Assembly: GCF_016892705.1 (NCBI RefSeq)
Contig: NZ_JAFEMB010000001.1
Coordinates: 1,302,001-1,366,000 of the forward strand
Origin: Microvirga pudoricolor
Lineage (GTDB): Bacteria; Pseudomonadota; Alphaproteobacteria; Rhizobiales; Beijerinckiaceae
Reading direction: 5' to 3'
Length of the DNA: 64,000 nt
Part shown: positions 1 through 64,000 of the stretch, one piece after another
Position numbering within the stretch: the stretch's first letter is position 1
How the letters are laid out: the number at the start of each line of letters is the position of its first letter
Notes under the pieces: generated by a model
Told to the model about the DNA's origin: nothing
What the model saw: only the letters and a program-made list of their open reading frames with translations
The model's database searches: none
Translations under genes and position numbers: made by a program

Positions 1-465
1 CATATCGCCCGCATGACAAAGGAATCGAAGGTGCATTACGCGGGCAGCGCTCCGGCCGGGACCTATGTGGCGCCTCACGTCTTCGAACTGAAGCGGCCTG
101 CGGATCTCGCCGAGGAGGTGTTCGGCCCTGTCCTGCACGTGGTTCGCTACAAGGCAGGGCGCTTGAACGAGGTGATCGAGGCCATCGAGGAGACCGGCTA
201 CGGCCTGACGCTCGGCGTGCATTCGCGCATCGACGCCACCGTCAACCGGATCGCCGATACGCTCTCGGTGGGCAACGTCTATGTAAACCGCAACATGATC
301 GGGGCGGTAGTGGGCGTGCAGCCTTTCGGCGGCCACGGTCTGTCCGGTACGGGCCCCAAGGCGGGCGGGCCGCATTACCTCCTGCGCTTCGCGACGGAGC
401 AGACCGTCACGATCAACACGGCAGCGGCGGGCGGCAACGCCAACCTCATCGCGATGGGCGAGTAG
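1..465 (+). CDS. putA: PutA, C-terminal end (partial)
   Basis: This is the 3' end of a gene that begins before the window; the frame is open from base 1. The product is the aldehyde dehydrogenase end of proline utilisation A, which oxidises glutamate semialdehyde to glutamate in proline catabolism. Visible aldehyde dehydrogenase signatures are EEVFGPVLHVV and, near the end, QPFGGHGLSGTGPKAGG, the form typical of PutA. The trailing 30 or so residues after that motif also fit PutA. The gene ends with TAG and overlaps the convergent DapA-like gene by 20 bp. A stand-alone pyrroline-5-carboxylate dehydrogenase is the main alternative, because the proline dehydrogenase half lies outside the window. 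Confidence 0.85.
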   Translation, partial: HIARMTKESKVHYAGSAPAGTYVAPHVFELKRPADLAEEVFGPVLHVVRYKAGRLNEVIEAIEETGYGLTLGVHSRIDATVNRIADTLSVGNVYVNRNMIGAVVGVQPFGGHGLSGTGPKAGGPHYLLRFATEQTVTINTAAAGGNANLIAMGE

Positions 466-1381
466 CGGTTCGCTCCCCTTTAGCCCTCGCATCGAGATCC
501 AGGGCGCGCCGCACCAGCGCGCCCGCGATCTGCTTCTGGACCGGATCGAGCCTCAGCTCGCAGCGATGCACATCCGTTGCAAAAATCCCTTGAGCACGCC
601 GGAGCATTTTGAAGAATGCGATGCTGATATCGATGTGCTGCTGCGTGAAGGCGAGGATCGGCAACATGCGCTCGAACGCATCCCGCGCCGCATCGGCTTG
701 CCCATCGCGGAACAGGTCGTAGACCCGGCCGTAAGGATGATCCATCGCGGTTGGCATGAAGGCATGCACGCCCCGCTGCAGGGCCTCCATCATCTGCCCG
801 GCCGCCCACCCGCCCGAAACGTGAAAATCGCCCCCGAAAGCTCCCAGGACCTGCGAGTATTTCGGGCCCGCCAGGACGCTCTCGATCTTGATGGCCTGGA
901 AGCCCGGGCAATGGCGCGCGAGTCCTTCGATGACGCCGAGGGGCAGCCCGTGACCCGTCCAGTCGAGGTCTTGCACGACGATCAGGTCCGGTCCGGTCTC
1001 GGTGAGGCGCTCCAGTTCGGACCGGAGCTCGGACAGCTTTTTGCGCGGGTCGACCTGATAGCACGACGCATCCGCCCCGATGCGTTTCGCCTGACGCGCG
1101 AGGATGAGCGACGCGTCCAGGTCCGGCCCGGTCACATTGACGATCAACGGCACGCGTCCCGCGATCACTTCGGCGATGATGGACCCGATCCGGTCCCGTT
1201 CCTGGAGGCTGAGGCTGCGGTTCTCGGCGGCGACTGCCAGGATCAGGAGGCCGGCGCAGCGCGCGTCGAGGGAGGCTTCGACAACCCCTCGCACCCCGGC
1301 CTCATCGACTCTGCCGTCGAGGTCGAAGGGCGTGTTCAGGCTCGGAACGATGCCGCGCAGGCGGGCGAAGGTGGGATGCAT
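446..1381 (-). CDS. Dihydrodipicolinate synthase (DapA) family protein
   Basis: A 311-residue TIM-barrel aldolase or lyase of the DapA/N-acetylneuraminate lyase superfamily. The probable Schiff-base lysine is K165 in the stretch AIKIES. The pyruvate-binding loop, GTTGES in DapA, reads AVAAEN here. The catalytic tyrosine motif, YNxP in DapA, is replaced by QDLDWTG, so true lysine-biosynthetic DapA activity is unlikely. The ATG at 1381 is preferred over an upstream TTG. The 3' end overlaps putA tail to tail. Substrate is unknown; a sugar-acid or keto-acid lyase or dehydratase is the general expectation for this branch. Confidence 0.75.
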   Translation of the reverse strand: MHPTFARLRGIVPSLNTPFDLDGRVDEAGVRGVVEASLDARCAGLLILAVAAENRSLSLQERDRIGSIIAEVIAGRVPLIVNVTGPDLDASLILARQAKRIGADASCYQVDPRKKLSELRSELERLTETGPDLIVVQDLDWTGHGLPLGVIEGLARHCPGFQAIKIESVLAGPKYSQVLGAFGGDFHVSGGWAAGQMMEALQRGVHAFMPTAMDHPYGRVYDLFRDGQADAARDAFERMLPILAFTQQHIDISIAFFKMLRRAQGIFATDVHRCELRLDPVQKQIAGALVRRALDLDARAKGERTATRPSR

Positions 1382-1474
1382 GGGCAAAGCCCCGGCGCGT
1401 GAAGCGGCTGGACGGTGCCCGGGTCGCGCCTGCTCGGACAGCCAGGGCGAGCATAGGCCGGGTCCCGCCAGGTT

Positions 1475-1984
1475 TCATCCCCGGAACGGAAAGCGTGCCA
1501 GGAAACGCCACGGCCCGCCCTCGTAGGACCAGAGCAGCAAGCCCGTGGCGGTGGCCGTGAAGGGCTCGAAGCCAGTATTGAGCCGGTCCAGCAGCGTGCG
1601 CGCCGCGTCCGGCGAGACCTTGTTCTGGACCGTCACATGCAGGCGGGGCTTCTGACGATCCTGCGGCGTCAGCCAGTCGGCCCAGGATGTCGCGAGGCTG
1701 GCGCGAAGGGCATCGACCTCGGGGCTCTCCAACGCATAGGCGACGCCTCGGCCCAGCGAGCGCAGGCCGGTCGCCCGCATGGCGATAACAGGGCGCCGGC
1801 AATGCGGCTGGACATCACTGTCGATCCTGCGCCGTTCGGAGCCAGGCAGGTGATGGAAGAGCGTCACGTGAGCGGGGATAAAGTTCCGCTCCTGGGGGAA
1901 ATACGCCTTGCGCTGGTCGTCGAAGAACCTGAACGAGGCCTCATCGAGGTCCAGGGTCAGGATGAGGGGATTGGGGGGGTGCAT
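1475..1984 (-). CDS. 2'-5' RNA ligase / 2H phosphoesterase family protein
   Basis: A 169-residue protein with the two HxT motifs that define the 2H phosphoesterase superfamily: HVTL near residue 39 and HVTV near residue 116, about 75 residues apart. Members hydrolyse or ligate 2'-5' linked or cyclic nucleotides; the physiological substrate is usually unknown. It lies downstream of atpC, separated from it by the atp terminator, so it is probably not part of the ATP synthase transcript. The ATG at 1984 has no clear ribosome binding site, so the start is uncertain. Confidence 0.75.
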   Translation of the reverse strand: MHPPNPLILTLDLDEASFRFFDDQRKAYFPQERNFIPAHVTLFHHLPGSERRRIDSDVQPHCRRPVIAMRATGLRSLGRGVAYALESPEVDALRASLATSWADWLTPQDRQKPRLHVTVQNKVSPDAARTLLDRLNTGFEPFTATATGLLLWSYEGGPWRFLARFPFRG

Positions 1985-1988
1985 CAAC

Positions 1989-2014
1989 GAAAAGGCCGGC
2001 TGAGCGCCGGCCTT
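1989..2014 (-). terminator. Rho-independent terminator of atpHAGDC
   Basis: A perfect 9-bp stem, AAGGCCGGC (1992-2000) and GCCGGCCTT (2006-2014), has a 5-nt loop. On the minus strand it is followed by a short T-run. It starts 7 bp past the atpC stop codon, which is the right place to end the ATP synthase transcript. Confidence 0.75.
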
Positions 2015-2020
2015 CGAAAC

Positions 2021-2422
2021 CTAGAATGAAAGAGCTTCCTTGGCCTCGCGCAACTGCGCGATGGTGGCCTCGGCGACATGCTTGGCCGCCGGGTCGTTGG
2101 TGGCGTCATACGCCATCTCGGCCTGGAGGATCTCGTGATCGAGAACGTCGGTGGTGAGCTCCTCCGCCGGAAGGGCCCGCTCGGCCAGGACGGTGAGACC
2201 GTTCTGGTTGATGTCGGCGAAGCCGCCGCGGATCAGGATGCGCTTGCCGTTGCCGGGGTTGTCCGTGACGACGAGGAAGCCCGTCTTGAGCGCCGTCATC
2301 ATGGGTGCGTGGCCGGCCAGAACCGTCATGTCGCCTTCGACGGCGGGCAGGACGACGGCCTCGACGGAGCCGGAGAACAGCACCCGCTCGGGAGAAACCA
2401 GTTCAAAGGTGAAGGGGGCCAT
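2021..2422 (-). CDS. atpC: F1F0-ATP synthase epsilon subunit
   Basis: A 133-residue epsilon subunit of the F1 sector, which couples rotation to catalysis and inhibits ATP hydrolysis. The start at MAPFTFELVSPERV is chosen because a GGAG sits about 9 bases upstream and the family begins with this sequence; a longer frame to 2509 has no family support. The N-terminal beta-sandwich (LPAVEGDMTVLAGHAPM) is well conserved, followed by a short helical C-terminus ending in EALSF. Last gene of atpHAGDC. It is separated from atpD by 121 bp holding strong palindromes. Confidence 0.95.
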   Translation of the reverse strand: MAPFTFELVSPERVLFSGSVEAVVLPAVEGDMTVLAGHAPMMTALKTGFLVVTDNPGNGKRILIRGGFADINQNGLTVLAERALPAEELTTDVLDHEILQAEMAYDATNDPAAKHVAEATIAQLREAKEALSF

Positions 2423-2493
2423 CAAAGCCTGCTCCGTATCGTCCCCGGGAAGCGCGGCTGAAAGCCGGATCGTTTCGGGAGAATGTTCTGAAG

Positions 2494-2525
2494 GCGTGGC
2501 CCGGGCCACGCGACGCGCGGCCCGG
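2494..2525. repeat. Palindromic intercistronic hairpins between atpD and atpC
   Basis: An 18-bp perfect palindrome, GCGTGGCCCGGGCCACGC, lies at 2494-2511. An overlapping alternative stem pairs CCGGGCC (2501-2507) with GGCCCGG (2519-2525). Both lie between atpD and atpC. They could act as mRNA stabilisers or attenuate atpC relative to atpD; the role is inference. Confidence 0.6.
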
Positions 2526-2543
2526 ATTCAAACGTGTTCGGAT

Positions 2544-4879
<2,336 letters not shown>

Positions 4880-4932
4880 CGAGCGTCCCTACCCCTGTCC
4901 GGATGTCCGGTTCGTGATGACGCGACCGGTTT

Positions 4933-6461
<1,529 letters not shown>

Positions 6462-6462
<1 letters not shown>

Positions 6463-7034
6463 CAGTGGACCTCTTTCATCGCTAGACGAATGGAATTGAG
6501 TTTGGTGCGCACCGAAGCGTCCACCATGCGGGAGCCCACCTTCACGATGAGGCCGCCGATGAGGCTCGGGTCAATCTTGACGTCGAGGGAGACGTCAGCC
6601 TTGGCGACGTCGCGCAACGCCGCCTTGATGTCGTTGAGCACCTTGTCGGAGGGCTCCTCCGCCAGGGTGACCTGGGCCCGAACGATGCCCTTCGCGTCCG
6701 ACACGAGGTCCCGGAAGGACCGGATCATGTCAGGAAGGGCGAAGAGGCGGCGCTTGGCCGCCACGAGACGGATGAAATTTCCCGCAAGCCCGGAAATGCC
6801 GGCCTTGTCCAGGAGAGCCCCCACCGCCGCCGATTGCTCCTCGGCCGTGAAGACCGGATTGCGGATGAGGCGCTGCAGGTCTTCGCTGCCCTGGATCAGG
6901 CCATTGAAGCGCTCTAGGTCGCCCGCGACGGCGTCCACGGACTTCGCTTCGTGAGCGAGTTCGAACAGCGCCGAGGCGTAGCGTGTAGCCACACCCGACA
7001 GGAGGGGTCCTTCTTGCGAACCGCTTTGCGCCAC
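6462..7034 (-). CDS. atpH: F1F0-ATP synthase delta subunit
   Basis: A 190-residue stator subunit joining F1 to the peripheral stalk. The conserved N-terminal pattern [14 protein letters not shown] is close to the start. The C-terminal domain ends [20 protein letters not shown], which is typical. The likely start is GTG at 7034, since family members begin at this point. First gene of atpHAGDC; its stop overlaps atpA by one base. The F0 genes (atpIBEF) are not in the window, which matches the usual split of F0 and F1 operons in this class. Confidence 0.95.
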
Positions 7035-7243
7035 GTAACGTCTCTCTCAGGTCTCACGGGACCGGTCCGGCATCAGTGATGGTCGGCGCCCGGAAAACCC
7101 GTCAGGTCGGTAAAAAGGGAGCCTTGGGCGGGAGGCGTCTCCACCCCTCAGGCGGGGGTGCACTAACATGGGTTTTCCAGGAGCGCAAGCTGACCAAGCG
7201 CTTGAGCCGCGCGGGAAAAAATGGAAGCTTTTTAAGGTAAACC
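7035..7243. promoter_or_regulatory. Upstream region of the atp operon
   Basis: A 209-bp non-coding gap between atpH and the histidine phosphatase gene, both on the minus strand. It must hold the atp operon promoter unless transcription reads through. I do not see a convincing consensus promoter; the A/T-rich tract around 7215-7243 is the most likely entry area. Confidence 0.35.
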
Positions 7244-7804
7244 TCAAAGCTCCAGTATTGCGACTTCGCAGTTGCGCAGCATCTGGCCCGTCAGGTGGTG
7301 GAAGAACGTTCCGTGCCCCACGACGGCGATGAGGCTCTCGGGCCGGGCCGACAGCCAGTCCCGAAACCGGCCGACCCGCTCCTCGAGGACCGGCGCGGGC
7401 TCGACCACGAACCCGTTTTCGCCGGGTTCGCCCTCGTTGTGCCACCAGATCTCGTCGAGATGGTCGAAGGTCAGATGGGGAAACTCCGCCCGCAGGAGCG
7501 CCGGGGCCCGGCCCACGTCGCAACTGCTGCCCAGGTGCTCCCGGTGCAGGCATTCGATCTGGATCGGGGGCGCCGCCGGGTGATCCTTGAACAGGCCCAT
7601 GGTGGTCTGGATCGCCCGGGTCAGGGGCGAGGTCACGACAAGTTCATAGGGGTGACGGCGCAAATCCTCCGCGCGCTCGGCCACCTGCCGGTGGCCGAGT
7701 TCGGTCAGGAGCGCGTCGAAATGGTTCGGATCGACCCCGAATTCCGCATAATGCGCATTGAAGGTCGACTGGCCGTGGCGGATGCAATGAACGATCTTGG
7801 ACAT
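7244..7804 (-). CDS. Histidine phosphatase family protein
   Basis: A 186-residue member of the phosphoglycerate mutase-like histidine phosphatase superfamily. The RHG catalytic motif is at residues 9-11 (H10 is the phospho-acceptor), an SPLTRA arginine motif is at 59-64 (R63), and the second histidine is H164 in VVGHGTF. Substrate cannot be inferred. It follows priA with only a 19-bp gap, so the two may be co-transcribed. Confidence 0.85.
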   Translation of the reverse strand: MSKIVHCIRHGQSTFNAHYAEFGVDPNHFDALLTELGHRQVAERAEDLRRHPYELVVTSPLTRAIQTTMGLFKDHPAAPPIQIECLHREHLGSSCDVGRAPALLRAEFPHLTFDHLDEIWWHNEGEPGENGFVVEPAPVLEERVGRFRDWLSARPESLIAVVGHGTFFHHLTGQMLRNCEVAILEL

Positions 7805-7823
7805 GATTCCAGGGGGTTGGGGT

Positions 7824-9986
7824 CTAAAGGAAGCTCTGAGGGTCGACGTCGATGGACACCTTGGTGTTGCCCCTTACCTTTGGGCAGCGGGTGAGCCAAT
7901 CGCGGAGGTAGGCCTGGAGGTCGACCTCCCGTTCCGTCTTGACGAGGATGCGGTAGCGGTAGCGGCCCCGGATGAGGGCGAGCGGGGCCTCGGCGGGGCC
8001 GAGCACGGTAACGCCGGGCGGCGGGCTCGCCACCTTGGCCATGGCGCGGGCATGGGCCTCCGCGGCCTCTCGCTCGGCGGCCGAGACGACGAGGGCGGCC
8101 AGTCGCCCGAAGGGCGGCAGTCCCGCGACCTCGCGCACGTGGGTCTCCTCCCGGTAGAATCGCTCGGCGTCCCCCGACACCAGAGCGGCAATGACGGGAT
8201 GGTCCGGCTGCCAGGTCTGGACCAGGCCCCGGCCCGGCTTCTCGCCGCGCCCCGCCCGTCCCGTCACCTGCTGAAGCATCTGAAAGGTGCGCTCGGCGGC
8301 GCGGGGATCGCCGGAAGTCAGGCCGATATCGGCGTCCAGGACGCCCACCAGGGTCAGGAGCGGAAAGTTGTGCCCTTTGGCCACGAGTTGGGTGCCGATC
8401 ACGATGTCGACCTCGCCTGCCGCCACGGCGGCCAACTCCGCCTTAAGGCGCTCGGTCCCTCCCGGAAAGTCGCTGGAGAGGACCACGGAGCGCTTGTCCG
8501 GGAACAGCTCGGCCACCTCCTCGGCGATTCGCTCGACCCCCGGCCCGCAGGGCACCAGCGAATCGACGCTGCCGCAGGACACGCAGGCCTGCGGGGTCCG
8601 CTCCACATGACCGCAATGGTGGCACACCAGCGCTCGGCGGAAGCGGTGCTCCACAAGCCATGCGGAGCAGTTCGGGCACTCGTAGCGGTGGGCGCAGGCG
8701 CGGCACAGGGTAAGCGGCGCATAACCTCGCCGGTTGAGGAACAGGAGCGACTGCTCGCCCCGCGCGGCATTCTCCTCCATGGCGGCCACGAGGCTCGGCG
8801 AGAGCCAGCGGCCTTTCGGAATCGCTTCCTTGCGCAGGTCGATGGCGCGGATCTGCGGCAGGGACCGGCCACCAAAGCGCTCCGGGAGCCGCACATGATG
8901 ATAGCGACCCCGCTCCACATTGACCCGGCTCTCGATGGACGGGGTCGCGGAGGCGAGAATCACCGGAGCGCCCTCGATCCGGCCCCTGACCACAGCCATG
9001 TCACGGGCATGATAGTGGACCCCATCCTCCTGCTTGTAGGCGGTCTCGTGCTCCTCATCGACCACGATGAGGCCGAGATCCGGATAGGGCAGGAACAGAG
9101 CCGAGCGAGCGCCCGCCACGACCTTCACGTCTCCAGCCGCGATGGCGGCGAAGAGGCGTTCGCGTTTGCGGCCGGAGACGCCCGAATGCCAGCAAGCCGG
9201 CTTGACGCCGAACCGGGCTTCGAAGCGGTCCAGAAACTGCGCCGTCAGCGCGATCTCGGGCATGAGGATCAGGGCCTGCCGTCCCTGACGGATCGTCTCG
9301 GCCACGGCCTCGAAATAGACCTCCGTCTTACCGGCGCCTGTGACGCCTTCAAGTAAGGTCGCGGGAGCCGGGTCTTCGGACAAGGTTTCGATCAGCCGCT
9401 CGGCGGCCTCACGCTGGCCGTCCGACAGGTTCGTGGCGATGAAGCCGGGATCCGGCGTTCCCGCCACCGGTTCGGCCGCCAGGGCAACGGCTTCGAGAGT
9501 GCCCTCGTCCACCAGACCGTCGATGACACCCACGCTCACGCCCGCCGCGTCGGCGAGTTCGCGCTTGAGATAGATCGTGCCCTCCCTTGCGGCCTCGATC
9601 ACTTTCTGGCGAGCTGGCGTCATGCGCTTGGGTTGCGATCCCGTCAGCCGCACGCCCACGCGCGTGACCTCGATACGGGTCTCGTCCACGAGACGAAGCC
9701 CCATGGACAGTGCCGAGCCCTTGGGCGCGAGGGTATACCAGGCGATCCACTCCAGGAACTTGCGCATGTTGGGCGACAGGGAAGGCGTGTCGACCACCCC
9801 CGTGACTTTCTTGAAGTTCGCCGCCGCCCCCTGGCGCAGCTCCCAGACCACGCCCACCACCTCGCGGGTCGCGAGCGGCACCTGGACGACGTCCCCCTCC
9901 TTCAGGGTGAGCCCCTCCGGCACGGCGTAGCTGTACGTGGTGTCCAGCGCCAGCGGGATGAGGATGTCGGCAACCTGATGGCTCAT
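7824..9986 (-). CDS. priA: Primosomal protein N' (replication restart helicase PriA)
   Basis: A 720-residue 3'-5' helicase that reloads the replisome at abandoned forks. Order of parts: N-terminal 3' DNA-binding domain (1-100), winged helix (about 120-180), P-loop GVTGAGKT (214-221) and DEEH box (310-313). An eight-cysteine zinc module follows, with C428, C431, C437, C440, C455, C458, C468 and C471 all present; helicase lobe 2 and a C-terminal domain complete it. priA upstream of atpH is a common arrangement in this class. The gene is divergent from xerC. Confidence 0.97.
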   Translation of the reverse strand: MSHQVADILIPLALDTTYSYAVPEGLTLKEGDVVQVPLATREVVGVVWELRQGAAANFKKVTGVVDTPSLSPNMRKFLEWIAWYTLAPKGSALSMGLRLVDETRIEVTRVGVRLTGSQPKRMTPARQKVIEAAREGTIYLKRELADAAGVSVGVIDGLVDEGTLEAVALAAEPVAGTPDPGFIATNLSDGQREAAERLIETLSEDPAPATLLEGVTGAGKTEVYFEAVAETIRQGRQALILMPEIALTAQFLDRFEARFGVKPACWHSGVSGRKRERLFAAIAAGDVKVVAGARSALFLPYPDLGLIVVDEEHETAYKQEDGVHYHARDMAVVRGRIEGAPVILASATPSIESRVNVERGRYHHVRLPERFGGRSLPQIRAIDLRKEAIPKGRWLSPSLVAAMEENAARGEQSLLFLNRRGYAPLTLCRACAHRYECPNCSAWLVEHRFRRALVCHHCGHVERTPQACVSCGSVDSLVPCGPGVERIAEEVAELFPDKRSVVLSSDFPGGTERLKAELAAVAAGEVDIVIGTQLVAKGHNFPLLTLVGVLDADIGLTSGDPRAAERTFQMLQQVTGRAGRGEKPGRGLVQTWQPDHPVIAALVSGDAERFYREETHVREVAGLPPFGRLAALVVSAAEREAAEAHARAMAKVASPPPGVTVLGPAEAPLALIRGRYRYRILVKTEREVDLQAYLRDWLTRCPKVRGNTKVSIDVDPQSFL

Positions 9987-10086
9987 GGATCTTCGGTGGG
10001 TCCGTGGAGAATGGGGTTGATGGTCGTTCGGATGGAGTTAACCAGATCCCTCTTATATAGGGAGCGGCTCGGCACAAAGCAGGAAC
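9987..10086. promoter_or_regulatory. Divergent promoter region priA/xerC
   Basis: A 100-bp gap between the start codons of priA (minus) and xerC (plus). The xerC ATG is preceded by AGGA. No promoter boxes can be fixed with confidence. Confidence 0.35.
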
Positions 10087-11064
10087 ATGTCTGAGAGCGA
10101 TTCGAATCATGCCCCCGACCTTGCCGTCCCGGGTGCGGCGGACACCCGCCAGGAGGCGGCGCAATGGCTGGCCGGGCTTGCCAAGGAACGTCGTCTATCG
10201 CCGAAGACCGTGGAAGCCTACGGACGGGACCTGCGCCAGTTCCTCGTTTTCCTGACGGTCCACCTCGGCGGGGCGCCGGACATCAAGGCCATCTTGAGCC
10301 TCAAGCCCCTCGACATCCGCTCCTTCCTGGCGGCCCGCCGCATGGGATCGGTGCAGAGCCGGTCCCTCATGCGCCAGCTCGCAGCCCTGCGCTCCTTCGC
10401 CCGCCACCTGGAACGGGAGGGCTACGGCACCGCCTCGGCTTTCGCGGCGATTCGCACGCCGAAGGTGGAAAAGAATCTGCCCCGTCCGCTCACCGCCGCC
10501 ACGGCGGTCGCGGTGACCGAGGCAGAGACCCGGTCGGGCGGCGATCGAAAGCCCTGGATCCTGGCCCGCGACGCCGCCGTATTGTCCCTGCTCTACGGGG
10601 CGGGCCTGCGTATCTCGGAGGCCTTGGGGATCCAGCGGCGGGACGCGCCGATCCACGGCATCGATTCGGTCACGGTGACCGGCAAGGGCGGCAAGATGCG
10701 GGGCGTGCCGGTGATCCCGGCGATCCAGGCCGCAGTGGAGGAGTATGTGAGCCTCTGTCCGTATGCGCTGAAGCCGGAAGGCCCTCTTTTCGTGGGCGCC
10801 AGGGGTGGGCCCTTGTCCCCCCGCATCATTCAGCTCGCCGTGGAGGAGCTGCGGGGTGCGCTAGGCCTACCTGACAGCGCCACGCCCCATGCCCTGCGCC
10901 ATTCCTTCGCGACGCATCTTCTGGCCCGTGGCGGCGACCTGCGCGGCATCCAGGAACTGCTCGGCCACGCCTCGCTCTCGACCACGCAGCTCTACACGAA
11001 GGTGGACGCCGCCCGGCTGATGGATGCGTTCGATGCCGCACATCCAAGGGCGCGGGTGAAATAG
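10087..11064 (+). CDS. xerC: Site-specific tyrosine recombinase XerC
   Basis: A 325-residue tyrosine recombinase that resolves chromosome dimers at dif with XerD. The N-terminal SAM-like DNA-binding domain covers about 20-115. The full catalytic set is visible: R175, K200, H268, R271, H294 and the nucleophile Y303 (TTQLYTKVD). Length is that of chromosomal Xer proteins and the neighbour is priA, so this is the housekeeping recombinase rather than a mobile-element integrase. Confidence 0.93.
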   Translation: MSESDSNHAPDLAVPGAADTRQEAAQWLAGLAKERRLSPKTVEAYGRDLRQFLVFLTVHLGGAPDIKAILSLKPLDIRSFLAARRMGSVQSRSLMRQLAALRSFARHLEREGYGTASAFAAIRTPKVEKNLPRPLTAATAVAVTEAETRSGGDRKPWILARDAAVLSLLYGAGLRISEALGIQRRDAPIHGIDSVTVTGKGGKMRGVPVIPAIQAAVEEYVSLCPYALKPEGPLFVGARGGPLSPRIIQLAVEELRGALGLPDSATPHALRHSFATHLLARGGDLRGIQELLGHASLSTTQLYTKVDAARLMDAFDAAHPRARVK

Positions 11065-11085
11065 GCTTTGGCTGTGCGTTCTTAT

Positions 11086-11278
11086 CCCTCTCCCCTCTGC
11101 GGGAGAGGGTGGCCCTCGCGTCAGCGAGGGTCGGGAGAGGGGCGTCAGGAAACCCGGGATGCGTTGGATTGCGCGACTCGGTTCATGCCGTTGCGCATGA
11201 GCAAAAGCAGGACATAGCGAATTCGTCCCCTCTCCCGGCTTGCTCCGCAACCCACCCTCTCCCGCAGAGGGGAGAGGG
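11086..11278. repeat. Inverted pair of REP-like elements (27-bp perfect terminal repeats)
   Basis: Bases 11086-11112 and 11252-11278 are perfect reverse complements over 27 bp. Each copy folds on itself (CCCTCTCCC pairing with GGGAGAGGG). Next to each lies a shared CGGGAGAGGGG segment, also inverted between the two sides, and the left unit has a further hairpin at 11113-11130. The layout resembles a bacterial interspersed mosaic or MITE-like element in the gap between xerC and lpd. It may double as a bidirectional terminator for these convergent genes. Confidence 0.85.
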
Positions 11279-11289
11279 CTTTTGAGACA

Positions 11290-12690
11290 TCACATATGGA
11301 TGGCGCGCTTCTCGACCGCCATCGCGGCTTCCTTGACGGCTTCCGCGAGAGTCGGATGCGCGTGGCAGGTGCGGGCGATGTCCTCGGAGGAGGCGCCGAA
11401 CTCCATGGCGACGGCCACCTCGTGAATCAGGTTGCCGGCCTCCGCACCGATGATGTGGGCACCGAGTACCTTATCGGTCGAAGCATCGGCCAGGATCTTC
11501 ACGAAGCCGTCCGTGGTGTGGTTGACCTTGGCGCGGCCATTGGCCGTGAACGGGAACTTGCCCACATTGTAGGCGATGCCCGCAGCCTTCAGCTCTTCCT
11601 CGGACTTACCGACGGAGGCGACCTCCGGGAAGGTGTAGACCACGCTCGGGATCACGTCGTAGTTCACGTGCCCGGCCTTGCCGGCGAGGATCTCGGCGAC
11701 GGCAACGCCCTCGTCCTCGGCCTTATGGGCGAGCATCGGACCCGCGATCACGTCGCCGATGGCGTAAATGCCGGTGACGTTGGTGGAGAAATGCGCGTCG
11801 GTCAGGATGCGGCCTCGGTTGTCGAGCTGCACGCCGATGGATTCGAGACCCAGGCCCGTCGTGTAGGGTACCCGGCCGATGGCCACCAGCACCGCGTCGG
11901 CCTCGATGGTCTCAGGCGTGCCGCCGGCGGCCGGCTCGACCGTGACGGTTGCTCCGTTGCCGTTGTTCGCGACGCCGGTCACCTTGGAGCCGAGCTTGAA
12001 CTGGAAGCCCTGCTTGCCGAGGATGCGCTGGAAGTTCTTGGCGACCTCGCCGTCCATGCCGGGCAGGATGCGGTCGAGATATTCCACCACCGTGACCTGG
12101 GAGCCGAGACGGCGCCAGACGGAGCCGAGCTCAAGGCCGATCACCCCCGCACCGATCACGACGAGGTGCTTGGGAACGGCCGGCAGGTCCAGGGCGCCCG
12201 TGGACGAGACCACCACCTTCTCGTCGATCTCGACGCCCGGCAGGCGCGTGACGTCCGAACCCGTGGCGATGACGATGTTCTTGGTTGCGAGAACCTGGTT
12301 CGAGCCGTCCTCGCCCGTCACCTCGACCTGGCCGGCGGCGGCGATGCGCGCCGTGCCGATGAAGGCATCGATCTTGTTCTTCTTCAGCAGGAACTCGACG
12401 CCCTTGGTGTTGCCGTCGATGCCCTCCTGCTTGAAGGCGTGCATCTTCGCGAGATCGAGGGTGGGGGCCGACACCGTGATTCCCATGGCGGCGAAATGGT
12501 CTGCCGCATCCTCGAAGGAATGCGAGGCATGGAGCAGGGCCTTGGACGGAATGCAGCCCACATTGAGGCAGGTGCCCCCATGGGTCTTGCGCTTCTCGAC
12601 TACGGCGGTCTTCAAACCAAGCTGAGCCGCCCGGATGGCGCACACATAGCCGCCGGGGCCGGTGCCGATGACGATGAGATCGTAGGACAT
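11290..12690 (-). CDS. lpdA: Dihydrolipoyl dehydrogenase (E3)
   Basis: A 466-residue FAD flavoprotein that re-oxidises the lipoyl group of 2-oxoacid dehydrogenase complexes. N-terminal FAD motif GTGPGG (residues 9-14), the redox pair C41 and C46 in [13 protein letters not shown], an NAD-binding [10 protein letters not shown], and the C-terminal HAHPTLAEA active-site histidine are all present. The start at ATG 12690 is chosen because GGAG lies 6 bases upstream. Downstream of sucA-sucB on the same strand, so it most likely serves the 2-oxoglutarate dehydrogenase complex. Confidence 0.97.
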
Positions 12691-12710
12691 TGTCGTCTCC
12701 ACTGAACGTC

Positions 12711-12733
12711 ATGCCCGGCCTCAAGCCGGGCAT
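12711..12733. repeat. REP-like hairpin between lpdA and sucB
   Basis: A perfect 9-bp stem, ATGCCCGGC (12711-12719) and GCCGGGCAT (12725-12733), with a 5-nt loop. It is flanked by CGTC on both sides. This form is common as an intergenic palindrome in Hyphomicrobiales genomes (family knowledge). Confidence 0.75.
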
Positions 12734-12801
12734 CCACGTCTTTACGTTGAAGGCGTGGCTGGCGGGAAGGTCATCTCGCCATGACGCTGGATGTGAACTT
12801 C

Positions 12802-14052
12802 TTACAGATCGAGCACGAGGCGCGCCGGATCTTCCAAGGCTTCCTTCACGCGCACCAGGAAGGTCACGGCCTCCTTGCCGTCCACGATGCGGTGATCGTA
12901 GGAGAGCGCGAGATACATCATCGGGCGGGCGACGATCTGGCCGTTCTTCACCACGGGACGCTCCTCGATGCGGTGCATGCCGAGGATGCCGGATTGCGGG
13001 GCGTTGAGGATCGGCGTCGACATGAGCGAGCCGTAGATGCCACCGTTGGTGATCGTGAATGTGCCGCCCTGCATCTCGTCGATGGAGAGCTTGCCGTCGC
13101 GAGCGCGCTTGCCGAACTCGGCGATCTTCTTCTCGATGCCGGCGACCGAGAGTTGGTCCGCGTCCCGCACCACCGGAACCACGAGGCCCTTCTCGGTGCC
13201 GACCGCGATGCCGACGTGGTAGTAGTTCTTGTAGACCAGCTCCCCGCCGTCGATCTCGGCATTCACCGCTGGCACGTCCTTGAGGGCCTGGATGACCGCC
13301 TTGGTGAAGAAGCCCATGAAGCCGAGCTTGGTGCCGTGCTTCTTCTCGAACACGTCCTTGTACTGGCTGCGCAGGTGCATCACCGCGCTCATGTCCACGT
13401 CGTTGAACGTGGTGAGCATGGCGGCGGAGTTCTGTGCATCCTTGAGGCGGCGCGCGATGGTCTGGCGCAGCTTGGTCATCTTCACGCGCTCCTCGCGGGA
13501 GGCGTCGTCCGGCGCGGAGGGGGCCCGCACCTGAACGGGTGCGGCAGGCGCCGGGGCCGCCGCGCCGCCGGTCGCGATGGCGGCCAGCATGTCGCCCTTG
13601 GTGACCCGGCCGTCCTTGCCGGACCCGGCGACGTTCGCGGGGCTCACGCCGCTCTCGGCGGCAAGGCGACCGACGGCTGGGCCGTTGTCGCGGGACGCCG
13701 CAGCAGCAGGGGCGGCGGCCGGAGCGGCCGCGGGTGCCGGAGCGGCCTTCGGAGGCTCGGCCTTGGGAGCTTCGGCTTTGGGAGCCGGCGCCGGAGCAGC
13801 GCCGGCAGCACCTTCCGTGATCGAGCCGAGCACCGCGCCGGGCGTCACCGTCTCGCCGTCCTTGGCGATGATGTCGCCCAGGATGCCGCTCGTCGGCGCG
13901 TTGACCTCCAGGGTCACCTTGTCGGTCTCGAGTTCGAGAACCGGCTCGTCCGCCTTTACGGCGTCGCCGGGCTTCTTGAACCAGCGGCCGATGGTGGCCT
14001 CTGAGACGGATTCACCGAGTGTCGGTACGCGGATTTCGGTCGCCATGGTCAT
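12802..14052 (-). CDS. sucB: Dihydrolipoyllysine succinyltransferase (E2 of 2-oxoglutarate dehydrogenase)
   Basis: A 416-residue E2 core. The lipoyl domain is at 1-80 with the modified lysine K45 in ETDKVT. A proline/alanine-rich linker (about 82-120), a peripheral-subunit-binding domain (about 123-160) and a catalytic domain follow; the catalytic motif YDHRIVDG holds H387 and D391. It transfers succinyl groups from lipoyl to CoA. It is 52 bp downstream of sucA. A second in-frame ATG two codons in cannot be excluded as the start. Confidence 0.96.
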
Positions 14053-14104
14053 AATTCGCTGTTTGAGGCCGTGGGGCCGTGGAACGGGAAGGCGCTTCGC
14101 GGCA

Positions 14105-17065
14105 TCAAGCCGCGAAGGCCTCGTCGAGGAAGGCCTGGAGCTGGCTCAGATGCTTGGACATCAGGCCGGTGGCGGTGGCGGCGGAGGCCGAGCGTCCGAC
14201 ATAGCGCGGACGGCCTGCCTTCGAGCCTGCGGTCTTGAGCACCCATTCGAGATAAGGCTCGACGAAGGTCCAGGAGCCCATGTTCTTGGGCTCTTCCTGG
14301 CACCACACCACGTCGGCCTTCTTGAAGCGGGAGAGCTCCGCCGCCAGCGACTTGGCCGGGAACGGATAGAGCTGCTCGACGCGCATCAGGTAAACGTCGT
14401 CGATCCCGCGCTTCTCCCGCTCCTCCAGGAGGTCGTAATAGACCTTGCCGGTGCAGATCACGACGCGCCGGATCTTCTCGTCCTTCACCAGCTTGACGCC
14501 GTCGGTCGCATATTGCGCGTCGTCGTGCAGCACCCGGTGGAAGGATGTCCCCTCCGAGATGTCAGCGAGCGTCGAGACGCAGCGCTTGTGGCGCAGCAGG
14601 CTTTTGGGCGTCATGAGGATGAGCGGCTTGCGGAAGTCGCGCTTCAGCTGACGGCGCAGGATGTGGAAGTAGTTCGACGGGGTCGAGCAATAGGCCACCT
14701 GCATGTTGTCCTCGGCGCACATCTGCAGATAGCGCTCCAGACGGGCGGAGGAATGCTCCGGACCCTGGCCTTCGTAGCCGTGCGGCAGCAGGCAGACGAG
14801 GCCCGACATGCGCAGCCACTTGCGCTCGCCCGACGAGATGAACTGGTCGAACACCACCTGGGCGCCGTTGGCGAAGTCGCCGAACTGGGCTTCCCACAGG
14901 GTCAGCGCGTTGGGCTCGGAGAGGGTGTAGCCGTACTCGAAGCCGAGCACGGCCTCCTCCGAGAGCATCGAGTTGATGACCTCGTAGCGGGACTGGCCTT
15001 CCTGGATATTGTTGAGGGGCGTGTAACGCTCCTCGTTCTCCTGGTCGGTGAGAACCGAGTGACGCGATGAGAAGGTACCGCGCTCCACGTCCTGGCCCGA
15101 CAGGCGGACCCGGTGGCCTTCCAGCAGGAGCGACCCGAAAGCGAGCGCCTCGGCCATGGCCCAGTCGATGCCCTGGCCGGTTTCCATCATCTTCTTGCGG
15201 TTGTCGAGGAAGCGCTGGATCGTGCGGTGGACATGGAAGCCCTCCGGCACGGTGGTCAGCGCCGTGGCGATCTCCTGCAGGGTCTCGACGGGAACGCCCG
15301 TCTGGCCCCGGCGCGGATCGTCGGAATCCTCGCGCACGGCCTTGAGGCCGGCCCAGCGTCCGTCGAGCCAATCCGCCTTGTTGGGCTTGTAGGCCTGGGC
15401 GATGTCGAGCTCGGTGTCGAGCTTGGACCGCCAGGCGTTCTTGATCTCGTCGACCTCGGCTGCCGTGACCGTCCCCTCGGCCACGAGCTTCTTGGAATAG
15501 ATCTCCAGAATCGACTCGTGAGCGCGAATCTTGCGGTACATGAGCGGCTGGGTGAAGGCCGGCTCGTCGCCTTCGTTATGGCCGAAGCGGCGGTAGCAGA
15601 ACATGTCGACCACGACAGGCTTCTGGAACTTCTGCCGGTACTCGGTCGCCACCTTGGCGGCGAACACCACCGCCTCCGGATCGTCGCCGTTCACGTGGAA
15701 GATCGGCGCCTCGACCATCTTGGCCACGTCCGACGGATACGGGGACGAGCGCGAGAAGCGCGGATCGGTGGTGAAGCCGATCTGGTTGTTGATGATGAAG
15801 TGGATCGAGCCGCCGGTGCGGTGGCCGCGCAGGCCTGACAGGCCGAGGCACTCCGCCACCACGCCCTGGCCCGCGAAGGCGGCGTCGCCGTGGATCAGCA
15901 GCGGCATGACGGCAACCCGGTTGTCCGGGGTGCAGCCGTGCTGGTCCTGCTTGGCCCGTACCTTGCCGAGCACGACCGGATCGACGATCTCGAGGTGCGA
16001 CGGGTTGGCCGTGAGCGACAGGTGGACGTTGTTGCCGTCGAAGTTGCGGTCGGAGGAAGCGCCCAGATGGTATTTCACGTCGCCCGAGCCTTCCACGTCG
16101 TCAGGCGCGAACGAGCCGCCCTTGAACTCGTGGAACAGGGCGCGGTGCGGCTTGCCCATCACTTGGGTCAGCACGTTCAGGCGGCCGCGATGGGCCATGC
16201 CGAACACGATCTCCTTCACGCCGAGATTGCCGCCGCGCTTGATGATCTGCTCCAGGGCCGGGATCAGCGACTCGCTGCCGTCGAGGCCGAAGCGCTTCGT
16301 GCCGGTGTATTTCAGGTCGAGGAACTTCTCGAACCCTTCCGCCTCCACCAGCTTGTTCAGGATGGCGCGCTTGCCTTCCTTGGTGAAGCTGATCTCCTTG
16401 TCCGGCCCCTCGATGCGCTCCTGGATCCAGGCCTTCTCGGTCGGATCGGAGATGTGCATGAACTCGACGCCGAGCGTCTGGCAATAGGTGCGCTCCAGAA
16501 TGGCCACGATCTCGCGGATGGTCGCGAATTCGAGGCCGAGCACGTTGTCGAGGAAGATCTTGCGGTCCCAATCGGCGTCGGTGAAGCCGTAATGAGAGGG
16601 ATGCAGCTCCGCGTCGTCGGGACGGTTGTTGAGGCCCAGCGGATCGAGCTTGGCATGGAGATGGCCGCGCACCCGGTAGGCACGGATCAGCATGATGGCG
16701 CGCACCGAGTCGCGGGTCGCCTGCAGAACCTCGGCCTGGCTGATCTCGGGGCTCTTGGCCTGCGCCTTGGCCTGGATCTTGTCGCCCATGGCCTTCTCGA
16801 CCTGGGCCCAATTGCCGTCGAGTGCGGAGACGAGTTCGCCGTTGGCCGGAACGGGCCAGTTCGGCCTCTTCCAGGACGCGCCCTTGGCGCTCTTCTCGAC
16901 CGCCTGCCTGTCGTCCCTCAAGGCACCGAAGAACGCTTGCCACTCGGCATCCACCGAGGACGGGTCCTGTTCATAGCGGGCGTAGAGGTCCTCGATATAG
17001 GGTGCGTTGGCCCCATAGAGGAAGGCTGTGTTGAGGAAGGTTTCGTTGGCGTCCTGGCGTGCCAT
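14105..17065 (-). CDS. sucA: 2-oxoglutarate dehydrogenase E1 component
   Basis: A 986-residue thiamine-diphosphate enzyme that decarboxylates 2-oxoglutarate in the TCA cycle. The N-terminal E2-binding segment includes [14 protein letters not shown]. Conserved [10 protein letters not shown] and the ThDP-binding stretch ([10 protein letters not shown] followed by NNQIGFTTD) are visible, and the C-terminus carries the E1-specific [10 protein letters not shown]. Length is normal. It is transcribed in the order sucC-sucD-sucA-sucB-lpd, with only short gaps. Confidence 0.98.
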
Positions 17066-17125
17066 GGCAATATCGATCCAAAATGACGGGTGCCGCCCCG
17101 GTCGTCCGGGACGGCATTATCGGGG

Positions 17126-18010
<885 letters not shown>

Positions 18011-18019
18011 CGGGGCCTC

Positions 18020-19216
<1,197 letters not shown>

Positions 19217-19233
19217 GTGTTTTCTCTTCCGTC

Positions 19234-19320
19234 ATCCCGGACGCCAGAGGCGATCCGGGATCGTGAGCCGTGTTTCACTCGTCCTGCGATCCCGGTTCTG
19301 CGCTGCGCTTCGACCGGGAT
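19234..19320. repeat. Tandem REP-like hairpins between mdh and sucC
   Basis: Two imperfectly related palindromes. The first pairs ATCCCGGA (19234-19241) with TCCGGGAT (19254-19261). The second pairs ATCCCGGT (19289-19296) with ACCGGGAT (19313-19320). The outer GTCATCCCGG (19231) and CCGGGATGAC (19314) ends also match each other. This is a typical intergenic REP doublet and may shape mdh-suc mRNA stability. Confidence 0.75.
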
Positions 19321-19332
19321 GACGTCGATCCT

Positions 19333-20523
<1,191 letters not shown>

Positions 20524-21153
20524 CTAGACGTTGCCGAACGCCAGGGCCCGCAGGATGATCCGGATGGCCGTGGCAAGCCGCTGGTCGAGGATGTCGGGCG
20601 GCACGTCCTGGTCGAGCCGGATCGCCACCGGATTGATGAAGCGGTAGGTGGTGTCCGTGATGAAGGACAAGGCCCGCTCCCGGTCCCTGGGGTCGAATTT
20701 GGCGGTGGCGACCCCCTCGTCGATCACCCGCTCCAGAAGCTGGCGCATCCGCGCCTTGTGCCGGCGGACGAGGGGCCGGGAGGTCTCGGTCGCCGTCACG
20801 TAGACATCGAAGAGATGGCGGTCCTCCACCAGCAGGTCGCGCTGGGCTCCGGCCCAGGCCTGGAGCAGGCGCTCCAGCTTGTCGTCGGCCGGGTCGGGCG
20901 CGTCGGCAATCCCGGCGATGAGGGCCTCCAACTTGCGCAGCCACTGGCCCGCCACCGCGTCGATGAGGGCCGCCTTGGAGGGAAAGTAGCGGTAGACGTT
21001 GGCGTGGGTCATCCCGGCCGCATCCGCGACGGCCACGACGGTAAGCCCCTTGAAGCCGAAGCGCTTGAGATAGTCGGACGCCACCGTCAGGAGCCTGGCG
21101 TCGGCGGGACCGTCAGCCACCGGAACGCGGGTGCCGGGGCGCGGGGCCTTCAT
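20524..21153 (-). CDS. TetR/AcrR family transcriptional regulator
   Basis: A 209-residue regulator. The N-terminal helix-turn-helix (about residues 18-65) has the TetR signature LTVVAVADAAGMTHANVYRYFPSK-like pattern: helix, AGM turn, then the YRYFPSKAALI end. A divergent ligand-binding domain follows. The ATG overlaps the zapE stop by four bases (ATGA), so the two genes are translationally coupled. The start is set by this overlap; the reading frame extends upstream only inside zapE. The target is unknown. Confidence 0.85.
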   Translation of the reverse strand: MKAPRPGTRVPVADGPADARLLTVASDYLKRFGFKGLTVVAVADAAGMTHANVYRYFPSKAALIDAVAGQWLRKLEALIAGIADAPDPADDKLERLLQAWAGAQRDLLVEDRHLFDVYVTATETSRPLVRRHKARMRQLLERVIDEGVATAKFDPRDRERALSFITDTTYRFINPVAIRLDQDVPPDILDQRLATAIRIILRALAFGNV

Positions 21154-22340
21154 GTCTCCACCAATCCCGTACTCTGTCCTGAATCCTGGGAATCCGCCGC
21201 GCCGTGAGGCAGGGAGAGATACTCCTCGGACCGCATCTCGATGAGGCGTGAAACCGTACGGTCGAACTCGAAGGCCTCGCGGCCGCTCTCGGCCTCGTAG
21301 AGCGCGTGGGCCTCGGCGTCGGCGGAGGCCAGGAGCTTCACATGGGCATCGTAGAGGGCATCGATCAGGATGATGAATCGCTTGGCCTCGTTGCGCCGGT
21401 CGAAGGTGAGACGCGGAATGTTCTCCAGGATCACCGTGTGAAAGTGCTGGGCGACACTCAGGAAGTCGGAGGCACCTAAAGGCTTGGAGCACAGGTCCCG
21501 AAAATCGAAGCGGGCGACGCCTCCCGCCGCCTGGGGCACCTCGACCGGATGGCCCTTGACGGTGAGCGTGACCGGCTCGCCCTGGTTGCGGCCCGTGAGA
21601 CGTTGAAAGGCGAGGTCGAGAGCCTGCCGGGCGGCCGCATCGGCCGGGCTGTAATAGACGGGGCTGCCCGCCAGCTTTTCGAGCCGGAAATCCGTGCGGG
21701 CATCGAGACGCACGACCTCCATCCTGTCTTTCAAAAGACCGATGAAGGGCAGGAACAATGTCCGGTTGAGGCCACCTTCATAGAGCCGGTCCGGCTCCAC
21801 GTTGGAGGTCGCGACCACCACGACGCCACGCTGGTAGAGCGCCGCGAACAGGCGCCCGAGGATCATGGCGTCGGCGATGTCGGTGACCGTGAACTCGTCG
21901 AAGCACAGGACCCAGGCTTCGTCGGCGAGGGAATCTGCCACGGGGCGGATCGGGTCGTCCCCCTTGACGGCTCCCGCCTTCAGCTTCTCGCGCCAGAGAT
22001 GGATGCGCTCGTGCACGTCGGCCATGAAGGCGTGGAAATGGACCCGGCGCTTTCGCTTGACGGCGAGCGCATCGAAGAACAGGTCCATGAGCATGGTCTT
22101 ACCGCGTCCGACCGAGCCCCAGACGTAGAGACCTTTGGGCGGAGCGGGGTTGCGCTTGCCGAACAACCACCCCAGGGCGCTGGATTTCCGGGCGAGCCGG
22201 TAGCCTGCCAGAGCCTCGGCCAAGACGTCGAGCCGCCGGATCAGGGCCAGTTGCGCGGGATCGCGCTCGATGGCTCCCGAGGCCACGAGGGCGTCGTAGC
22301 GGGCCGCGATGGTGGGGGGTGGCAGGAGGGTATCGGTCAC
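21150..22340 (-). CDS. zapE: Cell division protein ZapE (AFG1-family ATPase)
   Basis: A 396-residue AFG1/ZapE P-loop ATPase. Walker A GSVGRGKT is at residues 75-82 and the Walker B region reads WVLCFDEFTVTD. In E. coli ZapE acts on the Z-ring; mitochondrial AFG1 relatives work in protein quality control. The gene lies upstream of tetR with an ATGA overlap. Its placement near mdh and sucCD is common in Hyphomicrobiales. Confidence 0.92.
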   Translation of the reverse strand: MTDTLLPPPTIAARYDALVASGAIERDPAQLALIRRLDVLAEALAGYRLARKSSALGWLFGKRNPAPPKGLYVWGSVGRGKTMLMDLFFDALAVKRKRRVHFHAFMADVHERIHLWREKLKAGAVKGDDPIRPVADSLADEAWVLCFDEFTVTDIADAMILGRLFAALYQRGVVVVATSNVEPDRLYEGGLNRTLFLPFIGLLKDRMEVVRLDARTDFRLEKLAGSPVYYSPADAAARQALDLAFQRLTGRNQGEPVTLTVKGHPVEVPQAAGGVARFDFRDLCSKPLGASDFLSVAQHFHTVILENIPRLTFDRRNEAKRFIILIDALYDAHVKLLASADAEAHALYEAESGREAFEFDRTVSRLIEMRSEEYLSLPHGAADSQDSGQSTGLVET

Positions 22341-22382
22341 GGTTCCGAGCGATACCCTCCCGCAAGCCTCAGGGCAAACGCC

Positions 22383-22952
22383 TTATCGCACGAGGGAGAT
22401 CGGGCCGCCGGATTTCGTGAGCGCGCCGCTCAGCGAGGCCGAGGAGCCTCGCACCCGGGCCACGACCGCACCGCCGGTCTGGTAGAGATAAATCTCTCCG
22501 TTGCGATAATCCCAGGCGTTGACCCGGGACAGGTCCTGGTTGGCGCAGCCCGTGCTGGAGGCGCGATAGAGATCGAGGGCGGGCGCGCTGGAGAGCTGCA
22601 GGCGGCAGGCGCTCCCCGTAACCTGCGCGGTCCAGGCTCCGACGAGCGAGCTGCGGCTCGCCGGTGCGGCCGGAGCCGCGGGGGCGGCGGCGGGCGGCGG
22701 AAGTGCGGCGATGTCGGTACCGCCCGGCGCGACGGGCGCGCCGACGACCGGGGGAAGCGGCTGACTTTCGACGGGAGCCAAGGGGGCGGTCTCGATGGGG
22801 CCGGCCGGCATCGGCTCCACGGGCGCCGGGGTCATGACCGGGGCGGCCGCCGCGCTCCGGATCGGCGCGCCGCCGAGCCGCGCCGACGAGCAGGCCCCGA
22901 GGGCCAGGGTGGCGCAGGAGAGGACGGCAAGGGCATAAATGCGACGGCTCAT
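22383..22952 (-). CDS. AprI/Inh-family protease-inhibitor-like lipoprotein
   Basis: A 189-residue secreted lipoprotein. The signal peptide ends in the lipobox LGAC with lipidated C21. A proline/alanine-rich linker (about 40-105) leads to a C-terminal AprI/Inh-like beta-barrel (LVGAWTAQVTGSACRLQL, then GC and WDYRNGEIYLYQ). The family includes periplasmic inhibitors of metalloproteases, but many members have no known target. The start at 22952 is chosen for the signal peptide; the upstream in-frame codons do not look secreted. Confidence 0.75.
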   Translation of the reverse strand: MSRRIYALAVLSCATLALGACSSARLGGAPIRSAAAAPVMTPAPVEPMPAGPIETAPLAPVESQPLPPVVGAPVAPGGTDIAALPPPAAAPAAPAAPASRSSLVGAWTAQVTGSACRLQLSSAPALDLYRASSTGCANQDLSRVNAWDYRNGEIYLYQTGGAVVARVRGSSASLSGALTKSGGPISLVR

Positions 22953-23320
22953 TCCAACCTCAATGTCTGGCGGCCGGACGAGGCCGCGTTTTCCGTTTGC
23001 TGAGCGTGAAATGGCAACCTTGTGGACGGTGTCAAGCTGGGCCGGCATCCTCCTTGCTTGTCATTGCGGCGCGTGAGGCGTGGTCGGGCCGGTCGCTCTG
23101 CAGGAGGCGCCAATGAGCGTAGGCCGCTGCGGCGGCGCTAAGGCTCATGAGCAGGATGACGGTCGCCATATAGATACCCGAAAAGAACGGTCTTCGGGCA
23201 CGTTATATCGATTCTTTATTTCACTGCAACGAAGTTGCTTGACCGTGTCCGCTGTCTTCGTCGGGTTTTGCGCGACACGGCCGGAGGCCCTGAACGATTC
23301 CGGGCCTCAGGCTTTGGCGA
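22953..23320. other. Intergenic region between sdhB and the AprI/Inh-like gene
   Basis: A 368-bp gap. It contains one candidate small membrane-protein gene on the minus strand (23032-23169) and a 7-bp hairpin past sdhB (23284-23308, GAGGCCC and GGGCCTC) that lacks a following T-run. Nothing else is recognised. Confidence 0.5.
23032..23169 (-). CDS. Candidate small membrane protein (45 residues)
   Basis: A 45-codon frame starting MATVILLMSLSAAAAAYAHW. Residues 2-18 form one hydrophobic, alanine-rich segment suited to a membrane helix. A charged tail follows (RLLQSDRPDH and SKEDAGPA). It lies between the AprI/Inh-like lipoprotein gene and sdhB on the same strand. The ribosome binding site is weak and I recognise no family, so this is only a candidate. 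Confidence 0.35.
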   Translation of the reverse strand: MATVILLMSLSAAAAAYAHWRLLQSDRPDHASRAAMTSKEDAGPA

Positions 23321-24103
23321 TCAGATGACCCGCGCCACCATCATCTTCTTGATTTCTGCGATGGCCTTGGCGGGATTCAAGCCCTTCGGGCAGGTATTGG
23401 CGCAGTTCATGATCGTGTGGCAGCGATAGAGCCGGAACGGGTCGTGCAGGTTATCCAGGCGCTCGCCGGTGTTCTCGTCGCGGGAATCGATGAGCCAGCG
23501 ATAGGCCTGGAGCAGGGCGGCCGGGCCCAGGAAGCGGTCGCCGTTCCACCAATAGCTCGGGCAGGAGGTGGTGCAGCAGGCACAGAGGATGCACTCGTAG
23601 AGGCCGTCGAGCTTCTGGCGCTCCTCGGGCGTCTGGCGCCACTCCCGCTCCGGTTCCGCCGTCTCGGTCTGGAGCCAGGGCTCGATGGAGGCGTGCTGGG
23701 CGAAGAAGCTCGTCAGATCCGGCACGAGATCCTTCAGCACCGGCATGTGCGGCAGCGGATAGATCTTCACGCTGTCGGTCTGGCAATCGTCGATGCCCAG
23801 CGTGCAGGCGAGCGTGTTCACGCCCATGATGTTCATGGCGCAGGACCCGCAGATGCCCTCGCGGCACGAACGCCGGAAGGTGAGCGTCGGGTCGACGTTG
23901 TTCTTGATCCAGATCAGCGCGTCGAGAACCATCGGGCCGCAATCGTCCCGGTCGACGTAATAGGTGTCGATCTTCGGGTTCTGGCCGTCGTCGGGATTCC
24001 AGCGATAGATGCGGAATTCCTGCATCCGGTTGGAATTGGCCGGCTTGGGCCAGCTCTTGCCCTCGGTGTAGCGGGAGTTCTTGGGAAGTTGGAACTGGGC
24101 CAT
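23321..24103 (-). CDS. sdhB: Succinate dehydrogenase iron-sulfur subunit
   Basis: A 260-residue electron-transfer subunit of complex II. The 2Fe-2S ligands C80, C85, C88 and C100 ([15 protein letters not shown]) are present. The [12 protein letters not shown] motif (from C171) and the later [11 protein letters not shown] motif supply the 4Fe-4S and 3Fe-4S clusters. Last gene of sdhCDAB. It is separated from sdhA by 108 bp with a perfect hairpin. Confidence 0.98.
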
Positions 24104-24180
24104 TCGGTTTTGCCTCTGAGCGACGCCCCCGGCTTCGATCGGGTTGGACGCCTGGACTCCAGGAAACGTGGAAGACGAAA

Positions 24181-24204
24181 ATGGCCGGGAGCGAGCCCGG
24201 CCAT
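24181..24204. repeat. Hairpin between sdhA and sdhB
   Basis: A perfect 9-bp stem, ATGGCCGGG (24181-24189) and CCCGGCCAT (24196-24204), with a 6-nt loop. It lies just past the sdhA stop in the sdhCDAB transcript. A stability element or processing site is likelier than a terminator, since there is no T-run and sdhB follows. Confidence 0.6.
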
Positions 24205-24211
24205 GAAGGCG

Positions 24212-26026
24212 TTAGTACACGCGAGCCTTCGGCTCGATGTACTGGATCTCGTTCGACATGGTGTAGGTGTGCACCGGCCGGTAATCGAGCGTCACGCGGT
24301 GGGACGTGTCGTCGAGCCAGGCGAGCGTATGCTTCATCCAGGTCTTGTCGTCGCGGTCGGCGAAATCCTCGCGGGCATGGGCGCCGCGGGATTCCTGGCG
24401 ATTCAGCGCGCCCTCCATCGTGACCACGGCCTGTCCGATCAGGTTGTCGAACTCCAGGGTCTCCAGGAGATCGGTGTTCCAGATCAGCGAGCGGTCCGTG
24501 ACCTTGATGTCGGCGGCGGCGTTCCAGACCTTGTGGATGAGGTCCTTGCCCTCCGCCAGCACGTCGCCGGTGCGGAACACCGCGCAGTTGTTCTGCATGG
24601 TCTTCTGCATCTCGAGCCGGAGCTGCGCCGTGGGCGTGGAGCCGTTGGCGTAGCGGAACTTGTCGAGGCGCGAGAGCGCGAGGTCGTCCGCGCCCTTGGG
24701 CAGGTCCGCGTGCTTCTCGTTGGGCGTCATGATCTCGGCGCAGCGCAGGCCCGCCGCGCGGCCGAACACCACGAGGTCGATGAGCGAGTTGGAGCCCAGC
24801 CGGTTCGCGCCGTGCACGGACACGCAGGCGGCCTCGCCCAGGGCCATGAGGCCGGGCACCACCGTGTCGGGGTTGCCGTTCTTCAGGGTCAGCACCTCGC
24901 CGTGATAGTTCGTCGGGATGCCGCCCATGTTGTAGTGCACGGTCGGCAGAACCGGGATCGGCTCCTTGGTGACGTCCACGCCCGCGAAGATCTTGGCGCT
25001 CTCGGAGATGCCCGGCAGGCGCTCGTGCAGGATCTTGGGATCGAGATGGTCCAGGTGCAGGTAGATATGGTCCTTGTTGCGGCCCACGCCTCGCCCGGCG
25101 CGAATCTCCATGGTCATGGCGCGGGACACCACGTCCCGGGAGGCGAGGTCCTTGGCGGACGGCGCGTAGCGCTCCATGAAGCGCTCACCCTCCGAGTTCG
25201 TGAGGTAGCCGCCCTCGCCGCGCGCGCCCTCGGTGATGAGGCAGCCCGCCCCATAGATGCCGGTGGGGTGGAACTGCACGAACTCCATGTCCTGCAGCGG
25301 CAGGCCGGCCCGCAGCACCATGGCGTTGCCGTCGCCCGTGCAGGTATGGGCGGAGGTCGCCGAGAAATACGCGCGTCCGTAGCCGCCGGTCGCCAGGATG
25401 GTCATGTGGGCGCGGAAGCGGTGGATCTCGCCCGTGGACTGGTTGAGGGCCACGACGCCGATGCAGCGGCCGGAATCGTCCATCATCAGGTCGAGGGCGA
25501 AGTATTCGATGAAGAAGTTGGTCTGGTTGCGCACCGCCTGGCCGTAGAGGGTGTGCAGGATGGCGTGACCCGTGCGGTCGGCGGCCGCGCAGGTGCGCTG
25601 GGCGGTGCCCTTGCCGTAATCGGTGGTCATGCCGCCGAAGGGACGCTGGTAGATCTTGCCCTCGTCCGTGCGGGAGAAGGGCACGCCCCAATGCTCCAGC
25701 TCGTAGACGGCGGCGGGCGCGTTGCGGCACAGGTACTCGATGGCATCCTGGTCGCCGAGCCAGTCCGACCCCTTCACGGTGTCGTACATGTGCCAGCGCC
25801 AGTCGTCTGGGCCCATATTGCCGAGCGAGGCCGAGATGCCCCCTTGAGCCGCCACGGTGTGCGAGCGGGTGGGAAACACCTTGGTGATGCAGGCGGTGCG
25901 AAGGCCCGCCTGGGAGCAGCCGACGGTGGCGCGAAGGCCCGCGCCGCCCGCGCCCACCACCACCACGTCGAAGGTGTGATCGATGATATTGTAGGCCTTG
26001 CCGTTGGCGTTCGTTGCTTGAGCCAT
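24212..26026 (-). CDS. sdhA: Succinate dehydrogenase flavoprotein subunit
   Basis: A 604-residue catalytic subunit of complex II that oxidises succinate to fumarate. Dinucleotide motif GAGGAG at 25-30, FAD-linking histidine H56 in [10 protein letters not shown], and the active-site regions HPTGIYGAG and [14 protein letters not shown] are visible. The start [10 protein letters not shown] at 26026 is chosen because it lies 11 bp after sdhD and gives the normal length; the open frame continues upstream inside sdhD without support. Confidence 0.98.
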
Positions 26027-26037
26027 GAGTCTTTTCC

Positions 26038-26457
26038 TTACAGCAGGATCCGGCCGAGGCTGATCTTGAGGATCGCGAAGATGCCCGCGACGGCGATGAT
26101 GACGGAGTAGAAATTGTTGAGCATGGTCAGGGCGATCTTCTGGCCCTTGTGGTGGATGTAGTCCTCCACCACGATCTGCATGCCCAGCCGCATGTGGTTC
26201 GTGACCGAGATCAGCGCCAGGATCAGGATGATCGCCACCAGGGGATGCGACACGACCGAGACCGCGCCCTCGTAGGACGGACTCGCGGCGAGCGCCGCCA
26301 CGATGATCACGAAGGCGATCACCAGAGGAACGTTGGACACCGCCGTAAGGCGGTGGAGCCACCAATGCTCGACCCCGTGCCCGGAGGCACCGAGCCCCTT
26401 CACGCGGGCGAGCGGGGTGCGCATGGACACGCGGGTATCGGCTCTGTTGTCGGCCAT
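26038..26457 (-). CDS. sdhD: Succinate dehydrogenase membrane anchor subunit
   Basis: A 139-residue protein with three hydrophobic helices (about 44-62, 71-90 and 113-133). The conserved start region [17 protein letters not shown] and the [17 protein letters not shown] segment hold the quinone-site arginine and heme-region histidines. It anchors SdhAB to the inner membrane together with SdhC. Confidence 0.93.
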
Positions 26458-26467
26458 GGGAGGATCC

Positions 26468-26863
26468 TCAGAACGCGATGAAGGCGACGATCCAGATCAG
26501 GAGCGTCAGGGAAACGGAGCCGACGAGGGTGAAGCGGGCCATGTTGTAGCGCTGGCCCGGCTCCATGCCGTGGCCGAAATCCCATACGAGGTGGCGGACG
26601 CCGCCCAGCATGTGGTGCATCAGGATCCAGGTATAGACGAACAGGAGAAGGATCCCGACCGGCGAGCCGAAGAACCACTGGACCCCGTCGAAGTATCGCG
26701 GCCCGGACGCTAGGGCCACGAGCCAGATCGCGAACAGCGCGATGCCGCCGTAGAGGGCCAGGCCCGTGATGCGATGGACCACCGACATCACCATGGTCCA
26801 CGTCATGCGGTAGATCTGAAGATGCGGGGATAAGGGCCGCGGGGCCACTTTCGCCTCAGCCAT
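26468..26863 (-). CDS. sdhC: Succinate dehydrogenase cytochrome b556 subunit
   Basis: A 131-residue protein with three transmembrane helices. The family signature RPLSPHLQIYRMTWTM and SVVHRITG precede helix 1; HHMLGGVRHLVWD holds the likely axial heme histidine. First gene of sdhCDAB. Its upstream region is shared with a divergent lysR gene and carries two matching palindromes. Confidence 0.95.
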   Translation of the reverse strand: MAEAKVAPRPLSPHLQIYRMTWTMVMSVVHRITGLALYGGIALFAIWLVALASGPRYFDGVQWFFGSPVGILLLFVYTWILMHHMLGGVRHLVWDFGHGMEPGQRYNMARFTLVGSVSLTLLIWIVAFIAF

Positions 26864-27004
26864 GTCGTCGCTCCTGGTTCGCTCCAGCCCACAAGATCCG
26901 GGCCTGCCGGCGGTTCCGCCCGCCGCACTTTAGAAGGGTTCGTATCGGAAGCGCCTCAACATCGCAATGCACCTCGTGAAAGGCGTTCGAAAGAAAGGCC
27001 ACAC

Positions 27005-27083
27005 TTCGCCAGACGCGAAGTTAGCGCTATGGTGGCCCCCTCACAATTTGTAATAATTCTTATCATCCTTCGCGATAGGCGAA
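27005..27083. promoter_or_regulatory. Two identical-arm palindromes TTCGC-N5-GCGAA
   Basis: Site 1 is TTCGC CAGAC GCGAA (27005-27019). Site 2 is TTCGC GATAG GCGAA (27069-27083), extended to a 9-bp stem over 27065-27087. Both contain the T-N11-A pattern of LysR-type binding sites. Their centres are 64 bp apart, about six helical turns, and both lie between sdhC and the divergent lysR gene. They are good operator candidates for that regulator and could also affect sdhCDAB. Confidence 0.6.
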
Positions 27084-27112
27084 GGATGCGGGACTTTTGC
27101 CCGGAGGGCGTC

Positions 27113-28045
27113 GTGCAGTTCGACCTGACGGATCTCAGCCTCTTCCGCCACGTGGTGGAGGCTGGCAGCATCACTCACGGGGCGGAGCGGTCGCATCTGG
27201 CCCTGGCGGCGGCCAGCACCCGCATCCGCAACATGGAGAAATCCCTCGGGGCGCCCCTCCTGCGGCGCAACCGCCAGGGCGTGGTGCCCACTCCGGCCGG
27301 TCGCACCCTGCTGCAGCATGCCCGCACCCTTCTGGCCCAGGCCGAGCGCCTGCGGGAGGATCTTGGAGCCTTCACGGGCGGGCTGGCGGGCCAGATCCGG
27401 ATCCTGTCCAACACCAACGCCCTGACCGAATTCCTGCCGGAATCCTTGAGCGCTTTCCTGGCGCAGCATCCCCAGGTGAGCATCGACCTGGAGGAGCGCC
27501 TCAGCGACGAGATCGTGGGCCTGATCGCGGAGGGCGTGGGCGATATCGGCATCGTGGCCGGCACCGTCGATACGGGCCACCTGGAAACCTACCCGTTCCG
27601 CAGCGACCGCTTCGTGCTGGTCGTGCCGGAGGGTCATGAGCTGGCGGCCCGGAGCGAGGTCTCCCTCGTAGAGGTTCTGGGCCACGACTTCGTCGGCCTC
27701 GACCGCGCGAGCGCCCTCCAGCGCTTTCTAGCCGACAAGGCGGGCCGCATCGGGCGGCCCTTACGCCTGCGGGTGCAGCTGCGCAGCTTCGACGCGGTCT
27801 GCCGCATGGTGGAGGCGGGGGTCGGCCTGGGCATCGTGCCCGAGACCACGGCTCGGCGCGCCGCCCGCACCATGGCGATCACGGCCATCCACCTGAAAGA
27901 CCCCTGGGCCGTGCGCGACCTGACCCTCTGCATCCGCTCCCAGAAGGACCTGCCCCCCTCGGCCCGCCAATTGGTGGAGCATTTGAGAGAGGGATCCCAG
28001 GCACCGGACGAGCCTGGACTTCACATCGGCGTGACACCGGAATGA
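27113..28045 (+). CDS. LysR family transcriptional regulator
   Basis: A 310-residue regulator with an N-terminal winged helix-turn-helix (DLSLFRHVVEAGSITHGAER and following, about residues 4-63) and a type 2 periplasmic-binding-like effector domain (from about 90). A GTG start at 27113 is preferred: GGAGGG lies 5 bases upstream and the product begins at the family position. In-frame ATG codons further upstream lack spacing. It is divergent from sdhC across two palindromes and followed by a lectin-like gene. Confidence 0.88.
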   Translation: MQFDLTDLSLFRHVVEAGSITHGAERSHLALAAASTRIRNMEKSLGAPLLRRNRQGVVPTPAGRTLLQHARTLLAQAERLREDLGAFTGGLAGQIRILSNTNALTEFLPESLSAFLAQHPQVSIDLEERLSDEIVGLIAEGVGDIGIVAGTVDTGHLETYPFRSDRFVLVVPEGHELAARSEVSLVEVLGHDFVGLDRASALQRFLADKAGRIGRPLRLRVQLRSFDAVCRMVEAGVGLGIVPETTARRAARTMAITAIHLKDPWAVRDLTLCIRSQKDLPPSARQLVEHLREGSQAPDEPGLHIGVTPE

Positions 28046-28102
28046 TTTCGCACGCCCGGTGTCTCTTCGATGTCCGCCCAAGGACGCAACAAGGAGGAAA
28101 CC

Positions 28103-28771
28103 ATGCCTGGGACCCGTAGCCTTTCGATGATCGCCGCCTTCGGCCTGCTGGCGCTGCTGCCAGCCGGCGCCAGCGCCCAGAGCCCCGAGACAACCTTCTT
28201 CGTCACCAGCTCCGGCTCCGGCAAGGGCGCGGACTTGGGCGGGCTCGAGGGGGCCGACCGCCTGTGCCAGGGCCTGGCGGAGGCCGCCGGCATTCGGGGC
28301 AAGACGTGGCGGGCCTACCTGTCGGCCCAGGCCATCGGCGGGGCGACCGGCGTCAATGCCCGGGACAGGATCGGCCGGGGACCGTGGCAGAACGCCAAGG
28401 GTGTGGTGGTCGCCAAGGACGTGGCCGACCTGCACGGCCCGGGCAACAACCTGAACAAGCAGACCGCCCTCACCGAGAAGGGCGAGACCGTGAACGGCCG
28501 GGGCGACACCCCGAACGAGCACGACATCCTCACGGGCTCGCAGCCGGACGGCACCACCTTCGCGGGGGGCCAGGACATGACCTGCGGCAACTGGACCAAG
28601 AGCGGCCCGGACGGCGCCGTCATGGTCGGCCACCACGACCGCACCGGCCTGGACGAGTCCCCGCCGGCCAAGTCCTGGAACGCCTCCCACGCGTCGCGGG
28701 GCGGGTGCAGCCAGGATGCCCTCAAGAGCACCGGCGGGGCCGGGCGGCTCTACTGCTTCGCGGCGAACTGA
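28103..28771 (+). CDS. Secreted lectin-like protein
   Basis: A 222-residue exported protein. The signal peptide ends in PAGASAQ (about residue 26), and a strong AAGGAGG ribosome binding site precedes the ATG. The body has four cysteines (in RLCQGLAEAAG, MTCGNWTKSG, GGCSQDALK and RLYCFAAN), as in a C-type-lectin-like fold. Similar proteins in Methylobacteriaceae are annotated as lectins (from memory, not searched). The function is unknown. It converges on folD with the stop codons directly adjacent. Confidence 0.65.
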   Translation: MPGTRSLSMIAAFGLLALLPAGASAQSPETTFFVTSSGSGKGADLGGLEGADRLCQGLAEAAGIRGKTWRAYLSAQAIGGATGVNARDRIGRGPWQNAKGVVVAKDVADLHGPGNNLNKQTALTEKGETVNGRGDTPNEHDILTGSQPDGTTFAGGQDMTCGNWTKSGPDGAVMVGHHDRTGLDESPPAKSWNASHASRGGCSQDALKSTGGAGRLYCFAAN

Positions 28772-29674
28772 TCAGGCGGCGGCATCCACCGCCGGCACCG
28801 GCAGGCCGCGGCGCAGGCAGGCGGCCTCCAGGGTGTTGCGCAGCAGGCACGCGATGGTCATCGGCCCGACGCCCCCGGGAACCGGCGTGATTGCGCCAGC
28901 GACGGCGGCCGCCTCTTGGAAGGCCACGTCGCCCACCACCTTGGTCTTGCCCTCCCCGGCGGCCGGGTTCGGCACCCGGTTGATCCCGACGTCGATCACC
29001 GTGGCGCCGGGCTTGATCCAGTCGCCGCGCACCATCTCGGGACGGCCTACCGCCGCCACCAGGATGTCGGCCCGACGGCAGATCTCCGGCAGGTCGCGGG
29101 TGCGCGAATGGGCCACCGTGACGGTGCAGCTTTGCGCCAGCAGCAGTTGCGCCATGGGCTTGCCCACGATGTTGGAGCGGCCGAGAACCACGGCATTGAG
29201 CCCCGCGAGGTCCGGCCGCACGGACCGGACCAGCAGGAGGCATCCCAGCGGCGTGCACGACACGAGACCGCCCACCCCGGTCATCAGCCGGCCCGCATTG
29301 ATCGGATGAAACCCGTCCACGTCCTTGGCCGGATCGATGGCCTCCAGGACCCGCTGCGCGTCGATATGCTTGGGCAGGGGCAACTGCACCAGGATGCCGT
29401 CCACGGACGGGTCCTCGTTGAGGCGCCGGACGAGGCGCAGGAGCTCGATTTCGCTCGTGGAGGCGGGCAGAATATGCTCGAAGGAGGCCATGCCGGTCTC
29501 CACGGTCTGGCGCGCCTTGTTGCTCACGTAGATCTGGCTGGCCGGATCCTCGCCCACCAGCACCACGGCGAGCCCCGGCCGGACGCCCTGCCCGGCCAAG
29601 CCCGCCACGGCCCCGGCGATGCGGCCGCGCAGGCCCGCCGCGTAAGCTTTTCCGTCGATGATGGCTGCGCTCAT
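28772..29674 (-). CDS. folD: Methylenetetrahydrofolate dehydrogenase / cyclohydrolase FolD
   Basis: A 300-residue bifunctional enzyme interconverting 5,10-methylene-, methenyl- and 10-formyl-tetrahydrofolate. Active-site Y49 and K53 lie in [22 protein letters not shown] (from residue 93) and the NADP-binding [11 protein letters not shown] are conserved, with [10 protein letters not shown] near the C-terminus. The ATG overlaps the DUF167 gene stop by 4 bp, so yggT, DUF167 and folD form one unit. Confidence 0.96.
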
Positions 29675-30006
29675 GGGTCCCGTCCCGTCAAAGCGGCGAG
29701 CCTCCGGCCCAGGGCCTCGGCATCGCCCGTGATCACAAAGGTTTTCCGTCGGGCCGCGGCGCCCCCTGCGAGGCGCACGGCGGAGGCCGGAAGCCCCAGC
29801 CGCTCGGCCAGAAGCCGCCGAAGGGATTCATTGGCGGCCCCGTTCTCCGGCACGGCCCTCACCCGCAGCTTCAGCACCGCCACGCCGTCCGCGAGGGTCT
29901 CGATCCCCTCGATGGCGTCCCGCCCACCGCGGGGCGTCGCCCGGACCCGGACGTCCAGCCCCTCGGGGCAGGTCCGCCAGGGCGCAGGCCCGCCGTCAGA
30001 AGGCAC
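29671..30006 (-). CDS. DUF167 / YggU family protein
   Basis: A 111-residue small conserved protein. It has the family pattern [14 protein letters not shown] near the start and [23 protein letters not shown] in the middle, split around residues 46-68. Function is unknown. It overlaps yggT by 11 bp upstream and folD by 4 bp downstream; the yggT-yggU order is conserved in many proteobacteria. Confidence 0.88.
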
Positions 30007-30286
30007 TCGGTAGGAGATAATCGATGATCCAGCCCCGGATCAGCATGATGAGGAGGATCAGGATGACGGGCGAGATGTCGACCCCGCCGAGATTGGGCAG
30101 GATGCTGCGGATCGGCCGCAGGACCGGCTCGGTCACCGCGTCCAGGAAGCGCCAGATGCCCCGCACGAGGTCGTTGCGGGTGTTCACGACGTTGAAGGCG
30201 ACGAGCCAGCTCAGAACGGCCGTGGCGACGATCAGGTAGGTGTAGATCTGCAGGACGAGCAGGATCACTTCGAGCAGGGCGCGCAT
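29996..30286 (-). CDS. YggT family membrane protein
   Basis: A 96-residue integral membrane protein with two hydrophobic blocks (about residues 4-30 and 70-90). Between them are the conserved RPIRSILPNLGGVDISPV residues. YggT proteins are linked to osmotic tolerance and cell-envelope processes in some bacteria. First gene of the yggT-DUF167-folD unit. Confidence 0.88.
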   Translation of the reverse strand: MRALLEVILLVLQIYTYLIVATAVLSWLVAFNVVNTRNDLVRGIWRFLDAVTEPVLRPIRSILPNLGGVDISPVILILLIMLIRGWIIDYLLPSAF

Positions 30287-30416
30287 GGAACACTCGCGAG
30301 GATGGGGTGAGCTTCATGTAGCGTTCCTGGCCGGATGGAACAACCCGGAACCGACCTGCACCCGGCAGGCTCGGGCCCGGCCCGCAAAAAGGAGGCGCCC
30401 CGCCCCTTCCGGCCGA

Positions 30417-30446
30417 TTGACAGACGAAAGCCCACGGGCCTAAAAC
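30417..30446 (+). promoter_or_regulatory. Promoter of tRNA-Ala
   Basis: A consensus -35 box TTGACA (30417-30422) is followed after 18 bases by TAAAAC (30441-30446). The first tRNA base lies 27 bases past the -10 box, a normal leader length. Confidence 0.6.
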
Positions 30447-30473
30447 CTCACCGCTTGGTCTGCCGACCGGACC

Positions 30474-30551
<78 letters not shown>

Positions 30552-30678
30552 CTTTTGAAACTTCCTGGAATTTTTTGTTTTTGACCTGAGTTGCCATACC
30601 CGCGATGAGCTGATCGGGAGCGCGATGCGGCGGGCAGCGGTGCGTCCGGGGTCAGCCGCCGGATGGCCAGGGACAGGT

Positions 30679-31665
30679 TCAAGGCGGTGGGGGACGCCCG
30701 CCGGAACCTTGCGGGTCGGGCGGACCGTCTTGATCGCTTTCACCTTCAGGCTCCATCGCGGCGAGATACGTCCGCAAGTGTCTGGCGAAATTTTTAGCCG
30801 GTCCCGATAGCGTCCGGCCTCTCAAATACTGCAATCCGAAGCTGATGCGCATCGATGAATTCTGAATCTCCCGGTACACGAGGGAATTGCCGCCAGACCG
30901 GGACGTGACGTAGCGGGGGAACACGGCAACGCCCACACCCGCTGCAGCCATTCCGAGGGCCGTGTCGATCAGAGAAACCTCAAAGGTGTGCTCGAAGGCG
31001 ATGTTCTGCTGTGTCCGGATCACATCGACCAGTCGCACCGCCGCGCTCGTCGGCCGCAAGACGACCATCCTATGTGGTCGCAGAGTCTGCCAGGTGACCT
31101 GCTCCAGGGTTTCGAGCGGGTGGTTGCGGCGAAAGACGACGGTCAGCGATTCCATCCGATCAAGCACGGGAAGAATGGCGATCTGTGGATGGGCGACATA
31201 GCCTGACGGCGTGACGGTCAGCCCGATATCGGCTTCCTCGGACAGGATATGCCGTAACGTCTCATGGCTACGACAATCATGGAACTCGATCTCGACCTCA
31301 GGGTGTTCGGCTAGAAAGCTCGCGATGACAGGCGGGAGAAGGTTGGCCGACATGTGCGGCGCCGCGGCGATCGACAATCGGCCGCGGAAGCCGGCAGCGC
31401 GCTCGCGCACCTCCTCGACCGAACGGCGGAACTGCTCCAGCAGCTTCGTGGCATGCGACAGGAATTCCTGCCCTTCCGACGTCATCGACACCTGACGTGT
31501 CGTTCGATCAAAAAGCCGCACACCCAGTTTCTCCTCGAGCTCCTTGATCCGCTTGCTCAAAGCGGATTGTGTCATCCCAAGCTCTTCGGACGCGTTCGTG
31601 TAACTATGAAACCTCGCCAGAGCGTCGAAAGACTCCAGATCGCGCATGCTGATGTCAGGTGTCAT
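30679..31665 (-). CDS. LysR family transcriptional regulator
   Basis: A 328-residue LysR protein. The N-terminal helix-turn-helix (about 6-65) reads FHSYTNASEELGMTQSALSK; an effector domain covers about 92-300. The C-terminus ends in a proline/glycine-rich tail (GSGGRPPPP). It is divergent from the two alpha/beta hydrolase genes and the Opp/Dpp-type importer, and is the probable regulator of that operon. No clear ribosome binding site fixes the start. Confidence 0.88.
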   Translation of the reverse strand: MTPDISMRDLESFDALARFHSYTNASEELGMTQSALSKRIKELEEKLGVRLFDRTTRQVSMTSEGQEFLSHATKLLEQFRRSVEEVRERAAGFRGRLSIAAAPHMSANLLPPVIASFLAEHPEVEIEFHDCRSHETLRHILSEEADIGLTVTPSGYVAHPQIAILPVLDRMESLTVVFRRNHPLETLEQVTWQTLRPHRMVVLRPTSAAVRLVDVIRTQQNIAFEHTFEVSLIDTALGMAAAGVGVAVFPRYVTSRSGGNSLVYREIQNSSMRISFGLQYLRGRTLSGPAKNFARHLRTYLAAMEPEGESDQDGPPDPQGSGGRPPPP

Positions 31666-31786
31666 AGGTCATTTATTCCAGAACAGACTTAGTTCAGTCG
31701 ATTAATTCCCTTAAACAAAGAGTGCTCAAGTTCTACGCTGACTTCAAGTCCACACTGCCAATGATTGTCTCAGAGAGTGAAATCGC
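31666..31786. promoter_or_regulatory. Divergent control region, LysR / hydrolase-ABC operon
   Basis: A 121-bp A/T-rich gap between divergent start codons. A short palindrome GACT-N6-AGTC lies at 31686-31699. It is the expected site of LysR action but no strong operator stands out. Confidence 0.4.
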
Positions 31787-32677
31787 ATGCATGAACGCTG
31801 GATCGACGTGGGAGGCATCCGCACACGTTATCTGATAGCCGGCTCAGGAGGCCGTCCGGTTGTTTTCGTTCACGGTGGAACGATTGGGGACGCCAATTCG
31901 GCATCGAGCGCGGACGACTTCATTCCCGTCGCAACGATCATGGCGGAGAGACAAACAGCCATCGCAGTCGACAGGCTTGGCCAAGGATATACCGACAATC
32001 CGCCCCTCGACGATGAAAACGGCTGGACGATGAAGGGGTCGGTACGGCACTTCATTCACTTCCTCGAGGCATTGGGGCTGGGACCTTACCACCTCGTCGG
32101 CCACTCCCGCGGCGGCTACGTCGTGACCAGGACGACTCTTGAGCGGCCCGACCTCGTGGAGAGCCTGACGATCGGCGACAGCAACACCGTCGCTCCGGGT
32201 GGAGCACGCAATGAAGGGCTGCACATTCGCAACCCCCACCCGCCAGGGAGCCGAGAAGCCCTTCGCTTTTCGACGATGCACTACTCCTTCGACCCGTCTC
32301 TGACTTCGCCGGAACTCATAGAAACGAAGCTGCGCATTCTCGGAACTGACAAAATCCGCCAGGCGATCGCCAAGATGGGTGCCGGCGGGTTGCGGGTGAA
32401 ACGATTTCTGCCCGACCTTACGGCGGACCGGGAGGACCTGTTCATGCGCCTTGAGGCTCAGCCCATCAAGCGGCGCGTTCAGATTCTTTGGGCCTACAAC
32501 GACCCGACTGCCCCGATCGAGATGGGCTACAACCTGATGCGCCTCATATCCAAGCACCAACCGCGGGTATCGATGCATGTCATCAATCAATCCGGGCATT
32601 CGCTCTACCGCGAACGCCTCCCTCAGTTCGTTCGCGTCCTCAAGGACCACATTGACGGGTGCTACGATGGCATTTGA
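31787..32677 (+). CDS. Alpha/beta hydrolase (Ser-Asp-His triad)
   Basis: A 296-residue alpha/beta-hydrolase fold protein with no signal peptide. The oxyanion motif VHGG (H29-G30), the nucleophile elbow GHSRGG (S107), the acid D239 (NDP) and the base H271 (SGHSLYRE) make a complete triad. It is the first gene after the divergent LysR and precedes a paralogue with an altered triad; the two share AGG/GGI-RTRY starts and VDRLGQGYTDNP. Probable role: intracellular hydrolysis of an ester, lactone or amide brought in by the importer downstream. Confidence 0.85.
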   Translation: MHERWIDVGGIRTRYLIAGSGGRPVVFVHGGTIGDANSASSADDFIPVATIMAERQTAIAVDRLGQGYTDNPPLDDENGWTMKGSVRHFIHFLEALGLGPYHLVGHSRGGYVVTRTTLERPDLVESLTIGDSNTVAPGGARNEGLHIRNPHPPGSREALRFSTMHYSFDPSLTSPELIETKLRILGTDKIRQAIAKMGAGGLRVKRFLPDLTADREDLFMRLEAQPIKRRVQILWAYNDPTAPIEMGYNLMRLISKHQPRVSMHVINQSGHSLYRERLPQFVRVLKDHIDGCYDGI

Positions 32678-33569
32678 TATCCCGACCATGGGCAAGGCGC
32701 AGTTCATGGACGCCGGCGGCATCAAAACCCGCTATTTCGAGCGCGGGAGCGGCCCTTGCGTCGTCCTTCTGCATGGTGGCCACATGGGCTCGCCGACCGA
32801 GGTTCAGACGGCCTCGGTTTGGTCGACCATCTTCGACAGACTTGGAGACGGCATTCGAGTCATCGCCATCGATCGCCTCGGACAAGGATACACGGACAAC
32901 CCGAAAGCAGCTGATGATTATACGCTCGATGCGAGCGCCGCTCACGTAGCGGCCGTACTGAGAGAGTTCGGCAATGGGCCCTACCACCTCGTGGGCCATG
33001 ACGAGGGCGCGTTCGTAGCGGCCCAGATCTCCGTCGAACATCCCGGGCTCGTCGCCAGTCTTGTGCTGGTCTCGGCCAATACGCTGACGCCAGGCGTCGA
33101 CCGACGCAACATCGTTCAGGCCAATCCGCCCGTGCCGCTTATGAGCCGGCAGAGCTTGCGCTGGATGTTCGAGACAGCTTCTCCATCGCACCTTTCGGTT
33201 ACGGAAGAGTGGCTTGACGAACCAGTAGACGTCGCAAAGAGCGACAGGAATGTGGAAGCCGTAGAGGTCATGCAGGCCGACGACCGCTATCTGCGCTCCT
33301 ATGTGGGTTCTTGGAACCGCAGGCGCTCCGAATTGCATCGCTTCATCCATGCCAACGGCTTACCCTGCCCAACTTTGGTGGTCTGGGGCCTCGACGACCC
33401 CATCGCTCCTTTCAGCAATGCGGAATACCTGATGGAGCTTTTGGCGCCGAAGCAGCGGGAAACCGAGCTTCGCGTCTTCAACCGCTCCGGCTATTACGTG
33501 TTCCGCGAGCATCCTAACGCTTTCTGCAGAACCGTCCGGTCATTTGTGGAATCCCACACGAACGCATAA
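32667..33569 (+). CDS. Alpha/beta-hydrolase-fold protein with Asp at the nucleophile and no catalytic His
   Basis: A 300-residue paralogue of the preceding gene. The nucleophile elbow reads GHDEGA, so Asp112 replaces serine, as in epoxide hydrolases and haloacid or fluoroacetate dehalogenases (GHDxG). The acid position is kept (D244 in LDDP), but the base position reads SGYYVFRE: Y276 stands where the paralogue has H271. H282, six residues on, is the nearest histidine. The start is the ATG at 32667, overlapping the previous gene by 11 bp; the open frame continues upstream only as overlap. The function could be covalent capture, a non-hydrolytic reaction, or a binding role. Confidence 0.8.
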   Translation: MAFDIPTMGKAQFMDAGGIKTRYFERGSGPCVVLLHGGHMGSPTEVQTASVWSTIFDRLGDGIRVIAIDRLGQGYTDNPKAADDYTLDASAAHVAAVLREFGNGPYHLVGHDEGAFVAAQISVEHPGLVASLVLVSANTLTPGVDRRNIVQANPPVPLMSRQSLRWMFETASPSHLSVTEEWLDEPVDVAKSDRNVEAVEVMQADDRYLRSYVGSWNRRRSELHRFIHANGLPCPTLVVWGLDDPIAPFSNAEYLMELLAPKQRETELRVFNRSGYYVFREHPNAFCRTVRSFVESHTNA

Positions 33570-33593
33570 CCCCTTGAAACCAGAGGCCCTTCG

Positions 33594-35156
33594 ATGATGA
33601 CACGAACGCTCTTAGTTTTCGCATCCCTGTTGATGTCAGGCGCCGCGAGCGCACAGAATCTCAAGATGGGCCTTGGCGGGCAGATTACGTCTCTGGACCC
33701 GCATTATCACAGCGCCTCGCCCAATGCCGCCTTCTCCTACACCATTTTCGACCGCTTGACCGGAACGGACGAGAATGCCCGCCTCCAGCCAGCGCTTGCG
33801 ACGAGTTGGAAGATGATTGACCCGCTGACGTGGGAATTTAAGCTGCGCGAAGGCGTGAAGTTCCACAACGGAGAGGATTTCACGGCCGAAGACGTCGTCT
33901 TTACGTTCGAGCGCATTCCGAAAGTCACGAACAGCCCCGGCCCTTATACAAGCTATCTTCGTGGCATCGAGCGCACCGAGATCGTCGATCCCCTGACACT
34001 GCGCATCAGGACCAGCGAGCCGGTGCCGACGCTGCCTCTCATGCTGCAACGCATCACCATCCTGGACAGCAAGACACACGCCAACGTCACCACGGAGGAC
34101 TTCAACTCTGGAAAGGCGCTGATCGGGACTGGCCCGTTCAAATACGTTTCCGGAAGCAGCATCTCAGGGGTCAAGCTCGCCAGAAACGACCAACATTGGG
34201 GTGAGAAGGCCGCGTGGGAGACGGTCGACTACCGGGTCGTCGCCAACAATGCGGCACGGACGGCAGCCCTCCTGTCGGGCGACGTGGACATGATCGACCA
34301 GGTATCCAGTGCCGACGTCCCGCGCCTGTCAACAAACAACGCCTTCGAGGTGGTGAACGCGACAGGCTTGAGACTGATGTACATCAACCTCGACCACTCG
34401 CGAAAAGAAAACCCTGTCTTCATCACCGATGCCTCGGGCAAACCGCTCGCGAAGAACCCCTTGACGGATGTCCGGGTGCGGCAAGCCTTGTCGCTGGCTA
34501 TCGACAGAAAGGCACTCGCAGAGAGGGTCATGGATGGACTTGCCGTTCCGTCCATGCAGTTCATGCCCCCGGATACCTATGGATATGCGGCCGACATCGC
34601 GGCTCCTGCGGCAGATCCAGCGAAGGCGCGAGCATTGCTGGCTGAAGCGGGCTACCCTCAAGGCTTCCAGATCACCCTCCATGGGTCGAATGACCGCTTT
34701 CCCAACGACGCTCGCGTGTTGCAGGCGATTGGACAGATGTGGACGCGCATCGGCGTGAAGACGAATGTTGACGCCATGCCTTACGGACCGTTCCAAAGCC
34801 GGGCGAGCAAGCAGGAATTCGCCGCCTTCCTTGGCACGTGGGGCAGTGCTGGGGAGCCGGGAATCGGGATGACCAACACTCTTGCCACTTTCGACAAGGA
34901 AAAGGGCACTGGCTCTATCAACCGCGGGCGCTACAGCAACCCCGCCTATGATGTGGCCCTTGCCGCAGCGGTCAGCGAAATCGACGATACCAAGCGCGAG
35001 CAGGCCTTTCAGCAGGTGATGCGCGATGTCTTGAATGATATGCCGATCCTGCCGCTGTACATTCAGAAGAACACTTGGGCATTGAAAAAATCAATCGCGT
35101 TCAAGGGGCGCGCTGATGAACTCACGCTTCCGCAGGAAGCCAAGCCCTCGCCATAG
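33594..35156 (+). CDS. ABC transporter substrate-binding protein, peptide/Opp (family 5) type
   Basis: A 520-residue periplasmic binding protein. The signal peptide ends at GAASAQ (about residue 21), followed by the family start NLKMGLGGQITSLDPH. The family 5 signature WEFKLREGVKFHNGEDFTAE is present. These proteins capture di- or oligopeptides, nickel, opines or glycosides; the ligand here is unknown. It follows the hydrolase pair by 24 bp and precedes the two permeases and two ATPases. Confidence 0.92.
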   Translation: MMTRTLLVFASLLMSGAASAQNLKMGLGGQITSLDPHYHSASPNAAFSYTIFDRLTGTDENARLQPALATSWKMIDPLTWEFKLREGVKFHNGEDFTAEDVVFTFERIPKVTNSPGPYTSYLRGIERTEIVDPLTLRIRTSEPVPTLPLMLQRITILDSKTHANVTTEDFNSGKALIGTGPFKYVSGSSISGVKLARNDQHWGEKAAWETVDYRVVANNAARTAALLSGDVDMIDQVSSADVPRLSTNNAFEVVNATGLRLMYINLDHSRKENPVFITDASGKPLAKNPLTDVRVRQALSLAIDRKALAERVMDGLAVPSMQFMPPDTYGYAADIAAPAADPAKARALLAEAGYPQGFQITLHGSNDRFPNDARVLQAIGQMWTRIGVKTNVDAMPYGPFQSRASKQEFAAFLGTWGSAGEPGIGMTNTLATFDKEKGTGSINRGRYSNPAYDVALAAAVSEIDDTKREQAFQQVMRDVLNDMPILPLYIQKNTWALKKSIAFKGRADELTLPQEAKPSP

Positions 35157-35176
35157 CAGGGTCACGGAGAGAATTT

Positions 35177-35205
35177 GCTCCAGAGGTCAGACCGACCTCT
35201 GGAGC
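35177..35205 (+). repeat. Strong intercistronic hairpin after the binding-protein gene
   Basis: A perfect 12-bp stem (35177-35188 pairing with 35194-35205, GCTCCAGAGGTC and GACCTCTGGAGC) with a 5-nt loop. It lies 20 bp past the binding-protein stop, with no T-run. The likely effect is to protect or partially terminate, giving more binding protein than permease. Confidence 0.7.
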
Positions 35206-35263
35206 ATGACGAGGGTGCCGAACGCGAGCCGTTCAATGCAAGAAACTGGGACAAAGCAGGTTC

Positions 35264-36235
35264 ATGACTACTTGGTTGGCACAGCGTCTCGTTCAATCGG
35301 TATTCGTTGTGCTTGTCATGACTGCGATCGTTTTCGTCGGCGTCAACGTGATCGGCGATCCCGTCTCGATCCTGATCTCGCCTGACGCCAATCAACAGGA
35401 ACGCGCGAGAATCGTCGCTGAGTTCGGTCTCGATCAGCCTTTGTGGAGCCAGTACCTTTCTTTCCTGAAGGGCACTCTTCAGGGGAACTTCGGCAATAGC
35501 TTCGTCTACGGCATGCCGGCCCTTCAGGTCATTCTGAGCCGCATGCCGGCCACGATGGAGCTGGCGATTGCGGCGATCTTACTTTCGGTTCTGATAGGCG
35601 TTCCACTCGGGCTCTACGCTGGTCTTCGGCCCCACTCGTTCTTCGCCAAATTCATGATGGCTGGCTCGATCCTCGGATTCTCCGTGCCGCTGTTCTGGTT
35701 GGCTCTGATCCTGATCATGTTCTTTTCCGTCTATCTCGGTTGGCTTCCGGCAAGCGGCCGCGGCCAGACCGTGGACTTTCTCGGGATCGGCTGGTCATTC
35801 TTTACGTGGGATGGGCTCTCTCATCTCTGCCTGCCGGTACTAACTCTCTCGATCTTCAAGATCTCGCTCATCATGCGCATGGTAAGAGCTGGCGTCCGCG
35901 AGGTGTTGCCCCAAGAGTATATTAAGTTTGCCAGAGCCAAAGGGCTTTCGAGGCAAAGATTGCTTTATGTGCACGTTTTGAAGAACATCATGATCCCAGT
36001 CGTGACGATCATCGGCCTTGAGTTCGGCTCATTGATCGCTTTTTCGGTCGTCACCGAGTCCATCTTCTCTTGGCCGGGGATGGGAAAGCTCATCATCGAC
36101 AGCATCAACGTGCTCGATAGACCCATGATTGTCGCCTATCTGATGATTATCGTGTTCATCTTCGTCACGATCAATCTGATCGTGGACATTCTCTACACGA
36201 CGCTCGATCCACGTGTGCGACTCTCCCGTGATTAA
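35264..36235 (+). CDS. ABC transporter permease, DppB/OppB type
   Basis: A 323-residue inner-membrane permease with six predicted helices. The N-terminal helix is followed by the family motif (ERARIVAEFGLDQPLWSQY), and the cytoplasmic EAA-like loop reads VREVLPQEYIKFARAKGL. It pairs with the next gene to form the channel of the importer. Confidence 0.93.
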   Translation: MTTWLAQRLVQSVFVVLVMTAIVFVGVNVIGDPVSILISPDANQQERARIVAEFGLDQPLWSQYLSFLKGTLQGNFGNSFVYGMPALQVILSRMPATMELAIAAILLSVLIGVPLGLYAGLRPHSFFAKFMMAGSILGFSVPLFWLALILIMFFSVYLGWLPASGRGQTVDFLGIGWSFFTWDGLSHLCLPVLTLSIFKISLIMRMVRAGVREVLPQEYIKFARAKGLSRQRLLYVHVLKNIMIPVVTIIGLEFGSLIAFSVVTESIFSWPGMGKLIIDSINVLDRPMIVAYLMIIVFIFVTINLIVDILYTTLDPRVRLSRD

Positions 36236-36245
36236 GGATACCCCG

Positions 36246-37175
36246 ATGTCGGCACATGCCAGCAGCGCATCTCGTTCCGAACAGGACGAGAAACTTCCGA
36301 TCACTGAAACGCCGGTGCGGCGCATGGTCCGGGAGTTCATGGCTTCCCCGTTGGCGGTTTCGGGCTTAGTCGTGCTGTCGGTCCTGAGCCTTCTTGCCAT
36401 TTTCGGACCTTTTATCGTCCCGCAGAATCCCTATGATCTCATGCAGTTGGACATTATGGATAGCCAGCTCGAGCCTGGCGCGCAATCCGTGGCCGGCATG
36501 ACATACTGGCTGGGTACGGACGACCAAGGCCGCGACATGCTTTCCGGCATCATCTATGGTCTTCGCACATCGCTTGGCGTTGGAGTCATCTCAGCCCTCG
36601 TTGCAGCGTTGATCGGCACATCAATAGGAATTTACGCCGCCTACGCTGGAGGGCGCACAGAAAACCTCATCATGCGGGTGATCGATCTTCAGCTCTCGTT
36701 TCCAACAATTCTTGTCGCGTTGATGATCCTTGCCTTTATGGGACGCGGCGTGATGAACGTCATCCTGGCCCTTATAATCGTCGAATGGTCGACTTATGCC
36801 CGCACCGCGCGCGGTGTCGCTCTCGTCGAGCGTCGCAAGGAATACATCGAGGCCGCAGAGTCGCTTGTTATCCCTCGCTGGCGTGTCCTCTTCAAGCACC
36901 TGCTGCCAAACTGCCTGCCTCCCCTGATCGTAATTGCCACGGTCCAAGTCGGACGCTCCATTACCCTTGAGGCCACTTTATCCTTTCTCGGCCTCGGCGT
37001 TCCAATCACGGAACCCAGCCTCGGCTTACTGATTTCAAACGGGTATCAGTACATGCTTTCAGGCAAGTACTGGATCAGCTTGTATCCAGGAATCATGCTT
37101 CTCGTCATTATCGTGGCCATCAATTTGGTCGGCGATCAACTTCGCGACGTCGTCAACCCGAGGAGGCAGGCGTGA
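36246..37175 (+). CDS. ABC transporter permease, DppC/OppC type
   Basis: A 309-residue permease. The cytoplasmic N-terminus has RRMVREFMASPLAVSGL, then a first helix and the conserved YWLGTDDQGRDMLSGIIYG loop. The EAA loop reads RKEYIEAAESLVIPRWRV. The start at 36246 follows AAGGAT with suitable spacing; an ATG 33 bases earlier overlaps the upstream gene and is less likely. Confidence 0.93.
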   Translation: MSAHASSASRSEQDEKLPITETPVRRMVREFMASPLAVSGLVVLSVLSLLAIFGPFIVPQNPYDLMQLDIMDSQLEPGAQSVAGMTYWLGTDDQGRDMLSGIIYGLRTSLGVGVISALVAALIGTSIGIYAAYAGGRTENLIMRVIDLQLSFPTILVALMILAFMGRGVMNVILALIIVEWSTYARTARGVALVERRKEYIEAAESLVIPRWRVLFKHLLPNCLPPLIVIATVQVGRSITLEATLSFLGLGVPITEPSLGLLISNGYQYMLSGKYWISLYPGIMLLVIIVAINLVGDQLRDVVNPRRQA

Positions 37176-38194
37176 ACGGCTTTGCGTCGGATCCCAAGAC
37201 GATGCATTCCTCGAGCCGGGCGCTGCTTGACGTCCGTGGCCTGAAGGTCAAATTCAAGACGAACCGTGGAGAAGGCACGGCCATCAATGATGTGTCGTTC
37301 ACCTTGAGGCGTGGAGAGGTTCTCGGCTTGGTCGGCGAGTCCGGGTCCGGAAAGTCGGTCACCGGAATGTCGCTCATGGGCCTCATCGAGAATCCTGGAC
37401 GCATCTGCGGCGGCCAGATCCTCTTCGATGGTATCGACTTGGCCAAACTATCCGACCTGGAAATGGAGCGGCTGCGCGGCAAAAGGATCGCGATGATCTT
37501 CCAGGATCCGATGATGACTCTCAATCCGGTCCTGCGGATCAGCACGCAGATGATCGAGACCGTACGTGCTCACGACGATGTGACACTGGTGGAGGCGCGC
37601 CGGCGGGCCCGTGATGCTCTCGGGCAGGTGGGCATACCAAGACCGGAGGAGCGGCTCGACGCATACCCTCATGAGTTTTCAGGGGGAATGCGCCAGCGTG
37701 TTGCGATCGCAATCGCGCTGCTCCATAAGCCGGATCTGATCATTGCCGATGAGCCAACCACAGCCCTCGATGTCACGATCCAAGCCCAGATCCTGTCGGA
37801 GGTGCAGAAGCTCACGTCTGAGTATGGCACGGCGCTGATTTGGATCACTCATGATTTATCGATCGTGTGCGGACTGGCGGACAATGTCGCGGTGATGTAT
37901 GGGGGTCAGATTGTCGAGTATGGGCCAGTCGCGGAGGTCATCCGAAGCCCCCGGCATCGCTATACAGATGGTCTTCTGAATTCCGTTCCGAGCCGCAACA
38001 GACGCGGAGATAGATTGCGGCAGATATCCGGGTTCGCACCGTCGATCTTCAGTATGCCGCAAGGGTGCGCTTTTCGCCCGAGATGTTCATTCGCGGACGA
38101 CGCCTGCCATCAGACGCCCCCTTTGGCCACACACGGCAACCATGCCCATAGGTGTTGGCATCCGATCAGTTCCCGGGAGGGTCTCGGCTCATGA
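37172..38194 (+). CDS. ABC transporter ATP-binding protein, DppD/OppD type
   Basis: A 340-residue ATPase. Walker A GESGSGKS at residues 55-62, signature FSGGMRQRV, Walker B LIIADEPTTALD and the H-loop ITHD are present. The C-terminal oligopeptide-type cysteine motif includes CAFRPRCSF. The start is GTG, overlapping the upstream stop (GTGA), with an AGGAGG site upstream. Confidence 0.94.
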   Translation: MNGFASDPKTMHSSSRALLDVRGLKVKFKTNRGEGTAINDVSFTLRRGEVLGLVGESGSGKSVTGMSLMGLIENPGRICGGQILFDGIDLAKLSDLEMERLRGKRIAMIFQDPMMTLNPVLRISTQMIETVRAHDDVTLVEARRRARDALGQVGIPRPEERLDAYPHEFSGGMRQRVAIAIALLHKPDLIIADEPTTALDVTIQAQILSEVQKLTSEYGTALIWITHDLSIVCGLADNVAVMYGGQIVEYGPVAEVIRSPRHRYTDGLLNSVPSRNRRGDRLRQISGFAPSIFSMPQGCAFRPRCSFADDACHQTPPLATHGNHAHRCWHPISSREGLGS

Positions 38195-39252
38195 ACCCCG
38201 CGCAGTCCCCACACGGCGCATTATCGACCACTGGACGGTCTCCGGACGTCTTGCTGGAAGGCCGTAACCTGTCCCGGGTCTTCGGGCGGAAGACCGACTT
38301 GGTAGCCCAAGCTCTCATCAAAGCGGGACTGGCACAGCCTCCCAAGATGCTTCGGGCCGTCGACCGTGTCGATCTGACGATTAAGAAAGGCGAAGTCGTT
38401 GGCTTGGTGGGTGAGTCGGGATGCGGAAAGTCCACGCTAGGACGCGTCATCGCAGGCATCATCGACCCCACCGAAGGTGAGCTGTTCTGGCAGGGCTGCG
38501 ATATTCGCTCTCTCAGCAGTGCTGAAAGGCGGCAGATCAAACTCGGTGTCCAGATGATTTTCCAGAACCCGTTTGCATCGCTCAATCCGAGGATGACCAT
38601 CGAAGATGTCGTTGGTGAGGCGCCTCGCATCCATGGCTTCATCCAACGAAGCGGCAAAAGCAGCGTCGAGTATATAGATGAGCAGATGCGACGCGCCGGC
38701 CTGCCACCTGCCCTCAAGTCGCGCTACGCGCATGAATTGTCAGGTGGACAGCGGCAACGCATCGGTATCGCGCGAGCTTTGGCTGTACAACCGGAGGTCC
38801 TGGTCTGCGACGAATCCGTTGCGTCGCTCGACGTGTCCATTCAGGCGCAAATCATCAACCTGTTCATGGACCTGAGGCAGGAGTTGCAGCTCACCTACCT
38901 CTTTATCAGTCACGATCTCAGCCTTGTTGAGCACATCTCGGATCGGGTCATCATCATGTATCTGGGGCGCGTTGTCGAGGAGGCGCCGGTCGAAGAGATA
39001 TTCTCTCACCCCAATCATCCATATACTCGAGCGCTCCTAGCTGAAATTCCCAGGCTGGAGACGACGAAACGCCGCTTCACAGCACTCAAGGGCGAATTAC
39101 CGAGTCCTATGAGCCCACCGCCGGGCTGTCACTTTCATCCCCGCTGCCCTCATGCCTTCGAGCGCTGCAAACTTGAGACGCCACAGCTGAAAGAAGTTGC
39201 ACCCAACCATGTTTCGGCTTGCCATTTGAATGATGCTGGTCAGGGAATCTAA
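38191..39252 (+). CDS. ABC transporter ATP-binding protein, DppF/OppF type
   Basis: A 353-residue ATPase. Walker A GESGCGKS at residues 74-81, signature LSGGQRQRI and the C-terminal cysteine cluster PGCHFHPRCPHAFERC are present. The ATG overlaps the previous stop (ATGA). Last gene of the first importer module. The 140-bp gap that follows holds no obvious gene or terminator. Confidence 0.94.
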   Translation: MNPAQSPHGALSTTGRSPDVLLEGRNLSRVFGRKTDLVAQALIKAGLAQPPKMLRAVDRVDLTIKKGEVVGLVGESGCGKSTLGRVIAGIIDPTEGELFWQGCDIRSLSSAERRQIKLGVQMIFQNPFASLNPRMTIEDVVGEAPRIHGFIQRSGKSSVEYIDEQMRRAGLPPALKSRYAHELSGGQRQRIGIARALAVQPEVLVCDESVASLDVSIQAQIINLFMDLRQELQLTYLFISHDLSLVEHISDRVIIMYLGRVVEEAPVEEIFSHPNHPYTRALLAEIPRLETTKRRFTALKGELPSPMSPPPGCHFHPRCPHAFERCKLETPQLKEVAPNHVSACHLNDAGQGI

Positions 39253-39392
39253 GCGGCTCATCCTCCTGATCTGATCCAACTCAAGAGATCGTCGCTCAAG
39301 TGCTGTTTGCCGCTTCCATTGGGATGGCCACCGGTCATTGGAGCTTCATCCGATCAGGCTGCGGCCGTTATAGGATAACGGGCTTCCGCTGC

Positions 39393-40292
39393 TCAAAGGC
39401 TGCCGGAATACCCTCGAAGGATTGAAGTCGCTCTTGTGGCAATCTCGCGGGCTGCCCTGCTCAATGGCTTCTTCTGCCCCGTTACGAGGACAACGTAACG
39501 ATTGATGTAAGGATTGCGAATTGTAGCGCTTGCAAACACTCGGTCCTGCTTTTCACTCAGAATCGTATGGGGGGCTTTGACCATGTAGCAGCCGCAATGG
39601 AGCGTCATCTCCTTCTGGGCAAGGATCGAGTCCGCTTCGGCGACGATCGTGAGGCTGATTTTCAGACGCTTCGCCGCCGCATCGACAGCCACGCGCAAAC
39701 CATTGGTCAGTGCCGGAAGGACGAGAGGAACATTGGAAAGCTCCGCGAAATCGATCTCCTCGGGCAGATCCCAATCAGCTGAATTTCCTGCCAGAACGAG
39801 CCGAGAGTCGAACATCAGGCTACGAGAATCCAGAACATTCTCCTTGTACTTGCTGTAGATTCCAACCTCAACAACGCCTTCAGCGAGCCAGTGTTCGATC
39901 TGCTCGCTGAATCCCTCATAAATGCGCAGACGGATGCCCGGGCGTTCGCTCCGGATCTGGTTCAGCAGATTTGGTATGATATAGGGGATCAGCGAGGGCG
40001 GCAGCCCGATCGAGACGTGTCCGCTGGGAAGGCGGTTGAACGCTCTAAGGTCTTCAGAAATCTGATCGACCTCTCGCAGCACGGATTGGGCTCGCGCCAA
40101 AGCCTCATGTCCGAGTTCCGACAACTCCACTCCGCGTCCGGTGCGGTAGAACAATGCGCCGTCCCACTCGACTTCCAGTTCGCCGATGATCCGACTGATC
40201 GTCGGCTGAGCTAGGCCGAGCGAGATGGCAGCCTTTGTGAAGCTCCCCAATTCGGCGGCCCGAGCGAATGTACGCAGATGCTCCAGATTCAT
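39393..40292 (-). CDS. LysR family transcriptional regulator
   Basis: A 299-residue LysR protein with a helix-turn-helix at about 3-60 (MNLEHLRTFARAAELGSFTK) and an effector domain from about 90. The start at 40292 is the best family match; ATG codons at 40307 and 40334 are also in frame and none has a strong ribosome binding site. It is divergent from the CUT1-type importer operon and is its probable regulator. Confidence 0.85.
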   Translation of the reverse strand: MNLEHLRTFARAAELGSFTKAAISLGLAQPTISRIIGELEVEWDGALFYRTGRGVELSELGHEALARAQSVLREVDQISEDLRAFNRLPSGHVSIGLPPSLIPYIIPNLLNQIRSERPGIRLRIYEGFSEQIEHWLAEGVVEVGIYSKYKENVLDSRSLMFDSRLVLAGNSADWDLPEEIDFAELSNVPLVLPALTNGLRVAVDAAAKRLKISLTIVAEADSILAQKEMTLHCGCYMVKAPHTILSEKQDRVFASATIRNPYINRYVVLVTGQKKPLSRAAREIATRATSILRGYSGSL

Positions 40293-40337
40293 CGGCACGT
40301 CATCCATATTTTGGATATCGGATATTACTAACATGTA

Positions 40338-40363
40338 CTAGACGGATCGCAAACAACGTCTAG
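40338..40363. promoter_or_regulatory. Inverted repeat between LysR and importer operon
   Basis: CTAGACG (40338-40344) and CGTCTAG (40357-40363) are perfect reverse complements, separated by 12 bases. They lie between the divergent lysR and the binding-protein gene and are a good operator candidate. Nearby A/T-rich repeats (GGATATCGGATATTA, about 40314-40328) may be part of the same region. Confidence 0.5.
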
Positions 40364-40440
40364 CATGCTTCCAATATAAGACTTCGGGCAGTCCTCCGTG
40401 GATTGACCCAGAAGCCAAAAAGCACCAAACGGAGGAACGC

Positions 40441-41781
40441 ATGGGACGCTATCGCGCGCGGACTGGCGCAGGAATCGCCAGCTCGCTATTCTTTGTTCTC
40501 GTTTCCACATCGGCTTTCGCGCAAACCAAGGTCGTGCGTTTTCTACATAACGAGACCGATCCACCCAGTATTGAGTTCTACAATAAGGCCATCAAGGATT
40601 TCGAGGCGGCGAACCCGGATATCAAGATCGAGATGGAAGCCGTCAGCACCGACGGGCGTCTCCAAAAAGTTCTGGCCTCTATCAACACGAAGACTATGCC
40701 GGAAGTTTTCAAACTGCTTCCCGAAGAGAGGTTCGAATTTGCCCGGAAAGGTTATTTAGTCCCCGTCGATGACGTCATCAACGAAATCGGTTCTTCAGAC
40801 TACGTTCCTGGATCGCTCGTGCCGGTCGAAGGCAAGACGTACGACATTCCCTACACCCTAGGCAATTACGGCGTGCTCTGGCAACGCGATGACATGCTCA
40901 AGGCGAAGGGACTCGAGACACCAAAGGACTGGGATGAACTGAAGACGGCAGCAAAAGCCCTCACCAGCGACGGCAATTTCGGATTCATCTACCCAGCCGG
41001 CAAGAACCGCATGGCTAGCATCTATCTGTCAGCGATGATCTGGAATGCCGGGGGCACCTATTTTGACAAGGATCTCAATGTCAGTTTCGACAATCCAGGA
41101 ACTGTCAAGGCATTGACCTTTCTAAAGGAGATGGCTGCGTATTCGCCGTCCGGCATCGGTTCTTACTCCTACGGAGACATGATCAATGTCTATCTGACGG
41201 GCAAGATCGGTCTCGACATCTATGCTCCGCGTCTGGCAGCCAATGCCGCAGTGAATACACCGGAGATCTTCAAGAACACGAGCGCGAAGCCGATGCCCGC
41301 CGGGCCGAGCGGCGTCGCGGTCAAGTTCGTGAACGCCAATAGCTTCGCACTTTCGTCTCCCGCAGTAGGATCGAAGAACGTCGATGCTGCGCGCAAATTC
41401 CTGAAATTCATCGTGACAGGGGAACGCCTCGAACAGTTCTCGCTCACGGCCTATCCTCACCTTATCCCTCCGCTGAAAGGTGTTCAGGAGAAGGTTATCA
41501 AGATGGGTGCGGCGCAAGTTCTGAACGGTCGCGAAGATATCGGACGTCTTTCCTTCGACACGTCGAATTCCCTTGACTTCGAGTCGGAGGCGGGAGCCGT
41601 CTTTAAGGACGGGAAAGTGATACGCTCCGGCGTGGTGAACCCCTATATCGGCTCGATCGTCGCCAGAGGAATACCCGCCGAAGTCGTGCAGCGTGTCGTC
41701 CTTCAGGGCGAGGATCCCGCCAAGGCTGCGGCGTGGGGCCAAGAGCGCATGAAGCGGGTCGTCGACGATCTCAAGAAATAG
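40441..41781 (+). CDS. ABC transporter substrate-binding protein, family 1 (sugar/CUT1 type)
   Basis: A 446-residue periplasmic binding protein. The signal peptide ends TSAFAQ (about residue 28), followed by TKVVRFLHNETDPPS. A GGAGG ribosome binding site lies upstream. Families of this type bind sugars, glycerol phosphate, polyols or other oxidised small molecules. The next genes encode a lyase, the ATPase, two permeases, an enolase-superfamily enzyme and an MFS carrier, so the ligand is probably a catabolic substrate rather than a peptide. Confidence 0.9.
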   Translation: MGRYRARTGAGIASSLFFVLVSTSAFAQTKVVRFLHNETDPPSIEFYNKAIKDFEAANPDIKIEMEAVSTDGRLQKVLASINTKTMPEVFKLLPEERFEFARKGYLVPVDDVINEIGSSDYVPGSLVPVEGKTYDIPYTLGNYGVLWQRDDMLKAKGLETPKDWDELKTAAKALTSDGNFGFIYPAGKNRMASIYLSAMIWNAGGTYFDKDLNVSFDNPGTVKALTFLKEMAAYSPSGIGSYSYGDMINVYLTGKIGLDIYAPRLAANAAVNTPEIFKNTSAKPMPAGPSGVAVKFVNANSFALSSPAVGSKNVDAARKFLKFIVTGERLEQFSLTAYPHLIPPLKGVQEKVIKMGAAQVLNGREDIGRLSFDTSNSLDFESEAGAVFKDGKVIRSGVVNPYIGSIVARGIPAEVVQRVVLQGEDPAKAAAWGQERMKRVVDDLKK

Positions 41782-41802
41782 CTGTCGAGATCCACTAACA
41801 GC

Positions 41803-41822
41803 GCCCGCGTTTTGGCGCGGGC
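41803..41822 (+). repeat. Intercistronic hairpin after the binding-protein gene
   Basis: A 7-bp stem, GCCCGCG (41803-41809) and CGCGGGC (41816-41822), with the loop TTTTGG. It sits between the binding-protein gene and the lyase gene. The T-run in the loop is not a terminator tail. It matches the hairpin pattern after the other two binding-protein genes in this window. Confidence 0.6.
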
Positions 41823-41842
41823 TACACCTCCGGAGAAGTTCC

Positions 41843-43402
41843 ATGCCACAGGATCAGGCGGCCAGCCCGGTCGTGTCCCTGCGCGAACGCGTCAAGTCCC
41901 CTCCTGCAAAGTCGATGGTGGACTCCTACTTTGCCCCTGCAATCGCGGCCGGGATCAAGTTCCAGTTTGACTCCGAGATGAAGGTGCATCTGGCGCATGC
42001 CCTCATGCTCGCCGAGCGCGGCATCGTTGATCGATCAGAGGTCGCGCAAATCATCGCAACGCTCTTGAACTTGCGAGATGTCGGCGTCTCGGCGCTGACC
42101 ATCGATTACCAACAGGAAGACCTTTTCTCCTATATTGAGCGCTACATCGTGGAGCGTCTCGGGCCTAGTACGGGAGGGCGGCTGCATACGGGTCGAAGCC
42201 GGAATGACATGCACGTGACCTCGTGGCGGCTTGCCCTGAGAGCACGACTTGTGGACCTGATGAAGGTTGTCCTTGACCTTCGGCGCACACTGATCCGTCT
42301 TGCCGGTCAGCATGTCGATACCGTGATGCCGGGATACACTCATACCCAGCATGCTCAACCTATCTCCTTCGGGTACTATCTCCTGGCCGCTGCCGATCTT
42401 GTCGAAAGAGACTTTGCAAGGCTCGCCGGCGCCCTGTCGCATGTCGATCGTAGCCCCTTGGGCGCGGGTGCGCTCTCGACAACAGGGTTCCCCATCGATC
42501 GGGACATGACCCGCGACCTGTTGGGTTTCGCGGAACTCGTCGAGGTCGGATATGACGGAGTTGCCATTCGCGACGACGTGCACGAAACCGCCGCCGCCGT
42601 CGCCATCCTCATGACGGGGATCTCGCGGGCGGCGACCGATCTGCAGACTTGGAATACGATGGAGTTTGGTTTCATCGAGCTTGATGATGCCTACTCCAGC
42701 GTGAGCAGCATCATGCCGCAGAAAAAAAATCCGCAGGCGCTCGAGCACGTGAAAGGTGTTGCTGCGATCGCCATCGGCGCTCTCACGACTGTACTGGCCT
42801 GCAGCAAGAACACTCATCTCGCTGATGTGAATGACGGCGTTTCGGCACCCAACGCTCCTGCATTGGAAGCCATCGAACGCGTCATCCGATCACTTATTGT
42901 CTTTGAAGGGACTCTCTCTACCCTGAAAGTCCGCACAGACGTCATGCTGCATTCAGCAGAGATTGGCTTCGGGACGGCAACAGAGCTTGCCGACATCATC
43001 GTCCGAGAGACGGGGCTGTCGTTCCGCATGGCTCACAATGTCGTGGGTAAAGTCGTTCGCGAAGCGATCGAGGCAGGCCGCATCGCAACCGATATTACCG
43101 CGTCCGACCTTGACGCGGCCTCTCAATCCTTGTTCGGACACGCTCTCAACATCTCCGAGGATAAGGTTGCGACGGCACTCGATCCTGCCGAAAACCTGAA
43201 AACGCGTACCGTCACGGGTGGCCCTGCGCCGGAGCGAATGGCCGAGATGCTTGCTAGACGGACAAGCGATCTCGACCGAGACTCTCACGGTGTCGACGAG
43301 ATCGTCCGCAGGGTGGCGGATGCGGATGCGCGGCTCGAAGACCAAGCTCGGCACTTAGTGGCCAGCTCCAGTCCGACCGCTCCATCAAAGATCGTGAGTT
43401 AA
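41843..43402 (+). CDS. Argininosuccinate-lyase-like (fumarase/aspartase superfamily) enzyme
   Basis: A 519-residue lyase. The superfamily signature SSIMPQKKNP is at residues 288-297, with the probable catalytic serine S288 or S289; GGRLHTGRSRND (111-122) and PGYTHTQHAQP (163-173) are argininosuccinate-lyase motifs. The usual N-terminal LWGGRF of ArgH is absent. The protein is about 55 residues longer than typical ArgH, mainly at both ends. Beta-elimination of an N-substituted amino acid to fumarate plus an amine is the general expectation. Its place inside a transport operon points to catabolism, not arginine synthesis. Confidence 0.8.
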   Translation: MPQDQAASPVVSLRERVKSPPAKSMVDSYFAPAIAAGIKFQFDSEMKVHLAHALMLAERGIVDRSEVAQIIATLLNLRDVGVSALTIDYQQEDLFSYIERYIVERLGPSTGGRLHTGRSRNDMHVTSWRLALRARLVDLMKVVLDLRRTLIRLAGQHVDTVMPGYTHTQHAQPISFGYYLLAAADLVERDFARLAGALSHVDRSPLGAGALSTTGFPIDRDMTRDLLGFAELVEVGYDGVAIRDDVHETAAAVAILMTGISRAATDLQTWNTMEFGFIELDDAYSSVSSIMPQKKNPQALEHVKGVAAIAIGALTTVLACSKNTHLADVNDGVSAPNAPALEAIERVIRSLIVFEGTLSTLKVRTDVMLHSAEIGFGTATELADIIVRETGLSFRMAHNVVGKVVREAIEAGRIATDITASDLDAASQSLFGHALNISEDKVATALDPAENLKTRTVTGGPAPERMAEMLARRTSDLDRDSHGVDEIVRRVADADARLEDQARHLVASSSPTAPSKIVS

Positions 43403-43406
43403 CTCA

Positions 43407-44465
43407 ATGGCGCAGCTTGAAATTCGACAGGTCAGCAAGGTCTTCACGGACCACACGGCGGTCTCCAATGTCAGCCTCACCGTGAACGACGGCGAATTCC
43501 TAGTCCTGCTGGGCCCATCCGGTTGCGGCAAGAGCACGTTGCTTCGCATGATCGCAGGGCTCGAGCTGCCAACCTATGGTGACATCGTCATCGGCGGACG
43601 TTTAGCCACGCGACTACAGCCCAAGGATCGGAACATCGCCATGGTGTTCCAGAACTATGCACTTTACCCTCACCTGACAGTCTACGAGAACATCGCCTTT
43701 CCGCTTCGCGTCCGGGGGGCAAATACAAAGAACGTCGACGAGAAAGTGAGATGGGCTGCAGGTCTCGTAGGGCTCGACAGTCTCCTGAAGCGCAAGCCGC
43801 GTCAGATGTCGGGTGGCGAAAGGCAGCGGACGGCACTTGCGCGTTCGCTTGTACGGGACCCTGATGTCTTTTTGCTGGACGAGCCGCTCTCAAACCTCGA
43901 TGCCAAGCTGCGACATTCGGCACGGGAGGAATTGCGTCAGTTTCAAGACCGCGTTGGCGTGACGTCAGTCTACGTCACCCACGATCAAGTGGAGGCCATG
44001 GGTCTCGGAGACCGGATCGTCGTGATGCAGGGTGGGACCGTAAGACAGATTGGCACACCCGAAGAGATCTATCAGTATCCAGCGGACACCTTCGTGGCGA
44101 CCTTCATGGGTTCCCCGCCCATGAACCTGATTCAGCAAGACGATATCACCCTGGGCTTTCGCCCGGAGAACTTCCTGCCCGAGAGCAATTATCCGTCGGG
44201 AAGCGATGTTACCCGCATCGCATTTCGTGTTTATAGGGTGGAGTATCTTGGAGGCGATCGGCTCCTCTATGGTCATGTCTGCGGGGGCTTGCCCGAGACG
44301 CCGGCGATAGCCCGGATACCGTCGAGCGTCTCCTACTCCCCTGTCGTCGGATCGGAGACGCCCTTCGCGGTCGCCACGGCAGACCTACGACGCTTCGAAA
44401 CATCGAGCGGCAGGGCATTACCGGTTGACGGAATAGTCGTCGAGCGGAGGCTTGCCCATGGCTGA
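43407..44465 (+). CDS. ABC transporter ATP-binding protein, UgpC/MalK type
   Basis: A 352-residue ATPase. Walker A GPSGCGKST starts at residue 36, the signature is MSGGERQR and Walker B reads VFLLDEPLSNLD. A C-terminal TOBE/OB-like domain includes GFRPENF. It energises the importer of this operon. It lies 4 bp after the lyase gene and overlaps the next permease by 8 bp. Confidence 0.94.
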   Translation: MAQLEIRQVSKVFTDHTAVSNVSLTVNDGEFLVLLGPSGCGKSTLLRMIAGLELPTYGDIVIGGRLATRLQPKDRNIAMVFQNYALYPHLTVYENIAFPLRVRGANTKNVDEKVRWAAGLVGLDSLLKRKPRQMSGGERQRTALARSLVRDPDVFLLDEPLSNLDAKLRHSAREELRQFQDRVGVTSVYVTHDQVEAMGLGDRIVVMQGGTVRQIGTPEEIYQYPADTFVATFMGSPPMNLIQQDDITLGFRPENFLPESNYPSGSDVTRIAFRVYRVEYLGGDRLLYGHVCGGLPETPAIARIPSSVSYSPVVGSETPFAVATADLRRFETSSGRALPVDGIVVERRLAHG

Positions 44466-45354
44466 CGCCCGCGCGGCAATGGATGGCGATCGCACGCTCG
44501 CCTATGCGACACTGGCCCCAAGTTTCTTCCTGCTGGTTCTTCTTGCGGCCGTTCCAACAGTCACCGTGTTCGCGACGGCCATGCAGGATGTCGGCATGGG
44601 AGACATGTCCGGTCCTTATGTAGGCTTTGAGAATTTTGCCTGGGCTCTCGAAAGCCAAGCATTCTACACAGCCTTATGGAACACGTTTGTCTGGGTCTTC
44701 GGAAGCGTAGCGATAGAGATGATTTTCGGTCTTGGACTGGCGCTCCTTCTCAACAAGACATTTCTGTTTCGTGGCGTCGCCCGCGCAGTCATCCTGGCAC
44801 CATACCTGGTGCCGACGGTCGTGGCCGTTCTTGTCTGGCGCTACATGTTCCACGATATCGTCGGCATCATCAACGCTGGACTTATCACCGTCGGTGTAAT
44901 CGACAAGCCGCTTCTATGGCTCAACAGCCAGTCCCTGGCCATGACATCGGTCATTCTCGTCGGCGTCTGGAAGTTCTTTCCCTTCGTGGTCATTGCACTT
45001 CTTGGCATCCTTCAGTCGATCCCTCAGGAGCAGTACGAAGCCGCTAAAATCGACGGTGCCAGTGGCTTTCAGCAGTTCTGGCGTATCACCCTCCCCTATG
45101 TGATGCCGGTCTTCCTCCTGACGGCGCTCCTGCGCACCATCTGGAGCTTCCATAAGTTCGAGATCATCTATCTGATGACAGGAGGCGGTCCCCTCGACGC
45201 GACGACGACGCTGCCGATCCTTGTATACCTGAAGGCTTTCTCGGATTTCGAGTTTGGACGTGGAGCGGCTGTCGCCATTCTGACCTTCACGATTCTGATC
45301 GTTTTCCTCGGACTGTACTTCCTCCTCATCAAGCGCGCGGAGGCTCACCAATGA
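44458..45354 (+). CDS. ABC transporter permease, sugar type (UgpA/MalF like)
   Basis: A 298-residue inner-membrane permease with six predicted helices. The EAA loop reads EQYEAAKIDGASGFQQF. The ATG at 44458 follows a GCGGAGG site; an upstream TTG is not used. It pairs with the next gene to form the channel. Confidence 0.92.
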   Translation: MADARAAMDGDRTLAYATLAPSFFLLVLLAAVPTVTVFATAMQDVGMGDMSGPYVGFENFAWALESQAFYTALWNTFVWVFGSVAIEMIFGLGLALLLNKTFLFRGVARAVILAPYLVPTVVAVLVWRYMFHDIVGIINAGLITVGVIDKPLLWLNSQSLAMTSVILVGVWKFFPFVVIALLGILQSIPQEQYEAAKIDGASGFQQFWRITLPYVMPVFLLTALLRTIWSFHKFEIIYLMTGGGPLDATTTLPILVYLKAFSDFEFGRGAAVAILTFTILIVFLGLYFLLIKRAEAHQ

Positions 45355-46253
45355 CATCGGCAACCCTGTCCATCGCAACGGCTCCGGATAGACCGCGACG
45401 TAACCATGAGCTGGCGGACGTGCATCATCTTGCCTCGCGCATGATGGTCTATCTTCTGGCTTTCACGGCCGTGTCCGTTGTCGGATTCCCGCTCTTTTGG
45501 ATGGTGCTATGTTCCTTTAAGCCTGGTGGCGAACTCTATGCGACCCCCCCAAGCTTCCTACCACGGGAATGGACACTGCAGAATTACCGAGACCTCTTCG
45601 TTCAGACTAACTTTCCGACCTACTTCGCGAATAGCCTCATCGTGGCGGGAGGAGCGACCGTTCTATCGCTTGTGATTGGAGGCCTCGGCGCCTATAGCCT
45701 CAGCCGATTCAAGTTCTTCGGGATAGCCGCTTTCTCAAATGCGGCACTGATCTGCTACATGCTACCTGAGGTTCTGATCGTTCTTCCGCTCTATATCTAT
45801 GTAGTGAAACTCGGCCTTGCCGATACCCTGATCGCGCTCATCATCGCCAACACGGCATTTACGCTTCCGCTCGCGCTCTGGTTCATGCGATCCTACTTCA
45901 ACGCCATACCTGTCAGCCTGGAAGAGAGCGCGATGATCGATGGCTGCACACGACTGCAGGCCATGTACAAGGTCACAGTGCCGCTCGCGCTTCCTGGCAT
46001 TATCTCCGTCGGTGTTTTTGCCTTCAACCATGCGTGGAACGAGTTTCTTTTCGCTCTTGTCTTCACTTCCTCAGAGCGGAACAAGACACTGCCGCTCGGT
46101 CTCGCCACATGGATTGGGCAGGACAACATCTACTCTTGGGGGATGCTGCTCGCTGGGGCCGTTCTCGTCACGATTCCTGTCGTACTCTTCTATCTGCTCG
46201 TTCAACGCAAACTGGTCGTCGGACTGTCCGATGGCGGTGCCAAGGGCGAGTAA
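45351..46253 (+). CDS. ABC transporter permease, sugar type (UgpE/MalG like)
   Basis: A 300-residue permease with six predicted helices. The EAA loop reads EESAMIDGCTRLQAM and the C-terminal half has the characteristic NHAWNEFLFALVF. The ATG overlaps the previous stop (ATGA). Together with the preceding gene it completes the importer. Confidence 0.93.
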   Translation: MTSATLSIATAPDRPRRNHELADVHHLASRMMVYLLAFTAVSVVGFPLFWMVLCSFKPGGELYATPPSFLPREWTLQNYRDLFVQTNFPTYFANSLIVAGGATVLSLVIGGLGAYSLSRFKFFGIAAFSNAALICYMLPEVLIVLPLYIYVVKLGLADTLIALIIANTAFTLPLALWFMRSYFNAIPVSLEESAMIDGCTRLQAMYKVTVPLALPGIISVGVFAFNHAWNEFLFALVFTSSERNKTLPLGLATWIGQDNIYSWGMLLAGAVLVTIPVVLFYLLVQRKLVVGLSDGGAKGE

Positions 46254-46285
46254 CTGTCGCCGCTCTTTCTAGACCTGAGGTCATC

Positions 46286-47392
46286 ATGAAGATCAAGAAT
46301 GTCACCGTCATTGCCGTTGAGATTCCGCTCTCGAAGAACTTCGGTGGCAGCCGGTACAACGTCACGAAGCGATGCACGATCATCACCCGCATGGAAACGG
46401 ACGCAGGGTTGATCAGCGAGGTCTATAACGGCGACAACCGGGATCATATGCATGAGGTTGTCGAGATCATCGAGAAGGAGCTGACGCCTCTCGTGATCGG
46501 GGAGGATGTGTTTGCCATCGAGCGCATTTGGCAAAAGCTTTTCAAGCAAGCCGAATGGAATCGTGATCGCAAGCTCGTCATGGAGGCGATCGCGTGCATC
46601 GACAGTGCAGTCTGGGATCTCATGGGCAAGGCCGCCGGCGTGAATGTTTGCCGGCTCCTCGGAGGCTATCGCCAAGAACTGCCGATCATCTGCATCGGCG
46701 GGTATTATGAGGAAGGCAAAACCCTTTCGGATCTCGGTCGCGAAATGGAGCGCCTCAAGGAGGCGGGGCTCGCTGGCTGCAAGGTCAAGGTCGGCGGCAT
46801 GACGGCTGAGAAGGATGCCGAGCGTGTGGAAGCCGCCCGCAAGGGGGCTGGCGACGACTTCATGATTGCGGTCGACGCTAACCGCGGCTGGCCGGTCTCC
46901 GAGGCGGTGCGCTTCGCACGCATGATCGAGCAGTATGACATTGCTTGGTTCGAGGAGCCGTGCCACTGGCACGATGACGCGCGAATGATGGCGCAGGTGC
47001 GCCGTTCTACGCGTATCCCGATCGATGCAGGCCAGAGCGAAGCAACCAGCGCCGGAGTTCGGCGTCTTGTGGCGGAAGGAGCAGTGGACATCGTGAACTT
47101 TGACGCGTCGGAAGCTGGAGGCATTACCGAGTGGCGACGGGCTGCAGCGCTATGCTACCTCAACGACATTCGTGTCGGCCATCATGAAGAGGCCCAGATC
47201 GCCATGCATATGATCGCTGCCATTCCGAACGGATTATGTGTCGAGTGCTTCGAACCGGCCCGCGACCCTATCTGGGCAGAGATGATTGCCAACCGTCCCA
47301 ATCCAAAGAACGGCATCATTCAGGTCCCTCAGGGACCTGGATTTGGACTTGAGTTGAACTGGGACATGATCAAGCGCTTCCAAGTGCATTGA
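46286..47392 (+). CDS. Enolase-superfamily enzyme (mandelate racemase/muconate lactonizing family)
   Basis: A 368-residue enzyme. The KxK base motif is K166 and K168. The metal ligands D197 (AVDANRG) and E223 (FEEPCHW) are present, and H299/H300 sits in VGHHEEAQ. The third ligand region reads DAGQSE: by eye the usual GE position is Q250, with E252 two residues on. The start at 46286 gives the normal length; the open frame continues upstream inside the permease gene. It likely racemises, epimerises or dehydrates a carboxylate brought in by this operon's importer. Confidence 0.85.
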   Translation: MKIKNVTVIAVEIPLSKNFGGSRYNVTKRCTIITRMETDAGLISEVYNGDNRDHMHEVVEIIEKELTPLVIGEDVFAIERIWQKLFKQAEWNRDRKLVMEAIACIDSAVWDLMGKAAGVNVCRLLGGYRQELPIICIGGYYEEGKTLSDLGREMERLKEAGLAGCKVKVGGMTAEKDAERVEAARKGAGDDFMIAVDANRGWPVSEAVRFARMIEQYDIAWFEEPCHWHDDARMMAQVRRSTRIPIDAGQSEATSAGVRRLVAEGAVDIVNFDASEAGGITEWRRAAALCYLNDIRVGHHEEAQIAMHMIAAIPNGLCVECFEPARDPIWAEMIANRPNPKNGIIQVPQGPGFGLELNWDMIKRFQVH

Positions 47393-47399
47393 GCCCGAT

Positions 47400-48659
47400 G
47401 TGACGTCTATCGATCAGGTCAGTTCGTTAGGCCATAAGGTCCGCAGTCAGCGGGTGCGCCTCGCGAAGCGTGTTCGCCTAGCGACAGCCTTCGGTCTCAT
47501 GGCTATCTCCGGCCTCGTCTGGACGTCGTTCAGTCTTTTTCTCGTTGCCATTGAAGGAGATGTCCACTGGTCGAGGGTCGAGATCGCAGGGGCCTTCAGT
47601 GTCTTTGCGCTCACCAACGCGTTGACGGCTCCAGCATTCGGTCACGCCCTAAGCCGCTGGGATAGCCGCCGCCTTCTTGCTGCAGCGGCGCTTGTCCTCG
47701 GCCTGGCTCTGTGCGGCCTCTCATTAGTGGAGACACCGCGCGCCTATTGGATAGTATTCGGTTTCATCGGCGGCCTCGGAAGTCATTGCACGAGTTCTTA
47801 TGCCGTCTTCGCGGTTCTGGCCGGCCGGTTCCGCGACCGTCCTGCGACGGCGATGGCCATCGCGGATGCGGGGTCGAGCTTTGCTACCTTCCTGGGACTT
47901 CCTATCATTCATTGGATTATCGTGACTTCCGGATGGCGGTCGGCTTACCTGGCATTAGGGTTGCTGGTTGCCGTCGTTGGAGGAGCTCTGCATCTTCTTG
48001 CAATGGACCCGGTTCGCAGAGTTCAACAGACAGCGAGCACGAGACACCTCTCCATCGGTATGCCTCTCGTTCTGCTTCTTGCGATCGCTACTGCCTATTT
48101 TTGCGGTTCTGCAGCCTATCAGGGGCTTATCACACAACAGGTCGCCCTGCTGGACGATTACGGTGTCGCTGAAAATCTCGCTGTTTGGGTCGTCGCTCTC
48201 GCGGGCCTGATCCTCTTCGTCTGGCGCATTGGGTCGGGCTATCTCTGCGATCTATGGGGGCCGGAAAGGGTCATGATGATCGCTGCCACGGCAATCATCA
48301 TGACATTTGCGTCGATAACGATCGGTGCGTCGTTTATGGCGTTGGGTCCTTTGCTCATCTTCCCATTGGCAGGAAGCATCGCCTTTGGCGGACAACAGGT
48401 CATGCTCGCCGCCACCGTCCAGCTCATGACCCATCAGACCGATTTTGCCCGTATCCTTGGGATCTGTCGCATGGCTTCAGGTATCGGAATGGCTGTCGGC
48501 CCCCTCATCGCGGGATACGCCTACGACCTCAATGGCGGGTACAAGGCACTTCTGCTCATACTTGCAGCCATATCCTTCGGGCATGTCATCGCCTACGTGA
48601 CGGCGGTCGAGCTTGGCCGAAAGAGACACTCGTCTACAGTCGCGAAACAGGGCGGATGA
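47400..48659 (+). CDS. MFS transporter
   Basis: A 419-residue, 12-helix secondary carrier of the monocarboxylate (OFA/MCT) type. The start is GTG just after the enolase-superfamily gene; two further start-like codons downstream cannot be excluded. Helix 1 begins near LATAFGLMAISGL. It is the last gene of this operon and may import or export an acid product or substrate. Confidence 0.8.
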   Translation: MTSIDQVSSLGHKVRSQRVRLAKRVRLATAFGLMAISGLVWTSFSLFLVAIEGDVHWSRVEIAGAFSVFALTNALTAPAFGHALSRWDSRRLLAAAALVLGLALCGLSLVETPRAYWIVFGFIGGLGSHCTSSYAVFAVLAGRFRDRPATAMAIADAGSSFATFLGLPIIHWIIVTSGWRSAYLALGLLVAVVGGALHLLAMDPVRRVQQTASTRHLSIGMPLVLLLAIATAYFCGSAAYQGLITQQVALLDDYGVAENLAVWVVALAGLILFVWRIGSGYLCDLWGPERVMMIAATAIIMTFASITIGASFMALGPLLIFPLAGSIAFGGQQVMLAATVQLMTHQTDFARILGICRMASGIGMAVGPLIAGYAYDLNGGYKALLLILAAISFGHVIAYVTAVELGRKRHSSTVAKQGG

Positions 48660-48871
48660 ATTATGCCCAGGCTCAGCTGAGCCTTTGTGAAACCGAACAT
48701 GGGGACTAGGTTAAACCTGCGGAATTTCAGATCTGGAGGAACGAAACCTCTCGTTTGCGACGCAGTCGCGCCTCCCGATTAAGGCCCACCTTGGAAACGA
48801 ACTGATCGAAGGGTGAGCCCTCCAACGCGCGATGACAGATTGGGTTGGAGCTGAACCGAATAGGGTCAACT
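48660..48871. other. Intergenic region between the MFS gene and the convergent lysR gene
   Basis: A 212-bp gap without a supported gene. A 72-residue minus-strand frame overlaps its lower end and the lysR stop, but it has no ribosome binding site and no family resemblance. I see no clear terminator. Confidence 0.4.
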
Positions 48872-49765
48872 TCATGACAGACGTGCGCGAAGCCGCGGTG
48901 CCGTCCAGTCGATAAAAGCACGAGCCTTAGATGCGAGGCGGCCACGTTCGGGATAAACGAGGGTTACGGGCATGGGTTCGGGGGCGAAATCCTCGAGGAT
49001 GGCGAGTAGGACACCTGAGTGCAACTCCCGCTCGACCTGATATGACAGGAGCCTTGCAACCCCCAAACCCGCAACCGCTGCGGCGACTGCAGCTTCCGTC
49101 GAGTTCACGGCGAGGCGCGTGCGCGGCTCGGTGGTCCATGCGGAGCTGTCGCCGCGGTAGCGCCACTCGGGCGCACGTTCGAAGCCTTGGAACGTGATGC
49201 CGTCATGCCCAGCGAGGTCACCAGGCGTGGTAGGAAACCCGCGTTGGGCTAGGTAGGTAGGGCTGGCGCAGGCAATGCGGCGTATGGCACCGACCTTCGC
49301 CGCCCGTAAGCCGCCATCGATCAAATGGCCGATGCGAACGGCAACATCGATGTGATCTTCGATGAGGTTCACTTGACGGTCGTTGAGCAGGAGCCGCAGG
49401 TCGATGTCAGGGTGGTCCTTCAGGAAGTCGAGGGCGACCGGGAGAACATGCGTTCGACCGAACATGGTAGGCGCCGTCACATGGAGTTCGCCCCTGAGCA
49501 CCGTGTACTCGCCCGCCGCCTCGCGCTCTGCCTCCCGGACCTGCTCCAAGATGCGCTTGGCCGCCTCAACATAGGCGCGGCCCGCATCGCTCAGCTCCAC
49601 CTGTCGGCTTGTGCGCACCAGGAGCTGGGCGCTCAGATGCCGTTCCAGGTCCGCCACCCTTCGGCTCACTGTGGCTAGCGGCACGCGCAGGTGTCGCGAT
49701 GCAGCCGAAAGGCTGCCCTGTTCTACGACAGTGAGCAGAACAGTCATGGCATTGAAGCGATCCAT
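48872..49765 (-). CDS. LysR family transcriptional regulator
   Basis: A 297-residue LysR protein. The N-terminal helix-turn-helix (LTVVEQGSLSAASRHLRVPL region) is followed by an effector domain that ends RAFIDWTAPRLR. The start at 49765 follows AAGGA. It is divergent from the metallo-beta-lactamase-fold gene. Subclass features match regulators of oxidoreductase genes, but the target is unproven. Confidence 0.88.
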   Translation of the reverse strand: MDRFNAMTVLLTVVEQGSLSAASRHLRVPLATVSRRVADLERHLSAQLLVRTSRQVELSDAGRAYVEAAKRILEQVREAEREAAGEYTVLRGELHVTAPTMFGRTHVLPVALDFLKDHPDIDLRLLLNDRQVNLIEDHIDVAVRIGHLIDGGLRAAKVGAIRRIACASPTYLAQRGFPTTPGDLAGHDGITFQGFERAPEWRYRGDSSAWTTEPRTRLAVNSTEAAVAAAVAGLGVARLLSYQVERELHSGVLLAILEDFAPEPMPVTLVYPERGRLASKARAFIDWTAPRLRARLS

Positions 49766-49908
49766 CAATCCTTCCATAAGATGAGAGGCAATGTCTCATA
49801 TTCTCAGGATATCGCTGGTAAATTGGAAGGTCTAGTGTCCACTTATGTCCGGACACCGATATTGATTGAGATCGATCGTCCGGCTCATCCATTGCTGGAG
49901 CTTATCCC
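49766..49908. promoter_or_regulatory. Divergent control region with 22-bp inverted repeat
   Basis: A 143-bp gap between lysR and the MBL-fold gene. GTGTCC (49835-49840) and GGACAC (49851-49856) are perfect reverse complements across 10 bases. Another short repeat, TGAGA and TCTCA, lies near 49780. These are candidate regulator sites. Confidence 0.45.
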
Positions 49909-50874
49909 ATGCCCCTCTCGCTCTCCCGCCGCGCATTTGCCTTAGGCCTCCCAACGGCCGGTCTCTTGGCCGCCGGGCAATCCCTTCCTGTGCGAGCCGC
50001 CAGCAGTCAGTCCGCTCCCGCTATCACCCCGCTTGCGCAAGTCAGGGTTGGTCGCTTCACCGTGACGGCCTTGTCGGACGGCTATGCTGACATGCCTTAC
50101 GTCTACTTCCCAGGCCGGACGCCAGAGCAGGTTGAAGCTGCCGCCAAGGCCCAGTTCACAGCGCGGCCGGGCGGTGTGCGCTTCCTGTTCAATCAGTATC
50201 TCGTCGAGGACGGATCCAGCCGTATCTTGATCGATGCCGGACCCGCCGGCACGTTGGGCCAAACCGGGCGCCTCCCCCAGGCGCTCGCCGCCTGCGGGCT
50301 GAGATTGGATCAAATCGAGGCCGTGATCGTCACCCATATGCACCAGGATCACCTTGGTGGCCTTGTCGCGGGCGGGCGCCGTGTCTTCCCGAGAGCGGAG
50401 GTGTATGTCGACCGGCGCGATATTGCGCATTGGACCGATCCGGCCAAGCAGGCCGGTGCGCCCGATTATCTTCAGCCTAGCTTTCGCCTCTCGGCCGACC
50501 TCGTCCGCCTGTATCCAAATCTCCAGGCGACGCAGGGCGACCACCAGATCGCCCGCGGCGTGTCGCTTGTCGATCTTGCAGGACATACCCCAGGCCATAT
50601 CGGTGTGCGGATCGAAGACGGAGGACAGAGCCTGATCATGGTTTCCGACATGCTTTTTCCCGTGGTGCACCCGACCATGGGCACCGACGTGAATTTCCTA
50701 ATGGAAGCGGATCGACCGGCGGCTCAGGCCATGCGGGCGCGCTTCTTCCCTCGGGCGGCCGAGGAGGGTGTGCTCATCGCAGCCACGCACATGCCCTTCC
50801 CCGGTCTCGGCCGGATCGTGTCCGACCAAGGTCGCCTGACGTGGAATGTCGCGGATTGGGCTTACCAGGACTGA
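49909..50874 (+). CDS. Tat-type secreted MBL-fold metallohydrolase
   Basis: A 321-residue metallo-beta-lactamase-fold protein. The N-terminus has SRRAF and a hydrophobic stretch, fitting a twin-arginine signal with cleavage near PVRAAS (about residue 31). The metal motif HMHQDH (H143, H145, D147, H148) is complete, with further ligands in LAGHTPGHI and MVSDML. Substrate unknown; lactonase or esterase-like hydrolysis is the usual range. It is 33 bp upstream of an FMN-binding protein gene. Confidence 0.85.
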   Translation: MPLSLSRRAFALGLPTAGLLAAGQSLPVRAASSQSAPAITPLAQVRVGRFTVTALSDGYADMPYVYFPGRTPEQVEAAAKAQFTARPGGVRFLFNQYLVEDGSSRILIDAGPAGTLGQTGRLPQALAACGLRLDQIEAVIVTHMHQDHLGGLVAGGRRVFPRAEVYVDRRDIAHWTDPAKQAGAPDYLQPSFRLSADLVRLYPNLQATQGDHQIARGVSLVDLAGHTPGHIGVRIEDGGQSLIMVSDMLFPVVHPTMGTDVNFLMEADRPAAQAMRARFFPRAAEEGVLIAATHMPFPGLGRIVSDQGRLTWNVADWAYQD

Positions 50875-50907
50875 CCCCACATCCTCTAGCTCTCGACGAG
50901 GTTGACC

Positions 50908-51549
50908 ATGCTACACAGATGGCTGGAGATCGCTTCGACCCCTTCTGTGAAGGCCGAGCGTGAGCGCAACGGCAGTGCGGCCCAGTATGCGCGCGTGGAC
51001 GGGACACTGGACCGAACTGGGCCAGTCCGAAATGACCGGTTCGGCGACGCAGAGTCAGAATTCATCGCGGGACGCGACGGGTTTTATCTCGCCTCCGTGT
51101 CGGAGACCGGCTGGCCCTATGTGCAGTACCGGGGTGGCCCAATAGGATTCTTGCGGGTCTTGGATGATCGTACCCTTGGCTTCGCGGACTTTCGGGGCAA
51201 CCGTCAATATGTAACGGCTGGCAACATCGCGACGAACGACCGGGTTTCGCTCTTCCTGATGGACTACGCCCATCGGCGGCGCCTCAAGATCTTCGGACAT
51301 TTGCGGATGATCGATCGGACTGCGGACCCCGAACTGGTTGCAAGCCTCGCTTCATCCGAGTACTCGGCGCGTTGGGAGCGTGCGGCGCTGATCCGGGTCG
51401 AGGCTTTCGACTGGAACTGCCCTCAGCACATCACGCCACGCTTCACGCAAGAGGAACTGGAGCCCATGCTCGCCCCCATACGTGAGGAAATCGAGACCTT
51501 GCGCGCCGAGAACCAACGTCTTCATCACCTGCTGGGTCGAAAGGCGTGA
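50908..51549 (+). CDS. Pyridoxamine 5'-phosphate oxidase-like FMN-binding protein
   Basis: A 213-residue protein with the split-barrel FMN-binding pattern FYLASVSETGWPYVQYRGGP (residues about 65-84). It is longer than typical small PPOX proteins, with a charged C-terminal helix (EEIETLRAENQRLHHLL) that could form a coiled coil. The ATG at 50908 follows a GAGG site; an upstream TTG is not preferred. It follows the MBL-fold gene and may act in the same pathway. Confidence 0.75.
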   Translation: MLHRWLEIASTPSVKAERERNGSAAQYARVDGTLDRTGPVRNDRFGDAESEFIAGRDGFYLASVSETGWPYVQYRGGPIGFLRVLDDRTLGFADFRGNRQYVTAGNIATNDRVSLFLMDYAHRRRLKIFGHLRMIDRTADPELVASLASSEYSARWERAALIRVEAFDWNCPQHITPRFTQEELEPMLAPIREEIETLRAENQRLHHLLGRKA

Positions 51550-51568
51550 TCTATCGATCTTGAAGAAA

Positions 51569-51606
51569 GCTGCTCGAGGACCCGCTCATGCGGACCATTG
51601 AGCAGC
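51569..51606. terminator. Bidirectional terminator-like stem between convergent genes
   Basis: GCTGCTC (51569-51575) pairs with GAGCAGC (51600-51606). A second small stem, CCGC-TCAT-GCGG, lies inside. It lies between the FMN-protein gene and the convergent GMC oxidoreductase gene. No long T-run is present, so efficiency is uncertain. Confidence 0.5.
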
Positions 51607-51624
51607 GATGAGCATGAACGGTCA

Positions 51625-53253
51625 TTAGACGGGCTGAGAATCCTCCCGGGTAGGCGTTAGACCATGCTGTGCCCGAATCAAATCTGCGGCCCGTTCCCCA
51701 ATGACCACGCAGGGCGCCATTGTATTCCCAGTGGTGATCCGGGGCATGATCGACGAGTCGGCGATGCGAAGACCTTCGATGCCATAAACCTTCAGTTGGT
51801 TATCGACGACCGACATTTCATCCCTGCCCATCTTCGCTGTACAGGACTGATGCCAGTAGGTAACCGCGGATCGCCGGATAAAATCCACCATACCGGCTCG
51901 GTCCCGCGCGCCTGGAGCCGTCTCGCCTGTGACCAGGGGCGCAAACGCTTCGCTATTCCCAAGATCGCGGCACAATTCCACGGCGACCAAGGCCGCAGCC
52001 ATGTCTTCCGGTTCGCTGAGTGAATTCGGCTCGATCAAGATAGGATTTGCGGAGTTCGCGCCTGACAGCCGCATCCGACCTCGACTCCTGGGCTGAGCGA
52101 GGCCAGCGAACATCGTCCAGCCGTGTTCGGGCGTATCGAGTCCCGTCTCGATCGGCGAAGGAACGGCGAACTCCAATTGACACTGCAGGATGTCAGGCTG
52201 GGTTAGCCGCGCGTCGCTTTTCCAGTACAGTTTGGCTTCGCATCCGCCCCCGCCGACCCCCTCGGGCTTTTTGTAGGCCCAGGTGCAGCCGAAGGCGAGA
52301 TGGTCCTGATGATTGCGGCCGACACCCGGCAGATGCTGAATGATGGAAATACCGTGAGCCCGCAACTCCTGCTCCGGCCCGATCCCTGATTGCATCAGCA
52401 CTTTCGGTGTATGGATCGCGCCGAGGGACAACACCGTCTCGCATCGGGAGATCAGGCGAAACTGCCGGCCATCGATGAGAACCTCTACCCCCGTCACCCG
52501 CTTTCCATCGAAGGTCAGGCGCGTCACCAGCGCACCGGTGAGAACCGTGAGGTTCGGTTGCGACAGAAGGGGACGTACATAGGAGCCGAACATGGATTCC
52601 CGCTTGCCGTCGCGAATCCGCAATTCGGCGATCGATGCACCACCAGGGCTCTCCATCATCTCACCATTCGGTGTGTCGAAGACGGGAATTCCAATCGTGG
52701 ATGCTGCCCTCAACAAAGACTCGGCGATCGGTTGGGGCTTGTGAGGCTGTGCAACATAGGCTGGCCCTTCCCCGCCGCGTCGGATCGGGTCAGGCTCTCC
52801 CTGCCAATTTTCGATCCGGCGATAGTAGCGAAGGACGGATTGGTAACCCCACGCCTCATCACCGGCCTCGGCGGCAAAATGGTCCCAATCTTCCTTGTGC
52901 CCCCTCGCCCATACCATGACGTTGATACTCGACCCTCCACCAAGCCCTTTTCCCATGCTGAGAGGGAGACGCCGATTGTCGAGTCCCGGCGCTGGCTCTC
53001 CCGTGAACCCCCAGTCCCGACTGGAGCCGAGATTGAGCGGCCACTGCCCTGGATTCGTAACCGTTTCGGCCGCGTCGTCTCCTCCCGCCTCGAGCAGCAG
53101 CACGCGGGCGCACCCATCTTCTGCCAACCGCGCGGCGACAACCGAGCCGCTGGAGCCGGCGCCGCAGACGATAAAGTCGAAAACGTCGCTGACCTCGCCG
53201 TTCGAAAGGGCGGAATGATCGGATGGATTTTGGTCACAGGTCTTCGGCTTCAC
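51625..53253 (-). CDS. GMC family oxidoreductase (choline dehydrogenase-like)
   Basis: A 542-residue FAD-dependent alcohol or choline-type dehydrogenase. The N-terminal dinucleotide motif GAGSSG is at 31-36, with the FAD-binding E55. The signature GLGGGSSINVMVWARG and the C-terminal AVTYWHQSCTAKMG (active-site histidine) are present. The start is GTG at 53253 with GGAGG 8 bases upstream. The substrate alcohol is unknown. Confidence 0.9.
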   Translation of the reverse strand: MKPKTCDQNPSDHSALSNGEVSDVFDFIVCGAGSSGSVVAARLAEDGCARVLLLEAGGDDAAETVTNPGQWPLNLGSSRDWGFTGEPAPGLDNRRLPLSMGKGLGGGSSINVMVWARGHKEDWDHFAAEAGDEAWGYQSVLRYYRRIENWQGEPDPIRRGGEGPAYVAQPHKPQPIAESLLRAASTIGIPVFDTPNGEMMESPGGASIAELRIRDGKRESMFGSYVRPLLSQPNLTVLTGALVTRLTFDGKRVTGVEVLIDGRQFRLISRCETVLSLGAIHTPKVLMQSGIGPEQELRAHGISIIQHLPGVGRNHQDHLAFGCTWAYKKPEGVGGGGCEAKLYWKSDARLTQPDILQCQLEFAVPSPIETGLDTPEHGWTMFAGLAQPRSRGRMRLSGANSANPILIEPNSLSEPEDMAAALVAVELCRDLGNSEAFAPLVTGETAPGARDRAGMVDFIRRSAVTYWHQSCTAKMGRDEMSVVDNQLKVYGIEGLRIADSSIMPRITTGNTMAPCVVIGERAADLIRAQHGLTPTREDSQPV

Positions 53254-53442
53254 GTGACGGACCTCCGTGAATGGAACGAGGGATGGATTGTCATTGTCGA
53301 TCGGCGGCTCGGTCGGACGTCTCGCTTTGGGCGTGCGTTACTTTGCACGGCCATGCTTAGCGTGGTCCCACCTAGCCACCCTTGAGAGAACTTGCTTGTC
53401 GCTAACGGAACAGGATCGACTGCTCCGGTGAGGCAGGGTTCA

Positions 53443-54240
53443 TCAGCGTGACACTTTCGTCGAGATGGCCTTGGCGGCCTGGTCAATGGTGTCCGCAACG
53501 ACGCCAGGCTGCGTCATGAAGAGAGCATGGCTCGCCGAAACCTTCGTGACCTGTGCCTTGATGCGCTCTGCCATATGGATCAGCATCGCCTGATCGAACG
53601 CCTTGTCCTCGGTGGCGATCACGGCCCAACTTGGCTTCGAGCGCCAGGCCGCATTCTGGAGCGTCGTGCCGAACGCCGACATGTTGATCGGGACCTGCGA
53701 GTCACTCATGAAGGCGACATCGGCATCGCTGGCATCATGAGCAAAACCAGACTTGAATTTCGTCGGGCTGACATACCCGAATCCATCCTTCGTCGTTTCG
53801 ATCACGAACTCTGAGGCAGGCGCAAATCCTTGATATTGCTGAGCCGTCGTCTCGCCCGCATCAGGCGACAGCGCCGAGACATAAACAAGGCCCGCGACTT
53901 TCTCGTCAATGCCGGCCTCGGTAATAACCGTACCACCCCAAGAGTGGCCCACGAGGATGACCGGCCCAGTCTGCCGCTCAAGAGCTCGCTTTGTGGCTGC
54001 GACGTCGTCTTCGAGCGATGTCAGCGGATTCTGAACGATCGTGACCCGATAGCCGCGCTTCGAGAGATTGTCGTAGACTCCCCTCCAGCCGGATCCGTCG
54101 GCAAAAGCGCCGTGGACGAGCATGATGTTCTTGACAGCTTGGCTGGCAGGAATGGTCTCAGAAACCGCGGGTGATACGGTCCCTGAAAGGCCTGTTGCGG
54201 CCATAGCGACGGCGGCGATGCTGTTGGTGATCTTGATCAT
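53443..54240 (-). CDS. Secreted alpha/beta hydrolase
   Basis: A 265-residue exported hydrolase. Signal peptide at about 1-27 (VSPAVSETI), oxyanion VHGAFADGSGW, nucleophile elbow GHSWGG (S100) and base H238 in SASHALF. A GAGGAGGGC site precedes the ATG. It is divergent from an OhrR-like marR gene, with TATCGCGATA palindromes between, so the regulator probably controls it. Substrate unknown. Confidence 0.85.
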   Translation of the reverse strand: MIKITNSIAAVAMAATGLSGTVSPAVSETIPASQAVKNIMLVHGAFADGSGWRGVYDNLSKRGYRVTIVQNPLTSLEDDVAATKRALERQTGPVILVGHSWGGTVITEAGIDEKVAGLVYVSALSPDAGETTAQQYQGFAPASEFVIETTKDGFGYVSPTKFKSGFAHDASDADVAFMSDSQVPINMSAFGTTLQNAAWRSKPSWAVIATEDKAFDQAMLIHMAERIKAQVTKVSASHALFMTQPGVVADTIDQAAKAISTKVSR

Positions 54241-54382
54241 GACGACTTGCCCTCCTCAAAAGCGATAATTGTTATCGCGATAAATATAAATACTCAGATC
54301 AGCTGATCCGTGTCAATATTTTTTATCGCGATATTGTTTTTTGCGATATCAACGGTATGTTCAAGCGTCAAGGACCAAGAGT
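54241..54382. promoter_or_regulatory. Divergent region with TATCGCGATA operators
   Basis: Two palindromes, TTATCGCGATAA (54272-54283) and TTATCGCGATAT (54323-54334), share the core TATCGCGATA. Half-sites (GCGATAAT near 54262 and GCGATATC near 54343) lie beside them. They sit between the secreted hydrolase gene and the marR gene and are likely binding sites for the latter. Confidence 0.6.
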
Positions 54383-54850
54383 ATGAGCCATCAAAAAAAC
54401 GATCCACCGCCTCTCCAAGACCAGCTCTGCTACGCAATCTATACTGCTGGAATCGCGATCCAGCGCGCTTACAAACCTCTCCTCGATGAGCTGGGCCTGA
54501 CGTATCCGCAATACCTCGTGCTCAACGTTCTATGGAGCGAGGACGAGCAGACCGTAGGCGCGATTGCCCGTACCCTTGCGTTGGAATCGAGTACCCTGAC
54601 GCCGCTCTTAAAGCGCCTCGAGACGTCCGGCCTGCTGCGCAGATCCCGGAACAGGAACAATGAGAGGCAGGTGGTGATCGCATTGACTGAAGTGGGTCGA
54701 GCGCTGCAACACAAGGCAGGCTGCCTGAGCGACGCCTTGCTTGCAGCTTCGACGCAAACGCCAGAGAACCTAGCGGCTCTCAACCGAGACGTGCGCAATC
54801 TCCGCAACGCGGTCTATTCCCACATCGGGGGGTGGGACGCCCCCGCCTGA
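54383..54850 (+). CDS. MarR family regulator, OhrR-like
   Basis: A 155-residue regulator. The N-terminus QDQLCYAIYTAG places a cysteine (C16) at the peroxide-sensing position of OhrR. The winged helix (about 30-100) has LGLTYPQYLVLNVLW and LTPLLKRLETSGLL. The start at ATG 54383 gives the OhrR-like N-terminus; an ATG 42 bases earlier is also in frame. It probably represses the divergent hydrolase through the TATCGCGATA sites. Organic peroxide or another electrophile is the possible signal. Confidence 0.82.
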   Translation: MSHQKNDPPPLQDQLCYAIYTAGIAIQRAYKPLLDELGLTYPQYLVLNVLWSEDEQTVGAIARTLALESSTLTPLLKRLETSGLLRRSRNRNNERQVVIALTEVGRALQHKAGCLSDALLAASTQTPENLAALNRDVRNLRNAVYSHIGGWDAPA

Positions 54851-54870
54851 TTTGGCGACGCGTGAAAACC

Positions 54871-55650
54871 TTATGCCGTGGGCACCGTACCCCCGTCGAT
54901 GACGTATTCGGTTCCTGTGATCGACGCGGCGCGTTCAGAGGCTAGGAATGCGATCAGGTCCGCAACTTCCGCTGGTTCGGCCGGGCGTCCGAGCGGTATT
55001 CCGCCTAGCGCGTCCATGATGAGCTTCTTACCGCCCTCAAGATCAGTCCCCGCCCCTTTCGCCAAGCGCTCGGCGAAATGGATGGACGCGTCCGTTGCGA
55101 TCCAGCCCGGTGATACCCGAACCACTCGGACGCCTCTGGGAGAGACCTCCTTCGACAACGCCTTGCTGTAGGTCGATAGCGCAGCCTTGGCTGCAGCATA
55201 AGCGGTTGTGGATTCCGGAAGAGGCAGTACGTTCTGAATGGACGTGACGTGGATGAGCACGCCGCTTCCGCGAGAGACCATGTCCGGCACCAGATGTCGA
55301 TCCATCCGCAAAGCGGGGAAAAGGTTCAAGGACAGCTCCCGCTGCCACTCGGCATCGGTGAGCGCCGAGAAGCCTCCTCCAGGCGCGGACGAACCACCCA
55401 GCATATGGACGATGACATCGACGCCACCGAGACGTTGGCGCGCGGCGTCCGCGACGGTCGCGCACCCCTCCTCAGTTGTCAGGTCAGCCTCGACGAACAT
55501 GGTCTCGGGCAGGCTGTCCGGTCGCGCCCGCGCCGTGGTCAGCACCCTCGCCCCAAGTTCGCGAAACAGACTGACGGTCGCCGCTCCGGCACCTTTGGTT
55601 CCAGCCGTGATGAGTGCGCGCTTGCCGACCAGATTGAGAAAGTCAGTCAT
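54871..55650 (-). CDS. SDR family oxidoreductase
   Basis: A 259-residue short-chain dehydrogenase/reductase. The cofactor motif reads TAGTKGAG (residues 15-22), with alanine in place of the first glycine of TGxxxGxG. The catalytic set S137, Y151 and K155 (YAAAK) is present, and residues 85-88 are GGSS in place of NNAG. Its start overlaps the NTF2-like gene stop (TGATG). It converges with the marR gene. Confidence 0.88.
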
Positions 55651-55970
55651 CACCGGATCTCCAGGCTGGCAATTTTGTCGTCGCTGATGGCGAAGGCATA
55701 GCAGAGGGTCACGGGGCTGCCCGAAAGCTGGCCGCTGACCTTGGCTCGAACGAAAGCCGTATTGCCATCGACCATTGCTTCCAGGGGTTCAGCGACGTGC
55801 TGCGCTTTCTGTTTCGCGGCCAGCCACCAGTCGCGTATTGCGAGTACGCCTTGGTAACTAGCGCCTTCGTCCGCAACGATGGCGTCGACCGTAAATGTCC
55901 GGACCACCGAATGCTCATCCTCCCGGCGGTCAGCCTCGAAGAATGCCTCCAAAACCTTAGGCATGTTCAT
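55650..55970 (-). CDS. NTF2-like / SnoaL-type protein
   Basis: A 106-residue small protein resembling the nuclear transport factor 2-like (SnoaL-like) alpha+beta fold: an N-terminal helix with [10 protein letters not shown], then beta strands ([20 protein letters not shown]). The start at 55970 has GGAG 8 bases upstream. It is translationally coupled to the SDR gene. The family includes isomerases, hydrolases and polyketide tailoring enzymes; the role is unknown. Confidence 0.65.
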
Positions 55971-56072
55971 CGTGTTTCTCCGTTTCAATATTCCCGAAGC
56001 CACGATTTAGCGCTCGACCATTACACAGATAAGTGGGATAAATCAGCATGCGAAGATGAACAGATCGGGACA

Positions 56073-57005
56073 ATGGAACAGGCAAGCCTGAAAGATCTGG
56101 AGGCGGTCATAGCCATTGCGCGGCGCGGAACGTTCCGGGCGGCGGCTATCGACCTTGGAACGTCCACCACGGCGTTGAGCCATACGATCGCAAAGCTCGA
56201 AGCGGTCCTCGGCGTTCGCCTTTTCAACCGCACCACCCGCAGCGTCTCGCTCACGGATGCCGGAAAGCTTTTTGTCGAGCAGGTCGCCCCGTCGCTCCAG
56301 AACATCTATGCGGCGCTAGAAGCCGTACGCTCCCAGCGGGAAACCCCCTCCGGGACGATACGGATCAATGCCGCGCCTTTCGCAGCGCGCGCCATCATTT
56401 CCCCGCTGATATTGGAGTTTCTACGCCGGTATCCGGATATGAATGTCGATCTGGTGACCGATGGAAAGATGGTCGACATCGTTCGGGACGGATTCGATCT
56501 CGGCGTCCGGGTCGCCGGGCTCGTACCAAGCGACATGATCGCGGTCTCGCTTGGCCGACCTCAACGTCATGCTGTGGTAGGGTCTCCCGCTTATTTCGAG
56601 CGGCAGGAGAGGCCTATCGTTCCCTTGGATCTCCTCAAGCACAGGTGCATTCGGGTTCGCCTGCCTGACGGATCCCTCTACCACTGGCGGTTCGAGAGAG
56701 ACGGAGAGCCGGTGCAGATCGATGTGGCAGGGCCGATCTCACTCGATGAGGCAAGCCTGGTCAGGACGGCGGTGCTTGAGGGGACGGGCCTGGGATACAC
56801 CATGGAGCAGGAAATCCTGCCGGACATCGAGGCGGGGCGCGTGATCCGGGTTCTGGAGGATTGGACGCCACCCTACCCAGGTCTTTGTCTCTACCATCCC
56901 GGGCGACGTCATCTATCGGCTGGGATGAAAGCCTTTTTGGATTTGGCGCGTGATATCTCCAGGCGCCCAGCGGGGTCAATCCTGAGATCCATGCTCAAAT
57001 CCTGA
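56073..57005 (+). CDS. LysR family transcriptional regulator
   Basis: A 310-residue LysR protein with helix-turn-helix at about 4-62 ([19 protein letters not shown]) and an effector domain after about 88. The start at 56073 is chosen for the family position; the long open frame upstream is antisense to the NTF2-like gene. It is divergent from the NTF2-like/SDR unit and is its probable regulator. Confidence 0.87.
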
Positions 57006-57262
57006 AAATCGATCATACGCAGCGTCCAACAAGGGTTCCACCGAGCCTGCTACACTATCCCGGAATCGTTCGCACTCTTCTCGCTCACGGCAAGCGCTCC
57101 TGCCCATTCAGGCGGTAACTGATACACCATTTCACGGCACGATGGTCACTGGTCGGATTTTGCACGGCTCCAAACAAAAGAAGTGCAGGATGGGCGCTCG
57201 CCCACGCTTGTCCGCCAATGCCTATCCATGGCACTGGAACAAGGACTCTCAAGTCCAAGGCC
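57006..57262. other. Intergenic region upstream of the NitT/TauT-type importer
   Basis: A 257-bp gap. I see no clear terminator for the lysR gene, promoter, or known riboswitch. A small hairpin (TGGGC and GCCCA) lies near 57192-57205. Confidence 0.4.
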
Positions 57263-58024
57263 ATGCCTACAGGTGCGAACAGACGAATGATTGAGATCCG
57301 AGGTGTTCACAAGGAATTTTCGATCAACGGTGCTGTGGTTACGGCGCTCAGTCCTACCGACCTCGATGTGAGCCGCGGCGAGTTCATCAGCATCATCGGT
57401 CCGTCAGGGTGCGGGAAATCGACCCTCCTGCGCATCCTCGCCGGCTTGGAAACCCCGAGTGGCGGATCCATCACGCTCGATGACGGCAGCTCGGCCCGGC
57501 AGCGCGTCGGCTTCGTTTTCCAGGAGCCGGTTCTTCTGCCATGGCTTTCGACGCTGGAGAATGTTCGCTTCCCTCTGGATACGGCCGGAATCGCCCGGAC
57601 GGAAGCCGACAGACATGCCGCAGACCTTCTGAAGCTCGTGGGGCTGAACGGTTTCGAAACGGCCCTCCCCCGCGCCCTGTCGGGCGGAATGCGCCAGCGG
57701 GTTTCCATCGCGCGTGCGCTGTCCTATGACCCAGCTTTGCTCCTGATGGATGAGCCCTTCGGCGCTTTGGATCTCATCACTCGCGACAGACTGAATGATG
57801 AGCTCCTTTCGATCTGGGCTCACACGAAGAAGACCATCCTGTTTGTCACGCACAGCGTCGAGGAAGCTGCCTATCTGTCCGACAGGGTCATCGTGATGTC
57901 CTCACGACCCGGCCGGATCAAGAGCGTCTACAATGTGGATCTTGCTCGCCCTCGAGGAGAGAATACGAAGTTGGATCCAGGATTCCATCAGTTGATGGCG
58001 GACCTTCGGCGGGATCTCCGATGA
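57263..58024 (+). CDS. ABC transporter ATP-binding protein, NitT/TauT (SsuB) type
   Basis: A roughly 253-residue ATPase. Walker A GPSGCGKS, signature LSGGMRQRV, Walker B LLLMDEPFGALD and the VTHSVEEA motif typical of the nitrate/taurine class are present. The start is uncertain: ATG 57218, 57263 and 57287 are in frame and none has an ideal ribosome binding site. It overlaps the next permease gene by 4 bp. Confidence 0.9.
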   Translation: MPTGANRRMIEIRGVHKEFSINGAVVTALSPTDLDVSRGEFISIIGPSGCGKSTLLRILAGLETPSGGSITLDDGSSARQRVGFVFQEPVLLPWLSTLENVRFPLDTAGIARTEADRHAADLLKLVGLNGFETALPRALSGGMRQRVSIARALSYDPALLLMDEPFGALDLITRDRLNDELLSIWAHTKKTILFVTHSVEEAAYLSDRVIVMSSRPGRIKSVYNVDLARPRGENTKLDPGFHQLMADLRRDLR

Positions 58025-58776
58025 AGGGCTTTTGGAGAGCCATCGAGACCACTGTCGCTATCGCAGGCATCATTGCAGTGTGGGATCTCTACACCCGCAT
58101 CTATGATGTTCCCAACTTCCTGCTTCCTTCGCCGGTCTCCGTCTGGAGCGCGTTTCTAGAAGCCGCTCAAGGACCGCTCCTCGGACATCTTCTTCACACC
58201 GTTACAATACTTGTCTCCGGCTACATCCTCGGCGTGCTATCAGGGATGGCAAGCGGCCTTCTTCTGGCAAAGAGCGAGCGGGTGGAACGCTGGCTGTCCG
58301 GCCCGATCCTGTTTCTGCAGACCGCTCCCAAGATCGCACTGGCACCCCTCTTCGTCATTTGGTTCGGCTTGGGGATTACGTCCAAACTCATCCTGATCGT
58401 ATCGCTTGTCTTCTTTCCCGTTCTGATCGCAACTCTCATCGGCATCCGTTCGGTCGACAGGAGACTGCACGATCTGGCGCGGGTGCTTCATCTCAATTTG
58501 TGGCAGCGTTTCCGCCGCATCGAGTTCCCTTCCGCTCTTCCAGAGATCTTCATCGGCCTTCGAGTGGGAGCCGTGCAGGCTGTTGTTGGCGCGATTCTGG
58601 CTGAATGGATGTCCGGCAAGCAAGGACTGGGGTACCTGATGACCTTTGCAACGGCAACGTATAAGACCCCGCTCTTGTTTGCAACGGTCATCTTAACCGC
58701 GCTGTTAGGCATTGTCGTCTACCAGATCATCGAGTTCCTCGAGCGCCGATTGCTCTCCTGGCGAGATCAGCCATGA
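58021..58776 (+). CDS. ABC transporter permease, NitT/TauT type (first of two)
   Basis: A 251-residue inner-membrane permease with six helices. Typical family segments are NFLLPSPVSVW near the start, QTAPKIALAPLFVIWFG in the middle and the EAA-like RLHDLARVLHLNLWQRFRRI. Overlaps the ATPase (ATGA) and the next gene by 4 bp. A second permease of the same class lies at 60641-61411. Confidence 0.92.
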   Translation: MKGFWRAIETTVAIAGIIAVWDLYTRIYDVPNFLLPSPVSVWSAFLEAAQGPLLGHLLHTVTILVSGYILGVLSGMASGLLLAKSERVERWLSGPILFLQTAPKIALAPLFVIWFGLGITSKLILIVSLVFFPVLIATLIGIRSVDRRLHDLARVLHLNLWQRFRRIEFPSALPEIFIGLRVGAVQAVVGAILAEWMSGKQGLGYLMTFATATYKTPLLFATVILTALLGIVVYQIIEFLERRLLSWRDQP

Positions 58777-59567
58777 CCCACTCAGTTTCACGCTCCGCGG
58801 CATTCCCCTGGCTTGACGGGCAGCCCACTCATTTGCCCTGCGAGTCCGGGGACGTGATGCCGTCGGTTCTTCTTCCAGGAGATCCAGACAGGGTCTCGAA
58901 GGCCGCTGCGGTCTTGGATCAGGTGAAGGAGATCGGACGCAGGCGGGAATTTCAGATGGCCCGCGGGATGTGGAACGACGTGCCGATCACCGTCTGCTCG
59001 ACGGGAATCGGCGGCCCTTCGACAGAAATCGCGGTCGTGGAGCTTGCCAACCTTGGAATGAAAAGAGCCATCCGGGTCGGAGGAATGGGAGCGATCGACC
59101 CGAGCATGCCGCTGGGCTCTTTCCTGATCGTCGATACCGCCCTTCGGAACACGGGGACGGCTCGCGTTTATGATCCATCGTGTGAGCCCATTCCAGCCTC
59201 GCCCGAGGTCGTGGAAGCCCTCGAGCGGGCCGCGACGATCCTCAAGCTGCCATTCCGCAAGGGCTCAATCCATACCACCGATTCCTACTACTGGGGGCAG
59301 GAGCGTTTGGCTCGGCCCGGCGCCGATCCGGAGACGTTGCCAACAGCCGGGCTGATGCGACGGCTGACCGAGGCTGGCGCCGTCGGTATGGACATGGAGT
59401 GCGAAGCGCTGTTCGCTGTCGGCCGGGCCCTTGGAAGCCAAGTTGGAGCCGTCTTGGCGGTCCACGGCAATCGCGCGACGGATCAATGGCTGGAGGATTA
59501 TGAGGAAACCCAGCACAATCTCATTCGCCTTGCAGCAACCGCAGTATCACTTCTCGACGCCAAGTAA
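58773..59567 (+). CDS. Nucleoside phosphorylase family protein (uridine/purine type)
   Basis: A 264-residue phosphorylase. The phosphate-binding motif PGDPDR (residues 35-40), CSTGIGGPS (75-83) and GMDMECEALF (from 205) mark the PNP/UDP phosphorylase family. It would cleave a nucleoside to base and ribose 1-phosphate. The ATG overlaps the permease stop (ATGA), so it is translated with the importer, suggesting that the transported molecule is a nucleoside or related N-riboside. Confidence 0.85.
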   Translation: MTHSVSRSAAFPWLDGQPTHLPCESGDVMPSVLLPGDPDRVSKAAAVLDQVKEIGRRREFQMARGMWNDVPITVCSTGIGGPSTEIAVVELANLGMKRAIRVGGMGAIDPSMPLGSFLIVDTALRNTGTARVYDPSCEPIPASPEVVEALERAATILKLPFRKGSIHTTDSYYWGQERLARPGADPETLPTAGLMRRLTEAGAVGMDMECEALFAVGRALGSQVGAVLAVHGNRATDQWLEDYEETQHNLIRLAATAVSLLDAK

Positions 59568-59591
59568 GGCGTCCAATCCGGGAGATCTCTG

Positions 59592-60593
59592 ATGAAGCGT
59601 CGAACCTTTCTCGCAGGCAGCACGCTCGCCGCAGTTGCAGGTATCATTCCACGGGTAGCCGGCGCTCAGAGCGCCGAGTCGGTGACCCTGCAGATCGACG
59701 GGGCCGCCGTTCCGTTCTATGCCCCCATCTACGTTGCCCAGGACAAGGGGCTGTTCGCGAAGAACGGCCTTGAAGTTCGCATCGTCTATGCCGCCGCCGC
59801 AGACATCATGCGCAACGTGGCGGCCGGCAATGTGCAGTTCGGCTTCCCGAACGGGGATGCGGTCATTGCCGCGAAGGCCAGTGGACTTCCCGTCAAGGTT
59901 GTTCATACCACGTATCAACGCGGCATTGGCGCGACCCTTTTCAAAACTTCCGAGAACATCAAGAGCTTTGCGGATCTGAAAGGCAAGACCGTTGCGGTCA
60001 CCAGCCTGGGAAGCCCGAATTATCTTCAGCTCCAAGTAGGGCTGAAGCAGTCCGGCCTGAAGCTGGATGACGTCAATGTCGAAGTGATTGCCACCGGGGC
60101 GATTGTGCAGGCTCTGCAAGCGGATAAGGTCGACGCTATCGTTTTCTCGGAGCTGCGGCGCTACAATCTTGAAGCGGAAGGCGTGCAGGTCGGCATGATT
60201 TCATCAAACGACTTCCTGCCGTCCTTCGGCAATGTCGTTGTGACCGGTGATCGGTATCTTCAGAACAGCCCGAAGGCAGTGAGCGGCTTCAACGCGGCTC
60301 TTAGCGAGGCCATCCAATGGGTTATCGATGGTCACGTGGACGAAGCTCTCGCTATTGCGATCGATAAGCATGCCCAGACATGGAAGGGACAGGAAGCCGT
60401 GTTGAAGCGCGCCTTCACGGACTCGTTCATCCCGTCGATCTGGCAAAGCGCTCTGACGAAGCAGAAGGGAATCGGCGCGGGAGATCTTGGAGCTTGGCAG
60501 AAGAACATCGACATCCTGGCGGAATACAAGGTGATCGAGAAGGGCTTCAAAGCCCAGGACCTCGTGGTTCAGCCCAGCGATATCAAAGCCTAG
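59592..60593 (+). CDS. ABC transporter substrate-binding protein, NMT1/THI5-like
   Basis: A 333-residue binding protein. The N-terminus KRRTFLAGSTLAAVAG fits a Tat or Sec signal (cleavage near AGAQS, about residue 26). The family start QIDGAAVPFYAPIYVAQDKG follows. This family binds thiamine pyrimidine, riboflavin, nitrate, sulfonates or similar small rings. In this operon, with a nucleoside phosphorylase, a base or nucleoside ligand is a reasonable guess. Confidence 0.88.
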   Translation: MKRRTFLAGSTLAAVAGIIPRVAGAQSAESVTLQIDGAAVPFYAPIYVAQDKGLFAKNGLEVRIVYAAAADIMRNVAAGNVQFGFPNGDAVIAAKASGLPVKVVHTTYQRGIGATLFKTSENIKSFADLKGKTVAVTSLGSPNYLQLQVGLKQSGLKLDDVNVEVIATGAIVQALQADKVDAIVFSELRRYNLEAEGVQVGMISSNDFLPSFGNVVVTGDRYLQNSPKAVSGFNAALSEAIQWVIDGHVDEALAIAIDKHAQTWKGQEAVLKRAFTDSFIPSIWQSALTKQKGIGAGDLGAWQKNIDILAEYKVIEKGFKAQDLVVQPSDIKA

Positions 60594-60599
60594 TCCCGC

Positions 60600-60623
60600 G
60601 GCCTCCGTCGAAAGGCGGAGGCC
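60600..60623 (+). repeat. Intercistronic hairpin after the binding-protein gene
   Basis: An 8-bp stem GGCCTCCG (60600-60607) and CGGAGGCC (60616-60623) with an 8-nt loop. It lies just past the binding-protein stop and before the last permease, without a T-run. Confidence 0.65.
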
Positions 60624-60640
60624 TCCACCCATAGGTTACA

Positions 60641-61411
60641 ATGACAATAACCAGCGTCCTGACGGCTCTCCGCACGCTCACCATAGCAATTGCCATCTGG
60701 TGGATTTTCGTGCTCGTGGCGAACGTGCCGTCCTATCTGCTCCCCGCACCGGACGCCGTTGCATCCCGATTCGTCTTCCTGGCCCAAACCGCCGAGCTGA
60801 CGAAGCACATCCGCGTGACGCTTTTGGAGATTGGCGCGGGATTCGTCCTGGGAGGATTCCTGGGCGTCGCCTTTGGATGGCTATTCGTGCGGGTGCCTGT
60901 TTTGGGCCGCCTCCTGTCACCTCTCATCCTGCTCCTCCAGACGGCACCCAAGATTGCAATCGCACCCTTGCTTCTTTTGTGGCTGGGATTGGATATGGGC
61001 CCCAAGATTACCCTGATCGCGATCGTGACCTTCTTCCCCGTCATGGCAGGCGCCATGACGGGATTTGCAGCTGTCGAGAAACCGTATCAGGATCTTGGCA
61101 CTCTCCTCCGGTTGAGCCCTTGGCAGCGCTTTCGGCGTATCGAGCTCCCCTTCTCGCTGCCACCTATCCTGGCAGGCTTTCGGATAGCGTCGACCCAGGC
61201 AGTTACTGCAGCGGTCATTGGGGAACTTATGGGAGCAACTTACGGCCTCGGCTATCTCCTTAGCCTTGGGCAGGAGAATGGCGATGCGAGCGTAGTCATC
61301 GTCGCGATCCTGATCCTGTCCACGATTGGCTGGGGCTTTCATGAACTCATCAGGCTCTGTGAAAGATACATGCTGAGTTGGCACGCCAGCCACTTAGCCA
61401 TCGAGGCTTAA
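60641..61411 (+). CDS. ABC transporter permease, NitT/TauT type (second of two)
   Basis: A 256-residue permease with the same class features as the one at 58021: PSYLLPAPDAV, QTAPKIAIAPLLLLWLG and an EAA-like QDLGTLLRLSPWQRFRRI. It is not a duplicate in sequence and probably forms a heterodimeric channel with the first permease. Last gene of the importer module. Confidence 0.92.
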   Translation: MTITSVLTALRTLTIAIAIWWIFVLVANVPSYLLPAPDAVASRFVFLAQTAELTKHIRVTLLEIGAGFVLGGFLGVAFGWLFVRVPVLGRLLSPLILLLQTAPKIAIAPLLLLWLGLDMGPKITLIAIVTFFPVMAGAMTGFAAVEKPYQDLGTLLRLSPWQRFRRIELPFSLPPILAGFRIASTQAVTAAVIGELMGATYGLGYLLSLGQENGDASVVIVAILILSTIGWGFHELIRLCERYMLSWHASHLAIEA

Positions 61412-61950
61412 TGGGCAAGGATGACCGCGCGATGCGCAGTCCACGACAGGCCTCAGCCTGAATCGAGGCGTGACCGCTTCGGGATCCCGGATCCTCCGGG
61501 CTGAGCGGGGTGATTGTTGTTTCGCGGGATTGGTATTGGGGCCGATGGAGGCGTCGATACTCTCGCAGCATCGATGCAGCCAGCAAAGCCGTTACCTTCA
61601 TCCTACAAGCGAGCTGACTTTGGTTAGAAGCCAGCGGGTCAGACGCATCTGATCTCGAGGTATCCCCTGATGCCGTATTTCGAGCCCTCCTGTCCCAGGA
61701 CAGACTGCTTCACCCCGCCATACCTGATCGCGTCGAGAGCTTCGGCGAGGCTCCGGAACGGCAAAGCTCAGTCCGATCGCGAGAAGAATACTAAAGCAGG
61801 CATCGTGTCAGTTTTGGCGAAGCATGCTGGAAATACAATCTAAAAGTGTATTAGACGAAAAATTATCTGCTTGCCGGTTGCAATCAGATCAAGATCGATT
61901 ACGGGATCGGCAGGTACCTATTCCTGAAAGACTGGCGAAGACGTAGTCAA
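61412..61950. other. Non-coding gap with a gene fossil, upstream of the autotransporter gene
   Basis: A 539-bp gap without an intact gene. It holds an 84-bp remnant of an aldehyde dehydrogenase (61639-61722, minus). A GC-rich palindromic stretch (about 61480-61500, GGGATCCCGGATCC) may end the importer transcript. The A/T-rich part from 61800 to 61950 is the likely promoter region of the autotransporter gene. Confidence 0.6.
61639..61722 (-). pseudogene. Fossil of a succinate-semialdehyde (GabD-type) dehydrogenase C-terminus
   Basis: On the minus strand the frame reads YGGVKQSVLGQEGSKYGI and ends with RGYLEIRCV then TGA. This matches the C-terminal end of GabD-type aldehyde dehydrogenases (family pattern FGGxKxSGLGREGSKYGIxxYLEIKY). 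The preceding sequence does not continue the homology, so only about 27 codons remain. It is a decayed remnant, evidence of gene loss at this locus. Confidence 0.7.
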
Positions 61951-64000
61951 ATGAAACGTAATTCTATAAAATACTCGCCTGTACTTCTGGGCCATCTGCT
62001 CACGAGCGTTAGTCTTGCTGCTGTAACCTGCTCCTTCGCCGCGCTCGGAGCAAGCCCGGTGAGCGCTGATCCTCATATTCGTGTGATCCAGCAAGGCACA
62101 AATGGGCGTGACCAGGAATGGTCCACGGATGCTCTCACAACGCCAGGCGGAAACGGCGCCTCGATTGACCGAACCCTCTCCGCTCCAATCTTCATGCAGT
62201 GGGACAGCAGAGGTTACATCCCTCTCGGGCGGCAGAGCCGGAATTACATCGGCTCCGCTATTGAGATAGGTTCAATTGGAGGCGACGGCGGGGGGGCGGC
62301 TCGCAACGACGCCCGCATCATCGGCAAGCCGGGCGGCAATGGGGGAGACGTCTCTGCCGTTCTGAACGGAGACGTCACCGGGCAGTATCGGCCTGGGCCT
62401 GACAAGGTCGAGGTCATGGTCACATCGACCAGGACCGTGAAGAAAGGCAAGAAGACGGTCGTCGAGACGTACCAACGTCCTCAAACCTATGCGACGAGTC
62501 TCCTTCCAACTCTCCCACTGATCGCCGTCTATTCCATCGGTGGCAACGGTGGCACCTCTTTCGATCGCGTCGGGCAGGGAGGGGCTGGCGGCACAGTCAC
62601 GTTGACACTCGCGGGCATTGCTTCCGCCAATGCATGGGATTCCCCTATCGTGCACCTGCGCTCGATCGGCGGATCGGATCACACCTTCAAGCCTGGAATA
62701 TCGCACGGGTCGACCGCGGACCGCGTCGCTCTGGACACGGGCGGCAACGGGGGCGCCGTCACCGCCCACATCATGGCGGGCGGCAAGATTTTGGCCGATG
62801 GGGCCAACTCTCCAGGCCTTGTCGCCGAGTCGCGGGGTGGACATGGCGGGACGACCGGAGACGCGAACTCGAGCGCTCCGTTGGCATCCAACGGGGGCAA
62901 CGGCCGGAGCGTCACCTTCACGAACCATGGCGAGATCGCCACGAAAGGCGATCGATCCATGGGGGCCATCCTGCAATCCGTGGGTGGCCTCGGAGGCGAT
63001 AACAGTGCCCGGAGCGGAGGATACGCAGGCGGCAGCGGCGGCGACGCAGGCAGCGTCGCCGCGACGATAGCGTCCAACGGCAAGATCACGACATCGGGTG
63101 CTTACGCATTCGGTCTCGTGGCTCAGGCCATCGGGGGCGCGGGCGGCAGGGGCGCCGGGGGCTTCTTTGTCGGAGGCGAAGGCGGCTCGGCCGGCGACGG
63201 CGGTACGGTGAGGGTGACGAATCTCGGAAGCATCGAGACCAAAGGCGAAGGCGCGGCTGGCCTTGTGGCGCAGAGCACGGGCGGCGGGACCGGCGGTTCC
63301 ATCCAGATCGGCCAGATCGCAAAGATCGACGGCAGCGGCGGCGGCGTCGGGGGCAAAGGCGGCTTTCTCTTCTTTGGCGGCGGCGGACAGGGCGGAAAGG
63401 GCGGCGATGGCAAAGAGGTCAACGTCATCAACGAGGGTTCCATCACCACGAGCGGGAATGCCGCGTTCGGCATCTTGGCTCAGAGCGTTGGCGGCAGCGG
63501 CGGCACAGGGGGAAGAGGGGCGAGCTATGGCTTCCTGCTCGGTGGAAGCACCGGCGGTGACGGCGGGGGCGGTGGTAACGGGGGCAGCGTCAATGTCGGC
63601 CAGAAGGACCTTCTCGAGCCTCTCGCCGCGATCGATCCGTCCAAAGACTCCATCAACAGGATCATCACGACCGGAAAATCAGCAAGCGCCATCCTCGGGC
63701 AGAGCGTCGGCGGCGGCGGCGGCTTCGGAGGAACCGCGAACACCGCGAGCGCCGGGGTTTTCGGCGCGATTTCCATCGCCGTCGGAGGCGATGGCGGCAA
63801 AGGCGGCGACGGGGGCAACGCAACAGTCGATAACGTCTCGTCGTTGAACACGACCGGCCAGGCGTCCCATGGGATTGAGGTCCGCAGTGTCGGCGGCGGC
63901 GGCGGCAAGGCAGGTGACGCCTCCGCTTATGCCGTCGCCGGAGCCCCTCCCGGCTACCCATCCGTCAGTTTTGCATTCTCCGTCGGAGGTACGGGTGGTA
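61951..64000 (+). CDS. Large glycine-rich autotransporter-like surface protein (5' part)
   Basis: A frame starting ATG 61951 stays open to the window end, giving at least 683 residues without a stop. The N-terminus MKRNSIKYSPVLLGHLLTSV and following hydrophobic residues form a long signal peptide, with likely cleavage near SPVSADP (about residue 42). From about residue 330 there are spaced repeats of the form G-[IL]-x-x-QS-[VIT]-GG followed by glycine-rich loops, typical of large autotransporter passenger domains. The stop, beta-barrel and total length lie beyond the window. Confidence 0.85.
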   Translation, partial: MKRNSIKYSPVLLGHLLTSVSLAAVTCSFAALGASPVSADPHIRVIQQGTNGRDQEWSTDALTTPGGNGASIDRTLSAPIFMQWDSRGYIPLGRQSRNYIGSAIEIGSIGGDGGGAARNDARIIGKPGGNGGDVSAVLNGDVTGQYRPGPDKVEVMVTSTRTVKKGKKTVVETYQRPQTYATSLLPTLPLIAVYSIGGNGGTSFDRVGQGGAGGTVTLTLAGIASANAWDSPIVHLRSIGGSDHTFKPGISHGSTADRVALDTGGNGGAVTAHIMAGGKILADGANSPGLVAESRGGHGGTTGDANSSAPLASNGGNGRSVTFTNHGEIATKGDRSMGAILQSVGGLGGDNSARSGGYAGGSGGDAGSVAATIASNGKITTSGAYAFGLVAQAIGGAGGRGAGGFFVGGEGGSAGDGGTVRVTNLGSIETKGEGAAGLVAQSTGGGTGGSIQIGQIAKIDGSGGGVGGKGGFLFFGGGGQGGKGGDGKEVNVINEGSITTSGNAAFGILAQSVGGSGGTGGRGASYGFLLGGSTGGDGGGGGNGGSVNVGQKDLLEPLAAIDPSKDSINRIITTGKSASAILGQSVGGGGGFGGTANTASAGVFGAISIAVGGDGGKGGDGGNATVDNVSSLNTTGQASHGIEVRSVGGGGGKAGDASAYAVAGAPPGYPSVSFAFSVGGTGG
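62960..63920 (+). repeat. Repeat array in the autotransporter passenger (A-Q-S-V-G-G type)
   Basis: At least six related repeat cores are visible: GAILQSVGG, GLVAQAIGG, GLVAQSTGG, GILAQSVGG, AILGQSVGG and GIEVRSVGG. They are followed by poly-glycine loops and spaced by about 150-230 bases. A beta-helix-like passenger with regular turns is the usual interpretation. The GGC-rich DNA may promote slippage or recombination. Confidence 0.8.

Follow-up and report, generated by a model that had tools for sequence, protein, structure and literature searches.

A rare, base-less aspartate variant of a MehpH-like hydrolase in a tandem gene pair of Microvirga pudoricolor

Results

The window analyzed here is a stretch of 64,000 nucleotides of Microvirga pudoricolor (contig NZ_JAFEMB010000001.1, positions 1,302,001 to 1,366,000), and positions are counted from its first letter. 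On its forward strand lie two alpha/beta hydrolase genes, A (31787..32677) and B (32667..33569), the 3' end of the former overlapping the start of the latter by 11 nt. The translation of A (31787-32674) contains the motifs LVGHSRGG (S107), AYNDP (D239) and QSGHSLYRE (H271), that is, a Ser-Asp-His triad in which the Ser is followed by Arg (R108). The MehpH-like protein encoded by B (32667-33566, 300 aa) displays instead LVGHDEGA (D112), GLDDP (D244) and RSGYYVFRE (Y276), followed by H282. Accordingly, the nucleophile position and the next one, which is Arg in the Ser sister proteins, are occupied by Asp112 and Glu113 (codons 33000..33005, +), the acid position by Asp244 (33396..33398, +) and the base position by Tyr276, encoded by TAT and followed by Tyr277 (33492..33497, +). 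A longer frame of B is possible from 32577; the start chosen was 32667, and matches of relatives begin at residues 4-19 of this shorter form, mostly 5-12, one contig-edge match being excluded.

The first-pass annotation of this DNA had described B as a hydrolase with an Asp nucleophile, a Tyr at the place of the base His and a conserved acid, overlapping a paralogue with a full triad inside a transporter operon, and had proposed structure prediction as a check of the elbow. Our analysis bears this description out. In the AlphaFold2 model of B, built from 40 input sequences (pLDDT 93.9, pTM 0.93), D112 is found between strand 106-111 and helix 113-124, which is the nucleophile elbow, in agreement with the translation and with the alignment to the paralogue; D244 follows strand 236-241, and Y276 follows strand 266-271. 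Asp244 is the counterpart of Asp239 in A, and Tyr276 stands where A has His271 and where the homologue from a Bosea metagenome-assembled genome (MAG) also has Tyr.

The importer genes of the operon accompany this pair. A divergent LysR regulator lies upstream (30679..31665, -), and downstream, on the + strand, we found a substrate-binding protein similar to the oligopeptide/nickel type (33594..35156), which is under all the curated family cut-offs listed and whose PDB matches include peptide, heme and agrocinopine binders among others; the Opp/Dpp-like permeases B (35264..36235) and C (36213..37175), also under curated cut-offs; and two ABC ATPases recognized by sequence motifs, DppD-like (37172..38194) and DppF-like (38152..39252, the longest frame, whose true start may be downstream). 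The Bosea MAG shares the entire gene order: LysR, A, B, binding protein, two permeases and two ATPases. Another Opp-type importer comes after the pair in the Rhodobacterales copies, and its permease B reaches 182-188 bits against that of the window, compared with 531 bits for the Bosea one. All 19 B-clade loci with upstream sequence have a gene of the A clade directly before B (L026 is at a contig edge). Genes of a window-like importer are present at 12 of these 19 paired loci, with the binding protein only at L011 and the ATPases only at L017, and are absent from the stretches examined at the remaining seven (L018-L021, L024, L025 and L073, which is the C7 pair of genome G566; 10-19 kb for L020, L021 and L073), so the link with the importer is common and not universal. 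The genomic context suggests that the Asp pairs are tied to the uptake, and probably to the breakdown, of a small molecule.

By sequence, the top PDB matches of B are the monoalkyl phthalate hydrolases 8hgv, 8hgw and 26qv. The best structural match of its model is MehpH, the monoalkyl phthalate hydrolase of Gordonia (PDB 8HGV/8HGW), with Z 40.2, rmsd 1.7 A, 282 residues and 28% identity, followed by C-C hydrolases (Z about 29-32), the haloalkane dehalogenase 8ooh, which shares the fold at a value well under that of MehpH (Z 29.9, 265 residues, 20% identity), and fluoroacetate dehalogenases (about 29). The ranking for an Asp/His orthologue, L010, is broadly the same. Thus B resembles the MehpH group in sequence and along nearly the full length of the fold, including elbow, acid and lid, and departs from it in the Ser-Asp-His triad (Ser125 is replaced by Asp112 and His291 by Tyr276) and in the Arg after the nucleophile (Arg126 is replaced by Glu113). 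The C-C (meta-cleavage product) hydrolases CarC, DxnB2 and BphD, similar to B in fold (Z about 30-32), work with a Ser nucleophile and a His base, as agrees with the titles of PDB entries of Ser-to-Ala and His-to-Gln mutants. On sequence and fold, B is a MehpH-like enzyme by descent and not a dehalogenase.

This outcome qualifies the dehalogenase framing of the first-pass annotation, which had compared B with engineered dehalogenases that trap their ligand. As regards residues the comparison stands, as B carries an elbow Asp and a non-basic residue at the His position, like HaloTag. As regards family it does not: ester hydrolases are closest, and membership in the haloalkane dehalogenases was rejected with scores far below cut-off (NF002938, 55.0 bits against 241; NF002043, 43.1 against 265; NF002873, 33.7 against 466). 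In haloalkane dehalogenases the Trp after the Asp nucleophile acts as a halide ligand, and this place is taken by Glu in 6 of 6 Asp proteins of our alignment. With regard to the Asp/His/Asp set of fluoroacetate dehalogenases, the window and Bosea proteins have no His, and the Asp/His orthologues L010, L038 and L039 have the three residues but with the acid at the position of window D244. The fluoroacetate dehalogenase RPA1163 shares with B the Asp nucleophile and the fold (Z about 29), and its engineered base-less forms resemble the state of B; however, identity is 16-18%, RPA1163 naturally has His280, B groups with ester hydrolases, and the acid of RPA1163 is Asp134 (PMC13383635), well ahead of Asp244 in sequence order. 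The nearest relatives, the low scores and the Glu after the nucleophile therefore weaken the framing, and the analogy is valid for residues alone.

One scan of species genomes yielded 29 loci, all included in an alignment of 53 rows, and one 31-bit match (L029:2550-3383) was dropped. Copies of proteins already in the set were removed from the larger alignment of 74 rows, in which some near copies remain, so that the following tallies are rows and not events. The nucleophile column contains Ser in 68 rows and Asp in 6, while all 74 rows have Asp as the acid. After the nucleophile, Arg appears in 65 rows, among them 15 of 15 Ser-B rows, and Glu in 6, which are exactly the Asp rows. At the base column there is His in 71 rows, Tyr in two (window and Bosea MAG) and Ser in one (G566); hence three Asp rows have His, two Tyr and one Ser. 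His is lost in three of the six Asp rows and in none of the 68 Ser rows (Fisher p 0.0003, ignoring shared ancestry), perhaps in two events. The open reading frames are intact in all six Asp members.

The Bosea MAG protein (L009) deserves particular attention. It has the same Asp/Asp/Tyr set and TAT base codon as window B, at an identity of about 62% and in a matching operon. A single-strain mutation, which would have undermined the initial reading, is contradicted by this independent assembly since the Asp/Tyr state is present in a second species, and a sequencing or reading error is ruled out by the same copy. B is a rare, real variant of a known hydrolase group. Two further Asp copies came from plasmids of Sagittula stellata and Ponticoccus alexandrii (4 of 24 plasmid records examined) and one from the class-wide genome sample, in G566.

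The search for additional Asp members used genome samples with mutual overlap. With P0001 as query (E 1e-30), matches were obtained in 1 of 200 relatives, 1 of 48 genomes of the genus, 1 of 397 of the order and 1 of 67 of the genus of the Bosea MAG; with the Sagittula protein, in 9 of 385 genomes of the class (1e-30), 1 of 390 of the order of Xinfangfangia (1e-30) and 1 of 398 of the phylum (1e-40); and with the G566 protein (E 1e-25), in 1 of 43 genomes of the order of G566. The sole match was the window's own genome in the samples of relatives, genus, order and phylum, and the genome used as centre in the Xinfangfangia-order, Bosea-MAG-genus and G566-order samples; among the nine class matches, Asp members were those of the window's own genome and G566 only. 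As scoring was limited to at most 5 to 11 candidates from each genome in the relatives, order, class, Xinfangfangia-order and phylum samples, absence there is no proof. Among viral contigs, 159 pattern matches included no relatives.

In the tree, the A clade is composed of 20 upstream genes, all with Ser, and five close Asp proteins form one clade (100/100), united with 15 Ser-B proteins at 98/99. In the free tree the Asp protein of G566 lies outside the Asp clade, which counts against a single origin, although a single Asp clade was not rejected (p-AU 0.547). Its loss of His is possibly independent. The proteins of the Asp operons, A as well as B, have long stems (1.01 and 0.94), suggesting a joint change of the pair. 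As base codon, the window and Bosea MAG have TAT and the three Asp/His orthologues CAT, one transition apart. From the tree we infer that B descended from a Ser-His-Asp enzyme in which the change at the elbow preceded the loss of the base; the simplest order would be from Ser-Arg to Asp-Glu and then from His to Tyr, the window and Bosea proteins being sisters at a support of 58/32 only.

Discussion

MehpH grips the carboxylate of its substrate through a positively charged centre, and Arg126 gates the pocket and stacks on the phthalate ring; R126A keeps 2.66% of the activity and the other replacements tested, Glu included, obviously reduce it (PMC9977937). The five close Asp proteins combine the Asp nucleophile with Glu at the position of Arg126 and Asn at that of Ala151. 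The A partners keep the Arg and have the same Asn. The pocket charge of B is probably reversed, judging from these residues, and a reversed charge would argue for a cationic or neutral ligand.

The reading that we favor, tentatively and as a possibility rather than a probability, is that B could be an acidic-pocket ligand-binding subunit, or a specificity partner of the Ser enzyme A, in which multi-turnover ester hydrolysis has been lost. B is the second member of a co-conserved MehpH-like tandem pair, placed here with an oligopeptide-type importer, and its multi-turnover hydrolysis would be gone because the water-activating base is missing. It would hold an imported substrate or product, probably cationic or neutral, and would assist or regulate A, possibly as a heteromer. 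In this sense, B may retain its target, bound or trapped, rather than cleave it. In favor of this reading are the restriction of His loss to Asp rows, the single 100/100 clade of the five close Asp members, the A gene directly before B at 19 of 19 loci, the Glu of all Asp rows at the place of Arg126, the dN below dS between the window and Bosea B genes, and the raised identity of these two in the lid and acid-loop stretches. Several observations weigh against it: the faster evolution of B in Asp operons is also compatible with a partial loss of function, the three Asp members with His could be full Asp-triad enzymes, so the Asp itself may be catalytic, importer genes are absent from the stretches examined at 7 of the 19 paired loci, and the elbow stretch is only 65% identical between the window and Bosea proteins.

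The first-pass annotation raised the idea of a natural counterpart of ligand-trapping dehalogenases. In such a covalent trap, Asp112 would attack the electrophilic carbon of an alkyl halide, epoxide, sulfonate or activated ester, and the Asp-ester, which could not be hydrolysed for lack of the His, would serve HaloTag-like capture or sensing. We regard this alternative as unlikely. The elbow Asp and the lost base are what such a trap would need, and there is an engineered precedent: DhaA H272F traps the ester at D106 (PMC13376172), an aromatic residue replacing the base His in a protein with an Asp nucleophile, as in B, although DhaA H272F/HaloTag was engineered from a haloalkane dehalogenase, unlike the natural B. 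In RPA1163, Asp110 is the nucleophile, and the water for the attack on the ester intermediate is presumably deprotonated by His280 (PMC13383635). If His deprotonates the water and its removal traps the ester, B should not turn over in this way unless another base takes part. Additionally, the PDB holds H280N and H280A forms of RPA1163, the title of 5k3a (H280N with fluoroacetate) stating that both protomers react, and the Asp/His members would suit an ancestor that was an Asp-nucleophile enzyme. Nevertheless, no electrophile or halide context was found among the operon genes, Glu113 lies beside the nucleophile in a protein whose nearest family is that of ester hydrolases, and a one-turnover protein needs a reason for bulk production, with none visible. 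The existence of an Asp member whose base position is Ser, and the faster evolution of Asp copies, agree with a binding or pseudoenzyme role as well as with covalent capture, or better. A fuller version, in which B would be a natural counterpart of HaloTag that took an Asp nucleophile, inverted the pocket charge and dropped the base, so that the substrate brought in by the importer would stay on it in a stable Asp-ester, to be stored, sensed or passed on to A, seems decidedly improbable to us. A search of the full-text literature, weak because most subscription journals were outside its scope, found no natural base-less Asp-nucleophile hydrolase.

Non-hydrolytic reactions exist on the alpha/beta hydrolase fold. 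It is conceivable, if rather unlikely, that Asp112, Glu113 and Asp244 form an acid-base or cation/metal site for an isomerisation, a lyase reaction or a dehydration that proceeds without His. The strict pairing of Asp112 with Glu113, seen nowhere else in the alignment, and the retention of Asp244 even where there is no His to orient would agree with changed chemistry, but this residue pattern also fits binding only.

Another explanation, quite improbable in our opinion, is that B became less important after the switch of Ser to Asp and that the loss of His is the drift of a decaying paralogue. The B/A rate ratio has a median of 2.24 in Asp operons (range 1.51-2.35; 9 of 10 pairs) versus 0.87 in Ser operons (0.38-1.87; 89 of 91 pairs), in a comparison of operon pairs that share branches and are non-independent. 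These medians leave out pairs with an A distance below 0.05, namely two Ser pairs and Sagittula/Ponticoccus (A distance 0.008, ratio 4.24). Drift is also suggested by the replacement of His in two ways, by Tyr and by Ser, and by the single transition that turns CAT into TAT. However, the six Asp members remain open, and the overlap and operon order are retained. Between the window and Bosea MAG, dN is lower than dS for B (0.300 and 1.319) as for A (0.211 and 1.655), values whose ratios are rough since dS exceeds 1. Moreover, the identity of these two B proteins rises to 75% at residues 141-180 and 80% at 241-260, the lid and acid-loop stretches being the most alike, with only 65% in the elbow stretch 101-120. 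None of the nine pairs counted has a lower B/A ratio than the Asp/Tyr pair (1.51), which indicates that His was lost without relaxation beyond that of the Asp switch.

Finally, an active hydrolase with a displaced base is highly improbable: H282, which was suggested at first and is close to Y276 in sequence, is a family residue and not a new base, as it is present in 10 of 14 sister proteins that keep Ser and the normal His and is Gln in one Asp/His orthologue, and H39, although its counterpart in MehpH, His53, is part of the phthalate pocket lining (PMC9977937), is Tyr in the other Asp/Tyr protein, so both were rejected on family conservation. H125 and H175, retained here as weaker cases, are His in the window, L009 and L010 and not in 14 Ser-B rows, and H175 is within the lid region of the AlphaFold2 model; yet L010 keeps its base His, both residues are missing from L038, L039 and the G566 protein L066, and no His of window B is unique to base-less proteins.

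The apparent steps of the path are found in living species, from Ser-His in the sister proteins to Asp-His in three Rhodobacterales and Asp without His in the window, the Bosea MAG and G566. This series makes the order of nucleophile first and base later testable, and with its naturally matched proteins one can ask at which point an Asp-nucleophile hydrolase turns into a trap, a binder or a new enzyme.

Some minor observations concern the surroundings of these genes. The Asp/His operons of the Sagittula and Ponticoccus plasmids (L038:11085-19462 and L039:11085-19461), typed respectively as conjugative and non-mobilizable, have near-identical hydrolases, a common gene order and an Opp-type importer, together with a gene that the records call M20 peptidase or amidohydrolase and that matched no family at 1e-10 in a Pfam scan. 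In G566, the divergent GHDEGA protein whose base position is Ser (L066:1498-2766; G566:C4:41017-41880, -) adjoins a GQSAGA partner, and the stretch of this Asp pair (L072) also encodes an SBP_bac_5 binding protein, an FAD monooxygenase, a 2-hydroxyacid dehydrogenase and an OprB porin. Ser/Ser hydrolase pairs are placed between Opp-type permease and ATPase genes at L012-L016, and two (L022:5956-7760) or three (L023:4551-7753) adjacent MehpH-like Ser hydrolases lie beside Opp-type permease genes. Within the window, positions 39393-48659 hold a LysR regulator, an SBP_bac_1 binding protein with its importer, an argininosuccinate-lyase-like protein, an enzyme of the mandelate racemase/enolase type and an MFS transporter, which looks like a separate catabolic cluster.
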